Assembly: GCF_010730355.1 (NCBI RefSeq)
Contig: NZ_AP022576.1
Coordinates: forward strand, 1,736,001 to 1,800,000
Direction of reading: 5' to 3'
DNA: 64,000 nucleotides
Source: Mycobacterium florentinum
GTDB lineage: Bacteria; Actinomycetota; Actinomycetes; Mycobacteriales; Mycobacteriaceae
Shown here: positions 1 to 64,000 of the stretch, in pieces
Position numbering within the stretch: the stretch's first letter is position 1
Layout of the letters: each line of letters opens with the position of its first letter
The notes under the pieces: generated by a model
Told to the model about the DNA's origin: nothing
Databases searched by the model: none
What the model saw: only the letters and a program-made list of their open reading frames with translations
Translations under genes and position numbers: made by a program

Positions 1-2677
1 CGCCCAGCGTCTGCACCTCGGTGCGCACCGCCGCCATCGCCGCCGACCGGGCCTCGCGTTCGCCGACCATCGCGTCGCGGATCTGCGACGCCGCCGCGAC
101 CACCCGGTCCAACCGCGCCGCGAGCAGCCTGCCCGCGTCGGCCACCGCCGCGGCCACCGCGGCCGCCCGCAATCGCGCGGCGTGTGCCTGCTGGGCCCGC
201 ACCCGCGCCTCACGTTCGGCGGCGGCCGCACGGCGCAACGAATCGGCCCGGCCGCGTAGGGCGTTGGCCCGTTCCTCGGCGGTGCGCACCGCGAGCCGGG
301 CCTCCACTTCGACGCCGCGGGCGGTGTCGGCCGCGGCGGCGATCCGCTGACGATCGACGGGGTCTTCGGCAGGTGCGAGCTGGCTGGCCTGGGCGTTGCG
401 CAGCCGGGTTTCGAGCTCGGTGACCTCTGCGACGGTCTGGGCGCGCCCGGTCTCCAGCTCCTCGCGCTGACGCAGCAGCCGGTTCCACTCTTCGTCGGCG
501 GTGCGGGCGTCCTGTCCGAGCCGCCCCAGCTGCTCGTACATCGCCGAGATCTCGGTGTCGGACTCGTTGAGGGCGGCCAGCGCCTGCTCGGCCGAATCCT
601 GCCGGCCGCGCTGCTCGGCCAGTGCGCCGGACAGGGCCGCGGACAGCTGCGCCACCTGTGACTCGGCGGCGGCCAGCTCGCGGCCCGCCTTGTCGATCTC
701 CGAGGTGAGCTCCAGCGTCGACGGCTTGCGGTCCGAGCCGCCGCTGACCCAGCCACGGCCGACCAGGTCGCCGTCGAGCGTCACCGCGCGCAGCTGCGGG
801 CGGGCCGCGACCAGATCCAGCGCCGCGCCCAGGTCGTCGACCACCGCGACACCGGACAACATGGCGACCATCGCGCCGCGCAGCCGCTGCGGGGCCTCGA
901 CCAGGTCGAGCGCCCACAGGGCACCGTCGGGCAGCGGCGCGGCCGGCGGGGGTTCACCGACGGGCCAATCGCCGAGCACCAGCGCCGCGCGACCCCCGTC
1001 GGCCTGCTTGAGCGCGGCGACCGCCGAACGGGCCGCACCGAAGTTTTCGGCGGCCAGCGCGTCGGCCGCCGATCCGAGCACCACTGCCAGCGCCGCCTCG
1101 TACCCTGGACGGACCTTGACCAATTTCGCGACCGGTCCGAAAAGCCCTGCGCCGCTGTGGTTTTGGGTAAGCCAGGCCGCGCCGTCCTTGCGTTCGAGCC
1201 CCACCGAGAGCGCATCGATGCGGGCCCGCAGTGACGCCACCCGGCGCTCGGCCTCCCGCTCGCTCGCCTGCAGTTCGACGACCCGCGCGTCGGCCAGTCG
1301 CAGCGCGGCCACCGTCCGCTCGTGGTGTTCGTCCAGGCCGACCTCGCCCTGATCGAGTTCGCCGACGCGACCCTGCACGGTCTCGAACTCCGCCCGGGTC
1401 TGCTGCGCGCGGGCAGCGGCCTGTTCGATGCGTTCGGACAGCCGGGCCACGCTGTCGTCGATCGATTCGACCCGGGCCCGCATCGTCTCGACCTGACCGG
1501 CCAGCCGGGCCAGGCCCTCGCGCCGGTCGGCCTCGGCCCGGACGGCGGCCAGGTGGGCCCGATCGGCCTCGGCGGCCTCGCGTTCGCGCTCGGACAGGTC
1601 GGCCCGGGCGGCCTCGAGCCGGGTCCGGGCGGCGTCCAGCTCGGCCAGCAGCTCGCGCTCGGCGGCCGCGACCTGTTCGGCCTCGGCGTCGAGTGCGTCC
1701 GGGTCGGTGTCGCTGGTCGCCACCGGCTCCAGGTCCAGGTGCTGGGCGCGTTCGCTGGCGATGCGGACCGTGGCGCCCACCCGTTCGGCCAGAGCGGACA
1801 GCCCGAACCAGGTGTGCTGGACCGACTCGGCGCGCACCGAGAGCTGGCCCAGCGCGGTCTCGTGGGCGGTCAGCTCCTCGGACGCCACGGCCAGGCGGCC
1901 GGCGGCCTCGTCGTGCTCGCGGCGCATGGTGGCCTCGGCTTCCAAGATCGCGTCGCGCTGCACCTGCCGGTTGACCAGGTCGTCGGCTGCCAGCCGCAAT
2001 CGCGCGTCGCGCAGGTCGGCCTGGATGGTCTGGGCGCGACGGGCCACCTCGGCCTGACGGCCCAGCGGTTTGAGTTGGCGTCGCAGCTCGGTGGTCAGGT
2101 CGGTGAGCCGGGCCAGGTTGGCCTGCATCGCATCCAGCTTGCGCAGGGCTTTTTCCTTGCGCTTGCGGTGTTTGAGCACTCCCGCGGCTTCCTCGATGAA
2201 CGCACGGCGATCCTCGGGCCGCGACTGCAGGATCTCGTCGAGCTTGCCCTGCCCGACGATCACGTGCATCTCGCGGCCGATACCGGAGTCGCTCAGCAAC
2301 TCCTGGACATCCATCAAACGGCAACTGGTGCCGTTGATTTCGTATTCGCTGGCGCCGTCGCGGAACATCCGCCGCGTGATCGAAACCTCGGAGTACTCGA
2401 TCGGCAGCGCGTTGTCGGCGTTGTCGATCGTGACGGTGACCTCGGCGCGGCCCAGCGGGGCGCGCGACGAGGTGCCGGCGAAGATGACGTCTTCCATCTT
2501 TCCGCCGCGCAGCGTCTTGGCGCCCTGCTCCCCCATCACCCACGCCAGGGCATCGACCACGTTGGATTTGCCGGAACCGTTGGGTCCGACGACGGCGGTG
2601 ATGCCCGGTTCGAAGCGCAGAGTCGTCGGCGAAGCGAAGGACTTGAAGCCCTTCAGCGTCAGACTCTTGAGGTACAC
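1..2677 (-). CDS. smc: Chromosome segregation ATPase SMC (N-terminal part, cut by window edge)
   Basis: SMC forms the ATP-driven ring that organises and separates chromosomes together with ScpA and ScpB. The frame starts at GTG 2677 ([14 protein letters not shown]), the usual SMC N-terminus, and stays open to the left edge, giving about 892 of roughly 1200 residues. The Walker A motif GPNGSGKSN is near residue 32. It is followed by the conserved GQGKLDEIL and [10 protein letters not shown] segments, then a long Glu/Arg/Ala-rich coiled coil. The last visible residues ([11 protein letters not shown]) are still before the C-terminal ATPase half, so the Walker B and signature motifs lie outside the window. 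Several long frames on the other strand overlap this gene; they are shadows of its GC-rich codons. Family identity is certain. Confidence 0.96.
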
Positions 2678-2914
2678 GGCGAGCCAGACTACCGCTCAAA
2701 TTGCCCAAGCCGCCGTCATGAAGGGGTGTCGGATCGCTCGAAATACACCCGTTGTTCACAGTCTGGCGCACTAGCCACAGTGGCCACTTCAGTCACTGGA
2801 AACGAGGGCATGATGCGTTCCGAAACGCGATATCGCCGGCGCTGTCACGTTTGCGAAGCGACCCTGCGAAGCCCGCGCGGTGCCGCTGTGACCGGTGTGA
2901 CTCAAGCACCGTAG

Positions 2915-3208
2915 CTAGCGCTCGACGAACCCCTCGAATTGCTCCTGCGGCTGCGACCAGTCGGCAACGACCTTGTCGACGTGGCCCGGGCGCGACGGCC
3001 AGGAATGGCCGCCTTCCAGCAGCTCCAGCAGTTTCTCGCCCGACTCCCGGGGTCCGTGGGCGACGACCAGGACGCGGCCGTCGGCCTGGTTCGCCGCGTA
3101 ACCGGTGAGGCCGAGCTCCAGCGCCCGGCAGCGGGTCCACCAGCGAAAGCCCACCCCCTGGACCATGCCGTGCACCCAGGCGGTGAGCCGGACGTCAGGA
3201 CCCGGCAT
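2915..3208 (-). CDS. acyP: Acylphosphatase
   Basis: A 97-residue acylphosphatase, which hydrolyses the carboxyl-phosphate bond of acyl phosphates in the cytosol. The family motif VQGVGFRWW is at about residues 16-24 and supplies the phosphate-binding loop and the catalytic Arg. The catalytic Asn is in the GYAANQADGRV segment. Length is normal for the family. The start at 3208 overlaps the end of the OsmC-like gene by 14 bases, so the two are probably co-transcribed. The order smc-acyP-osmC is the same as Rv2922c-Rv2922A-Rv2923c of M. tuberculosis. A 237-bp gap separates its stop from the smc start, so smc may have its own promoter. Confidence 0.93.
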   Translation of the reverse strand: MPGPDVRLTAWVHGMVQGVGFRWWTRCRALELGLTGYAANQADGRVLVVAHGPRESGEKLLELLEGGHSWPSRPGHVDKVVADWSQPQEQFEGFVER

Positions 3209-3620
3209 TGCCGGTCTCGGAGGCGATCTCGAACTTGACCATGGTGCCCGCCTTGAGCGTGCGCCCGACCGTGCAGACCAGGTCGATCGCCCGGTTGACG
3301 ACCATGAACAGGCGTTCCTGTTCGTCCTCGGACAAGCCCGACAGGTCGACTTCGAGGGTCTCGGAGAGCAGCGGATAGACCTCTTCGTCGCGGTCCGCGT
3401 CGCCGGAGACCCGGACCACCGCCCGGTAGTCGTCGCCGAGCCGGCGAGCCAGCGGCTGGTCGCTGGCCATCCCGCTGCACGCCGCCAGCGCGATCTTCAT
3501 CAACTCGCCGGGCGTGAACACGCCTTCGACGTCCTCGGAGCCGACAAGAACCTGTGCGCCCCGCGAGCTATGGCCGGTGTAGCGGCGTGTCCCGGTGCGT
3601 TCGACCCACAATTGCGTCAT
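3195..3620 (-). CDS. OsmC/Ohr-family protein (Rv2923c-like)
   Basis: A 141-residue member of the OsmC/Ohr family, small dimeric thiol peroxidases that reduce organic hydroperoxides. The two Cys positions typical of the family are present, in AACSGM (about residue 48) and LVCTVG (about residue 115). The N-terminus MTQLWVERTG begins at ATG 3620 and needs no adjustment. In M. tuberculosis the orthologous gene is directly next to fpg (mutM); here the feo-nfu operon lies between them. The substrate cannot be read from the sequence. It overlaps acyP by 14 bases and probably shares its transcript. Confidence 0.88.
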   Translation of the reverse strand: MTQLWVERTGTRRYTGHSSRGAQVLVGSEDVEGVFTPGELMKIALAACSGMASDQPLARRLGDDYRAVVRVSGDADRDEEVYPLLSETLEVDLSGLSEDEQERLFMVVNRAIDLVCTVGRTLKAGTMVKFEIASETGNAGS

Positions 3621-3654
3621 GGTTCATTTCTACCGGGGCCGGGTGAATACGCCC

Positions 3655-4224
3655 TCAACGAACTATCAAAGACAGCAGCTTCTTGCCGAAAGATAATGAC
3701 TTCGAATCGTTTTCGGACGATACGACCACATGATCGTCGACCCGGTGCCGCAGTTCGCGCTCCAGCGCGTCGCGCAGTGTGGAGGACGCGCCCGGGCATC
3801 CGTCGCAGGAGCCGGCCATCCGCACGGTCACGTTGTGGCCGTCGACCGAGACCAGCTCGATCGAACCGCCGTGCGAGGCGGCCAGCGCACCCACCGGCCC
3901 GGCCAGCAGCTCCTCCACAACGGCCTCCAGTTGGCTTGCGGGGACCGATGTTTCGTCGACGGTCCAGCCCGCCGGGTCCAGCAGCGCCGCGCCGAGCGCC
4001 TCGCGAATTTCGTCGCCCAGCGCACGCCAGCTGCTGTCCGCGCAGATCGTGATCAGGATTGCGCCGGCTCCGACCACGATTTCGTCGACCACGCCCGAGT
4101 CCAGCAAGGCGCCCAGCTTGCCCGGGGCGACGCAGACCGTGCCGCGCGGCGGCAGTCGCTCCGATGCGACCACCCAGCGCAGCTGACGCGGATCCTCGGT
4201 GGCTGTGGCGTGGATCGCAATCAT
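3655..4224 (-). CDS. NifU/Nfu-type iron-sulfur cluster scaffold protein
   Basis: A protein of 189 residues with an N-terminal Nfu domain (about residues 1-85) and a C-terminal NifU domain (about 95-175). The latter carries the cluster-binding motif in AGSCDGCPGAS (CxxC). Such proteins carry Fe-S clusters to apo-enzymes. The start chosen is ATG 4224, which overlaps the TGA of feoB (4221-4223) as ATGA; an upstream Met in the same frame would lie deep inside feoB. Translational coupling to feoB links Fe-S assembly to iron import, and the gene takes the third place of a feo operon, where other bacteria have feoC. A direct role in Feo regulation is only inference. Confidence 0.87.
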   Translation of the reverse strand: MIAIHATATEDPRQLRWVVASERLPPRGTVCVAPGKLGALLDSGVVDEIVVGAGAILITICADSSWRALGDEIREALGAALLDPAGWTVDETSVPASQLEAVVEELLAGPVGALAASHGGSIELVSVDGHNVTVRMAGSCDGCPGASSTLRDALERELRHRVDDHVVVSSENDSKSLSFGKKLLSLIVR

Positions 4225-6134
4225 GCGCCCAGCGCTATCGCGACTTGTCGAGCGAGGAACGCCATCACCCAGGCCAGGACGAACATGTAGGACCACGCGA
4301 TCGCGGGCCATTTCCACGAGTTCGTTTCACGCCGCATCACCGCGACGGTCGACATGCATTGCAGCGCATAGATGAAGTACGCCATCAGCGCGATCACGGT
4401 CGGCGCGGTGAACACCTTGTGGCCGTTGTCGTCGGTCAGGGAGACCAGCGCCTCGTGCGGATCGTCGGGACTCTCCGCCGCCGCGACCTGCCCCAGGGTG
4501 GACACGAACACTTCGCGCGCCGACATCGAACCGAGCAGGGCGATGTTGACATGCCAGTCGAAGCCGAGCGGCTTGAACACCGGCCCGACCACCTTGCCGA
4601 CATCGGCGGCCAAGCTGTGGTCCATCACGTAGGCGGTCGCGTCGGTCGGCGACATCTTCGCGGTCTCGGCCTCGCGGGCCGGCAGGTTGAGCATCACCCA
4701 CAGCACCACGGACGTGCCGAGGATGATCGTTCCGGCCTTGCGCAAGAACATCTTTGCCGAATCCCACATCGTGATCAGCACGTTCTTGGGCGACGGGAAG
4801 CGGTACGGCGGAAGCTCCATCGTGAACGGCAGCAGATCGCTGCGCAGGATCGTCGATTTGAAGATCGCCGCGGCGATCAGGGCCGAGGTGCCGCCGCACA
4901 CATACAGCGCGAACATCGCGATGCCCTGCGCACTGAAGCCGCCCCACTGGGTCTTCGGGGAAACCAGGATGCCGACCAGCAGGGTGAACACCGGAAGCCG
5001 GGCCGAGCAGGTCATCAGCGGCGCCGTGATGATCGTGGCGATGCGGTCTTTCGACGACGGCAGCGTCCGGGTGGCCATGATTCCCGGGATGGCGCAGGCG
5101 AACGACGACAGCATCGCGACGAACGCGCGGCCTTCCAAACCCGTCGAGGCCATCACCCGGTCCATCAAGAATGCGGCGCGCGCCATGTAGCCGACGTTCT
5201 CCAGCAACGCAATCAGCAAGAACAGCAACACGATCTGCGGAATGAACTGGAGCACCGTTCCGACACCGCCGATCAGCCCCTGGCCGAGCAGCCCGCGCAC
5301 CACGTAATTGCCGACGTGATTGCTGACCAGGTTGCCGAGCCAGGTGAGCCAATCGCCCACCTGATCCTGCAGCGGCGCGGCCACGGTGAAGACGACCTGG
5401 AAGAAGCAGAACATCACCGCGAAGAAGATGACGGTCCCCCACAGCGGGTGCAGCACGACCGCGTCGATCCCGCGGGTGCGCCGATCCGGTTTCGGGGCAG
5501 CGTAATCCGCCGCCTTCAGCACCGAGCGGCCCCACGCGTCGATCGCGGCATCGTCGGCCGGCGGCAGGACCGGGGGCCGTTGCCACTGACCGAACGCCAC
5601 CAGCTGGGCGCGCAACGCGTCGATGCCCACGCCGCGGTTGGCGACGACGGGCAGGACCGGGACGCCCAGCGCCGTCGACAAGGCGTCCAGCGAGATGCCG
5701 CCGCCGCGCGCGGTCAATTCGTCGGTCATGCTCAGCACCAACAGGCACGGCAGGTCTTGCCGCAGCACCTGCGCGATCAGGATGATCGAGCGGTTCAGCG
5801 TGGTGGCGTCGGCGACGATGACGATCGCGTCGGGCCGGCCGTCGCCGTAGACCTCGCCGCCCAGCAGGTCGGACACCACCTGCTCGTCCGGGCTGATCGG
5901 GTCGAGGCTGTAGGTACCGGGCAGGTCCTCGATGGCGATTTCGACGCCGTCCACTTTGGCGGTACCGACGCTGCGCCCGACGGTGACGCCCGGGTAGTTA
6001 CCCGTCTTGGCGCGCAGTCCGGTCAGGTGGTTGAACACGGAAGTCTTGCCCGCGTTGGGGCTGCCCACCAACGCGATCCGAGCCATCCCCGTAGCGGCGA
6101 CCGCGGAGCCGCCTTCCTCGTGGCATGACGTCAT
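4221..6134 (-). CDS. feoB: Ferrous iron transporter FeoB
   Basis: FeoB is the GTPase-coupled ferrous iron permease of the inner membrane. The 637-residue protein has an N-terminal G domain with G1 GSPNAGKTS, G2 GNYPGVTV and G3 DLPGTYSL. The usual NxxD of G4 appears as SMTD, so the guanine-specificity Asn is replaced by Ser. A membrane region with many hydrophobic segments follows (about residues 210-630), including the conserved FeoB pore stretches around MASTGLEGRAFVAML and SMSAREVFVSTLG. The start ATG 6134 overlaps the TGA of feoA, and its own TGA overlaps the nfu start, so feoA-feoB-nfu is a tightly coupled operon. M. tuberculosis lacks a gene at this position. Control by iron is likely through the operators upstream of feoA. 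Confidence 0.94.
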   Translation of the reverse strand: MTSCHEEGGSAVAATGMARIALVGSPNAGKTSVFNHLTGLRAKTGNYPGVTVGRSVGTAKVDGVEIAIEDLPGTYSLDPISPDEQVVSDLLGGEVYGDGRPDAIVIVADATTLNRSIILIAQVLRQDLPCLLVLSMTDELTARGGGISLDALSTALGVPVLPVVANRGVGIDALRAQLVAFGQWQRPPVLPPADDAAIDAWGRSVLKAADYAAPKPDRRTRGIDAVVLHPLWGTVIFFAVMFCFFQVVFTVAAPLQDQVGDWLTWLGNLVSNHVGNYVVRGLLGQGLIGGVGTVLQFIPQIVLLFLLIALLENVGYMARAAFLMDRVMASTGLEGRAFVAMLSSFACAIPGIMATRTLPSSKDRIATIITAPLMTCSARLPVFTLLVGILVSPKTQWGGFSAQGIAMFALYVCGGTSALIAAAIFKSTILRSDLLPFTMELPPYRFPSPKNVLITMWDSAKMFLRKAGTIILGTSVVLWVMLNLPAREAETAKMSPTDATAYVMDHSLAADVGKVVGPVFKPLGFDWHVNIALLGSMSAREVFVSTLGQVAAAESPDDPHEALVSLTDDNGHKVFTAPTVIALMAYFIYALQCMSTVAVMRRETNSWKWPAIAWSYMFVLAWVMAFLARQVAIALGA

Positions 6135-6415
6135 GCGTCAGTCCCCGCGACGACCTCGATCAGCAGCGCCTCGCGGCGGCGCAGGCACAGCTCGGTGTCC
6201 TGAACCCGGTAGATGGTCGGGTCGCCCATCGGGGCCCGGCGGATCACCTCCACATCGGAGGCCGGCCGAAATCCCAACTGCCGCAGTCGGCCCGCCACCA
6301 CCTCGGAGGCCGCCGAGGCGACGCCCACGATGGTTGCCCGCTCGCCCGGCGACAACTGCGCCAGCACGGTTGGCGAACCCGAAAAACGATCTGCGTTTCG
6401 CGCCGATTTGCGCAT
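6131..6415 (-). CDS. feoA: Ferrous iron transport protein FeoA
   Basis: A small SH3-like protein of about 94 residues that assists FeoB. The FeoA-domain core is visible as ERATIVGV, then GRLRQLGFRPASDVEVIRRAPMG near the middle, ending in a beta-rich segment that includes YRVQ and LCLRRREA. I chose ATG 6415 because the purine-rich GGAACGG lies just upstream. A TTG at 6427 would add four residues. The stop TGA (6131-6133) overlaps the feoB ATG. It is the first gene of the feoA-feoB-nfu operon and sits directly behind two palindromic operator-like sites (6450-6483), so metal-dependent repression is expected. Confidence 0.9.
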   Translation of the reverse strand: MRKSARNADRFSGSPTVLAQLSPGERATIVGVASAASEVVAGRLRQLGFRPASDVEVIRRAPMGDPTIYRVQDTELCLRRREALLIEVVAGTDA

Positions 6416-6449
6416 TACCCGTTCCAACGCCGGAGGTTCATCATCCTGG

Positions 6450-6483
6450 TAAGGATAACCTCACGATGCTGAGGATAACCTCA
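6450..6483 (-). promoter_or_regulatory. Tandem palindromic operators upstream of feoA (DtxR-family type)
   Basis: Two 14-bp sites start exactly 20 bp apart: TAAGGATAACCTCA at 6450-6463 and TGAGGATAACCTCA at 6470-6483. The second has perfect 5-bp arms (TGAGG/CCTCA); the first differs at two arm positions. The half-site resembles the AGGTTA/TAACCT element of IdeR and MntR boxes in mycobacteria. Two sites two helical turns apart on one face of the DNA, 35-70 bp before the feoA start, fit a metal-dependent repressor. Which regulator binds (IdeR for iron or MntR for manganese) is inference. Confidence 0.6.
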
Positions 6484-6501
6484 GCTTTTCGCGAAGAGGC
6501 G

Positions 6502-7350
6502 TTAACTGCGTGGCCGCGGCTGACACCGCGGACAGTAGAACGACGACCGGTTCATGAACTTCTCGCGGCGCATCACCGCGCCGCAGCGCCGGCAGTTTTC
6601 GCCTTCGCGCCCATAGGCATCCAGCGATCGGTCAAAGTAGCCCGACTCGCCGTTGACGTTGACGTACAGCGAATCGAACGAGGTCCCGCCCTTGGCGAGC
6701 GCCTCGCGCATCACCTCCGCGGCGGCCTCCAACACGGCGGTCAGCTGGCGGCGGGTCAGCGTGTCCGCCACCCGGGCACCGTGAACTTTGGCCCGCCACA
6801 ACGCTTCATCGGCATAGATATTGCCGATGCCCGACACCACCTGCTGATCCAGCAGTTGGCGTTTGATCTCGGAATGCTTGCGCCGCAACACTTTCACCAC
6901 CGCATCGACATCGAAGCGGGGGTCCAGCGGGTCACGTGCGAGGTGCGCGACGGGCACCGGCACGACGCTGCCGTCGATTTCTATGAGTTCGGCAAGCATC
7001 CAGCCCCCGAAGGTCCGCTGGTCGGCGAAGCTCAGCAGCGTTGCGTCGTCGAGCACCGCGGAGATCCGGACGTGATCGGCCCGCGGCACCTCGCCCAACA
7101 GCATCTGCCCGCTCATGCCGAGGTGAACGACCAGGGCGGTATCGCCGTCGAGCAACAGCCACAGGTATTTGCCGCGTCGATCGGTTCCGTCGATCCGCGC
7201 GCCGAGCAACCGGGCCGTCAGATCGGCGGGCCCGGCCTCGTGCCGGCGTACCGCGCGGGGGTGGTGCACCCGAACCGCGGTGATCGTCTTGCCCACAACA
7301 TGGGCCTGCAAGCCGCGGCGCACCACCTCGACCTCGGGCAGTTCAGGCAT
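6502..7350 (-). CDS. mutM: Formamidopyrimidine-DNA glycosylase
   Basis: Base-excision repair enzyme (Fpg/MutM) that removes 8-oxoguanine and formamidopyrimidines and cleaves the abasic site. The mature N-terminus [13 protein letters not shown] supplies the catalytic Pro2 and Glu3. The helix-two-turn-helix stretch with [13 protein letters not shown] is near residue 170. The C-terminal zinc finger has four Cys in CRRCGAV and FYCPRCQ. Length (282 residues) is normal. The start ATG 7350 directly abuts the rnc stop, as in the M. tuberculosis rnc-fpg pair Rv2925c-Rv2924c, so the two are co-transcribed. Downstream on the same strand lies the feo promoter region. Confidence 0.96.
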
Positions 7351-8064
7351 CTAGACGGGCGTTTTCCCCGCGGTGTCCAACGCTTCCAGCGTTTTCCAGG
7401 TCGCGGCGGCGGCCTTCTGCTCGGCTTCCTTCTTGGAGCGCCCGACGCCCGACCCGTATTCGGTCTCCATCACGACGACCACCGCGGTGAATTCCTTGTC
7501 GTGGTCCGGGCCGGTCGAGGTGACCAGGTAGGACGGCGCGCCCATGCCGCGGGCCGCGGTGAGCTCCTGCAGACTGGTCTTCCAATCCAGCCCCGCGCCC
7601 AGCGTCGGCGCGGCGTCCAGCAGCGCACCGAACAACCGCAGGATCACCTCGCGCGCCGTTTCGATGCCGTGCGCCAGGTAGATCGCGCCCAGCAGCGATT
7701 CCATCCCGTCGGCCAGGATGCTCGACTTGTCGGCTCCACCCGTGTTCGCTTCGCCGCGCCCCAGCAACAGGTGTGCGCCCAGTCCCCCTTCGCACAGGTG
7801 TCGACCGACGTCGGCCAGCGCCTGGGTGTTGACGACGCTGGCGCGCAGTTTGGCCAGGTCACCTTCCGACCGGTCGGGATGACGGTGGTAGAGCTCGTCG
7901 GTGACGGTCAGGCCCAGCACGGCGTCGCCGAGAAATTCCAGCCGCTCGTTGGTCGGCAGTCCGCCATGCTCGTAGGCGTAGCTGCGGTGGGTCAACGCCA
8001 ACGAGAGCAGCTCCTCGGGGAGGTCGACCCCGAGCGCGTCGAGCAGGGGTTGCCGGGAAGTCAC
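7351..8064 (-). CDS. rnc: Ribonuclease III
   Basis: Double-strand-specific endoribonuclease for rRNA and mRNA processing, about 237 residues. The RNase III signature [12 protein letters not shown] (about residues 35-46) holds the Mg-binding acidic residues. A second acidic site is in [13 protein letters not shown] (about 112-124). The C-terminal double-stranded RNA-binding domain (about 155-225) ends with the [13 protein letters not shown] helix. I chose GTG 8064 ([12 protein letters not shown]): it matches the known mycobacterial N-terminus and overlaps the TGA of the upstream DUF177 gene as GTGA. The longer open frame starting at 8130 would add 22 unlikely Arg-rich residues. Confidence 0.95.
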
Positions 8065-8657
8065 CGCTGCCCCCCGGCGGTATCCGGGTCGGCGGCATCG
8101 TCGGAGAGCATGTCCACCAGCTTGGCCCATCGCGGATCGATGTTGTCATGGTGGTGGCCGGGATCATTGGCCAGCTGGACGCCGCATTCCGGGCACAACC
8201 CGGGGCAGTCCGCTCGGCATACCGGCGCAAACGGGAGTTCGAGCCCGACTGCGTCGATGATCGGCTGCTCGAGGTCGATGCGGTCGTCGACCACGCGGCC
8301 GACCTCGTCCTCCTCGGTGGTCGCCTCGGTGGTGCTGTTCGGGTAGGCGAACAGTTCGGTCAACCCGACCTGCACATTCCCCTGCACCTCGGTCAGGCAC
8401 CGCGAGCACTCGCCGAGCGTGGGCCCCGACACCGTTCCCGTGACCAGTACGCCTTCCGACACCGATTCGACCCGCAGATCCATGTCCAGCGGGGCGCCCC
8501 GCGGGATCGCGATCATGTCCAGTCCGATCCGCAACGGGCTGGGCACGGTGTTGCGCAACGTCACCATCGAGCCCGGTCGTCGCCCGAGCCGCGTGACGTC
8601 AACCGTCATCGGCGAGGCCGGATGTTGCTGCGCAGTAGTCCTGTGTTCGCGCGCCAT
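8061..8657 (-). CDS. DUF177/YceD-family protein (Rv2926c-like)
   Basis: A 198-residue protein of the DUF177 (YceD) family, linked in other bacteria and plants to 23S rRNA accumulation or processing. A Cys-rich segment is visible: [10 protein letters not shown] near the middle, then [13 protein letters not shown] near the C-terminus, suggesting bound zinc. I chose ATG 8657 ([11 protein letters not shown]); an upstream Met at 8708 in the same frame adds a basic stretch that overlaps no other gene but lacks support. The TGA overlaps the rnc GTG, so it is coupled to rnc, a context that fits an RNA-related role. Confidence 0.84.
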
Positions 8658-8753
8658 ACGAAAAATCTTACGGCGCCGTCGAGGTGGCCCGGTCGGCACT
8701 TCGCCCATTCACCCAGGTGGCCACGCTCGGCACTGGGCCCAGGGGGTTACCCG

Positions 8754-9491
8754 CTAGCGCGTCGCGTAGTCGTGCGTTCCGGCCGCCGTCCGGAGCTGGT
8801 GGCGACCGCGGCCCACCGAACGAAGCGTGCCGTTGAGGAACTCCTCGAACTCCGCGAGCTTGTTGTCGACATAGATGTCGCACTCACCGCGCAACCGGTC
8901 GGCCTCGGCGTGTGCGGTGTCGATCAGCCGGGTGGACTCGGCGTTGGCGGCCTGCACCACCTCGTTCTGCGAGACCAGGCGCTGCTGCTCCTTGATGCCC
9001 TCTTGCACGGCCTTCTCGTAGGAGATGTTGCCGTTTTCGATGAGCCGGTCGGCTTCGGCCTGGGCGCGGCCGACGCTGGCCTCGTATTCGCGTTTGGCCG
9101 CCGTGGCGATGCGCATCGCTTCCTCGCGCGCGTCGGCGACCATTCGCTCGCTGTGCTGGCGCGCCTCGTTCACCATCCGGTCGGCCTGCGCCTTGGCGTC
9201 GGAAAGCAGCCGGTCGGCTTCGGCGCGGGAGTGGTTGAGCAACGACTCCGACTCGGTGGTTGCCGAGGACACCATCGAGTCGGCGTGCGACTTGGCGTCG
9301 GACAGCATCGAATCACGCGCATCGAGTACGTCCTGGGCGTCGTCCAGCTCGCCGGGAATCGCATCCTTGATGTCGTCGATCAGCTCCAGCACATCGCCGC
9401 GAGGCACCACACAGCCCGCCGTCATAGGCACGCCGCGGGCTTCTTCGACAATGGCGCCCAATTCATCCAGCGCTTCAAAGACTCGGTACAC
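8754..9491 (-). CDS. sepIVA: DivIVA-like septation protein SepIVA (Rv2927c-like)
   Basis: A coiled-coil protein of about 245 residues, nearly identical in feel to Rv2927c/SepIVA, an essential mycobacterial division and cell-wall factor. The start is GTG 9491 (VYRVFEALDEL), preceded by a strong AGGAGGG ribosome-binding site 8 bases upstream; the longer ATG frame from 9716 is not needed. Residues about 60-210 are a continuous Ala/Glu/Arg heptad-like coiled coil with repeated DADRM-type motifs. The conserved tail ends in GRGRHQLRTAAGTHDYATR. It begins the leftward block toward smc and is transcribed divergently from tesA. Confidence 0.92.
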   Translation of the reverse strand: MYRVFEALDELGAIVEEARGVPMTAGCVVPRGDVLELIDDIKDAIPGELDDAQDVLDARDSMLSDAKSHADSMVSSATTESESLLNHSRAEADRLLSDAKAQADRMVNEARQHSERMVADAREEAMRIATAAKREYEASVGRAQAEADRLIENGNISYEKAVQEGIKEQQRLVSQNEVVQAANAESTRLIDTAHAEADRLRGECDIYVDNKLAEFEEFLNGTLRSVGRGRHQLRTAAGTHDYATR

Positions 9492-10543
<1,052 letters not shown>

Positions 10544-11178
10544 CTGGGCGAGCCGCCGTCGGGTGGCCGCACGACCCGGATCGGTCGCCGTCACGCGTAC
10601 GGCACAACCACCGGCCGGCGCCGGGCCAACACCGGCCTGGGCCCGCCGAAATGCTCCGCCCGACACGGCGAATGACTGCCGCCACCCGGCCCATCCTGGG
10701 GCGGGCATGGCGCGTTCCTGGTGAAAATGGTGCGCAGGTCCCAGAACACGGCGGTCGGGTGACCCAGGTAAGCGCGTGAGATTCATCTCACTCTACCTAC
10801 TATCCGTCACCTGTGCCTCACCAGCACCACCCGTTACGCAAGCTGCTACCCCATTTGAACTGCAGTAACGCAGAAACCTGGCACTATAGTAGACGCACGC
10901 AAAATAGGGCGGCATAGGACCGCACCCAAAATCTGTGGATTTCTTAAATCCCAAGACTTCCCCATGAAAGACTGCTTACGTTGGTTAACGAGACGGATGG
11001 TCGGGGTGGACGATCGTTGTGCTGTGGCCGTCCAACTCTTACGCGCCGACGTTTCCGCCAGCAGCTGCCGTGTCACCGGGGGGGCTCCGCAGAGGAGCCG
11101 CGAGAGCTGCTGAACGGGATGGCACGCAGGGTGCGTGTACATAGCACCCGCAGCAACATGGAAGGTGAAGCGACTCCG
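10544..11178 (+). other. Intergenic/leader region before the pps operon
   Basis: About 635 bp between tesA and the fadD26 vestige. The first 230 bp are GC-rich without a convincing gene. From about 10770 the sequence becomes more AT-rich and holds regulatory-looking elements: a 16-bp palindrome with a -10-like TACTAT behind it, a second -10-like TATAGT at 10885-10890, and an AT-rich inverted repeat GGATTTCTTAAATCC at 10937-10951. In M. tuberculosis the promoter of the whole PDIM operon lies upstream of fadD26, which corresponds to this stretch. The open frames here have no recognisable product. Confidence 0.45.
10776..10803 (+). promoter_or_regulatory. Candidate operator-promoter of the pps operon
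   Basis: GTGAGATTCATCTCAC at 10776-10791 is an inverted repeat with perfect 7-bp arms and a 2-bp centre. Seven bases later TACTAT (10798-10803) fits the mycobacterial -10 consensus TAnnnT. The palindrome would then cover the -35 and spacer region, the place for a repressor or activator of the TetR/GntR kind. The transcript would have a leader of about 370 nt before the fadD26 vestige. This is pattern reading only; no regulator can be named. Confidence 0.35.
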
Positions 11179-11286
11179 GTGACTGACTCTTCCATGACTG
11201 CTTTGCTGCAACAGCGGGCCGGGCGCCAGCTCGATGCGGCGGCATGCACTTTCGGCGGCTCGACACCACCGGGTGCCGCCGCATGA
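11179..11286 (+). pseudogene. fadD26: Vestige of fadD26 (fatty acyl-AMP ligase), reduced to about 35 codons
   Basis: The frame from GTG 11179 reads VTDSSMTALLQQRAGRQ, then LDAAACTF. From the preceding Pro this aligns with the first 26 residues of M. tuberculosis FadD26 as I remember them, with about 14 identities (PVTD, S, LLQ, RA, Q, D, A, T). After this the ligase core of about 550 residues is missing. The frame ends at TGA 11284-11286, which overlaps the first synthase start as ATGA, the same junction as fadD26-ppsA in M. tuberculosis. In the neighbouring frame FRRLD at 11247-11261 resembles the FKRLD end of FadD26, which suggests a frame-changing internal deletion. It may now act as a translated leader peptide coupling ribosomes to the downstream synthase. 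Confidence 0.6.
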
Positions 11287-14200
11287 CGTCGAGCATCCGG
11301 GGCGAGGCCGACCTTCGCCACTGGCTGGTCGACTATTTGGTGACGAATATCGGCCGGACGCCCGACGAGGTCGACCCCGAGCTGTCGCTGGCCGATCACG
11401 GCGTGAGCTCTCGCGAGGTGGTCGTACTTTCCGGTGAATTGTCGGAGTTGCTGGGCAGGAAAGTCTCTCCGGTCGACTTCTGGGAACACCCGACGATCAA
11501 TGCGCTGGCCGCACACCTGACCGAGTCCGCGCCCGCAGCCGACGCGGACGCCGCGCTCAAGCGCCCGGCTCCCAACTCGCTCGACGAACCGATCGCGGTC
11601 ATCGGGATGGGTTGCCGCTTCCCCGGCGACATCTCGGGACCGGACTCGTTGTGGGAGTTTCTCTGCGACCGCGGGTGCACGATCTCCGAGGTGCCGCCGC
11701 AGCGCTGGCAGCCGTTCGACAACGGTTCACCCGAGGTGGCGGCGGCGCTGGCCCGCACCACCCGGTGGGGATCGTTCCTACCCGACATCGACGCTTTCGA
11801 CGCGGAGTTCTTCGAGATCACTGCGCAGGAAGCGAACAAGATGGACCCTCAGCAGCGGCTGCTGCTGGAGGTCGCCTGGGAAGCCCTAGAGCACGCCGGC
11901 ATCTCCCCGAGTTCGCTGAGCCGGACGCAGACCGGGGTGTTCGCCGGGGCATGCTCGAGCGAATACGCCGCTATCACGTTGGGCGATCTGCCCCGGGTCG
12001 ACGCGTGGAACAACACCGGCGGCGCGATGAGCATCATCGCCAACCGGCTCTCGTATTTCCTCGACCTGCGCGGCCCGTCGGTGTCCGTCGACACCGCGTG
12101 CTCGTCGTCGTTGGTGGCCATCCACCTGGCCTGCCAAAGCCTGCGCACTCAGGATTCCAACCTGGCGATCGCCGCCGGGGTGAATGTGTTGTTGTCCCCC
12201 ACGGTATTTCGCGGTTTCGACCAGGCTGGCGCGTTGTCGCCGACCGGTAAGTGCCGCGCCTTCGACGCCGCGGCCGACGGGTTCGTGCGCGGTGAGGGCG
12301 CCGGGGTGGTCGTGCTCAAGCGGCTGACGGACGCGCAACGCGACGGCGACCGGGTGCTCGCCGTGATCTGCGGCTCGGCCGTCAATCAGGACGGGCGCTC
12401 CAACGGGCTGATGGCCCCCAACCCCGCGGCCCAGATGGCGGTGCTGCGCGCCGCCTACACCAATGCCGGGATGCAGCCGAACGAGGTCGACTATGTCGAA
12501 ACCCACGGCACCGGAACACTATTGGGCGATCCGATCGAAGCGCGCGCGCTGGGCACGGTGCTGGGTCGCGGACGTTCGGAAGACTCTCCTCTGCTCATCG
12601 GCGCGGTGAAGACGAACATCGGCCACACCGAAGCCGCGGCCGGGATCGCGGGCTTCATCAAGGCGGTCATGGCGTTGCAGCGCGGCCAGATTCCGCCGAA
12701 CCAGCGCTTCGAAAGTCCCAACCCGCACATCCCGTTCGCCGAACTGCGCATGAAGGTCGTTGACACACAAACGGAATGGCCGCAGACGCAGCATCCGCGC
12801 CGGGCCGGCGTGTCGTCCTTCGGCTTCGGCGGCACCAACGCGCACGTGGTACTCGAACAGGGCCAAGAGGTGGCGTCGCGGCCGCCCGGCTCCGAGCCGA
12901 GCATCTCCACCTTGGTGGTCGCCGGAAAGACGCCGCGACGGGTGGCCGCGACGGCGGCGGCGCTGGCCGAGTGGATGGAAGGCGCCGGGGCCGGCGTCGC
13001 CCTGGCCGACGTGGCGCACACGCTCAACCACCACCGCGCCCGCCAATCCAAGTTCGGCACCGTGGTTGCCCGCGATCGCGCCCAAGCGGTGGCCGGATTG
13101 CACGCGCTGGCCGCGGGCCGGCACGCGCCCGGAGTGGTGGGTCCGCAGGAAAGCGACGAGGCGCGACCGGGCACGGTGTTCGTCTACTCGGGCCGCGGAT
13201 CGCAGTGGCCCGGTATGGGCCGCCGATTGCTGGCCGACGAGCCCGCGTTCGCCGCGGCGGTCGACGAGTTGGAGCCGGTGTTCGTCGAGCAGGCCGGGTT
13301 CTCGCTACACGATGTGCTGGCAGGCGGCAAGGAACTCGTCGGTATCGAACAGATTCAGCTCGGCCTGATCGGCATGCAGTTGACGCTGACCGAGCTGTGG
13401 CGCTCCTACGGCGTGGAACCCGACGTGGTGATCGGCCACTCGATGGGTGAGGTTGCCGCCGCGGTGGTGTCCGGGGCGCTGACGCCCGCCGAGGGCCTGC
13501 GGGTGACCGCGACGCGCTCGCGGCTGATGGCGCCGCTGTCGGGACAGGGCGGGATGGCACTGCTCGGACTCGACGCGGCCGCCACCGAGGCATTGATCGT
13601 GGAGTACCCGCAAGTGACGCTCGGGATCTACAACTCGCCGAGCCAGACCGTGGTCTCCGGGCCCACCGAGCAGATCGACGAGTTGATCACCCGGGTGCGC
13701 GGTCAGAACCGCTTCGCCAGCCGGGTCAATATCGAAGTGGCGCCGCATAATCCGGCGATGGACGCGCTGCAGCCGGCGATGCGCGCGGAGCTGGCCGACC
13801 TGGCTCCGCAGACGCCGACGATTCCGATCATCTCCACCACCTACCCGGATCTCGACATTCGCCCGGCCTTCGACGCCGAGCACTGGGCCACCAACATGCG
13901 CAACCCGGTGCGCTTCCAGCAGGCCATCGCTCATGCCGGAAGCCCGGCCGGCGGACCCTATCACACCTTCATCGAGATCAGCGGGCACCCGCTGCTGACC
14001 CAGGCGATCAGCGAAACCCTGCACAGCGCCCAGCACGGCAGCAAGTACGTGAGCATCGGTAGCTTGCAACGCAACACCGACGACACCATCAGCTTCCGAT
14101 CCAGCGTCAACACCGTGCGCGCCACCCATCCGCCCCAGACACCGCATCCTCCCGAGCCGCACATCCAGATCCCCACCACCCCCTGGCACCACACCCGGCA

Positions 14201-16043
14201 CTGGATCGACACCGCCCCCATCGCCTGCTCCACACCGGAATCCTTGCACCGCAACGGTTCCGCGCTGCCCGGCGCGGCTGATGGTCAGCTCGACGGCAGC
14301 TCGTATCGGCTGACGTGGCCGGCCATTCCGTTAGCGGCCACCGAGCTGGTGGCCGCCGCCGACCACGGACGCTGGTTGGTGATCGGCGATCCGGACCTCG
14401 CGACCCAGCTGGCCGCGGAGACGGTGGCCGCCGACGCCGACCCGGTGGAATTGGCCGAGGCGCTGGGCGAAGTCGACCATGTGTTGTACGCACCGGCGGT
14501 CCCCGACGATTCGTTCGATGTCGGGTTGGCCTATCAGCTGTTCGACCAGGTGCGCCGGCTCGTCGCGGTGCTGGCCGCCGGCGACTCGTCGGAGAAGTTG
14601 TTCCTTCTCACCCGCAATGCCCAACCCGTCTTCGAGGGCGATCGCGCCAACCCGACGCACGGACTGCTCTGGGGGCTTGGCCGCACACTTGCCCTCGAGC
14701 ACCCCGAAATCTGGGGTGGCATAGCTGATTTCGACGCTTCGGTGCCGCCGGCGATCGTGGCCAGGCAGTTACTCGAGGAGGTCGCCGGCACCGACGGCGA
14801 AGACCAGGTCGTGTACCGGCGCGGTGCGCGCCACGTGGCCCGGCTGCAGCGCCGAACCCTGCCCACCGAATCACCGGTCACGCTGGACGCCGACGGTAGT
14901 CAGCTCGTCATCGGGGCCACCGGAAACATCGGTCCGCACCTGATCCGCCAGCTCGCCGCAATGGGCGCCAAAACGATCGTCGCGGTATCCCGCAATCCCG
15001 GCTTGCGCCTGCAGGCACTGACGGAAACCCTTGCCGCGGAGGGCACGAACCTCGTCACGGTGGCCGCCGACGCCACCGACGAAGCCGCGATGAGCACGCT
15101 GTTCGCCCGGTTCGGCAGGGACCTGCCGCCGCTGCAGGGGATCTATCTGGCGGCCTTTGCCGGTCAGCCCGTCTTGCTCGGCGAGATGACCGACGACGAC
15201 GTGCGCGCGATGTTCGCGCCCAAACTCGATGCCGCCGCGCTGCTGCACCGGCTGTCGCTGACGACAACGTCGCTGCGCCACTTCGTGCTGTTCTCCTCGA
15301 TCTCCGGCCTGACGGGTTCACGCTGGCTCGGCCACTACGCCGCCACCAGTGGGTATCTGGACGCGCTGGCCTACGCCCGTCGCGTCATGGGTCTGCCGGC
15401 GACCACCGTCAACTGGGGACTGTGGAAATCGCTGGCCGACACCGACGAGGCCAGCCAGGTCAGTGTGGGATCCGGGTTGCTGCCGATGGACGACGAGGTT
15501 GCGATCGGCACCCTGCCGCACGTGATGAGCGCCGCGGCTGGAGTGCATTCCATTGTGGTGCAAGCGGATTGGCCGCTACTGGCGGACACTTACCGGTCAC
15601 GCGGATCGCTGCGCATCGTCGACGACCTGCTACCGGCACCCGGTGAGACGGCCATGGGTGAAAGCGAGTTCCGCATCTCGTTGCGCACATGCGAGCCGGA
15701 GCGCCGCCGCGACATGCTGTTCGACCGGGTGGCCACCCTGGCCGCCACGGCGATGGGACTGGCCGCGGGCGAGGCACTCGATCCGTCGACCGGCTTCTTC
15801 CAGCTCGGGATGGACTCGCTGATGAGCGCGATGCTGCGCCGCGCCCTGTCGGACGATCTCGGTGAGGCGCTGCCGGTATCCGTGGTCTTCGATTACCCGA
15901 CCGTCTACAGCCTGACCGACTATCTGGCCACCGCGCTGCCCGAACTCGAAACAGACGCCGAGCCCGTCGCCGACGCCTACGACGAGCTCGACGAGGACGC
16001 GTTGCTCGCCGAGCTTTCGGAAAGGCTACGAGGCTCTCGATGA
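11283..16043 (+). CDS. ppsA: Type I polyketide synthase ACP-KS-AT-KR-ACP (PpsA/PpsB-like hybrid)
   Basis: First module of the phthiocerol-type assembly line, 1586 residues. The start is ATG 11283 (MTSSIRGEADLRHWL), matching the PpsA N-terminus. Domains: loading ACP about 10-80 (Ser43 in GVSSRE); KS about 100-525 (Cys273 in DTACSSSL, His in VETHGTGT); AT about 620-920 (Ser720 in GHSMGE, and the malonyl-type VAPHNP motif); KR about 1200-1400 with GATGNIG; C-terminal ACP with Ser1512 in GMDSLM. There is no DH or ER, so it should leave a beta-hydroxyl. The front resembles PpsA; the KR half and the tail ending SERLRGSR resemble PpsB. It is about 290 residues shorter than M. tuberculosis PpsA, and no separate ppsB follows. 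Its stop overlaps ppsC as ATGA. Confidence 0.88.
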   Translation: MTSSIRGEADLRHWLVDYLVTNIGRTPDEVDPELSLADHGVSSREVVVLSGELSELLGRKVSPVDFWEHPTINALAAHLTESAPAADADAALKRPAPNSLDEPIAVIGMGCRFPGDISGPDSLWEFLCDRGCTISEVPPQRWQPFDNGSPEVAAALARTTRWGSFLPDIDAFDAEFFEITAQEANKMDPQQRLLLEVAWEALEHAGISPSSLSRTQTGVFAGACSSEYAAITLGDLPRVDAWNNTGGAMSIIANRLSYFLDLRGPSVSVDTACSSSLVAIHLACQSLRTQDSNLAIAAGVNVLLSPTVFRGFDQAGALSPTGKCRAFDAAADGFVRGEGAGVVVLKRLTDAQRDGDRVLAVICGSAVNQDGRSNGLMAPNPAAQMAVLRAAYTNAGMQPNEVDYVETHGTGTLLGDPIEARALGTVLGRGRSEDSPLLIGAVKTNIGHTEAAAGIAGFIKAVMALQRGQIPPNQRFESPNPHIPFAELRMKVVDTQTEWPQTQHPRRAGVSSFGFGGTNAHVVLEQGQEVASRPPGSEPSISTLVVAGKTPRRVAATAAALAEWMEGAGAGVALADVAHTLNHHRARQSKFGTVVARDRAQAVAGLHALAAGRHAPGVVGPQESDEARPGTVFVYSGRGSQWPGMGRRLLADEPAFAAAVDELEPVFVEQAGFSLHDVLAGGKELVGIEQIQLGLIGMQLTLTELWRSYGVEPDVVIGHSMGEVAAAVVSGALTPAEGLRVTATRSRLMAPLSGQGGMALLGLDAAATEALIVEYPQVTLGIYNSPSQTVVSGPTEQIDELITRVRGQNRFASRVNIEVAPHNPAMDALQPAMRAELADLAPQTPTIPIISTTYPDLDIRPAFDAEHWATNMRNPVRFQQAIAHAGSPAGGPYHTFIEISGHPLLTQAISETLHSAQHGSKYVSIGSLQRNTDDTISFRSSVNTVRATHPPQTPHPPEPHIQIPTTPWHHTRHWIDTAPIACSTPESLHRNGSALPGAADGQLDGSSYRLTWPAIPLAATELVAAADHGRWLVIGDPDLATQLAAETVAADADPVELAEALGEVDHVLYAPAVPDDSFDVGLAYQLFDQVRRLVAVLAAGDSSEKLFLLTRNAQPVFEGDRANPTHGLLWGLGRTLALEHPEIWGGIADFDASVPPAIVARQLLEEVAGTDGEDQVVYRRGARHVARLQRRTLPTESPVTLDADGSQLVIGATGNIGPHLIRQLAAMGAKTIVAVSRNPGLRLQALTETLAAEGTNLVTVAADATDEAAMSTLFARFGRDLPPLQGIYLAAFAGQPVLLGEMTDDDVRAMFAPKLDAAALLHRLSLTTTSLRHFVLFSSISGLTGSRWLGHYAATSGYLDALAYARRVMGLPATTVNWGLWKSLADTDEASQVSVGSGLLPMDDEVAIGTLPHVMSAAAGVHSIVVQADWPLLADTYRSRGSLRIVDDLLPAPGETAMGESEFRISLRTCEPERRRDMLFDRVATLAATAMGLAAGEALDPSTGFFQLGMDSLMSAMLRRALSDDLGEALPVSVVFDYPTVYSLTDYLATALPELETDAEPVADAYDELDEDALLAELSERLRGSR
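13869..13924 (+). repeat. 56-bp perfect repeat shared by ppsA and ppsC acyltransferase ends
   Basis: This stretch, encoding the [16 protein letters not shown] part of the AT domain, is identical base for base to 18431-18486 in ppsC. It continues with scattered mismatches on both sides. Such identity at silent positions points to recent gene conversion or recombination between modules, the process that could also delete a whole module. Confidence 0.8.
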
Positions 16044-19000
16044 CTGCCGCCACACCGGACCGCCGGGCGATCATCACCGAGGCGCTGCACAAAATCGATG
16101 ATCTGACCGCGCGGCTGGAAATCGCCGAACAGGCGAGCACCGAACCGATTGCCGTCATCGGAATGGGCTGCCGGTTGCCCGGCGGCGCCAACTCCCCCGA
16201 GCAATACTGGGATTTGTTGCGCGACGGCCGAAGCGGCATCGTCGGCGTGCCACCCGAACGCTGGGACGCCGAGGCGCTGTTCACCGAGGACCACACCGTC
16301 CCCGGCACCATCTGCAACCGCGAAGGCGGCTTCCTGACGGACTGGCAGCCCGACGAATTCGACGCCGAGTTCTTCGCCATCCCGCCCCGCGAGGCCGCGG
16401 CGATGGACCCGCAACAGCGATTGTTCATCGAGGTCGCCTGGGAAGCGTTGGAAAACGCCGGAATTCCGCCCCACACGCTGCAGGGCACCCAAACCGGAGT
16501 CTTCGTCGGGGTCACCGCCTACGACTACATGCTGAAGATGTCGGGCGCGGTGCGGCCCGACGAGCTGGACGCCTACCTGCTGACCGGAAACTCGGCGAAC
16601 TTCGCCGCGGGGCGCACGGCCTACCTGCTCGGCGCCCGTGGTCCCGCGGTGGTGCTCGACACCGCATGCTCCTCGTCGCTGGTGACGATCCACCTGGCGT
16701 GTCAGAGCCTGCGTTGGCGGGAGAGCGACACGGCGCTGGCCGGTGGGACCAACCTGCTGCTCAGCCCGGTGGCCAGCATCGCGTGCTCGCGTTGGGGAAT
16801 GCTGTCGCCGGAAGGTCAGTGCAAGACCTTCGACGCCGGCGCCAACGGCTATGTCCGCAGCGAGGGCGCCGGCGTGGTGGTACTCAAGCGGCTGTCCGAC
16901 GCGCAAAAAGACGGCAACCGCATCCTCGCGGTGATTCGCGGTTCGGCGGTCAACCAGGACGGCGCCAGCAGTGGGGTGACGGTGCCCAACGGCCCGGCGC
17001 AGCAGGCACTGCTTCGCCAGGCGCTGAACGTGGCCAAGCTGACACCGGCCGACATCGACTACATCGAGGCGCACGGAACCGGCACCCCCCTGGGCGACCC
17101 GATCGAGCTCGACTCGCTGAGCACGGTTTTCGGTGACCGCGAGGGCCGCGCACCGCTGGTGCTCGGGGCCGTCAAGACCAACCTCGGCCACCTGGAAGCG
17201 GCCGCCGGGATCGCCGGATTCATGAAGACCGTACTGGCCGTCGAACATGGCCGAATCCCGAAGAACCTGAACTTCAGCGAGCTCACTCCCCATGCCAGCC
17301 AAGGTGTTTCGCGGCTGAAGATCGCCACCGAAGACATGGAATGGCCGTCGAGTGAGGCGCCACGGCGGGCGGGGGTGTCGTCGTTCGGTGTGAGCGGGAC
17401 GAACGCACACGTGGTGATCGAGCAGGCGCCGTCTTCGGCGCCTGCGCCGGAGCGGGACTCCCAACCGGTGTCGACGCTGGTGCTGTCCGGCAAGTCGGCG
17501 CAACGCGTGGCGGCGACGGCATCGGTGCTCGCGGACTGGATGGACGGCCCGGGAGCCGCGATACCGCTGGCCGACGTGGCCCACACGCTCAACCACCACC
17601 GGGCCCGGCAGCCCAAGTTCGCCACGGTTGCCGCCGTCGACCGCGACCAGGCGGTGGCCGGGTTGCGCGCGCTGGCCGCCGGTGAGCCCGCCCCCGGTGT
17701 GGTCGGCTGCCCGGAGACCGCCGTCGGACCGGGCACCGTGTTCGTCTACTCGGGCCGCGGATCACAGTGGGCCGGAATGGGGCGCCGGTTGCTGGCCGAC
17801 GAGCCCGCATTCGACGCGGCCATCACCGAACTCGAACCGGTTTTCGTTGCGGAGGCCGGGTTTTCGCTGCGCGATGTGATCGCCGGCGGCAAGGAATTGC
17901 TGGGCATCGAGCAGATCCAGCTGGGCCTGATCGGGATGCAGCTGGCGCTGACCGCGCTGTGGCGCTCCTACGGGATCACGCCGGATCTGGTGATCGGCCA
18001 TTCGATGGGAGAGGTGGCGGCCGCGGTGGTGGCCGGCGCGCTGACACCCGCCGAGGGACTGCGCGTGACCGCGACCCGGTCGCGGCTGATGGCCCCGTTG
18101 TCCGGGCAGGGCACCATGGCCATGCTCGAACTCGACGCCACCGCCACCGAGCGGCTGATCGCGGATTATCCGCAGGTCACCCTGGGGATCTACGCCTCGC
18201 CTCGCCAGACGGTCATCTCCGGGCCGACCGGGCAGATCGACGAGTTGATCGCCACGGTGCGCGCGCAGGGCCAGTTCGCCGGCAAGGTCAATATCGAAGT
18301 GGCCCCGCACAATCCGGCCATGGACGCCCTGCAGCCGGCGATGCGTGCCGAACTGGCCGAGCTCACCCCGCGCCCGCCGACCATTCCGATCATCTCGACT
18401 ACCTATGAAAACCTTGATCGCCCAGTCACATTCGACGCCGAGCACTGGGCCACCAACATGCGCAACCCGGTGCGCTTCCAGCAGGCGATCAGCGCCGCCG
18501 GCGCCGAGCACCACACCTTCATCGAGGTCAGCGGGCATCCCCTGCTGACCCACGCCATCACCGAAACCCTCGCCGCGCGCGACGGCGCCGCTGACCGGGC
18601 CGGCTATCTGAGCATCGGCACATTACAGCGCGATGCGCACGACACCCTGACCTTCCACACCAACCTCAACGCCGCGCACACCGTCCGCCCACCGGAGACC
18701 CCGCACACCTGCGGGCCACAGGCCGTGCTGCCGAGCACGCCCTGGCAGCACGGCCGGCACTGGATCTCCCCCAGCGCCACGGCACACCACTCACCAAACG
18801 GCCACCCGCTGTTGGGCTTTGGTGTCACCGACCCCACCAACGGCACCCGGGTATGGGAAGGCGAGCTCAACCCCGATCTGTTGTGGCTGGGCGATCACGT
18901 GATCGACGATCTGTGCGTGCTGCCCGGAGCGGCCTACGCCGACGTCGCGCTGGCAGCGGCGACGGAAGCGTTCGCGGAATCCGCGGACGGCGAAGACCGG

Positions 19001-22000
19001 CCGTGGATGATCCGGGAGCTGCGCCTGGATCAGATGCTGCAGGTGACCGACGGCACGGTGCTGGTCACGACGCTCACCGGCAACGAGCAGACCTGTCAGG
19101 TCGAAATGCGCACCCACAGCGCATCGGGATGGATCAAGCACGCCAGCGCCACCGTCGCGCGCGAGACCGCCGGCCAGCTTGCCGGTACCGCCGTCGACTC
19201 GAATGATGTTGCGGCCGAGATCAATCCCGACGAGTTGTACGAGCGGCTGCGTGCCGCAGGGCAACAGCATGGACCGGCGTTTCGCGGGATCACCGGCCTC
19301 ACCGTGGCGACATCCGGCGCCGCGCGCGCCGACGTGCGGCTCCCCGCGTCGGCCAAAGCCGGTTCCCGTAACTTCGTGCTGCACCCGGTGATGATGGATA
19401 TCGCGGTGCAGGCACTCGGTGCCACCCGGGCCGCGACGGATCTGGCCGGCGGGCAGAACGCCCGGCAAACCCTGGTGCTGCCAATCCGTTTCGCGGGCGT
19501 CCACGTGTACGGCGACATCGCCGACGGGGTGTGTTCGACCGGCTCACTTGCCGCCACCGACAGCCCGGACCGGTTGCTCGGCCAGGTCGTGCTGACCGAC
19601 GCCGACGGTCGGCGGCTACTCGTCATCGACGAAGTCGAAATGGCGGTGCTCGGGTCGGCAAGCGGTGGGGCGCACGATCACCTACTCACCCTGGAATGGG
19701 AGCCCGCCCCGCTGGACAAGGCCGCCGCCAGCCTCGGCGGATTGCTGTTGATCGGTGATCCCGCCGCGGGCGATCCGCTGCTGCCCGCGTTGCGGTCGTC
19801 GCTGAGCGACATCGTCGCCGAAGTCGACGTGGTGTCCGCGACCGACACCGCGCAGCTGCGCGCGGCGATCACCCGAAACCCGTGGGACAGCATCGTCGTG
19901 CTGTGCCCGCCGCGCGCGGTCGACGAATCACTCTCGGAGACCGCCCAACTGGACCTGGCGCTGGGGCGCACCCTGTTGATCGCGGAAATCGCCAAGACCG
20001 TGACGCGGATGGGCGCCCGCAACAGCCCGCGACTGTGGATCGTCACGCGCGGCGCACAGCAGGTCGACGCGGACGAATCAGTCACGTTGGCGCAGACGCA
20101 GCTTCGCGGTATCGCCCGGGTGCTGACCTTCGAGCATCCGGAGCTCAAGACCACGATCGTCGACGTCGAGGCCGATGGTGCCGGCGCCGACTCGCTGGCC
20201 GCGCTGACCGAGGAGTTGCTCGCCGGCTCCGACGCCGACGAGATCGCGCTGCGCGCCGGGCGTCGCTACCTGAACAGGCTGGTGCCGGCCGCGACCACGG
20301 CCAAAGGCGAGCTGCTCGGCGAAACCCGCCGCACGAAAGTGAACCTGGACGCCGGTGGCGCGGTACGGCTGCAGATCGACGAGCCCGGACGCCTGGATGC
20401 GCTGAGATTGCATGCGGTGAAACGGATTCCGCCGAATCCCGATCAGGTCGAAGTCCGGGTGGCCGCGGCAGGCCTCAACTTCAGCGACGTGCTCAAGGCG
20501 ATGGGTATCTACCCCACCCTCGACGGCGCCCCGCCCATCATCGGTGGCGAGTGCGCAGGCGTCGTCACCGCCGTCGGCAGCGATGTCGACTCCGTGCGGG
20601 TCGGCCAGCGCGTCATCGCCATCGGCCCGGGCAGCTTCGGCTCGCATCTGACGACGGTCGCCGATCTGTGCACCCCGATCCCCGACACGCTGCCGGATCC
20701 CGAGGCGGCGGCGTTCGGCATCGCGTATCTGACGGCCTGGCACTCGCTGGTCGAGGTCGGGCGACTGGCCCCCGGCGAACGGGTGCTGATCCATTCCGCC
20801 ACCGGCGGTGTGGGTGTGGCGGCGATGGCGATCGCGAAGATGATCGGCGCCCGGATCTACACCACGGCCGGTTCGGATGCCAAACGCGAGACGCTCGCCG
20901 GGCTCGACGTCGAGTACGTCGGCAATTCGCGCACCGTGGATTTCGCCGACGAGATCCTGGAGCTCACCGACGGCTACGGCGTGGACGTCATCCTCAATTC
21001 GCTTCCCGACGAAGCGATTGCGCGCGGGGTGCAGATCCTGGCACCCGGCGGCCGATTCATCGAACTGGGCAAGAAAGACGTCTACGCCAATGCCACCCTG
21101 GGCTTGGCCGCACTGACCAAGAGCGCCTCCTTCTCCGTCGTCGACCTGGACCTGAATCTCAAGCTGCAGCCGGCGCGGTACCGCGCGATGCTCACCGAAA
21201 TCCTGCGGCACGTCGCGGACGGCAAACTGCAGGTGCTTCCCGTCACCACGTTCACCCTCGAGAACGCGGCCGACGCGTTCGCGCTGATGGCATCCGGACG
21301 CCACACCGGCAAGATCGCCGTCACGGTACCGGCCACCGGCCGCATCGACGCGATCGCCGAAACCCCGCAGCCACTGGTCAGCCCGGACGGCGGCTACATC
21401 ATCGTGGGCGGCATGGGCGGCCTCGGCTTCGTCGTGGCACAGTGGCTGGCCGAGCAGGGCGCGGGATTGGTTGTGCTGAACGGGCGTTCGGCACCCGGTG
21501 CGGACGCGACGGCGGCGATAGCGGAACTGAGCGCCGCGGGCACCCGCATCGATGTGGTCACCGGTGATATCGCCGAACCCGGTACGGCCGACCGGCTGGT
21601 GCAGGCGGTCCGCGACGCCGGCTTCCGGGTGGCCGGCGTGCTGCACAGCGCGATGGTTCTCGACGACGAGATCGTGCTGAACATCTCGGATTCGGCCGCG
21701 CGTCGGGTGTTCACCCCGAAGGTCACCGGCAGCTGGCGACTGCATCAGGCCACCGCCGAACTGGACGTCGATTGGTGGCTCACCTTCTCGTCGGCATCCT
21801 CGCTGCTGGGTACGCCCGGCCAGGGAACCTACGCCGCCGCCAACTCGTGGGTCGACGGCCTGGTCGCCTATCGGCGTTCCCGCGGACTGCCCGCCGTCGG
21901 AATCAACTGGGGCCCTTGGGCCGAGGTGGGTCGCGCCCAGTTCTTCGCCGATCTCGGCGTCTCGCTGATCACGATCGACGAAGGGCTGGCGGCGATGCAG

Positions 22001-22542
22001 CAGCTGCTGTCGGTCGACCGCGCCCGCACCGGCGTCATCCACCTCGACGCCCGGCAGTGGTTCCAATCCTTCCCCACCGCGGGCGGGTCGTCGTTGTTCG
22101 CGAAGTTGCACGACTCGACGAAGCTGGAACGCCGCGGCGGCGGCGCGATCCGCGCCGAATTGGATGCGACCGCCCCGGCCGAGCGGCCGGATCGGCTGGC
22201 GGCCACGATCGCCGACCAGATCCGCGCGGTGCTGCGCTCCACCGAGCCGATCGATCACGATCGGCCGATGGAGTCGCTGGGCCTCGACTCGCTGATGGCC
22301 CTCGAGCTGCGCAACAGGCTGGAGGCGAGCCTGGGCACCACGTTGCCGGCCGCCCTGGTCTGGGCGTACCCGACGATCCACGACCTGGCCGGTGCCATGT
22401 GCGAACGCCTGGGCTACGAAACGATGGCCGAACCCGAACCCACCGCGGACACGGAAGACGAACTATCCGACGAGGAAATGGAATTGCTGTCCGACCTCGT
22501 TGCGGCGAGTGAGCTGGAGACGGCAACTGGGGGCAGTGAGTA

Positions 22543-22543
<1 letters not shown>
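16040..22543 (+). CDS. ppsC: Type I polyketide synthase KS-AT-DH-ER-KR-ACP (PpsC)
   Basis: Fully reducing module of 2167 residues that adds a malonyl unit and reduces it to a methylene. The N-terminal docking helix ([11 protein letters not shown]) is practically that of M. tuberculosis PpsC (2188 residues). Domains: KS about 35-455 (Cys210); AT about 550-850 (Ser655, malonyl-type VAPHNP); DH about 925-1210 (His953 in [13 protein letters not shown]); ER about 1460-1770 ([11 protein letters not shown] and the nucleotide motif HSATGGVG); KR about 1780-1960 ([13 protein letters not shown] and YAAANSW catalytic parts); ACP with Ser2084 in GLDSLMALE. It overlaps its upstream neighbour by 4 bases and ppsD by one (TAATG). 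No inactivating change was seen. Confidence 0.95.
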
Positions 22544-27924
<5,381 letters not shown>

Positions 27925-27926
27925 TA

Positions 27927-30900
27927 ATGAGCACGACCCCAGAGGCTTTGCCGGACAACGCAATCGCGGTGATCGGCATGGCCGGCAGGTTCCCGGGCGC
28001 CAACAACGTCTCGGATTTCTGGGACAACCTTCGGCGCGGCGAAGAATCGATCGCCACGCTGTCCGAGGAAGACCTCAGGGCCGCGGGTGTCAGCGATGAG
28101 GTGTTCGCCAATCCCGGCTACGTGCGGCGCGCCCCGCTGATCGACGGATTCGACGAGTTCGATGCCGAGTTCTTCGGGTTCCCACCGCAGCTCGCGCGGA
28201 AGCTGGACCCACAACACCGGCTGTTCCTGCAGTGCGCATGGCATGCGTTCGAGGACGCCGGCTGTGACCCGGCGCAGTTCGACGGCGCGATCGGCGTGTA
28301 CGGAACCAGCTCCCCCAGCGGCTATCTGATGCACAACCTGGCGTCGCACCACGGCGGCGGCGCCTTCATGGCAACCGGACTCGACTTCGAGCAGTTCAAC
28401 CTGTTCCTGCAGAACGACAAGGACTTCCTGGCAACGCGGGTGTCGCATCAATTCGATCTGCGCGGGCCGAGCATCTCGGTGCAGACCGCGTGTTCGTCGT
28501 CGCTGGTCGCGATCCATCTGGCCTGCCAGAGCCTGCTGTCCGGCGAATGTGACATGGCGCTTGCCGGCGGATCGTCGCTGGCCATCCCGCACCGAGTCGG
28601 CTACTGGAACTCGCCCGGCGCGATGGTGTCGGCGGCCGGTCACTGCCGGCCCTTCGACGTGCGAGCCGACGGCACGGTGTTCGGCAGCGGCGTCGGGATC
28701 GTCGTGCTCAAGCCGTTGCAGGCGGCCCTCGACGCCGGGGACCGGATTCACGCCGTGATCCGCGGGTCGGCGATCAACAACGACGGATCCATGAAGATGG
28801 GTTACGCGGCCCCGAATCCGGCCGCGCAGGCCGACGTCATCGCCGAAGCGCACGCGGTGTCCGGTATCGACGCCTCGACCATCAGCTACGTCGAGACACA
28901 CGGAACCGGCACGGCGCTGGGCGATCCGATCGAAGTCCAGGGCCTCAAAGCCGCGTTCGCCGTGTCCGAGACGCCGCGACCGGGTCCGTGTGTCCTGGGC
29001 TCGGTCAAGTCGAACATCGGCCACCTGGAAGTGGCGGCCGGCGTGGTGAGTCTGATCAAGGCGATTCTGTGCCTGAAGCACAAAGCGATACCCGCGACGC
29101 TGCACTTCACCAGTCCCAACCCGGAACTGCATCTCGACGAGACTCCGTTCACCGTGCAAAGCGAATACGGCCCATGGGAATGGGGCGGCGTGCGCAGGGC
29201 CGGTGTCAGTTCGTTCGGGGTGGGCGGCACCAACGTGCACGTCGTCCTGGAAGAAGCACCAGAACAAGCGCCGGTTCCGGCCGCCGACCGTCCCCAGGTG
29301 CTGCTGCTGTCCGCACGAACCGCTGCGACACTTGAGGAGTCGCGTGCCGCCCTGGCGACGACGCTGGCCGGTCCGGACGGCCCGGACCTGGCGGAGGCGG
29401 CGTTCACCCTCGCCGGTCGTCGCAAGCACGCCATCACCATGGCGGCAGTGGTGCACGACCGCGAACACGCCGCGAAGGTTTTGCGGGCGGCCGAGCACGA
29501 CAACGTTTTCGTCGGGGAGTCCGTTGTCCGCGGCGAGACCGACGAATCAGCCTCGGACCGAGTCGTTTTCATGTTTCCCGGGCAAGGCGCTCAGCACGTC
29601 GGGATGGCCCGTGGGCTCTACGACACCGAGCCGGTTTTCGCCGAACACTTCGACACCTGCGTCGCGGGATTCCGCGACGAGATGGGGATCGACCTATGCG
29701 CGGAGATATTCGGCGACGCCACAACGGATTTGGAACGCATTGACCGTTCCCAGCCCGCGCTGTTCACGGTGGAGTACGCGCTGGCGAAGCTGGTCGACAC
29801 CTATGGCGTGCGGGCCGGCGCGTACATCGGATACAGCACCGGGGAGTACATCGCGGCCACCCTGGCCGGAGTATTCGACCTCGAGACGGCGATCAAGACG
29901 GTGGCCTTGCGTGCCCGTCTGATGCATGAGTCCCCGCCGGGCTCGATGGTCGCCGTGGCGCTGGGTCCCGACGACGTCGCCCAGTACCTCACCCCCGGGG
30001 TCGACCTTTCCGCGGTCAACGACCCCGGCAACTGCGTCGTCGCCGGGCCGAACGACGAGATTCGTGCGTTCACCCAGCGCCTGCGCCAGGGCGGCATCAC
30101 CGCTCGACGGGTCCGCGCGACCCACGCATTCCATTCCAGCGCAATGGATCCCATGGCCGCGCAGTTTCAGGAGTTTCTCTCCGGTGTCGAACTTCGCCGT
30201 CCGAACACGCCTCTGCTCAGCAACTTGACCGGGACCTGGATGACCGACGAGCAGGCCACCGACCCGGCCAGCTGGGCACGCCAGATCAGCGCGACGGTCA
30301 GGTTCGCCGACGAACTCGACGTATTGCTGACCGAGCCGGACCTGGTCCTGGTCGAGATGGGCCCGGGCGGCAGCCTGACCGGTTCGGCGATCCGGCACCC
30401 CAGATGGTCGAACAAGCACCGTGCCGTGCGGCTGATGCGTCACCCCGTGCAGAACACCGACGACCGCGACGCCTTCTTGCTCGGCCTCGGCCAGCTGTGG
30501 GCGGCCGACGTGACGGTGGACTGGTCACCGATCACCGCCGGAGTGCACAGCATCGTCAGCCTCCCCGGTTATCCCTTTGCACGCGAGCGGCATTGGGTCG
30601 ACCCGAAGCCGACCGTGTGGACCGAGGCACCCGCAGCGGAAACCAACGGTTCGGCCACCAACGGCGCCGCCGTCGTGCCGGTCAACGGCCAGTCGGCCAC
30701 CGAGGCGACGTTGCATCGCATCTGGCTGCAGTGCCTGGGCGTCACCTCGCTGGACCGAAACGCCAATTTCTTTGACCTCGGCGGAGATTCGCTGATCGCG
30801 ATCGGCATCTCGACCAGTGCCAACAACTCCGGGTTGGCCGTCACCCCGCAGCATCTCTACGAACACCCGACCTTGGCCAGCCTGGCCGCGGCGCTGGACG

Positions 30901-32336
30901 CCGAGTTCACCGGCGCCGGGCTGACGCAACCGCCGGACGCCGAAGCGTATGCACCGGTGCCCGCGAATATCGCCGGCTTCCTCGAACACGGTGTGCAGGA
31001 AGCCAATCGATGGCGGGTGCCGCTGATCTTCCAGCTCGCCCCCAGCGTCGGGATCGAGGACGTCCGGACGGTGCTCACCGCGCTGGCGAACCACCATGAC
31101 GCGTTGCGCCTCGAGCTCGTCGACCGCGCGGGCACCTGGGAGCAGCACATCGCCGCGCCACAGGAATTCGCGCACCTGTCGTCGCGAACCCTGTCCGACG
31201 ACGTGGTCGGCGAGCCGACCGCCCAACGGGCCGCGGTGCTCGACATCGTCGCCGAACTGGTCGCCCAGGATGACCTGACCGCTCCGTTCACCGCCACCCA
31301 CATCACCGGCGGCCACGACGGTTCCTACCTGGTGCTGTCCGCCCACGAGGTGATCGCGGACATCGCCTCTCGCGAAATCCTGCTGACCGATCTGTTCACC
31401 GCCTTGTCCCAACATCTTGCGGGCGAAGACATCCTGCTGCCCGCGACCAGTGCCGGATGGCGCGATTGGTCGCTGCGCACCGGAGCCCTGGCGACACATC
31501 CCGCGGTGGTCGACACCCGCGACTTCTGGCTGCAGGGCTTGACCACGGCGACGGTGCAGTTGGGCGATCCCACGATCACCGACCGGCCTCGGGCCGGCGA
31601 CCTGCTGAGGCTGCCCTCGACGCTGGACGTCGCCCAGACGGCCGAAGTCGACGACGCCCGCCGCAGGCTCGGGGTGTCGATCGAGGAAGTCCTGCTCGCG
31701 GCGCTGGGCCGCACGATCGCCCAAACGGTCGACGAGGGTGTGGTTTCGGTCGACCTGGAGGGCAACGGGCGTTCGGTGCTGCGGCCGGACGTCGACCTGC
31801 GCCGAACCATCGGCCGGTTCACCACGATCTATCCGGCCCCGCTGCGGTGCACGAAGTCCGCAGATGCCACCGAGCTGCTCTCCGGTGTCAGCGAAACCCT
31901 GAAATCCGTACCGCATTTCGGTGTCGGATACGGACTGCTGCGCTACGTCTATGCGCCCACCGCGCGCACGCTGGCCACCGCGGGCGGCGCGGACATCCAC
32001 CTGCGCTACGTGGGCACCGTCCCGGAGCCGCCGCCGCTGGACGCGCCGGTCCAATTCGATTCCGACGCGGCCCTGCCGGTGCGGGATCCGATTCCGGGTC
32101 TGGGCCACGCGATCGAACTTCGGGTGTACCGGCATTCGGGCGCGCTGCATCTCGATTGGTGGTACGACGCCCGCCGCGTCCCGCCCCAGCGGGCGCAAGC
32201 GCTCGCCGACCGTTTCCCGATCGCATTGCGGGCCCTGATCTCCGACGCCGTCGACGCCATCCCCGACGACACCGGTGCGGGCTCGCAGCCCGTGGAGCTG
32301 GCCCTGGTGGACCTGTCGTCGTTTGACGCGAGCTGA
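27927..32336 (+). CDS. ppsE: Type I polyketide synthase KS-AT-ACP-condensation-like (PpsE)
   Basis: Terminal module of the phthiocerol line, 1469 residues. Domains: KS about 10-430 (Cys189 in QTACSSSL); AT about 530-830, with GYSTGE around Ser637 instead of GHSxGE, as in PpsE of M. tuberculosis; ACP with Ser955 in GGDSLIAIG; and a C-terminal region (about 1010-1450) related to NRPS condensation domains. The condensation HHxxxDG motif is degenerate (AHEVIAD), so classical condensation is unlikely. No reductive domain is present, so the last unit stays a keto group. The chain is released with TesA. The gene starts 2 bp after the ppsD stop and is followed by drrA. Confidence 0.94.
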   Translation: MSTTPEALPDNAIAVIGMAGRFPGANNVSDFWDNLRRGEESIATLSEEDLRAAGVSDEVFANPGYVRRAPLIDGFDEFDAEFFGFPPQLARKLDPQHRLFLQCAWHAFEDAGCDPAQFDGAIGVYGTSSPSGYLMHNLASHHGGGAFMATGLDFEQFNLFLQNDKDFLATRVSHQFDLRGPSISVQTACSSSLVAIHLACQSLLSGECDMALAGGSSLAIPHRVGYWNSPGAMVSAAGHCRPFDVRADGTVFGSGVGIVVLKPLQAALDAGDRIHAVIRGSAINNDGSMKMGYAAPNPAAQADVIAEAHAVSGIDASTISYVETHGTGTALGDPIEVQGLKAAFAVSETPRPGPCVLGSVKSNIGHLEVAAGVVSLIKAILCLKHKAIPATLHFTSPNPELHLDETPFTVQSEYGPWEWGGVRRAGVSSFGVGGTNVHVVLEEAPEQAPVPAADRPQVLLLSARTAATLEESRAALATTLAGPDGPDLAEAAFTLAGRRKHAITMAAVVHDREHAAKVLRAAEHDNVFVGESVVRGETDESASDRVVFMFPGQGAQHVGMARGLYDTEPVFAEHFDTCVAGFRDEMGIDLCAEIFGDATTDLERIDRSQPALFTVEYALAKLVDTYGVRAGAYIGYSTGEYIAATLAGVFDLETAIKTVALRARLMHESPPGSMVAVALGPDDVAQYLTPGVDLSAVNDPGNCVVAGPNDEIRAFTQRLRQGGITARRVRATHAFHSSAMDPMAAQFQEFLSGVELRRPNTPLLSNLTGTWMTDEQATDPASWARQISATVRFADELDVLLTEPDLVLVEMGPGGSLTGSAIRHPRWSNKHRAVRLMRHPVQNTDDRDAFLLGLGQLWAADVTVDWSPITAGVHSIVSLPGYPFARERHWVDPKPTVWTEAPAAETNGSATNGAAVVPVNGQSATEATLHRIWLQCLGVTSLDRNANFFDLGGDSLIAIGISTSANNSGLAVTPQHLYEHPTLASLAAALDAEFTGAGLTQPPDAEAYAPVPANIAGFLEHGVQEANRWRVPLIFQLAPSVGIEDVRTVLTALANHHDALRLELVDRAGTWEQHIAAPQEFAHLSSRTLSDDVVGEPTAQRAAVLDIVAELVAQDDLTAPFTATHITGGHDGSYLVLSAHEVIADIASREILLTDLFTALSQHLAGEDILLPATSAGWRDWSLRTGALATHPAVVDTRDFWLQGLTTATVQLGDPTITDRPRAGDLLRLPSTLDVAQTAEVDDARRRLGVSIEEVLLAALGRTIAQTVDEGVVSVDLEGNGRSVLRPDVDLRRTIGRFTTIYPAPLRCTKSADATELLSGVSETLKSVPHFGVGYGLLRYVYAPTARTLATAGGADIHLRYVGTVPEPPPLDAPVQFDSDAALPVRDPIPGLGHAIELRVYRHSGALHLDWWYDARRVPPQRAQALADRFPIALRALISDAVDAIPDDTGAGSQPVELALVDLSSFDAS

Positions 32337-32346
32337 GGGGAGCTCA

Positions 32347-33345
32347 ATGAGCAACGCAGAGCGAAACTTTGACAAGGCCGTCGTCGTCGACAAGGTGCGC
32401 AAGACCTTCGGCGATTTCGTGGCCTTGCACGAGGTCAGCTTGGAAGTGAGCCGTGGCGAGGTACTCGGGCTGCTCGGGCCCAACGGGGCGGGCAAGACCA
32501 CGCTCGTCGACATCTTGTCGACGCTGAGCCGCCCGGATCAGGGCCGCGCGCTGGTGGCCGGCTACGACGTGGTGACCGAGCCGGCCGGGGTGCGCCGGTC
32601 GATCATGCTCACCGGGCAGCAGGTGGCGATCGACGACACGCTGACGGGTCTGGAAAACCTGTTCATGTTCGGTCGCCTGTACGGGCTGAAGAAGGCCGCC
32701 GCGCGCAGCCGGGCCAAGGAACTCATCGAAGAATTCGATCTGGTCTACGCCGGCGATCGGCGGGTCAAGACGTACTCGGGCGGGATGCGCCGGCGGATCG
32801 ACATTGCCTGCGGGCTGGTGGTCCCGCCGCAGGTGGTGTTCTTGGACGAGCCGACCACCGGCCTGGATCCGCGTAGCAGGCAAGGCATTTGGGATCTGGT
32901 CGGTAATTTCAAGAACCGCGGTATCGCCACGCTGCTGACTACACAATACCTCGAGGAAGCCGACGCGCTTGCCGATCGCATCATCGTCATCGACCACGGG
33001 CGGATCATCGCCGAGGGAACGGCCGACGAGCTCAAGGCCCGCACGGGCGGCAGCTACTGCGAGATCGTCCCGCGGGATCTACGCGATCTGCCGACGATCG
33101 CCGAGCTGCTCGGCTCGCTGTTGCCGGAGGAGAACCGGGCCGCCTTGACGCCCGAATCCGATCGGATCGCCATGCCGGCCCCGGACGGCGCCAACACACT
33201 TCTCGAGGCCGTGGGGCGCCTCGCCGCCGCCAATATCGGCGTTGCCGACATCGCGCTGCGGCGCCCGTCGTTGGACGACGTATTCCTCTCGTTGACAAAG
33301 GATCCCGCCAAATCGGGTAATCCGGTTGCGGAGGCGGTCAGTTGA
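32347..33345 (+). CDS. drrA: ABC transporter ATP-binding protein DrrA
   Basis: ATPase subunit of the DrrABC exporter that helps carry PDIM across the membrane in M. tuberculosis; 332 residues. Walker A is GPNGAGKTT, the signature is YSGGMRRR, Walker B is VVFLDEP, and the DrrA-type C-terminal extension follows (about residues 240-330). The start is ATG 32347 (MSNAERNFDKAV), with a strong GAGGGGAG ribosome-binding site just upstream; the open frame beginning at 32275 lies inside ppsE and is not used. The TGA overlaps the TTG start of drrB, so the two subunits are made in a coupled way. Confidence 0.95.
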   Translation: MSNAERNFDKAVVVDKVRKTFGDFVALHEVSLEVSRGEVLGLLGPNGAGKTTLVDILSTLSRPDQGRALVAGYDVVTEPAGVRRSIMLTGQQVAIDDTLTGLENLFMFGRLYGLKKAAARSRAKELIEEFDLVYAGDRRVKTYSGGMRRRIDIACGLVVPPQVVFLDEPTTGLDPRSRQGIWDLVGNFKNRGIATLLTTQYLEEADALADRIIVIDHGRIIAEGTADELKARTGGSYCEIVPRDLRDLPTIAELLGSLLPEENRAALTPESDRIAMPAPDGANTLLEAVGRLAAANIGVADIALRRPSLDDVFLSLTKDPAKSGNPVAEAVS

Positions 33346-34154
33346 CCGCCTCGGTCGTCGTGCGACCCCAGCCGTCGATGCGTGCCCAGTGGTGGGTGCT
33401 CACCATGCGCTTCATCGCGCCCACCGTGCGCAACGGTGAGCTCGCCATCACCATCGCGGTCTCGGTGGTGTTCACGGCCGGCTTCTACATCCCGTTGCAC
33501 CAGATCATGGGTAACGTCACCAGGGGCGTGGCCAGCAGCTACGCGCAGTACCTGATGCCGTTGATCGCGTTGGAGGCCATCACGTTTGCCGCCATGTCAA
33601 CGGCGTTTCGGGCGGCGACGGACTCGGTGCAGGGCGTCAACCGCCGGTTCCGGTCCATGCCGATCCCACCGTTTACACCGGTGGCCGCCCGCATCTCGGC
33701 CGCGCTGTACCGGTGCGTGGTTTCGTTGACGGTGGCCCTGGTCTGCGGCTACACCATAGGGTTTCGCTTTCGCGGCTCGGTCGTGGACACCGTCGCCTTC
33801 TGCGTGTTGGTGCTCGTGTTCGGGGCGGTGCTGTCGTTCGGGGCCGACCTGTTGGGCACCGGAACCCGCAATCCCGAGGCCATGGCACCAATGCTGACCT
33901 TGCCGCCGTTGATCTTTGGGCTGCTGTCCGTCGGTGTCCAACCGGTGGAGCAGTTTCCCCATTGGGTCCAGCCCTTCGTGCGCAACCAGCCGATCTCGGC
34001 GCTCGTCGACAGCTTGCACGCCGCGGCCGGCGACGTCGCACCGTTTCACACCTCGCTCACCTGGTCGGTGCTGACGCCGACGCTGGCGTGGTTGTGCGGG
34101 TTGGCCGCGATCCTGGTCCCGGTATCCGCGATCGTCTTGTCGAAGCGGGCATGA
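33342..34154 (+). CDS. drrB: ABC transporter permease DrrB
   Basis: First membrane subunit of the DrrABC exporter, 270 residues with about six hydrophobic spans. Family traits include GVNRRFRSMP after the second span, the GYTIGFRF segment, and FPHWVQPFVRNQPIS before the last spans, all matched in M. tuberculosis DrrB. The start is an unusual TTG at 33342 that overlaps the drrA stop. The C-terminus overlaps drrC by 4 bases (ATGA). The N-terminus is shorter than that of M. tuberculosis DrrB by roughly 20 residues. Confidence 0.92.
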   Translation: MTASVVVRPQPSMRAQWWVLTMRFIAPTVRNGELAITIAVSVVFTAGFYIPLHQIMGNVTRGVASSYAQYLMPLIALEAITFAAMSTAFRAATDSVQGVNRRFRSMPIPPFTPVAARISAALYRCVVSLTVALVCGYTIGFRFRGSVVDTVAFCVLVLVFGAVLSFGADLLGTGTRNPEAMAPMLTLPPLIFGLLSVGVQPVEQFPHWVQPFVRNQPISALVDSLHAAAGDVAPFHTSLTWSVLTPTLAWLCGLAAILVPVSAIVLSKRA

Positions 34155-34984
34155 TGACTCTGGTTTACGAGGAGACCGTGCCTGTCGAAACCGAGCACCG
34201 CGTGCACGAGAACTCGGCGCGAGTGCTGCTTCCGCAAACCCTGGTGCAGACCCGGCGGATACTCACCAAGTGGTCACGCGACATCACCGCGATCATCATG
34301 GTCACGGTGTTGCCCGTTCTTTTCCTGATCACCATGAATATTGTTTTGGGCCATGCGGTTACCCAGGTCGCCGGCTATGACGCGCTGTTCAACACGGTTC
34401 CGATGAACGTGCTCGCCGCCGCGGTGAACGGATCGGCGGTCGGTGCGATCGGGCTCATCGGGGAGCGCGACGACGGCCTGCTGCGCCGATTGTGGGTGGT
34501 GCCCGTGCACCGTGCGTCGGGCGTCTGCTCGCGGATCGTCGCCGAGATGGTCCGGATCGTCATCACGACAGGCGTCGTTCTGGCCGCCGGGATGGTGCTG
34601 GGTTTCCGCTTCAAGCAGGGCATCCTCCCGACCTTGGTATGGCTGGGCATCCCGGTGCTATTCGGACTCGCCTTCGCGACCCTGATCACGACGATTGCCT
34701 GGTATGCGTCGAAAAATTTTCTGCTCGAAGCGATTACGCTCGTGCACCTGCTCGCGATCCTGTTCTCGACCGGATTCCTGCCGGTTGACCAGTTTCCGAA
34801 GTGGATACAGCCGGTGGTCACGCACCAGCCGATCAGCTGCGCGATCGACACGATGCGCGCACTGGCGCTCGGCGGTCCGGTGCGCTCGCCCATGATCGAG
34901 ACGCTGCTGTGGGCCGCCGGCATCACCGCGGTATGCATCGCACCAACGCTTCTCGGCTATCGACGGGCCAGCACGCGCAGATAA
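34151..34984 (+). CDS. drrC: ABC transporter permease DrrC
   Basis: Second membrane subunit of the DrrABC exporter, 277 residues, about six hydrophobic spans. It shares the ABC-2 permease pattern with DrrB: ERDDGLLRRLWVVPVHRASG, GFRFKQG, and FPKWIQPVVTHQPIS. I chose ATG 34151, which overlaps the drrB TGA; a second ATG follows at once at 34154. The upstream extension of the frame to 33713 is antisense-like noise inside drrB. In M. tuberculosis drrC mutants lose PDIM export. papA5 starts 4 bp after its stop. Confidence 0.92.
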   Translation: MMTLVYEETVPVETEHRVHENSARVLLPQTLVQTRRILTKWSRDITAIIMVTVLPVLFLITMNIVLGHAVTQVAGYDALFNTVPMNVLAAAVNGSAVGAIGLIGERDDGLLRRLWVVPVHRASGVCSRIVAEMVRIVITTGVVLAAGMVLGFRFKQGILPTLVWLGIPVLFGLAFATLITTIAWYASKNFLLEAITLVHLLAILFSTGFLPVDQFPKWIQPVVTHQPISCAIDTMRALALGGPVRSPMIETLLWAAGITAVCIAPTLLGYRRASTRR

Positions 34985-34988
34985 GGGG

Positions 34989-36254
34989 ATGTCAGCAGTG
35001 TTTTCCGGATCCGTGATCCGTAAGCTCGCGCACAGCGAGGAAGTGTTCGCGGCCAACGAGACCTATTTCGGGCTGAAAATACAAATCATTGGTGACGTCG
35101 ATATCGACGCGATGGCGGATGCCTTTGACGCGCTCCTGCAGTCGCACCCCATCTGGGCCGGCCACCTCGAGCAGGCCGACGACGGCCGGCACCAGATTGT
35201 CGCCGAAGACGTCATGCACCCGGGGCTGTGGCTGGTCGACGAGCACACATCGGAGGCGGCGCTGTCCAGCATGCGCCTGGATCAGAGCCAATCGCTGCTG
35301 AACCTCCGGCTCGAAATCGGTAGCGAACAAAGCCACCTGACCCTGTACGCACACCACGCGCTGGCCGACGGGCACCATGTGTTCGGTCTGTTCGAAGAGC
35401 TGCTGTCCCGCTATACCAACGTGGTGGAAACCGGCGATGCCGGCCCGGTGGTCCCACAACCCGCGCCCGAGTCCCTCGAGGCATTGCTCGAAGCGCGCGG
35501 GGTGGCCAAGCAGGAGCGTTCGGGGCTCGAACGGCTTTTCCCGGCGGCGTTCGCCTACGACCTGCCTGCCGTCGAGAAGCCAGTCATCGTGTCGAATTCC
35601 GATCTGATGCAGCATATTCCGGTGGCCCGGATTCGGTTCACCGAGCAGGAGACATCCGATCTCGTGGAGTTGGGTCGTGCCAATCTGCTCAGCCTCAACT
35701 CCCTGGTCGCCGCGGCGCTGCTGCTGGCCGAATGGGAGCTGCGCAACACCCCGCACATCCCGATTCCGTACTTCTATCCGGTCGACCTGCGTTATCACCT
35801 CACACCCCCGGTCGGTGCGACCGAAGGCACCATGCCGCTGGGGTTGGCGAGCTTTCTCGCCGAAATCGGGCCCGATACCGATCTCGTCGGGCTGGCCGGC
35901 GACATCGTGGAGGCGTTTCGCGCCGACCTGTCCGAGGGCCTGATCCAGCAATCCTCGCTGCACTTCCGGCTGCAATACGAAGGAAGCCTGCCCGGGCTCC
36001 CCCCGTTCGTGATGTGCACGGACGTCGGCTCGATTCCCGGCCTGCGCACGCCCGACGGCTTCCAGATCAACGACGTGGGTGCCGAATTCCACTTCGCGGC
36101 CCACGCTCCGGTCGATCTCTACAGTTGCTGGACCTTTGCGGGGCAGCTGTACATCGAGCGCCACTCGAACCTGCCGGGCCACGAGGAGGCCCTCAAGGGA
36201 GTCCATTCCATACTCTGCGCTGCTCCTGCCGAGGACAGCTGGATGATGGAGTGA
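34989..36254 (+). CDS. papA5: Phthiocerol acyltransferase PapA5
   Basis: Polyketide-associated acyltransferase of 421 residues. In M. tuberculosis it moves mycocerosyl chains from the Mas ACP to the hydroxyls of phthiocerol. The catalytic HxxxDG motif is HHALADG at about residue 118. The C-terminal segment LYSCWTFAGQLYIERH and the tail SWMME match PapA5. The start is ATG 34989 (MSAVFSGSVIRKL). Its substrate here should be the product of the shortened Pps line, and the acyl donor is probably the Mas-like synthase on the opposite strand. The TGA overlaps the GTG of the next gene. Confidence 0.93.
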   Translation: MSAVFSGSVIRKLAHSEEVFAANETYFGLKIQIIGDVDIDAMADAFDALLQSHPIWAGHLEQADDGRHQIVAEDVMHPGLWLVDEHTSEAALSSMRLDQSQSLLNLRLEIGSEQSHLTLYAHHALADGHHVFGLFEELLSRYTNVVETGDAGPVVPQPAPESLEALLEARGVAKQERSGLERLFPAAFAYDLPAVEKPVIVSNSDLMQHIPVARIRFTEQETSDLVELGRANLLSLNSLVAAALLLAEWELRNTPHIPIPYFYPVDLRYHLTPPVGATEGTMPLGLASFLAEIGPDTDLVGLAGDIVEAFRADLSEGLIQQSSLHFRLQYEGSLPGLPPFVMCTDVGSIPGLRTPDGFQINDVGAEFHFAAHAPVDLYSCWTFAGQLYIERHSNLPGHEEALKGVHSILCAAPAEDSWMME

Positions 36255-37504
36255 ACACCGAACGCGAGTTCGACATCGTCTTGTACGGTGCCACAGGCTT
36301 TTCCGGCAAGCTGACCGCCGACTACCTCGCGCGGAGCGGGCCCCAAGCGCACATCGCGCTGGCCGGCCGGTCCGCCGAACGTCTGCGGGCGGTGCGGCAG
36401 ACCCTGGGTCCGACCGCAGCCGATTGGCCGGTGATCGTTGCCGACGCGTCGCAACCGTCGACACTGAGCGCGATGGCCGCCAGGACCCGGGTGGTGCTGA
36501 CGACCGTCGGCCCGTATGCGCGATACGGCCTGCCGCTGGTGGCCGCCTGCGCCGCGACCGGAACGGACTACGCCGACCTGACCGGCGAGCTGATGTTCGC
36601 CCGCAACGCCATCGACCAATTCCACAGACAAGCCGTCGACACCGGCGCCCGCATCGTGCTGTCGTGCGGATTCGACTCGATCCCTTCGGATCTCAACGTC
36701 TACCAGCTGCATCGCCGGGTAACCGAGGACAACGCCGGCGAGCTCGCCGACACGATGCTGGTACTGCGCGCCTTTCGGCAGACCGGGGCCTCCGGCGGCA
36801 CGCTCGCATCGTATTTCGATGCCATGCGGACCGCGTCCATCGACGCGCAGGCACGCCGACTCGTCGAGGATCCCTACACGCTGACCACCGACCCCGGCGC
36901 CGAACCCGAACTTGGCCCGCAACCCGACTTTTCGTGGCATCGGGGACGTGACGTCGCACCCGAACTGTCCGGCTTCTGGGTCGGAGGATTTTTCCAGGCT
37001 CCCTACAATGACCGAATTGTTCGGCGCAGCAATGCATTACAGGAATGGACCTACGGCCGGCGGTTCCGCTACTCGGAGACGATGAGTCTGGGAAGCTCGT
37101 TCGTGGCGCCGGTCGCCGCCAGGGCGGTGACGGGCGCGCTGACGGGCGGCTTCCGCGTGGGCAATCGGCATTCCAAGCGATTGCCCCGACGGCTGGTGGA
37201 GCGGATGCTGCCCAAGCCGGGCGCCGGTCCAAGTGATCTGTCCCGGCGGCGTGGTCACTTCACGATGGAGACATACACCACCACGACGACCGGCGCTCGC
37301 TACCGGGCGACCTATGCGCAGAACTGCGACGCGTACCACGCCACGTCGGTGATGCTCGCGCAGAGCGGGCTGGCGCTGGCAGTTGATCGCGATCGGCTGT
37401 CCCAGTTGCGGGGGGTGCTCACTCCCGCCGCGGCGATGGGCGACGCACTGCTGGCGCGGCTGCCGGCCGCCGGGGTGTCCATCACAACCACCCGGTTGGC
37501 CTGA
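36251..37504 (+). CDS. Trans-acting enoyl reductase (Rv2953-like)
   Basis: A 417-residue saccharopine-dehydrogenase-like oxidoreductase. The M. tuberculosis homologue Rv2953 reduces the double bond left by PpsD, which has no ER of its own. The start is GTG 36251 (VNTEREFDIVLYGATGFSG), overlapping the papA5 TGA. The Rossmann motif GATGFSGK opens the protein, and DYADLTGE plus SCGFDSIPSD are family-typical. The tail LTPAAAMGDALLARLPAAGV is strongly conserved. In M. tuberculosis the gene lies elsewhere, past mas and fadD28; here it is the last gene of the pps operon, a compact and functionally sensible layout. It converges with the minus-strand synthase 11 bp away. Confidence 0.92.
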   Translation: MNTEREFDIVLYGATGFSGKLTADYLARSGPQAHIALAGRSAERLRAVRQTLGPTAADWPVIVADASQPSTLSAMAARTRVVLTTVGPYARYGLPLVAACAATGTDYADLTGELMFARNAIDQFHRQAVDTGARIVLSCGFDSIPSDLNVYQLHRRVTEDNAGELADTMLVLRAFRQTGASGGTLASYFDAMRTASIDAQARRLVEDPYTLTTDPGAEPELGPQPDFSWHRGRDVAPELSGFWVGGFFQAPYNDRIVRRSNALQEWTYGRRFRYSETMSLGSSFVAPVAARAVTGALTGGFRVGNRHSKRLPRRLVERMLPKPGAGPSDLSRRRGHFTMETYTTTTTGARYRATYAQNCDAYHATSVMLAQSGLALAVDRDRLSQLRGVLTPAAAMGDALLARLPAAGVSITTTRLA

Positions 37505-37515
37505 AACCCGTTCGC

Positions 37516-40500
37516 CTAGCTCGGTGTTGCGGCCACCGCCGCGTCCGCCACCAGCGTCTCGGCCAGGTGCACGCTCAAGGCCTGCGCCGTGTTGTGGGTG
37601 GCGATGGCCTTGGGAGTGACCCGGATACCGATCTCGGCTTCGATGCGGGTCCGCAGCTCCAGATTGCCCAGCGAGTCCAGTCCGTGTTCGACGAACGGGC
37701 GGTCCGGGTCGACCGTACGGCGCAGGATCAGGCCGGTCTGCTCGGTGATCAGACGCTGCAGCCGGGTGGGCCATTCGTCCTGCGGTAACGATCGAAGTTC
37801 GGTGCGCAACGTGGTCTCGCTCCCCTGGTGCTGTCCCGCGTGCTGGAAGGCGTGGGCGAACGGGCGGCGCGCAGCCAACTCGGCCAGCCAGGACAGCCCC
37901 TGCGTCGGGACGTAGCCGGTGTAGGCGCGGTTATGGCGCAGCAGTTCGGTGAACGCGTACGCGCCTTCGTCGGGAGCGATCATGGTGGTACGCCCGCCCT
38001 CCGCCAGGTGCGTGGCGCGTCCGACCTCGCCCCATGCGCCCCACCCGATGGCCAGCGCCGGCAGGCCCTGGCCGCGCCGCCATGCGATGAAGGCATCGAC
38101 CCAGCTGTTGGCTGCCGCGTATGCGCCCTGTCCGGCCGAACCCACCAACGCGGCCGCGGAGGAGAAACAACAGAACCAGTCCAGTGGCTGGCCGGCCGTC
38201 GCCTGGTGCAGGTTCCACGCGCCGTAAACCTTTGGCGCCCAGTTGCGGTCGATCACCTCGTCGGTGATGTTGGCCAGCGTGTTGTCCACGACCACCGCCG
38301 CGGCATGCAGCACACCCCGCAACGGGAGCCCGGTGGCAGTGGCCGCGGCCACCACCCGGGCCGCGGTGTCGGCCTCGGCCATGTTGCCGGATTCCACGAC
38401 GACGTCGACCCCGCCCGCACGGATCCGCTCAATGGCCTGCCGCGCCTTGGGGGTTGGGTTTGCCCTGGCGGTCAGCACGATCCGGCCGCAGCCGGCCTTG
38501 GCCATCTCGGTGGCCAGGAACAGCCCGAGCCCGCCGAGGCCACCGGTGATGATGTAGGCACCGTCGCGGCGAAATACGTTGGCTCGCTCCGGCGGTACCA
38601 GCACGGTGCTCTGCCCCTCGCGCGGGATGGACAGGACGAGCTTCCCGTTGTGTTCGGCCGCGCCCATCACACGAATTGCCGTGGCCGCCTGGTCAAGTGG
38701 ATAGGCGGTGTGCTCGAGCGGCGGCAACTCACCGTCTCCGACGAGCCGGTACACCGTACGCAGCAGATCCCCGACCTGCTGGGGGTGACTGGCCGCCATC
38801 AGCGCGAGGTCGAGGTAGTGGAACGTGAGGTTGCGGCGGAACGGATACTGGCCCAGGCGGGTATCGCCGTAGACATCGCGCTTGCCGATCTCGACGAACC
38901 GTCCGCCGATCGCCAGCAGTTCGAAGCCGGCGCGCTGGGCCGCGCCGGTGACCGAGTTGAGCACGACGTCGACACCGTAGCCGTCGGTGTCGCGGCGGAT
39001 CTCGTCGGCGAATTCGGTGCTGCGCGAGTCGTAGACGTGCTCGATGCCCATCTCGTGCAGCAGCGCCCGCCGTTGCGGGCTGCCCGCCGTGGCGAAGATC
39101 TCCGCCCCGACCGATCGGGCTATCGCGATCGCGGCGCGCCCCACCCCACCGGTTGCGGAGTGGATCAGCACGCGCTCCCCGGGCTTGATCCTGGCCATGT
39201 CCTGCAGCCCGTACCAAGCGGTGGCGTACGCCGTCGTGGCCGCGGCGGCCTGCTCGGCGTCCAGGCCGGGTGGAAGCGTCACGGCAAGTTTGGCGTCACA
39301 GGTGACGAACGTTGCCCAACAGCCGTTTTCGGATACGCCGCCGACACGGTCACCGACCTGATGGTCGGTGACACCGGGTCCGACCGCGGTCACCACGCCC
39401 GCGAAATCCATCCCCAGCCGTGGTTGACGCCCGTCGACGCTGGGGAATCGGCCCATCGCGATGAGCACATCGGCGAAGTTGAGGCTGGATGCGGTGACCG
39501 CGACCTCGATCTGTCCCGGCCCCGGTGAGGTGCGTTCGAACGCAACAAGTTCCAGGCCTTCCAGGTCGCCGGGAGTGCGGATCTCCAGGCGCATGCCGTC
39601 GAGTTGGTGGTTCGCGATGGCGGTGTGCCGTTCGCCGGGGCGCAGCGGGGCCGAGCGGAGCCGGGCGGTGTACCACTGCCCATTACGCCAGGCGGTTTCG
39701 TCCTCGTCCGAGCCGGCCAGCAGCTGACGCGCCAGCAGCGTGGCGTCCGTGGCCTCATCCAGGTCGATCTGGGTGGCACCCAACTCGGCGTCTTCGGCGG
39801 CGAGCACCCGCATCAGCCCGCGCAGCCCCGCCTGGTCCAGGTTCAGCCGGTCACCGGGCAACACGGCCTGGGCGTTGCGGGTCACGACATACAAACGCGC
39901 CGGCTCGTCGGCGGATTCGTCCAGCGCGCGGGCGATTCGCACCAGGTGTCGCACCTGTTCTTGGCCGCGGACCGGACACTGCTCGTCGTTATCGCCGGCG
40001 GGTGGCTCGGCCAGAACTACCACACCGCTGGCGTTGCCGATCGGCAGGCCCCGCTGCCCGGCGCTCGGCCAGTAGCCGATTTCGCATTGCGCACCTTCGT
40101 TTTTCAGCGCATCGGCGAGCCGGGCGGCCAACGGGTCATCGGCGGTCGCCAGCAGCAGCCAGGTCCCGGCCGCACCGTCGGCCGCGGCGGGCAGATCGTG
40201 CGGCTCCCAGTCGATGGCCAGCAGGCGCTCGGCCAGCATTCGTTGGCGCGCGCCGCTCTCGGAGACGTCGCTACCCACCCGCAGCCCACGCACGATCAGC
40301 AGCACGGTCCCGTTCTCGTCGAACACGTCGAGATCGGCTTCCATCCCGATCTGGTTCGCCTCGGTGACCCGGCTCAGGCAGTAACGGGCGCTCCGCAGCG
40401 ACCCGTAGCTGCGCAGCCGGCGCACCCCCAGCGGCAACAGCAGACCGCCGTCGGCGATTTCGCCGCTGCGCTCATGGGCGGCCACCGACTGGAAGCAGGC

Positions 40501-43500
40501 GTCGAGCAACGCGGGATGCGCTCGAAAAGCATTGTGCTGCAAGCTAACCAGCGGCTCGACTTCGGCCAGCACGGTGCCGTTGGAGGCGTTGCCGGTGTGC
40601 GCGGCCGCCAAGCCCGAAAACGCGGGGCCGAACCGGACTCCGCGGTTGTCGAACCACTCCCGCAGCTGCGTCCCGTCCACCCGGTTCGGATGGGCGGCGA
40701 GCAGGGCGGCGACATCGTGTACAGGAGGTTGGCCCAACTCGTCGATGGCCTGCAAGGTCGCCGCGGCCCGCCGCGTGTACTCCCCCTCTTCGTCGGTTTG
40801 CACCGCAAAGGAGACCACACCGGGCGCCTGCACCGACGCGTCGGCGCTCAGCGCCGTCTGGTCGTCGAGCAGCAGCATCCGTTCGAATCGGATATCGCGT
40901 ACCTCCGACGCGTCACCCAGCGTCGCGTGAGCGGCGGCCAGCGCCATCTCGCAGTAGGCGGCCCCGGGCAGCGCCGGCACGGCGTGCACCTGGTGGTCGG
41001 CGAGCCAGGGCTGTGCCGCGGTGCCGACTTCGCCCTGCCAGACATGACGCTCCGGCTCCTCGAGCAGCCGAACGTGGGCGCCGAGCAAGGGATGCACCGA
41101 AACGGTGCGGCCACCGGCCGCCGCGGTTCCCTCGCCGTCGCGCAGCTGCGCACGATGCTCCGCGGCGCCGATCCAGTGGCGGGTGTGGTGCCAGGGCGAG
41201 GCGGGCAGGGGTGGATGCGGTTCGGGCGGGTGCGGAGTTTGGGGTGGATGACTGCGGTGGCTCGCGTTGAGGTTCGTGTGGAACGCCAGCGTGTCGTCGG
41301 CGTCGCGCGCCAGGGTGCTGACGATCCGGTAGTCGCCGGCGCCGAGGGTGTCGTTGATGGCGTGGGCGAGCAACGGGTGCGGGCTGATTTCGATGAAGGT
41401 GGCGTGTATTTCGCCGGCCGTGGCGATCGCCTGGCTGAACCGCACCGGGTTGCGCAGGTTGGCCGCCCAATGGTCGGCGTCGAACACCGGTGTGTCATCG
41501 TCGGGTCCGCTGGTCGTGCTGATCACCGGGATGGCCGGCGAATCGGGCACTAAATCGGCTAGCGCAGCACATAATTCGGGCAGGATCGGCTCGATGATGC
41601 GGTGATGAGAGGCCACGTCGACCTCGATGCGCCGGGCCAGCCGGTCGGCGTCGGCGACTACTGCCATCACCGCGTCGACCTGATCGGGCGGGCCGGCGAT
41701 CACCGTCTGGCTCGGCGAGGCGTACACCGCGATGCTCACCTGCGGGTAATCGGCCAGCAGCGCCTCGGTGGCCGCGGCGTCGGACTCCACCAGCGCCATC
41801 GCCCCCTGACCGGACAGCCGCGACATCAACCGCGACCGGGTGGAGATCACGCGCAAGCCGTCGGCGACGCTCAATGCCCCGGCCACCACCGCCGCGGTGA
41901 CCTCACCCATGGAATGCCCGATCACGGCGTCCGGCTCCACGCCGTACGAACGCCACAACGCCGTCAGCGCCAGTTGCACACCCACCAGCAGCGGTTGAAT
42001 CCGCTCGATGCCGGTCACCGGCAGACCCTGGGCCAGCACCTGCTGCAGCGAAAACCCAGCGTGTGCAACGAATATCGGCTCCAGTTCGGCGACCGCCGCG
42101 GCGAAGGCCGGCTCATCGGCCAGCAACTGCCGGCCCATCCCTGCCCACTGTGAGCCCTGGCCGGAATAGACGAACACGGTGCCGGGCCGCGCCTCTCCCT
42201 GGTGCGGGGCCACCACCCCGTCGGCCGGCCTGCCCTCGGCCAGCGCCCGCAACCCGGCAGTCGCCTGGGCGCGATCGCGTGCACAGACGGTGCCGAACAG
42301 CGCATGCCGAGACCGGTGGTGATTCAGCGTGTGCGCGACATCGGGCAATGCCACGTCCGCGCCGTCGCCATCCATCCAGTCGGCCAACGCCGACGCCAGC
42401 GAGCTCACCCGCTCGCTCGTCTTGCCCGATACCACCAGCGTGCTCACCGCCGGGCCCGGTTGGGACGCAACGATATCCATCGCGGGAGCCTGTTCTACGA
42501 CCACATGGGCATTGGTGCCGCCGAAGCCGAACGATGACACCCCCGCGCGTCGCGGAAGCCCGGTATCCGGCCAATCCGTAGGTTCTGCAACAACTTTCAG
42601 GCGCATCTCGTCGAACGGGATGTGCGGATTCGGGGTCTTGTAGTTCAGGTTCGGCGGGATGTGCCCGCGGTACACCGCCAGCACGGCCTTGATGAGACCG
42701 GCGATCCCGGCGGCCCCCTCCAAGTGACCCATGTTCGATTTGACGGCACCGAGCAGCAGCGGAGCGTCTTCGGAGCGTCCGCGACCCAGCACCGTACCCA
42801 GGGCACGCGCCTCGATGGGATCGCCCAACAATGTTCCGGTTCCATGGGTCTCGACATAGTCGACCTGATGCGGCGCGACGCCCGCACTGGCGCACGCCGC
42901 GCGCAGCACCGACATCTGTGCGGCCGGATTCGGCGCCATCAGCCCGTTGGATCGGCCATCCTGATTGACCGCCGATCCTCGCAGCACCGCTAGCACCCGA
43001 TCCCCGTCGCGCACGGCGTCGCTGTGCCGCTTGAGTATCACCGCACCGCATCCTTCGCCGCGGACGAATCCGTCCGCTTCCGCGTCGAAGGATTTGCATT
43101 GACCCGTCGGCGACAACGCTTCGGCGCCGTCGAAGCTGCGGAAGATGGCCGGCGACAACAGCAGGTTCACTCCCGCGGCGATGGCCAGATCGCAATCTCG
43201 CGTGCGCAAGCTCTGAGATGCCATGTGCACGGCCACAAGTGACGACGAGCAGGCGGTGTCCACCGATACGGACGGACCGCGAAGATCCAGAACGTAAGAC
43301 AGCCGGTTGGCGATGATGCTCAGGGCGCCGCCGATGTTGCTCCACGCGTCGACGCGAGTGAGATCCGTACCAGCCAGGTACCCGTAGTCGGTCGCACACG
43401 CGCCGGCGAAAACGCCGGTCTGCGACCGCCGCAGCGATTCCGCGGGAATCCCGGCATGCTCCAGCGCTTCGGAGGCCACCTCCAGCAACAACCGCTGCTG

Positions 43501-44064
43501 CGGGTCCATCGCCGTCGCTTCACGCGGGGAGATCTCGAAGAATTCTGCGTCGAAACCATCGACGTCGCTCAACACCGAAGCCCACCGAGTGGTGGCTGCC
43601 AGCGCCGTCGCGATCTCCGGCGAGCCGTCGTCGAACGGCAGCCATCGGTCGGCGGGCACCTCGGTTACCGACGAACGACCCTCACACAAGAACCGCCAGT
43701 ACGCGTCGGGCCCTGAAATATCCCCGGGGAAACGACATCCCAACCCGATCACCGCGATCGGCTCGTCGGCCCAACCACGCTCCACCGAGGCCGCTTGAAC
43801 CTCGGACTCCGACTCGGGAGTGGTCAGGAACCGCACCAGTTGGTCGATCGTGGGGTGCTGCCAAAAATCCAACGGGGACACCGGCCGGCCAACCAGCGTG
43901 GCCAACTCCCCCGAGAGTACGACCGCATCGCGCGAGCCCACTCCCAGGTCGTTGAACGCCACGTCGAGGCCGACATCTTCACGCTCACAACCGATCTCGG
44001 TGACGAGATAGTCGATCAACCAGCGCTCTAGCCCCCCGGCCTCCTCAGGACCGGCCGACATCAC
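37516..44064 (-). CDS. Mas-like polyketide synthase with loading ACP (ACP-KS-AT-DH-ER-KR-ACP)
   Basis: 2182 residues. Domains: loading ACP about 12-85 (Ser44 in GVGSRDAV); KS about 100-525 (Cys272 in DTACSSSL); AT about 615-915 (Ser718 in GHSMGE; methylmalonyl-type VDVASHH at about 815); DH about 995-1270 (His1024 in ADHQVHAVPALPG); ER about 1490-1800 ([11 protein letters not shown]); KR about 1815-2000 (GGLGGLG, YAAANSW); ACP with Ser2131 in GLDSLGNLE. The ACP-KS part resembles PpsA, while DH to ACP resembles Mas. The start is GTG 44064 overlapping the FadD TGA, or ATG 44061. It should build saturated methyl-branched acids from a FadD-activated fatty acid, either iteratively like Mas or once. 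It occupies the place of mas. Confidence 0.87.
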   Translation of the reverse strand: MMSAGPEEAGGLERWLIDYLVTEIGCEREDVGLDVAFNDLGVGSRDAVVLSGELATLVGRPVSPLDFWQHPTIDQLVRFLTTPESESEVQAASVERGWADEPIAVIGLGCRFPGDISGPDAYWRFLCEGRSSVTEVPADRWLPFDDGSPEIATALAATTRWASVLSDVDGFDAEFFEISPREATAMDPQQRLLLEVASEALEHAGIPAESLRRSQTGVFAGACATDYGYLAGTDLTRVDAWSNIGGALSIIANRLSYVLDLRGPSVSVDTACSSSLVAVHMASQSLRTRDCDLAIAAGVNLLLSPAIFRSFDGAEALSPTGQCKSFDAEADGFVRGEGCGAVILKRHSDAVRDGDRVLAVLRGSAVNQDGRSNGLMAPNPAAQMSVLRAACASAGVAPHQVDYVETHGTGTLLGDPIEARALGTVLGRGRSEDAPLLLGAVKSNMGHLEGAAGIAGLIKAVLAVYRGHIPPNLNYKTPNPHIPFDEMRLKVVAEPTDWPDTGLPRRAGVSSFGFGGTNAHVVVEQAPAMDIVASQPGPAVSTLVVSGKTSERVSSLASALADWMDGDGADVALPDVAHTLNHHRSRHALFGTVCARDRAQATAGLRALAEGRPADGVVAPHQGEARPGTVFVYSGQGSQWAGMGRQLLADEPAFAAAVAELEPIFVAHAGFSLQQVLAQGLPVTGIERIQPLLVGVQLALTALWRSYGVEPDAVIGHSMGEVTAAVVAGALSVADGLRVISTRSRLMSRLSGQGAMALVESDAAATEALLADYPQVSIAVYASPSQTVIAGPPDQVDAVMAVVADADRLARRIEVDVASHHRIIEPILPELCAALADLVPDSPAIPVISTTSGPDDDTPVFDADHWAANLRNPVRFSQAIATAGEIHATFIEISPHPLLAHAINDTLGAGDYRIVSTLARDADDTLAFHTNLNASHRSHPPQTPHPPEPHPPLPASPWHHTRHWIGAAEHRAQLRDGEGTAAAGGRTVSVHPLLGAHVRLLEEPERHVWQGEVGTAAQPWLADHQVHAVPALPGAAYCEMALAAAHATLGDASEVRDIRFERMLLLDDQTALSADASVQAPGVVSFAVQTDEEGEYTRRAAATLQAIDELGQPPVHDVAALLAAHPNRVDGTQLREWFDNRGVRFGPAFSGLAAAHTGNASNGTVLAEVEPLVSLQHNAFRAHPALLDACFQSVAAHERSGEIADGGLLLPLGVRRLRSYGSLRSARYCLSRVTEANQIGMEADLDVFDENGTVLLIVRGLRVGSDVSESGARQRMLAERLLAIDWEPHDLPAAADGAAGTWLLLATADDPLAARLADALKNEGAQCEIGYWPSAGQRGLPIGNASGVVVLAEPPAGDNDEQCPVRGQEQVRHLVRIARALDESADEPARLYVVTRNAQAVLPGDRLNLDQAGLRGLMRVLAAEDAELGATQIDLDEATDATLLARQLLAGSDEDETAWRNGQWYTARLRSAPLRPGERHTAIANHQLDGMRLEIRTPGDLEGLELVAFERTSPGPGQIEVAVTASSLNFADVLIAMGRFPSVDGRQPRLGMDFAGVVTAVGPGVTDHQVGDRVGGVSENGCWATFVTCDAKLAVTLPPGLDAEQAAAATTAYATAWYGLQDMARIKPGERVLIHSATGGVGRAAIAIARSVGAEIFATAGSPQRRALLHEMGIEHVYDSRSTEFADEIRRDTDGYGVDVVLNSVTGAAQRAGFELLAIGGRFVEIGKRDVYGDTRLGQYPFRRNLTFHYLDLALMAASHPQQVGDLLRTVYRLVGDGELPPLEHTAYPLDQAATAIRVMGAAEHNGKLVLSIPREGQSTVLVPPERANVFRRDGAYIITGGLGGLGLFLATEMAKAGCGRIVLTARANPTPKARQAIERIRAGGVDVVVESGNMAEADTAARVVAAATATGLPLRGVLHAAAVVVDNTLANITDEVIDRNWAPKVYGAWNLHQATAGQPLDWFCCFSSAAALVGSAGQGAYAAANSWVDAFIAWRRGQGLPALAIGWGAWGEVGRATHLAEGGRTTMIAPDEGAYAFTELLRHNRAYTGYVPTQGLSWLAELAARRPFAHAFQHAGQHQGSETTLRTELRSLPQDEWPTRLQRLITEQTGLILRRTVDPDRPFVEHGLDSLGNLELRTRIEAEIGIRVTPKAIATHNTAQALSVHLAETLVADAAVAATPS

Positions 44065-45803
44065 GCCGAAACGTCCAAGCGCTCAAACTCCTCGAGCCGA
44101 TAGGACTCGATGCACGTCGACCGGCGCACCTTGCCACTGGTGGTCAGCGGAAGCGAACCCGGCGCCACCAGAACAAGATCGGCGATCCGGACGCCGTGCG
44201 CGCTCGATATCGCGGCGGCGACGTCGCGCCTGATCGAGCGGAGTTTCTGCTGAGCGTCCTCGTCGGAGCCGGCCCGATTCTTGACCTCCGCGATGGCGAC
44301 CAGCTGCTCGGTGGTGTCGTTGGCCACCGAAATCGCGGCCACCCGGCCCTTGGTGATCTGCCCGATCGTCGATTCGATGTCGTCCGGGTAGTGGTTGCGT
44401 CCGTCCACGATGAGCAGATCCTTGAGGCGGCCCATGATGAACAATTCGCCGTCGGAGATGAACCCCAGGTCGCCCGTCCTGAGCCAGGGCCCCTCGGGTG
44501 TGCCGGCGGACGGGGCGGTGAGCCGGGCACCAAAAGTGCGCTTGGTCCGCTCCGGATTGCGCCAGTACCCGTTGCCGATGTTCGCGCCGTGCGCCCAGAT
44601 CTCGCCGATGACACCCGGCGCCGTCTCGGTCTTGGTTTCGGGGTCGACGATGCGCACCAGTGGCGACTTCATCGCGCCGTAGCTGATCAGGTCGCTACCG
44701 CCCTGCTCCTCGGTGCACGGCGTGGCGTGACCGCCCGACAACTGCTCGTACTGGAAACGCACGGATTTGGGCGCCCGCCCCGTCTTTGCGCTGGCGACGT
44801 ACAGCGTCGCCTCGGCAAGCCCATAGGACGGGCGGATCGCCGTCTCGGGCAAGTTGTATCGGGAGAACCGCTCCATGAAGCGCGTGATGGACGCCGGCAG
44901 TACCCGCTCACTTCCGTTGGCGAGTCCCACCACGTTGCTGAGGTCGAGGCCGGCCATGTCCTCGTCGGATATCCGGCGCACCGCCAGGTCGAAGGCGAAG
45001 TTCGGCCCTCCGGAGAACGGCCGAGGGTTGCCGGCCAGCAGCCGCATCCACCTGGCGGGCTCGATCAGAAATGCGATCGGGCTGGTCAGCACCGCGGGAA
45101 GTCCCCACACGACGGGGTAACAGATTCCCTGGATAAGCCCCATGTCGTGGTAGAACGGCAGCCACGACACCAGCGTTTCGGGCGGACCGGAAATATCGAA
45201 CAACCCCGACTTCAGCTGCTGGCAATTGGTGACCACGTTCTCGTGGGTGATCACGACTCCAGCCGGCTGGCCGGTCGATCCCGACGTGTACTGCAAATAC
45301 GCTTCTTTTGGATGCGAGTATTCGGCCGGGCTGAATTCCCCGGCGGAATAGAAGTCGAGTGAGTCGATTTCGATGACTGTCGGTGCGGCCGATCCGCCGT
45401 GCGACTCGGCATATTTGACGACACCGTCAACGACAGCGGATGTGGTGATAATCGCGGCCGGGGTGCAATCCTGCAGTGCCGCCGATATGCGGATGTCGTG
45501 GGCGCCGAATTGCGGCACCGAGAGCGGAACCGCGATGAAGCCCGCCTGTAGTGCCCCGAGAAAGCCGACGACGTAGTCGAGGCTCTGCGGAGCCAATATC
45601 GCCACCCGATCGCCGGTCGTCCCGCAGCGCCGGAGCTCGGCTGCCACCGTCATCGCGCGCCGCTCCAGCTGCGACCAGGTCAGGTTTTCGGCGAATCCCT
45701 TCGGATCCACGTCGTAGTCGATGAATGTGAATGCGGTGGCATTGGGCTGCCGGCGAGCGTTCTCGCTCAGCACCGCAGGAATGGAGGACTCGAGTACGGA
45801 CAT
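44061..45803 (-). CDS. Long-chain fatty acyl-AMP ligase (FadD26-like)
   Basis: A fatty acyl-AMP ligase of 580 residues that activates fatty acids as adenylates and hands them to an ACP. Motifs: YTSGSTGQPAGV (P-loop, about residue 170), the adenine-binding SYGLAEAT (about 320), the aspartate loop RTGDLGF, and the hinge GRLKDLLIVDGRNHYPDD. IDYDVDPKGFAENLTWSQ near the start fits FadD26 better than FadD28. I chose ATG 45803, 7 bases after GGAAGG; a GTG three bases upstream is possible. Its TGA overlaps the start of the loading-ACP synthase, the same gene pairing as fadD26-ppsA. It is the only intact FadD in the window, so it probably loads both synthase lines. Confidence 0.9.
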   Translation of the reverse strand: MSVLESSIPAVLSENARRQPNATAFTFIDYDVDPKGFAENLTWSQLERRAMTVAAELRRCGTTGDRVAILAPQSLDYVVGFLGALQAGFIAVPLSVPQFGAHDIRISAALQDCTPAAIITTSAVVDGVVKYAESHGGSAAPTVIEIDSLDFYSAGEFSPAEYSHPKEAYLQYTSGSTGQPAGVVITHENVVTNCQQLKSGLFDISGPPETLVSWLPFYHDMGLIQGICYPVVWGLPAVLTSPIAFLIEPARWMRLLAGNPRPFSGGPNFAFDLAVRRISDEDMAGLDLSNVVGLANGSERVLPASITRFMERFSRYNLPETAIRPSYGLAEATLYVASAKTGRAPKSVRFQYEQLSGGHATPCTEEQGGSDLISYGAMKSPLVRIVDPETKTETAPGVIGEIWAHGANIGNGYWRNPERTKRTFGARLTAPSAGTPEGPWLRTGDLGFISDGELFIMGRLKDLLIVDGRNHYPDDIESTIGQITKGRVAAISVANDTTEQLVAIAEVKNRAGSDEDAQQKLRSIRRDVAAAISSAHGVRIADLVLVAPGSLPLTTSGKVRRSTCIESYRLEEFERLDVSA

Positions 45804-46406
45804 CACGCTACCTTCCGATTTCTTTCAAAATGTTGGTGCGCATCACGTCCCCCACGGGATGTCGCGGCCTGGTTTTTCTCGCAGCACCACCCCATGCCAC
45901 TAAACCGATACGAACTCTTATCTCTGCAGCACCACCCTGGATGAGAACACTTCAAAGGTGAGGCGGGTGTCTGCGGGATAGTCGGCGGCGGCGAGCGTCC
46001 GCGACCGCTTGGCTTTCGCGACCCTGCCGACCTGGACTCCGACTACCGCGGGCGCCACCCTTTGTTCGACGAAGTGTACCGCCGCGCGGTTCAGCGACGA
46101 TCCGGTCCGCTCGCGCTTTTCCGGCATCGGGTGTACCCCCGCCCGGGCGCTGAGCCGACATGAGCGAGCGCCCGCGGCCATGACCACCTCCACGGCGAGG
46201 AACCTACCCGTTCTCACGCGGCCACGTTGGCGAATCGGCGAACTGGCTGACCAGCCAATATCGCCGGACGACCGGGACGCTGGTCCCAAAAATAGTTGCT
46301 ACGGCTCACGATCGAAGTCGTTTCCCGGGTCTATCGGGGTGGCCGGCAGGACGGGCGGAATCATCGCGCATACGCGATGATCAACCCAGAGGAGAGGACG
46401 CGGCCC
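45804..46406. other. Divergent intergenic region fadD / permease
   Basis: About 600 bp. Next to fadD it contains two copies of GCAGCACCACCC. From 45932 to 46163 a plus-strand frame without any start codon reads like the end of a protein (FRDPADLDSDYRGRHPLFDE, then a basic tail) and stops at 46161-46163; I could not identify it. A minus-strand frame over the same bases is also open. The last 240 bp before the permease show no gene. This may be the scar of a lost gene. Confidence 0.35.
45881..45937. promoter_or_regulatory. Direct repeat GCAGCACCACCC upstream of fadD
   Basis: The 12-mer GCAGCACCACCC occurs at 45881-45892 and again at 45926-45937, 45 bp apart and in the same orientation, each preceded by TCTC. 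They lie about 80 and 125 bp before the fadD start. Position and spacing suit a regulator-binding pair for the fadD-synthase operon. No family of regulator is suggested by the sequence. Confidence 0.35.
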
Positions 46407-47579
46407 ATGGCAGGCAAGGCGCTGGCAGCAATCGAGCATGCCCTGGCGCTGGCCGGGTCCATGACGTGGGAAATCCTGTGGGCGCTGATCCTGGGCTTCG
46501 CCCTGTCCGCGGTGGTGCAGGCGGTGGTGCGGCGCTCCACGATCGTGGCGTTGCTCGGAGACGACCGGCCGCGCACCCTGGCGATCGCCGCGGGCCTGGG
46601 GGCGGCCTCCTCGTCGTGCTCGTACGCCGCGGTCGCCCTGGCGCGGTCGCTGTTCCGCAAGGGTGCCCATTTCACCGCCGCCATGGCATTCGAGATCGGT
46701 TCGACCAACCTCGTGGTCGAGTTGGGCATCATCTTGGCGCTGCTGATGGGTTGGCAGTTCACCGCCGCGGAGTTCGTCGGCGGCCCGCTGATGATCGTCA
46801 TCCTGGCTGTCTTGTTCCGGCTGTTCGTTCGTGCCCGGCTCGTCGGCGCCGCGCGCGAGCAGGCCGAGCGGGGACTCGCCGGCTCGATGGAGGGTCATGC
46901 CGCGATGGACATGTCCATCAAACGCGAGGGCTCGTTCTGGCAGCGGCTCATCTCGGCCGAGGGCTTCACGTCGGTTTCGCATGTGTTTGTCATGGAATGG
47001 CTGGCGATCCTGCGCGATCTGGTGCTGGGTCTGTTGATCGCCGGCGCGATCGCGGCGTGGGTACCCGAAACCTTCTGGCGGGGCTTCTTCTTGGCCGACG
47101 ACCCCGGCTGGGCGGCAGTGTGGGGACCGATCGTCGGGCCGGTCGTGGCGATCGTGTCCTTCGTCTGCTCGATCGGCAACGTGCCGCTGGCCGCGGTGCT
47201 GTGGAACGGGGGCATCAGCTTCGGCGGCGTGATCGCGTTCATCTACGCCGACCTGTTGATCCTGCCGATCTTGAACATCTACCGGAAGTATTACGGCACC
47301 CGGATGATGCTGGCATTGCTCGGCACTTTCTACGCCTCGATGGTCGCCGCCGGCTACCTCGTCGAATTAATTTTCGGCACAACGAATCTCATTCCAACCC
47401 AGCGCAATGCCACGGTGATGGAAGCATCGATCTCGTGGAACTACACCACGTGGCTCAATATCGTGTTTCTGGTTGTCGCGGTGCTGCTGGTCGTGCGATT
47501 CGTCACGTCCGGGGGCATGCCGATGCTACGCATGATGGGCGGCTCCCCCGAGGCCTCAGACGGCCACCATCACCAATAA
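46407..47579 (+). CDS. Predicted permease, ArsP_1/DUF318 family
   Basis: A membrane protein of 390 residues with about eight hydrophobic spans. The family signature is GAASSSCSYAAVALARSLFRKGA (about residues 70-92), corresponding to the Cys-containing motif of ArsP-type permeases, some of which export organic arsenicals. A second conserved stretch is SIGNVPLAAVLWNGGISFGG. The central cytosolic loop is His/Met-containing (GHAAMDMSIKREG) and the tail ends HHHQ, both possible metal ligands. I chose ATG 46407 because GGAGAGG lies 9 bases upstream; an in-frame ATG at 46296 has no such site. It stands alone between two lipid loci and converges with pfa3, 7 bp apart. A link to lipid export is not shown. 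Confidence 0.82.
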   Translation: MAGKALAAIEHALALAGSMTWEILWALILGFALSAVVQAVVRRSTIVALLGDDRPRTLAIAAGLGAASSSCSYAAVALARSLFRKGAHFTAAMAFEIGSTNLVVELGIILALLMGWQFTAAEFVGGPLMIVILAVLFRLFVRARLVGAAREQAERGLAGSMEGHAAMDMSIKREGSFWQRLISAEGFTSVSHVFVMEWLAILRDLVLGLLIAGAIAAWVPETFWRGFFLADDPGWAAVWGPIVGPVVAIVSFVCSIGNVPLAAVLWNGGISFGGVIAFIYADLLILPILNIYRKYYGTRMMLALLGTFYASMVAAGYLVELIFGTTNLIPTQRNATVMEASISWNYTTWLNIVFLVVAVLLVVRFVTSGGMPMLRMMGGSPEASDGHHHQ

Positions 47580-47586
47580 CGCCCGC

Positions 47587-50500
47587 CTAGCCGGCGCTCG
47601 CAGCATTGCGCGGTTGGGTTGATCGGACCGCCGACCATTGATCGCTGCCGATCATGTCGCGCCAGCGCATCGCAAGCGCGTCCAGGGCGTCCTCGATGCA
47701 CGCCCATACCGACTCGAGGGGCGACGCGCCCGGGGCCGCGGCCGCAATTCGGTTCTCCACGGCCTGGTTTGGCGGATTCGGCGCATCGCCGAACGGCGCG
47801 AGCGCGTTGATCGCGTCGATGACGCGGCGTCGTCGGTGCGCGTACGGCGAGGCGCTCAGCTCGTCGGGCATGATCGGCGTGCCGAAGATATAGTCCTGCG
47901 CGGCATGGCGATAGGGCACCTCGAGCTTGTGTCCCACCGGCTCCTGCGGCAGCCCCCCGGCGAAGTACACCGGGACGATCGGCAGCGACGTCTCGATCGC
48001 CAAATCCAGCAACGTGGAGGTGAGTCGCTCGACGCGCTGACCGGAGTGGACATGCCGAGTTCCGTCGGCGTGCACCAACGTTGACACCCCGCGGGCCTCG
48101 ACATCGCTCTTGATCTCGTCAACCAGTTCGAGGAACTGTTGCGGGTTCTGCTGATCGAAGTATCGGATGGTGCACAGCTGTCGGCCCGCCACGACGTCGA
48201 GAAGCCGCAAAAGCTCACCAATCCACCGGTTTTCATGTTTGGCATGGGCGATCGGCACCACCTGCGTGCCGGTCAGCCAGGACGCGATCGTGGTGCCCAA
48301 CAGCGATTCGATCTGCACCTGGTGATTGCCCAGCAGTAAAACCGGGTGGCCCCGAATCGCCGCCATCGCCGGTGGGTCCGCGACGATGACGTGCCGGACG
48401 TAGCGCGACAGCAGCGCCCCGTGGAGAACATCGCCGAACCCGTCCGGCTGCATGCCGAGCTTGCCGGACCACCAGTCGCGCACCGGTCGCCAATCCGTCT
48501 GCAACGACGCGCTGGCCCGGCACACCCGCTGACGCGATTGATCGATCTCGACGCGGATGCGCTCCAGCGGCAGCGCCGGACAGCTCACCTGCCCATCGGC
48601 GACCCGAACCTGTGCGGGGTGTATCGCGTTATGGGCGGCATCGGCGACCGCTTCCTTGGTCGCGATGTCGACCAGCAACGAATCCCCTTGGCTGTCGGTG
48701 CGGTACACCGCGTGCAAGGTGCCTTTGAACCAGTCCAGCGTTGCCGCGCGCACCGAATCGAGGGTGACGACCCCGTGACCTTGCCGCTCGCTCAGCGACA
48801 TCGCGGGCACGGCCCGCCGCTCGGCCAGAAACGCGCGTCGCTTCAAGCCCCCGGCTTGGGCGAGAGGTCCCTTAGACAACAGGATTTCGACGAGGCGGAG
48901 GTGGGCCCACGGCTTGCCCGCAACGCTCAGCCATAGATCGATGATCGGCATGCGGCGATCGTCGTCGTCGAATCCTGCGAACCGGGCCTGGACCTCCACG
49001 GTCCCCTCGGTTGGGGCGTCACTGTAGAACCGGGCCGAGACGACACGACTCGGAAATGCGACGGTCGGGTCCGCCGCGTCCGAATACGACTCGACGGCGC
49101 AACTATCCGAGGTCCATACGCTCATCGCGGCATGCGGGACGATGTGCAGCGCGCCGTCGAGCAGTCCCGGCTGCAGCACGCCCGCCGGAACCTTGCACCG
49201 CTGCACCGCAAGCACCCCCGACGACCCGTTGCGGCCGATCCGGGCGCCGTCCAGCAGCGTTGCGAATGCGGGTCCGTGGAACACCGCGCTGGTGTCGTAC
49301 GGCGTGGCGAAGGGCACCGCGCCGGTCAGCGCGGCCGGGGTTGCCGGCCCGTCGGCGTACCGGTCCGCGGTGACGATGGTGGCGTGGGCGTGAGTTTCCC
49401 AGCGCGACAACGCCGCCTTCGGTGCGTCTCGCCACACCTCGAGCCGGCCCTCGAAACGTCCGGGCCCCGCGGGCTCGACGATCACCCGCAGCTGCTTGGG
49501 CGAATCGACGATGATCCAGCGCACCACCCGCAGGTCGGTGACTTCGACCACGTTGGCCGCGCCCGCGGCACGGCTCGCCGCCTGCGCGAAGAGGTCGAGC
49601 ACGGACATCATTGGCAGAGAAGGGATTACGTACGTCGGGCAATGATCGGTGATCCAGGTGTCGCTGGCGGGATCGATGGTCGTCTCCACCACCGTGGCCG
49701 ACGTCGTCGAAGCCGGTGCCGTCGAGGCGGGTGCCGTGGTTGCCGGCGCCGTCGAGGACAGGCCGATCCCCACTTGAGTCTGGCCCTGCGGCGCATTTCG
49801 CGTGATGCGCATACCCAGGTTGGTCGCGGTGTAGATCCGTTTGCCGTCCACCCACAGCGAGGCGTCGGCGACGGCCAGAATGCCATCGTCGTCGCGCGCG
49901 ATGCGAGTGATCTCCAGTTCCGAGGAGATCTGCTTGTTCGTCGGCACGATCTGCCCGCGATACCGCCACGTGATCGCATCGTTGAGCGCCACCGGCTCGA
50001 AACGCGCCGAAGGTCCCGCCTGGGCGCCGAGGCCGTGATCGAGCATCGCGAATTGCAGGAGTTGAAGCATCATCTCGATGCCCAGCGAGCCCGGCTGGAC
50101 CGGGTCTTGGCAGAAGTGGGCCTTGAAGTACCACTCCGCCGGGTCGACGTCCTTGACGGCACGCCACCGCCCGAGACCGGCCTCGCCGTCGGTGAGCCAG
50201 CGTCCCGTCACGCGGTCGATCATCAACAGCATCGGATCCGCCAACCGCGGTCCGGGACCGAAGAACTCGTGCGGCCGCGTGCCCAGGTCGACGACGGGCG
50301 CCTCGCATGGGCGCTGCGCAATGGCGCGCTGCTCGTCGGTGACCGGAAGACCCACCTGCTGTTGCAACGCTTCGCGGCCGAAGTATCCGAACACCGTGTC
50401 AAAGGTGTAGACGGGCCCGTCGTCGGCGTTGATCTCGCCCTCGAAAGTCACGATGATGGTTCCGCCCGCCTGGGCGATGCTCTTCAGAACGACTTTGGTC

Positions 50501-53500
50501 CGCAAGGTCCCGGTCGACGGCGTGACCTCCCGGTGCTGTCGGCCCGTTCCGTCGAGGTTGCGGAAGTAGAGATCCCGTTCGCTGTTCAGCGGACAGCCGA
50601 CGTAGCTGGCCAGCCAGCCGCACGGTTGCAACGCGACCTCCATCAGCACCGCGTTGGGCATCGTCGGTGCCCCGTTCACCGCGAAATACCAAGCATCGGT
50701 GGGCACTTCGTACTCGACGACGACTTCTGCACCGGCCTTCACGACGCCGATCTCGCCGACCAACTCGGTGACCCTGGACATGAAGTGGTAAGGCGGCCCG
50801 GGCAGCCTGGCCACCTTGCGATGCGAATCGAACTTTTCGAAGAGCGGGCCAAAAGCCAACGACGGCTTGGCGATCGCGCTTGCCAGCATCGCTTGGTAGT
50901 CGAACCGGAACCCGTCGACCTCGGCGACGGGTTTGGGTTCGACATAGCCCTGCAGTTCCCTGACCCCCAGATCCATCGGCCAACCGGGCGACAGCTTCAG
51001 GCCCATCCGGCGGCAGTGGAACGCCGGCAGGCCGTCGACGGTGCAGAGCAGGTCGGCGAACAGCGTCGGCTCAGGCCCGGCGAATACCTCACGCACGAAC
51101 ACCTCGTAGACCAGTTCGCGGGACTGCGGCGTCACCTGGCCGCGGCACGACAATTTGTAGGTCTCGAAGGGCACGGGTTCGAAGCGCCAGCCGTCGCACT
51201 CCAGCGTCATGCCCAGCGCGGTCATGTAGATCGCCATGGTCTGCATGGTCGCTTCGAACATGAGCGTGCCCGGCATACACGGGTCGTTCTTGAAATGCCC
51301 TGCAAAGTACCATTTTTCGGGATCAACGTGCGCGACTGCACGCAGGTAGCCGCGGCCCCACGGGCCACCCGACAAATCCAGCTGGGTTACCTCGTCGACG
51401 AACAGCAAGGCGCCGCTCGAGATGCACGGCGTGCGCGTGTGGCTGGCGGCGCGTTCGAACCCAGGACCAAATGTGCGCCAGATCTCGCCGGCCGCCATCG
51501 CCTCCAGCTCGGCGCGAGGCAACGAGGTCCGCGACGTCTGCGACGGCGTTGCCTCCATCGGACCGCTGACGGTCTCATCCTCGGGACGCCAAAGGATTCC
51601 GCCCGAGGCCGCCAACTCCTCATCGGAGAAGAAGCCGGCCTGGCCGTTGCGCATCGACATCCGCTCGACACCGTCGATCGTGCAGTCGTAGTGAAAGAAG
51701 AACATGCGGATGTCGCCTTGACGGGCGTGGCCGTCGACGTGGATGTCGAATCGTAGGGTGTCGCCGATCTCGGGGAGGCCGCCCAGGTAGGTGACCTCAC
51801 AGCCCAGCAGACGGTATACCCGATCGCCCTTGTTCGCGAAGTCGGCGCCCATCCACGAGATGAGCATGAGATCGGCCTGCCCCGCCTCGATCATGATCCC
51901 GGCGGGCATCCGGCCCTGAGCCAGATACCACGCATCGGCGGTGACATCGGTTTCGGTCCATAGCGTTCCGGTGCCGTGCTTTCCCGGCTCGGCGTCGATG
52001 CCCAGCAGCCGATCCGCCAGCAGCAGCGGCGGTTCCGGCATCCGCACCTGTCGAAGGTAGTTGTCTTGCACCGCGAATGCCTCGCCGTAAATGTCGGAGA
52101 TCTTGCCCGACGCGTGCACCCGCAGGCCGTCCTTGTCGAGCGTGAGGCCCACGGGCGCGCGCTTGGCGGTCGGCGCCGGAACCCGCTTGTCGGCGGGCCG
52201 GTCCGGTTGCACCGCCTTGCAGGCACCCGCAAGCGGCAGCTTGTCGATCACATCGATCACATTGTGAGCCAACGGCTTCGAGGCCGTGTCGCCGTTGTCC
52301 GCATGACTTGTGGAGTCGTTGTGGTCAGCGCCATTGCGGCCGCTCCCCCGACCGGCGGCCGCCGGAGCGTCGATGTCGTAGGCAACCGCCAGCGGTTCCG
52401 GTGGCGTCTGCGCGGCCAGGACCGCACCCAGCGGCACCCGCCCCGACGCCTCTTCGGCCTTGGGCAGAGCCGGGGGAACCGGGAGATGTGTTGCCATACG
52501 CTGCTCCCCTTTACTGACGATCAGGTGTGAATTCTGGTCAAGCACAACGTTGCTCGGTAGCAGAACGTCGGGAAGATGACCGGGAAAACGCAGCCACATC
52601 GACTTTCCCGATCCTGACCCGGGATCGGTCCGGTGTGCGTCGAGCACACCGGCATCGTGTTGTTTGACCGGCGGTGGCACCAGCACGATGTGTTGCTCCT
52701 GGCCGGCCAGCCCGTTGAGCGCGATGACGACCTCTCGCTGCGGCGACGACCACGGCGTGCCGTCGGGCCGTACCCCGAGAAATCCGTACAGCGCACCGGC
52801 GGCGACGTGCAACAGTCCGGACGCGGCGTGCGCGTGGCCGAGTAGCGGCGAGAGGTTCACGGCGCCGGGTGCGGTGCCCAACCGAAGGCAATCGGCGTGC
52901 GGCCGCGGGCCCGCGGATAAAGTGGCAAGAACCGTATCGTCGTCACGACGCGCATCGTCGGCGCGTTTGAGTACCAGTACGACGGCGGCATCGCCGGATA
53001 CCTGCTCGCCGGATCCGAGTAGCACCCGGGCCGCCGCTTCGTGCACGGGTTCGCAACTGAGGTCCACCGCACCCACCACGGCCGCGTCGATCTCACCTCG
53101 CCGCAATGCGCGGGCCGCCATCTCCAACGCCGTGGTGCCCGAAAGCTCCTCGCGGGATACCGTAAAACTCGGCCCGCGAAGGTCGAACTGGCTGTTCAAC
53201 CGGTTGGCGACAATATTCGGCATGGCGCCCACCACGCCGGCTGCGGTCCACCCCTGCACGACCGCGTCGCGCGTCGTCGCCAGCAGATCCGGGTCATCGA
53301 TCTCGCCGGCCAGCCGCCACCGCACGCCGAGTCGCGTCACCTCGGCGTCGCAACCCATCCCGACGATGACGCTGGTCCGGTCCGGTGGCAGATCTTTGAT
53401 CAACGCACCGACATTCATCGCCGCTCCGAGAAGGGCGATTTGCTGGGGCAAGGTCTGCTTGAGATCGGTTGGGGGGAAACGTGTCTGCGTCAAGTCGAGG

Positions 53501-54996
53501 CAAACTTCGGCCATCCGCGCTCTGACGACACCGTCGTCGTCGCGACGGGCAATCGACCGGTTATTCACCAGATGATCTGCCACCGAAAGGGTTTCGTGCC
53601 CATCGCCCACCAGCAGGCCGAGCCCCACGATTGCGATGTCGCTCTCGGCTTCGGTCGAAATCACCGGCCATCGCGATGGGGCCTCCGGCTGGTTGGCAGG
53701 CCCGACCCATTCTTCGAGCAGCAGATGGGCGTTGTTGCCCCCGAAGCCGAAGTTGTTGATCGCGGCGCGTCGCGGTCCGACGCAATGCCACGGTTCGGCG
53801 TCGGTGAGCAGACGGAACGGGGAGTCGGCGATGAACGGCAGCGGATCGTCGGCGTGCAGCGTCGGGGGACGGACCCGCGCACGCATCGCCGCGAGCACCT
53901 TGATGGCTCCCGCGGCACCGGATGCCGTGATGGAGTGCCCGAGATTGGATTTCAGTGATCCGATCGGCACGTTGGCCATTCCGGCGAAGATGCGCGCCAT
54001 GCTCATCAGTTCGGTCAGGTCGCCACGTGCGGTTCCGGTGGCATGGCACTCGATCAAGGAGATGTCTTGCGGCTCGAGTTCGGCCATCTCGTAGGCGAGG
54101 CGCATCGCGCGTTCTTGCCCCTCTTGCGAGGGGACCAGCAGACCGCGGCCGCGGCCGTCGTTGCTGAGGCCGACCGCCCTGATGACGCCCAGTATGTGGC
54201 TGCCATCGGCGATTGCGTCTTCCAGCCTCCTGAGCACCAGAATCGCCGCGCCTTCGGCCGGCACCAGTCCGTCCGCGTCCTGATGGAACGGGCGCGACCT
54301 TCCGGAACGGCTCAGCGCCTGTAGCGCGCTGAAGCCGACGTGCAAGAGCAGATCGCTGGCTCCGTTGACGCCTCCCGCCAGCATCACATCCGCGGTGCGG
54401 TCGTGCAGCCGGTCGCACGCCAGCTTGATGGCATACAGGGAAGAGGCGCACGCGGCGTCGAGGGCAGTCGCACCTCCCGTGAGGCCCAGCGCGTTTGAGA
54501 TGAGGTGGGCGGGCAGACCGGACATGAATCGGTTGCGCCAGTCGATGCGGTGTTCCGTTGCGCGCCAGACCTTTTCGGCCAGATCTGTCATGGTCTTCGT
54601 CGGATAGCTCAAGTTGCCGAGGACGACCCCGGCCGAGCCGGGGACTTCGCCGGCACGCCAGCCCGCGCAGTCGACGGCCTGCCGGGCCGCCTCGACGGCC
54701 CAGAGGTAGAGCGGGTCGAGACCGTCGAGCTCGGCAGTGTCGAGCAGAAGACCCCGTGGGGCGAAATCCCGTTCGAAGCCCCGCACATATCCGCCGCGGT
54801 CGGACCAGGTGTGGTCCAGGAATGCCGAGTTCTTCGGGTCGCGCAGGATGTGCTCCGCGGACACGCCCCAATAGCCCGGCTCCGCAGAGCCGAGCACGTC
54901 GCGGCCTTCACGCACCGTGTCCCACAACCCATCGGGACTCAGCCCGCCCGGAAGGACACAGCCTTGGCCGACGATCGCGATGGGTTCAAATTTCAA
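47587..54996 (-). CDS. pfa3: PUFA synthase subunit Pfa3/PfaC-like: KS-CLF-DH-DH-DH-like-acyltransferase
   Basis: About 2469 residues. Domains: KS about 1-420 (Cys183 in LDAACASSL); chain-length factor about 450-780, where the Cys is replaced (SREELSG); two FabA-type double hot-dog dehydratases about 1000-1330 and 1400-1730, with active His in GHFKNDPCMPG and AHFCQDPVQPG; a further PKS-DH-like fold about 1780-2030 (DHCPTYVIP); and a lysophosphatidic-acid-type acyltransferase about 2190-2400 (NHQVQIE, HADGTRH, PIVPVYFAGG). I chose TTG 54996 with GGAG 5 bases upstream: translation then starts right at the KS and 29 bp after the pfa2 stop. ATG 55107 would overlap pfa2 by 82 bp. The acyltransferase motif I has Glu in place of Asp. 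Confidence 0.88.
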   Translation of the reverse strand: MKFEPIAIVGQGCVLPGGLSPDGLWDTVREGRDVLGSAEPGYWGVSAEHILRDPKNSAFLDHTWSDRGGYVRGFERDFAPRGLLLDTAELDGLDPLYLWAVEAARQAVDCAGWRAGEVPGSAGVVLGNLSYPTKTMTDLAEKVWRATEHRIDWRNRFMSGLPAHLISNALGLTGGATALDAACASSLYAIKLACDRLHDRTADVMLAGGVNGASDLLLHVGFSALQALSRSGRSRPFHQDADGLVPAEGAAILVLRRLEDAIADGSHILGVIRAVGLSNDGRGRGLLVPSQEGQERAMRLAYEMAELEPQDISLIECHATGTARGDLTELMSMARIFAGMANVPIGSLKSNLGHSITASGAAGAIKVLAAMRARVRPPTLHADDPLPFIADSPFRLLTDAEPWHCVGPRRAAINNFGFGGNNAHLLLEEWVGPANQPEAPSRWPVISTEAESDIAIVGLGLLVGDGHETLSVADHLVNNRSIARRDDDGVVRARMAEVCLDLTQTRFPPTDLKQTLPQQIALLGAAMNVGALIKDLPPDRTSVIVGMGCDAEVTRLGVRWRLAGEIDDPDLLATTRDAVVQGWTAAGVVGAMPNIVANRLNSQFDLRGPSFTVSREELSGTTALEMAARALRRGEIDAAVVGAVDLSCEPVHEAAARVLLGSGEQVSGDAAVVLVLKRADDARRDDDTVLATLSAGPRPHADCLRLGTAPGAVNLSPLLGHAHAASGLLHVAAGALYGFLGVRPDGTPWSSPQREVVIALNGLAGQEQHIVLVPPPVKQHDAGVLDAHRTDPGSGSGKSMWLRFPGHLPDVLLPSNVVLDQNSHLIVSKGEQRMATHLPVPPALPKAEEASGRVPLGAVLAAQTPPEPLAVAYDIDAPAAAGRGSGRNGADHNDSTSHADNGDTASKPLAHNVIDVIDKLPLAGACKAVQPDRPADKRVPAPTAKRAPVGLTLDKDGLRVHASGKISDIYGEAFAVQDNYLRQVRMPEPPLLLADRLLGIDAEPGKHGTGTLWTETDVTADAWYLAQGRMPAGIMIEAGQADLMLISWMGADFANKGDRVYRLLGCEVTYLGGLPEIGDTLRFDIHVDGHARQGDIRMFFFHYDCTIDGVERMSMRNGQAGFFSDEELAASGGILWRPEDETVSGPMEATPSQTSRTSLPRAELEAMAAGEIWRTFGPGFERAASHTRTPCISSGALLFVDEVTQLDLSGGPWGRGYLRAVAHVDPEKWYFAGHFKNDPCMPGTLMFEATMQTMAIYMTALGMTLECDGWRFEPVPFETYKLSCRGQVTPQSRELVYEVFVREVFAGPEPTLFADLLCTVDGLPAFHCRRMGLKLSPGWPMDLGVRELQGYVEPKPVAEVDGFRFDYQAMLASAIAKPSLAFGPLFEKFDSHRKVARLPGPPYHFMSRVTELVGEIGVVKAGAEVVVEYEVPTDAWYFAVNGAPTMPNAVLMEVALQPCGWLASYVGCPLNSERDLYFRNLDGTGRQHREVTPSTGTLRTKVVLKSIAQAGGTIIVTFEGEINADDGPVYTFDTVFGYFGREALQQQVGLPVTDEQRAIAQRPCEAPVVDLGTRPHEFFGPGPRLADPMLLMIDRVTGRWLTDGEAGLGRWRAVKDVDPAEWYFKAHFCQDPVQPGSLGIEMMLQLLQFAMLDHGLGAQAGPSARFEPVALNDAITWRYRGQIVPTNKQISSELEITRIARDDDGILAVADASLWVDGKRIYTATNLGMRITRNAPQGQTQVGIGLSSTAPATTAPASTAPASTTSATVVETTIDPASDTWITDHCPTYVIPSLPMMSVLDLFAQAASRAAGAANVVEVTDLRVVRWIIVDSPKQLRVIVEPAGPGRFEGRLEVWRDAPKAALSRWETHAHATIVTADRYADGPATPAALTGAVPFATPYDTSAVFHGPAFATLLDGARIGRNGSSGVLAVQRCKVPAGVLQPGLLDGALHIVPHAAMSVWTSDSCAVESYSDAADPTVAFPSRVVSARFYSDAPTEGTVEVQARFAGFDDDDRRMPIIDLWLSVAGKPWAHLRLVEILLSKGPLAQAGGLKRRAFLAERRAVPAMSLSERQGHGVVTLDSVRAATLDWFKGTLHAVYRTDSQGDSLLVDIATKEAVADAAHNAIHPAQVRVADGQVSCPALPLERIRVEIDQSRQRVCRASASLQTDWRPVRDWWSGKLGMQPDGFGDVLHGALLSRYVRHVIVADPPAMAAIRGHPVLLLGNHQVQIESLLGTTIASWLTGTQVVPIAHAKHENRWIGELLRLLDVVAGRQLCTIRYFDQQNPQQFLELVDEIKSDVEARGVSTLVHADGTRHVHSGQRVERLTSTLLDLAIETSLPIVPVYFAGGLPQEPVGHKLEVPYRHAAQDYIFGTPIMPDELSASPYAHRRRRVIDAINALAPFGDAPNPPNQAVENRIAAAAPGASPLESVWACIEDALDALAMRWRDMIGSDQWSAVRSTQPRNAASAG

Positions 54997-55025
54997 GACG
55001 ACTCCGCAGCATCGTTCAAGTGAGT

Positions 55026-58000
55026 TCAGCTGCCGTATGGGTACATCTCGAGTCCCTTGATGCTGGCAACCAACAGGTTGTCCGCGTCGACGAGATCCAG
55101 ATCGCACACCGCGCGGCTGTTCTTGGCCACGCCGTTGGAGAGCACGCAGCGCAACCCATCCCCCAGCGCACCGGCGCGGTAACGCACGATCTCGCCCACC
55201 CGCAGTGGCAGCACCTTGGCCCCGAGCTGTTCATAGCTCCATACCAATGCCGCTTGCAGGCAGCCGTCGAGCGCGGCCGGATCGGTCGCCCAGCCTTCGC
55301 CCGGCCAGCCCACCACCGTCAGCCCGTACAGGGGGGCCGTGGCGGCCGACCTTTGGCAGTCGACGCTCTCGAGGACCTGGAATGCTGGACCGTGGAAGAG
55401 CGCGCCGTTGGTGTAGCAGGTGTCGCGGTTGAGCTGCCGACCGCCGATGGTCGCGCTCGCGGGCGCCGGTATCGACTTTGTGCCCGAGCCCAATTCGACG
55501 GTCGCGGAATAGTGCGCGGTCGATCCGGAAGCGTCGGATAACGTGCACGCCAGCCGATGTGGGTGATCTTGCACCGACGCGCAACGCACCAGCATTGCAT
55601 CGCCGCGTTGCTCGATGTCGTGCAGTGTCACGCCGCGCAGCACTCGAAGGTCGAGAATCCGATCCGCGCGCTGGCCGGGGCGGCAGGCTTCGGCCATCCG
55701 CACAAACCATTCCAGCGCCTGCACGATGGGCAGGACCACGTTGCCCTGGATGCGATGGTCGAGCAGATATGGCTGGCGAGCCGCCTGGGCCACCACCCGT
55801 GCGACCCTGCCCTCGGCCGGCACCGGATGGGTTGGCACGCCTGCCAATACGCCGTCTCCGAGAATCACCTCGGGACTGGCGGTCTGCGCGTCCAGCACGT
55901 CGCAGACGAATGCCCGGGCGCCGTCCGCCAGCGGGATCAACGAGATTCCCCGGGACTCGAACATCGCCTTGAGGCCGGGTGTCACCATCCCGGAATCCCA
56001 AGGGCCCCAGCCTAATGCGCGGACAAGACAGCCAGGACCGCGGCGGGCCTGTTCGGACAGGGCGACCTTGTTGAGGATCTCGTTGGCCATGGCGTAGTCG
56101 CTTTGGCCGACGTTGCCGCTGCGGGCCGCCACCGACGAGAACAGGCAGACCAGCTTCAGCGCATCGGTGGCGGTCGCATCGAGCAAGGCGCACAGGCCGC
56201 CGACCTTGGTCTCGAAGACGCGGTCATATCCATCCAGGGTCTTCTTGTGCAAAGGCGCATCCGCCAATACACCGGCTCCATGGACCAACCCGGTCACGGG
56301 CCCGAAGTCGGCGCGCACACCGTCGAGCAGCGCGCCGAGTTGAGACGCGTCGCGCACGTCGGCCGTGGCGTAGCGGACCCGTGAGCCGGCAGCGGTCAGC
56401 GCGGCCAGGGTGGCGCGCACCTCACGATCGGCCAGGATGCGCTGCACCTGTTGTTCCAGCTGTTTCGGTGTGAGCTTAAGTCCTTGCGCTGCAGCGCTTG
56501 TCAGCAACGCTCGCTTGAGCTCGGCGTCGGTTGTCAGCCCTTGCGCGGCCGGTGGCTCATCGCCGAGTTCGGTGCGCCCGATGAGCACGAAGCTGGCCCG
56601 TGTCTGTTCAGCCAGGGCGATCACCGAGGCCGCCGTCACCCCGCGGCCACCGCCCGACACGACAATGACGTCACGCTGGTCGATGCGACGAGTGTGCGTG
56701 GTCACCGGCGTCGCGTCGGCGACGATCGTGACCCGTCCGTGCGTGCTACTCAGGCCGACTTCCAGTTCGGCTCCGCCCGCGAGTATTTCGTGCGCGATGT
56801 GCTCGGCAATGGCGATCGGGGTCAGCTGCCCGGCCGCGATATCGATGGCCTTGACTTGCGCTTTCGGCCATTCCTGTGCGGCAGTTTTGGCCAGGGCGGC
56901 GATGCCGCCGGCCCATGCGCGCGAGCCGGACTCGGTGAGCAGACCGAAGGTGCCGCCGGTGTCCTGGACGGTGACGAAGACGCCGCCCTGCTCCTCGAAT
57001 CGCGTGGCGACGCGTTGCGCATCGGCAAAGACCATACGGTTGAGGGCCAGCGTGTCGGCGCGGCTGGTTGTGCGTTGCAGGCCGCCGAGATGGATCACGG
57101 CCTCGGCGTTGGCATTCGGCTCGGTCACGATCGTCGCGCTGATGCCGTGGGTGCGCAGGATGGCGGCCAGGGCCTCGCCGACGCCGGATGAAGTTGCGAC
57201 GATCTCCACGTTGGCGGCGGTGTACAGGCCCGGCATTGCCATCCCGCTTGCCGGAGCAGCAACTGCGCGCACCGCGTGGCGGGCGATCGCTGCTCCGGCT
57301 AACTCAAAAGGGAGGCGGTCACCCGCCACGGTGCCGTTGGGGATGGCCGGGATCGGGGGTGGCGCGTGCATGGGTGGGGCGCCGTTGTGGGCGACGGGGG
57401 CCATCGACGACTGCAGGTAATCAACAATCTCCTGCAACGTCCCCAACGCCGCCATCGCACCCGTCTCCACATCAGGCAACGCCGGAACCCGCTCCTGCAC
57501 CGCCGACAAAATCTCCACCCGCTTAATCGAATCGATGCCCAAATCCGCCTCTAACGCCATCGACAAATCAAGCATCTCAACCGGATAACCCGTCTTATCC
57601 GCCACCACATCCAACATCTGCCCCACCAAATCCACACCCACCCCGGCGGCAGCAGGCGCCGCCGGGACCGGAGCAGCAGCAGGCGCGGCCGCAGCAGGAG
57701 CAGGCGTCCCGTTACGCGCGACCGGAGCCAGCAACGACTGCAGGTAATCAACAATCTCCTGCAACGTCCCCAACGCCGCCATCGCACCCGTCTCCACATC
57801 AGGCAACGCCGGAACCCGCTCCTGCACCGCCGACAAAATCTCCACCCGCTTAATCGAATCGATGCCCAAATCCGCCTCTAACGCCATCGACAAATCAAGC
57901 ATCTCAACCGGATAACCCGTCTTATCCGCCACCACATCCAACATCTGCCCCACCAAATCCACACCCACCCCGGCGGCAGCAGGCGCCGCCGGAGCCGGAG

Positions 58001-61000
58001 CAGCAGCAGGCGCGGCCGCAGCAGGAGCAGGCGTCCCGTTACGCGCGACCGGAGCCAGCAACGACTGCAGGTAATCAACAATCTCCTGCAACGTCCCCAA
58101 CGCCGCCATCGCACCCGTCTCCACATCAGGCAACGCCGGAACCCGCTCCTGCACCGCCGACAAAATCTCCACCCGCTTAATCGAATCGATGCCCAAATCC
58201 GCCTCTAACGCCATCGACAAATCAAGCATCTCAACCGGATAACCCGTCTTATCCGCCACCACATCCAACATCTGCCCCACCAAATCCACACCCACCCCGG
58301 CGGCAGCAGGCGCCGCCGGAGCCGGAGGAGCAGCAGGCGCCGCCGGGACCGGTGCAGCAGCAGGCGCCGCCGGAGCCGGTGCAGCAGCAGGCGGGGCCGG
58401 AGCCGGTGCAGGCGTCCCGTTATGCGGCGCGGTCGGTGCCACGGGAGCAGCCGATGTCCCGTTGTGCACAACCGGGGCAGCCAGCACCAGCGGAGTTCCG
58501 TTGGCAATTGCGGGCGATGCGGCCACAGCCGACGGGACCACAAGACCTTGCAAAACGCGCTGTAGCCGGTCGAACGCGTCGCGCAATGTTCCTACCGTCG
58601 CGATCATCTCCGTCACCGCGTCAGCACTTATCGCGGGCACGGCCGCGGGCGCCGCGACGGGTGGCGAAGCCGCCGAAGTCACCGTCGCGGGTGGAGGAAG
58701 CACAGCTGTCGTGGATGCGCCGACGTGACCATGACCATTGCCGTTGCTGGCGGCATGGCCATTGAGCGCGGCGGGCGCCGGCATGACCGTCGGGGCAACC
58801 GGAACCGGCGGCGGTGGTTGCACAACCGGCGCCGTGCCGTTCACGTGAGCTACGGGGGTAATTGGTTCAGATGGCATGAATTTGGACTCCGATTCGGTCC
58901 TGTGTCCGTTGGTGCGGTCACTGCGGTCGAGAGTTGTTTCGAGATCAGAGGGCCGCCGCACCGGCTCGTCGCTTATTGGCGGCCTTCCATAGTTGGATCC
59001 GTTGATCTTCAGGGTCAGCTTCGGCTGCTCGCGGTTCCGCGGATCGTCGCCTACGCGATAGTCGGCCCACAGGCCCTCGAAATTCATCGGGACGCCGGCG
59101 GCCACGAGCTGGGCCAATCCGATCCACAGCGATCGAATGCCGTTCTTGCCCTTGGCATCCAGGGACACCGCGGAATGCTCCTCGCCGGCGAGACACTTGC
59201 CGACGAGATTTGTCAGCACGCCGCCGGGACCAACCTCGATGAACGTGCGTGCGCCGGCCCGCCACATCGCCTGAATCTGTTCGACGAACCGCACCGGCTG
59301 AGCAATCTGGTTGGCCAGCGTGGTCCGCATTTGTTGAGCGTCGCCGACGTACGGCTGCGCTGTCGCGTTGGCGTAGACGGGCACCTCGGGCACCCCGAAC
59401 GCGATATCGGCGAGGAAGTACCCGAACGGAATCGCTGCGGGGCTGACGATGTCGGAATGGAACGCCGTCGCGACATCCAGGCGTCGCGCGTTGATGCCCG
59501 CCGCCGCGAATCGTTGCGCCGCATGTTCGATGGCGGTGCTGTTCCCGGACAGCACAGCCTGATTGGGCGCATTGTGGTTGGCGATGACCACCGGGAGCCC
59601 CCACTCCCCGATCAGTTGGCGGACCTGGTCGACGGGCGCGGTCACCGCGCACATCGCTCCGTCGCCGTTGGTGGCGGCTTCGGCCATCAACTGACCACGC
59701 TTGCGCGCGATTTGGAGGGCGACCTCGCCGCTGAAAACACCGGCGGCACATAGGGCGGTGACTTCACCGAAGCTGTGTCCACCGACGGCAACGGGTGCGA
59801 TACCAAGAGCACGGATCACCGAGAGCAGGCTCAGGCTGTGCGCACCAATACCTGGTTGCGCCCATTCGGTTTTCGTCAGCTCGGTGGACTGCAGTGCACG
59901 CTGTTCGTCGGTGAACGCCGTCTTCGGCCAGACAACCTCGTGCAGGTCGCGATCGGCGTTCAACCGGTCGGCGCGGGCACATTCCCACGGCGACAATGCC
60001 GGCTCGTGCAGCTGCGGCAGGTCCGCGCCCATGCCGACGTACTGGCTGCCCTGGCCCGGAAACAACAACGCGACCGGCCCGGGCCGTTGCGCCGAATAGA
60101 AGTAGCCCCTGGGTGAGGCGAACGAAAGCGGAACATCCGCCGCACCGAGCTTCGCTGCGAGTTCGTTCAGCATCGTCTGCAAGCCCGAAACACTGTCGGC
60201 GACGACGGCCAGGCGGTGGGGTTGCGCGGCGTTGTAGACGGCTTGCGTGCTGCGCGCGATCCAGCCGAGCATGTCAGGGCTATCGACCAATGATGCGCAG
60301 AGATGAGCGGCTTGCTCGGAAAGCGCTCCCGCAGAAGGCGCGCCGAGCACTACCAGTTCGGAATCCCAGGACCGGTATCGCCATGCCCGCTTTCCGGCGC
60401 CCGTGTACTCCTCGACGGCGACGTGAAAGTTGGTGCCGCCGAAGCCAAACGAGCTGACAGACGCCCGTCGCGGGACACCTTTGTCGGCCATCCACGGCTT
60501 GGCTTGCGTGGACAGGTAGAACGGCGACTGCTCGATCTCGAGGGCGGGATTCGGCCGATCGATCTTGATGGTCGGCGGCAAGGCCTTGTGATGAAGCGCC
60601 ATCACCGCCTTGAAGAGGCCGCACGCCCCCGCCGCGCCCTTGGTGTGCCCGACCTGAGACTTGACCGAGCCGAGCGCGCACCATTGCCGATCCGCTCGCC
60701 CCGATTCGTTGAAGACCTCGCGCAACGCGGCGAACTCGGCGGCGTCTCCGGCCTTGGTACCGGTGCCGTGCGCCTCGACGAGCCCCACCGTTTCCGGGCC
60801 GTAGCCCGCCGCGGCGTAGGCGCGACGGAGGGCTTTCGCCTGACCCGCCGGACTTGGCGCGTAGATGCTCTTCGCCCGGCCATCCGACGAAGTGCCGATG
60901 CCGCGGATCACCGCGTAGATCCGGTCGCCGTCGCGCTCGGCGTCGTCGAGACGCTTGAGCGCGAACATCGACAGCCCCTCGCCGAGCATCGTGCCGTCCG

Positions 61001-61793
61001 ATTGGTCGGAGAAGGGACGGCAGTCGCCGCTGGCCGACAGCGCGGTGACCTTCGCGAAGCACATGTACATGAAGATGTCGTTGAAGGCGTCGACGCCGCC
61101 GGCGATCACCATGTCGGATTCACCGAGATAGAGCTCGTGCAAGCCCACCTCAAGAGCGGCCAGCGAGCTGGCGCACGCCGCGTCGATCACACAGTTGGTG
61201 CCGCCCAGATCGAAGCGGTTCGCGATGCGCCCGGCGATGACATTGCCGAGCAGTCCGGGGAAGGTGTTCTCCTGCCACGGCGCGTAGTTGGCCGTCACCC
61301 GTTCGCTGAACGCGGCGAGTTCGCTTTCCGAGAGACCGGCGGCCCGGAGTCCGCGCTCCCAGACCGGCCGGTGCAGACGACCGCTGATGTAGGTGATCAA
61401 CTCCGTGCCGCCGGAGGCGCCGAGTACGACGCTGATGCGCTCGCGATCAATGTGAGAAAAATCACCACCCGCGGCGTCCTCTAATACTTGCCGCGCGACT
61501 CTTAGTGCTAGCAGTTGGGCGGTATCAATTGCGGGCATAGCGTTCGGCGGAATGCCGAAATCCATTGGCGAAAAGTCGACATCAGGCAAGAATCCACCGC
61601 GACGCGCGTATACCTTGTCGGGCATATGCGGATCGGGGTGGTAGTAGTCGTCAATGCGCCAGTGCGACTCGGGGACCTCGGAGAACAGGTCGACGCCTCC
61701 GACGATGTTGCGCCAGAAGCGCTCGGCTTCGGGAGACCCGGGAAACAGCGCGCTTACACCGACAACCGCAACGGGGGGGTGCTTTGATGCCAT
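55026..61793 (-). CDS. pfa2: PUFA synthase subunit Pfa2/PfaA-like: KS-AT-ACP-ACP-ACP-KR-DH
   Basis: 2255 residues, start ATG 61793 with AAGGTG 5 bases upstream. Domains: KS about 5-460 (Cys207 in DAACASSL, His342, His383); malonyl-type AT about 570-880 (Ser674 in GGHSFGE); a Pro/Ala-rich linker; three ACPs at about 1160-1240, 1270-1350 and 1380-1460, each with the PUFA-synthase motif LGIDSIKRVEIL; KR about 1700-1960 (SGGGRGVT, YAMANE); and a C-terminal DH-like fold about 2005-2255 (DHRIQGNVVLP). This is the core iterative chain builder of PUFA-type synthases. It needs a phosphopantetheinyl transferase, which is not encoded here. Pfa3 follows after 29 bp; pfaD lies 0.9 kb upstream. Confidence 0.92.
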   Translation of the reverse strand: MASKHPPVAVVGVSALFPGSPEAERFWRNIVGGVDLFSEVPESHWRIDDYYHPDPHMPDKVYARRGGFLPDVDFSPMDFGIPPNAMPAIDTAQLLALRVARQVLEDAAGGDFSHIDRERISVVLGASGGTELITYISGRLHRPVWERGLRAAGLSESELAAFSERVTANYAPWQENTFPGLLGNVIAGRIANRFDLGGTNCVIDAACASSLAALEVGLHELYLGESDMVIAGGVDAFNDIFMYMCFAKVTALSASGDCRPFSDQSDGTMLGEGLSMFALKRLDDAERDGDRIYAVIRGIGTSSDGRAKSIYAPSPAGQAKALRRAYAAAGYGPETVGLVEAHGTGTKAGDAAEFAALREVFNESGRADRQWCALGSVKSQVGHTKGAAGACGLFKAVMALHHKALPPTIKIDRPNPALEIEQSPFYLSTQAKPWMADKGVPRRASVSSFGFGGTNFHVAVEEYTGAGKRAWRYRSWDSELVVLGAPSAGALSEQAAHLCASLVDSPDMLGWIARSTQAVYNAAQPHRLAVVADSVSGLQTMLNELAAKLGAADVPLSFASPRGYFYSAQRPGPVALLFPGQGSQYVGMGADLPQLHEPALSPWECARADRLNADRDLHEVVWPKTAFTDEQRALQSTELTKTEWAQPGIGAHSLSLLSVIRALGIAPVAVGGHSFGEVTALCAAGVFSGEVALQIARKRGQLMAEAATNGDGAMCAVTAPVDQVRQLIGEWGLPVVIANHNAPNQAVLSGNSTAIEHAAQRFAAAGINARRLDVATAFHSDIVSPAAIPFGYFLADIAFGVPEVPVYANATAQPYVGDAQQMRTTLANQIAQPVRFVEQIQAMWRAGARTFIEVGPGGVLTNLVGKCLAGEEHSAVSLDAKGKNGIRSLWIGLAQLVAAGVPMNFEGLWADYRVGDDPRNREQPKLTLKINGSNYGRPPISDEPVRRPSDLETTLDRSDRTNGHRTESESKFMPSEPITPVAHVNGTAPVVQPPPPVPVAPTVMPAPAALNGHAASNGNGHGHVGASTTAVLPPPATVTSAASPPVAAPAAVPAISADAVTEMIATVGTLRDAFDRLQRVLQGLVVPSAVAASPAIANGTPLVLAAPVVHNGTSAAPVAPTAPHNGTPAPAPAPPAAAPAPAAPAAAPVPAAPAAPPAPAAPAAAGVGVDLVGQMLDVVADKTGYPVEMLDLSMALEADLGIDSIKRVEILSAVQERVPALPDVETGAMAALGTLQEIVDYLQSLLAPVARNGTPAPAAAAPAAAPAPAAPAAAGVGVDLVGQMLDVVADKTGYPVEMLDLSMALEADLGIDSIKRVEILSAVQERVPALPDVETGAMAALGTLQEIVDYLQSLLAPVARNGTPAPAAAAPAAAPVPAAPAAAGVGVDLVGQMLDVVADKTGYPVEMLDLSMALEADLGIDSIKRVEILSAVQERVPALPDVETGAMAALGTLQEIVDYLQSSMAPVAHNGAPPMHAPPPIPAIPNGTVAGDRLPFELAGAAIARHAVRAVAAPASGMAMPGLYTAANVEIVATSSGVGEALAAILRTHGISATIVTEPNANAEAVIHLGGLQRTTSRADTLALNRMVFADAQRVATRFEEQGGVFVTVQDTGGTFGLLTESGSRAWAGGIAALAKTAAQEWPKAQVKAIDIAAGQLTPIAIAEHIAHEILAGGAELEVGLSSTHGRVTIVADATPVTTHTRRIDQRDVIVVSGGGRGVTAASVIALAEQTRASFVLIGRTELGDEPPAAQGLTTDAELKRALLTSAAAQGLKLTPKQLEQQVQRILADREVRATLAALTAAGSRVRYATADVRDASQLGALLDGVRADFGPVTGLVHGAGVLADAPLHKKTLDGYDRVFETKVGGLCALLDATATDALKLVCLFSSVAARSGNVGQSDYAMANEILNKVALSEQARRGPGCLVRALGWGPWDSGMVTPGLKAMFESRGISLIPLADGARAFVCDVLDAQTASPEVILGDGVLAGVPTHPVPAEGRVARVVAQAARQPYLLDHRIQGNVVLPIVQALEWFVRMAEACRPGQRADRILDLRVLRGVTLHDIEQRGDAMLVRCASVQDHPHRLACTLSDASGSTAHYSATVELGSGTKSIPAPASATIGGRQLNRDTCYTNGALFHGPAFQVLESVDCQRSAATAPLYGLTVVGWPGEGWATDPAALDGCLQAALVWSYEQLGAKVLPLRVGEIVRYRAGALGDGLRCVLSNGVAKNSRAVCDLDLVDADNLLVASIKGLEMYPYGS
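57408..58325 (-). repeat. Three tandem 327-bp repeats encoding the Pfa2 ACPs
   Basis: The period is exactly 327 bp (the same string begins at 57411, 57738 and 58065). The ACP parts look identical base for base, and the Ala/Pro linkers differ by a few bases. Each copy encodes one ACP of about 80 residues plus a 25-residue linker. Inside the block the coding strand uses mostly G- or T-ending codons (TTG, ATT, GTT, GAT, GGG), while the flanks prefer C-ending ones. Confidence 0.9.
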
Positions 61794-62702
61794 CGATCAC
61801 CTTTGCATTGGCTAGACGAGCAACATCGAGTGTTTACTTGCGGCACACCGAAGACTGATCGTCCAGGTTTTGCTGCATTGACCTGCACCCCCGGGGCAGG
61901 CCTAGCGCTCGCGGGGACCATATCAGAACCCCGCCTCTTGTACTGACGAACTGTCAATACCGCTTGGCCGAATTTCATGGCACGAAGTGACCAACGGTTT
62001 CCTGGGTTGACATAGACGGTTCCTTTGTGATGCAGCTTTGTCTCCCAGCAACTTTCTTTATGGAAGGCCGCGCTCGCCGACGTCGCGGAACTGCTCGCCG
62101 GTCGGAGCTTGCTGCCCAGCTAGAAGACCTTGCGGCGACGGCCGCGCCCCACCCGGTGACTGGCCGGCCAGCTATGCATCCCGAGGCGAGGAACGCCAAC
62201 ATAACCTCGGCCGAACCGCGGCGCGGGGTTTTATTCATCGGTCGTCGAACCGTTCGTTTGCGACGCTGGGAAGCGCATCGTTGGGGATCGCACCGGCTTC
62301 ACACGAGGCCATTGCAAATAACGCACGGTGCAGTTACTCGCGGGTAACTGGACGCGGATTTGATTTTGGCCACGTTCTCCCGATTTCGACGGAAATCCGA
62401 CGGGAGAATTTGCCGAACTCAAGCCATTAGGCAACTGACCGATATGTCACATCAATTTGACAATGCCGCATTCCCACGCATTTCCTCGTCACCCTTAGCT
62501 CGAGCACGACGCAAGGCGCCCCGCGGGGTTTTATGCGCGCTCCCAAACCTGATCTTGTTTACCGAATTCTCGGTCCGATCTGCACCAACCCCACGTCGGC
62601 GGCCCACGATTCCGCACCGCCGCCGAAGCGGTCGAGCGACGGCAAGGATCAGGAGAGGGCGCCGCTACTCACGGGTAGCTCCTTGCCCGAAACGGAAACG
62701 TT
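61794..62702. other. Intergenic region pfaD / pfa2
   Basis: About 910 bp, more AT-rich than its surroundings, without a convincing gene. It contains a strong hairpin (62375-62408), two copies of GCGGGGTTTTAT (about 62224-62235 and 62523-62534), a TGAC-GTCA spaced inverted repeat (61944-61956), and a 12-codon minus-strand ORF (MSTQETVGHFVP, 62013 to 61975) with AAGGAA 6 bases before its ATG. Together they suggest that pfa2-pfa3 has its own promoter and leader rather than simple read-through from pfaD. Confidence 0.4.
62375..62408 (-). terminator. Strong hairpin between pfaD and pfa2
   Basis: The outer stem TTCTCCCG/CGGGAGAA (8 bp, perfect) and inner stem ATTTC/GAAAT (5 bp) enclose a 4-base loop, with a 4-base bulge (CCGA) on one side. 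It lies about 300 bases past the pfaD stop. No U-run follows on the minus strand, so it may be a U-less mycobacterial terminator, an mRNA stability element or a regulatory structure. Confidence 0.4.
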
Positions 62703-64000
62703 TTACAAAGACAGCGGGCGCGGAATGTAGTTGAACGCATCCGCCGGAACGGGCACTCCGCATTTGCGAGCCTGGTGTGCCCGGCTGATGTGGGTGGCCC
62801 CCTCAAGCAAATTCAGCGCGACTTGGTCGACCTTCCGGTCTTCCGCGTGCTCCAGGTAGCTACCCGCCACCCAGCTGTTGAAGGCTCCCATCGATGGGCC
62901 ACACCAGATCTGGTAGTCCAGCACCCGATCGGGTTGCCCGTCGATCGCCCACCGGCTTGATTTGCCGAGGTACCAGCGGAACACCAGGCCCATCTGGTAC
63001 TTCGAGTCGCGAGTCGCCAGTTCGAGCACCTCGGGGTCGCGCTGCTCCCAGTACTGATGCGTTTCGGCCCAGACCTCCCCGACGCTTTTGCCGAGGATCT
63101 TTTCCAGCTCCGCACCGTGCTTGTCCACGACGGCACCGAGGTTCGGGTTGGCCGCGTACCACTCGTAGAGCTTCCTCGCCCGTGGGCCGAACATCGCGCC
63201 ACGTTTGAGTACCTGCAGATTCACACCCATCTCGAACATGTCGGAAGCCGGGGCCATCATCACGTCGGCCACTCCGGCCTTGGCGAGCATGCCACGGGCG
63301 TGCGGGGAAAGGCCCGACTCGATGCACGCCTGATTGATCGAGCCGGTCAACACATAGGCAGCACCCATCGCGAATGCTCCGGCCACGGATTGCGGTGTGC
63401 CGAGACCCCCGGCGGCGCCTACCCGGATCCGGCAGGCCAGGCCGTGCTGCTGCGCCAGCTTGTCGCGCAGCAACACGATTTCGGAGAAAAGCGCCGGCAG
63501 CGGTCGGTTGTCGGTGTGCCCTCCGCTGTCGGCCTCGACCGTGATGTCTTCGGCCACCGGGACGTGCCGGGCGAGCTCGGCTTCCCGTTCGGTCAGCTTG
63601 CCGGATGCGACGAGCGCCGAAACCAACGCCGCGGGTGCGGGTTCCATGAACATGCGGGCGACCTCGGGACGCGAGATCTTCGCCATCACGTGGTTGTTGC
63701 GAACGATCGCGCCGGCCGGGTCGGTCGACAAGCCCGACAGGGCGTAGTGCACGACCGCCGGGGTGAGCTTCATGAACGCCGAGGCCTCGACGACGCGGAC
63801 GCCGCGTTCGATGAACAGCTCGGCGACCCGTCCCTCGAGTGCGACCTCGTTGGGTGAATGGATCAGGTTCGCGCCCCAGGCCAGGGCCCTGCCCGCCAGC
63901 CTCGCCTGAATATCGGCCAGCCCGCGTTCGACGGCGGCGTACGAGAGGCCGCCCGCGCCGAAGAAACCGAGCATGCCGGCCTCGGCAACGGCCACCACCA
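62703..64000 (-). CDS. pfaD: PUFA synthase enoyl reductase PfaD/Pfa1 (N-terminus cut by window edge)
   Basis: The FMN-dependent enoyl reductase of PUFA synthases, related to nitronate monooxygenase, with a TIM-barrel fold. The frame is open to the right edge, leaving about 432 residues; the family usually has about 530-550, so roughly 100 N-terminal residues are outside. The Met near 63998 (MVAVAEAGMLGFFGAGGLS) is internal to the family and not the real start. The flavin-phosphate region RIRVGAAGGLGTPQSVAGAF, followed by GAAYVLTGSINQACIESG, is typical of PfaD. The C-terminus YIPRPLSL is complete. It reduces enoyl intermediates made by Pfa2 and Pfa3. It is first in the pfaD-pfa2-pfa3 order. 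Confidence 0.93.
   Translation of the reverse strand, partial: VVAVAEAGMLGFFGAGGLSYAAVERGLADIQARLAGRALAWGANLIHSPNEVALEGRVAELFIERGVRVVEASAFMKLTPAVVHYALSGLSTDPAGAIVRNNHVMAKISRPEVARMFMEPAPAALVSALVASGKLTEREAELARHVPVAEDITVEADSGGHTDNRPLPALFSEIVLLRDKLAQQHGLACRIRVGAAGGLGTPQSVAGAFAMGAAYVLTGSINQACIESGLSPHARGMLAKAGVADVMMAPASDMFEMGVNLQVLKRGAMFGPRARKLYEWYAANPNLGAVVDKHGAELEKILGKSVGEVWAETHQYWEQRDPEVLELATRDSKYQMGLVFRWYLGKSSRWAIDGQPDRVLDYQIWCGPSMGAFNSWVAGSYLEHAEDRKVDQVALNLLEGATHISRAHQARKCGVPVPADAFNYIPRPLSL

Follow-up and report, generated by a model that had tools for sequence, protein, structure and literature searches.

At the right end of the window, as the whole 64,000-nucleotide stretch of Mycobacterium florentinum DNA analysed here is called, lie three collinear minus-strand genes, pfaD-pfa2-pfa3, which judged by their sequences are a PUFA-synthase cassette of the Type L or myxobacterial order. 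With a probability of about 0.7 they encode an iterative type I PUFA synthase of this kind, complete in itself, in which the Pfa3 acyltransferase would pass the chain to a lysophosphatidate-like acceptor and which is probably independent of the PDIM-type genes in the same window. The observations behind this reading are gene order, domains, catalytic motifs, the predicted acyltransferase fold, conservation, purifying selection and insertion site. The genes and their parts are placed as follows:

62703..64000 in the window and on to 64361, minus strand: pfaD, enoyl reductase, 552 aa in all (TIGR02814)
55026..61793, minus strand: pfa2 (PfaA homologue), KS-MAT-ACPx3-KR-DH, 2255 aa (TIGR02813; Pfam domains)
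57391..58345, minus strand: three tandem ACPs of Pfa2 in 327-bp units (TRF)
47587..54996, longest ORF to 55107, minus strand: pfa3 (PfaC homologue), 2469 aa (Pfam; database entry length; collinearity with P0136)
53674..54987, minus strand: Pfa3 ketosynthase with Cys-His-His motifs retained, the chain-length-factor domain next to it (Pfam; alignment)
49825..52035 (approximate), minus strand: Pfa3 FabA-type hot-dog dehydratase region (PF07977 in three stretches, 299.6 bits; alignment)
49078..49707 (approximate), minus strand: Pfa3 PKS-type dehydratase (PF21089, PKS_DH_N; conserved His motif)
47590..48549, minus strand: Pfa3 C-terminal acyltransferase, AGPAT-like (NHQVQIES motif; HADGTR at motif III)

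PfaD, whose gene overruns the window edge by 361 bases, scores 592.8 bits against TIGR02814 (cut-off 449.25), and its best PDB sequence matches are the PfaD chains 6lkc and 4yx6. TIGR02814 is a family model that passes its cut-off in one of 14 control genomes (any match in 3/14), so PfaD alone is insufficient to show a PUFA synthase. Pfa2 reaches 1613.6 bits against the PfaA model TIGR02813 (cut-off 1010.1). Both scores lie far above the curated cut-offs and chance matches are thereby excluded; together with the domains of Pfa3 they bear out the original prediction of a three-gene PUFA synthase in the order pfaD-pfa2-pfa3. The ACP repeat of Pfa2 has a period of 327 with 2.9 copies and 98% matches (TRF), and the three 75-codon ACP cores are identical in DNA sequence (0/225 differences). 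The database entry for Pfa3 is 2469 aa long, which places its start probably near 54996, some 30 bases past the end of pfa2. As had been predicted, no PfaB gene is present within the cluster. The genome contains two ACPS-family PPTase genes, neither adjoining the cassette; in myxobacterial PUFA synthases the PPTase is likewise told to sit at a separate locus in the sections of the literature available.

Pfa3 has the layout KS-CLF-FabA-type DHs-PKS-type DH-acyltransferase, with KS and FabA-like Pfam matches over the cut-off and a PF21089 match of 25.3 bits that lies under the cut-off of 27. In the alignment it is collinear with P0136, a myxobacterial-type Pfa3 equated with a published Yarrowia construct by its listed name only, at 46.8% identity and with the catalytic motifs retained; the His motifs GHFKNDPCMPG and AHFCQDPVQPG of the FabA-type DH region align with P0136. 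The same machinery could also build a long chain that is mostly saturated or mono-unsaturated and belongs to a special lipid, the end domain then using an acceptor other than lysophosphatidate. Such a non-PUFA secondary lipid synthase is possible, yet distinctly the less probable product of these genes: the FabA-type DH His motifs, the KS/CLF and the PKS-type DH are conserved with P0136, and the AGPAT-bearing clusters of known product, as far as the text of one paper describes them, make PUFAs (PMC4882568).

Among known systems the putative PUFA synthase is most readily compared with the myxobacterial Pfa1-Pfa2-Pfa3 (Type L; Aetherobacter, Minicystis, Sorangium), with which it shares the gene order, the lack of PfaB in the cluster, a Pfa2 of KS-MAT-ACPn-KR-DH and a Pfa3 of KS-CLF-DH-DH with a C-terminal AGPAT. 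Minicystis rosea, too, is described as having a PKS-type DH in its Pfa3 (PMC6731297). Unlike the Aetherobacter and Minicystis enzymes as these are described, Pfa3 has no AT between CLF and DH, and the corresponding descriptions give S. cellulosum So ce56 as lacking it too (PMC8436480, PMC4882568). In Pfa3 no internal AT was found by Pfam (no PF00698), and the segment between CLF and DH measures 201 residues against 438 in P0136. The S. cellulosum protein P0195 does possess this AT (Pfam). The domain, a trait of the Aetherobacter/Minicystis subtype, is therefore not family-wide, as So ce56 goes without it.

The Type L clusters of Shulse and Allen (Streptomyces coelicolor, Nakamurella) similarly run pfaD, pfaA and then a fused pfaBC; in the account available their actinobacterial pfaBC is KS-CLF-DH2-AT, which differs from Pfa3 here, and no Mycobacterium cluster is named in that account (PMC3098273). 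A regular-expression search of one Streptomyces, one Micromonospora and two Saccharopolyspora relatives from the tree found no NHQ..E or GTR motif. Pfa-like genes in mycobacteria are also described in the clade IV hybrid NRPS-PKS-PUFA clusters (JACS Au 2026) of M. fortunisiensis, Mycolicibacterium sp. CBMA 234 and M. simulans, which by that description include NRPS genes and, except in M. simulans, PKS genes (PMC13291983). By contrast, inspection of the flanking genes on either side of the trio showed no adjoining NRPS gene. Clade IV is set apart here by description, and its Pfa proteins may fall in class A, A' or B.

The class B loci are a further set of mycobacterial pfa loci, found in 39 of 396 genomes at 51-54% PfaD identity. 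They share the PfaD-PfaA-PfaC order, and most of the 17 regions examined have rml, MmpL and MmpS genes as neighbours. In the one member whose third protein was compared by Pfam (L139), that protein has FabA domains and, unlike Pfa3 here, no Acyltransferase match; its AT match of 22.5 is under the cut-off of 32.7.

The kinship with myxobacterial enzymes that the original prediction had left to phylogeny was borne out in part. With class B as the chosen outgroup, Pfa3 falls in one family with myxobacterial-type Pfa3 and Sorangium, but the mycobacterial clade is not nested among the Sorangium/P0136 sequences. The trees were built with FastTree from Pfa3 only, were rooted on class B by choice and were computed without the EPA/DHA PfaC, so the placement in one family rests partly on the choice of outgroup. 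One of them took in 41 of the 80 loci kept (512 relatives in all), with L148, L149, L169, L197, L198 and L210 dropped; in L169 (Mycolicibacter icosiumassiliensis) the frame is shorter than its match.

In the proposed PUFA synthase, malonyl units would be loaded by Pfa2 onto its three ACPs, and Pfa2 would act together with the PfaD reductase and with two parts of Pfa3, its KS-CLF and its FabA-type dehydratase/isomerases, to yield a fatty acyl chain. Cis double bonds would be set while the chain grows, requiring neither oxygen nor desaturases. As there is neither PfaB in the cluster nor an internal AT, the chain is probably ended by the Pfa3 acyltransferase, which would release it by acyl transfer to a lysophosphatidate-like acceptor, giving a glycerolipid. 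We infer both product and acceptor, most likely a polyunsaturated acyl chain handed to a glycerolipid-type acceptor. Chain length and unsaturation are not transferable from P0136, given the 46.8% identity and a clade lying outside the Sorangium/P0136 sequences. In print, as far as the source text extends, the AT-less S. cellulosum synthase is linked with linoleic acid only, and by analogy a C18-C20 di- to tetraene may serve as a first guess.

The acyltransferase fused to the C-terminus as in myxobacteria had been predicted as well, and the end of Pfa3 does have an AGPAT-type domain with a predicted PlsC/GPAT fold, its Acyltransferase Pfam match of 20.5 bits being under the cut-off of 23. Motif III reads HADGTR here and HVEGTR in myxobacterial Pfa3. 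The Glu of EGTR at motif III is associated with lysophosphatidate as the acceptor. It is absent in 75/75 sequences of the mycobacterial clade and present in 109 of 126 others, counts that are not independent because some genomes occur twice in the sequence sets (P and A rows). The acceptor of the clade may consequently differ. Tentatively, these genes may represent a mycobacterial PUFA-synthase branch with a changed acceptor (PatA/LpxM-like alternatives), which would place oxygen-independent polyunsaturated chains on an undescribed mycobacterial envelope lipid and not on ordinary phosphatidic acid.

Nor does the locus stand alone: counting the genome of the window itself, 29 of 396 Mycobacterium genomes have a close PfaD homologue. 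The cassette is under purifying selection, with dN/dS of 0.06-0.22, above pyc and within reach of other flanking genes. A silent or vestigial cassette is suggested by broken copies elsewhere and by the close relative G031, which has no cassette at this site (gap 1347 bp). Among the broken copies, the PfaD of G076 falls into three pieces and that of G226 is split, while Pfa2 takes up two frames in G164, G371 and G015, as does Pfa3 in G242. The whole frames in the window and the dN/dS values make a silent or vestigial state extremely unlikely. In P0052 (M. angelicum) one DH His motif is missing.

The cassette has been inserted between coaD and a permease, in the neighbourhood of the following genes:

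46296..47579, plus strand: ArsP_1-type permease, left flank of the insertion (PF03773, 267.3 bits)
37516..45806, minus strand: mas-like PKS and fadD28-like AMP ligase, the nearest PDIM-type genes (mas named from length, place and synteny)
11244..32336, plus strand: four pps-like PKS genes with PpsA-, C-, D- and E-like domain orders

The permease flanks one side, and DUF222, coaD-like, rsmD-like and pyc genes also flank the cassette. Names such as coaD, rsmD, mas and pps rest on synteny, length and matches to Pfam, the four pps genes being named by domain order. PDIM-type genes are present as predicted, with ppsA/C/D/E-, drrA-, papA5-, mas- and fadD28-like members; PapA5 scores of 546.6 and 513.2 are under those models' cut-offs of 716 and 539, and the locus showed nothing PpsB-like.

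This neighbourhood had been considered meaningful, and the synthase might feed the PDIM-type pathway, for instance with a starter or an acyl chain for phthiocerol/mycocerosate-type esters. Of the 13 same-site loci that could be tested, 8 do have PDIM-type genes on the far side of the permease. In G381, where the trio is elsewhere, the genes after pfa3 are a FadD28-like one (55% identity) and two ORFs, of 897 and 2898 aa, that carry no annotation. However, the other five same-site loci have no mas or fadD28 match of at least 45% identity beyond the permease (the synteny displays hide such matches under 50% in one and under 45% in the other), and Mycolicibacter-type and further genomes carry the same cassette at different positions, so the PDIM link fails. 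Moreover, in 35 genomes that lack the cassette at this site coaD and the permease lie close together, and the end domain of Pfa3 is an acyltransferase and not a loading or condensing partner. PDIM feeding is thus very unlikely, and the PDIM-type genes seem to stand beside the cassette by position only.

Phleic acids are polyenes of mycobacteria, which had led to a phleic-acid-like product being proposed, although their double-bond spacing is unlike that of PUFA-synthase products. TPP biosynthesis, in the portion of the literature available, uses Pks, PapA3, FadD23, MmpL10 and PE (PMC10465359). No such set was found around the pfa cassette, and the genome has one at 5.53-5.55 Mb, with a 3699-aa PKS frame. 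Given this separate TPP/DAT-type locus, it is hardly credible that phleic-acid-like chains come from the pfa cassette.

The AGPAT-fused architecture was called myxobacteria-only in 2016, in the text available (PMC4882568), and the open-licence literature, so far as the accessible text goes, has mycobacterial pfa-like genes from three strains only, all of them NRPS hybrids (PMC13291983). The present cassette extends this architecture from myxobacteria to mycobacteria, whose lipids are a well-studied field. If it works as read here, as many as 29 of the 396 Mycobacterium species sampled could produce polyunsaturated acyl chains independently of oxygen.

The three genes pfaD, pfa2 (homologue of pfaA) and pfa3 (homologue of pfaC) all lie on the minus strand and are transcribed in that order, in a closed genome of 6.22 Mb of which the window covers positions 1736001-1800000. 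Two features are placed as follows:
62703-64361, minus strand, pfaD, starting at 64361 beyond the window edge
57391-58345, three ACP repeats of Pfa2, a 327-bp tandem array

Pfa2 contains KS, MAT, three ACP, KR and PKS-type DH domains (Pfam) and scores 1613.6 bits with the PfaA model (cut-off 1010.1). At the DNA level its three ACP cores differ at none of 225 positions, which suggests recent homogenisation. Counted by motif, ACP number varies from 0 to 5 across loci, the low counts in some probably being caused by split frames and short-read collapse. Pfa3 has Pfam matches to KS and FabA-like DH stretches, and its PKS_DH_N and Acyltransferase matches both fall under their cut-offs. In an alignment with 21 other Pfa3 sequences it retains the KS Cys/His/His motifs, the CLF region, four hot-dog motifs (two with His), the PKS-type DH His and the acyltransferase motif NHQVxxES. 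Model score, domains and motifs thus bear out the original prediction of a PUFA-synthase locus, and the trio is a real, conserved PUFA-synthase cassette that is whole in this genome.

The cluster contains no PfaB gene, as had been noted, and Pfam finds no AT domain in Pfa3, where the stretch from CLF to the first DH comprises 201 residues versus 438 in P0136, a myxobacterial-type Pfa3 reference. The missing AT is shared with Sorangium cellulosum So ce56, whose pfa3 likewise has none between CLF and DH according to the accessible part of PMC8436480. As far as the consulted portion of PMC4882568 goes, S. cellulosum pfa3 is AT-less and linoleic acid is the sole PUFA made. P0195, a Pfa3 entry named S. 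cellulosum, does contain an AT (Pfam), making Sorangium variable in this respect.

A PfaD-model search exceeded the cut-off in 69 of 396 Mycobacterium genomes (and in 1 of 14 control genomes), and the loci were classed by identity to the window PfaD. Class A comprises 27 loci (77-100%, the window's included; G235 and three others at 95%), class A' four (68-70%), two of them in genomes also holding class A, and class B 39 (51-54%). Classes A and A' together occupy 29 genomes; the last two of the 69 are G031 (40%) and G226, where PfaD is split. Among 298 genomes of the order, the genus included, PfaD identity in other genera is at most 58%. PfaD is also in three pieces in G076 and in fragments in G253 and G004, Pfa2 is spread over two frames in G164, G371 and G015, Pfa3 over two in G242, and the Pfa3 entry P0052 lacks one DH His motif. 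The cassette copies of G076 (L135/L136) and G226 (L134) are decayed, the former with a partial Mas-like match nearby (65% over 22%).

In a tree of 216 Pfa3-like sequences, for which a class B root was chosen, classes A and A' form a single clade with support 0.98, or 1.0 with the entry P0053. The clade persists after named loci are added (88 sequences), and its nearest neighbours there are metagenomic. Under the chosen root Pfa3 falls in one family with Sorangium and P0136, which occupy a different part of it from class A/A'; a few actinobacterial members located with them carry no acyltransferase motifs. Named loci with Pfa3 of this clade are M. simiae, M. paraense, M. ahvazicum (AFP003, L178, which belongs to the M. 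simiae complex) and Mycolicibacter nonchromogenicus, arupensis and engbaekii; protein names among the best 120 of 3508 also point to M. shigaense, M. heidelbergense, M. riyadhense, M. szulgai and others.

In comparisons with up to 11 relatives, the Nei-Gojobori dN/dS ratio was 0.063-0.152 for PfaD, 0.111-0.179 for Pfa2 (about half of the gene being compared for G164 and G015) and 0.139-0.222 for Pfa3; the flanking genes gave 0.061-0.089 (pyc), 0.077-0.162 (fadD28) and 0.072-0.177 (permease). From these ranges pfa2 and pfa3 are less constrained than pyc, yet clearly constrained. In close relatives dS of pfa genes and flanks is alike (0.39-0.43 versus 0.34-0.43 in G164) and in G143 somewhat higher for pfa (0.72-0.84 versus 0.59-0.61), and the cassette has therefore likely descended with the chromosome in carriers at this site.

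Synteny was compared in 33 regions (27 class A, four A', G226 and G076). A coaD-like gene lies on one side of the cassette in 15, with the ArsP_1-type permease opposite in 14; in G361 the sequence stops first. G392 stops inside the permease, and of the 13 loci running beyond it eight continue with mas and fadD28 (G000, G277, G110, G164, G235, G143, G242, G244); in the other five (G017, G058, G327, G285, G051), with about 5 kb or more each, no mas or fadD28 match of at least 45% identity follows. The trio also sits at other sites, in Mycolicibacter-type genomes among others; in G381 the next gene after it is FadD28-like (55%). The significance earlier attached to the PDIM-type neighbourhood is not supported by these counts; the neighbour is probably positional. 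The permease occurs in 45 of 148 genomes, on one contig with coaD in 41; the two genes are 27-6,837 bp apart in 35 of these and 15,482-18,450 bp apart in the other six, all class A carriers. No accessory gene accompanies the trio at every site in the 33 regions. In the window genome and several relatives, pfaD is separated from the coaD-like gene by a DUF222 gene (L009:4460-5566), which may mark how the insertion arrived. The PDIM-type locus itself (9806-32336) contains four pps-like PKS genes whose domain orders resemble those of PpsA, C, D and E; a PpsB-like gene (KS-AT-KR-ACP) is absent from this locus, and a thioesterase gene lies immediately upstream of the PpsA-like one.

Phleic-acid-like chains had been named as a possible product. 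At 5.53-5.55 Mb the same genome encodes FadD, PE-PPE, MmpL and PapA-like genes beside a frame of 3699 aa that matches a PKS dehydratase, the gene set described for TPP in the available part of PMC10465359; this makes the pfa locus an unlikely source of phleic acids. Other mycobacteria have PKS-NRPS-PUFA hybrid clusters (PMC13291983, in the portion consulted); by description, the NRPS genes in the cluster set these apart, and such hybrids were the only mycobacterial pfa-like genes found in the literature as accessed.

Class B regions (L041, L042, L139 of G140 and 16 others) represent a second mycobacterial pfa family, whose third protein, scanned with Pfam in L139 alone, lacks the acyltransferase end domain and matches AT below the cut-off. 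By ORF clusters, 15 of 17 regions have rmlA-, rmlB- and rmlCD-like genes nearby and 14 of 17 have two MmpL genes, accompanied by an MmpS-type gene; the product may be a rhamnosylated exported lipid. The A' loci (L131, L132, L127, L129) adjoin patatin/cNMP/MFS fusions in G216 and G023 and, in G216, a WS/DGAT acyltransferase gene, which hints faintly at acyl remodelling; EmbR-type FHA/BTAD regulators lie near two A' loci (G216, G015) and a kinase/STAND protein near that of G216. Judged from its sequence, the M. florentinum enzyme would be an AT-less, AGPAT-bearing PUFA synthase, its product and acceptor both being predictions.
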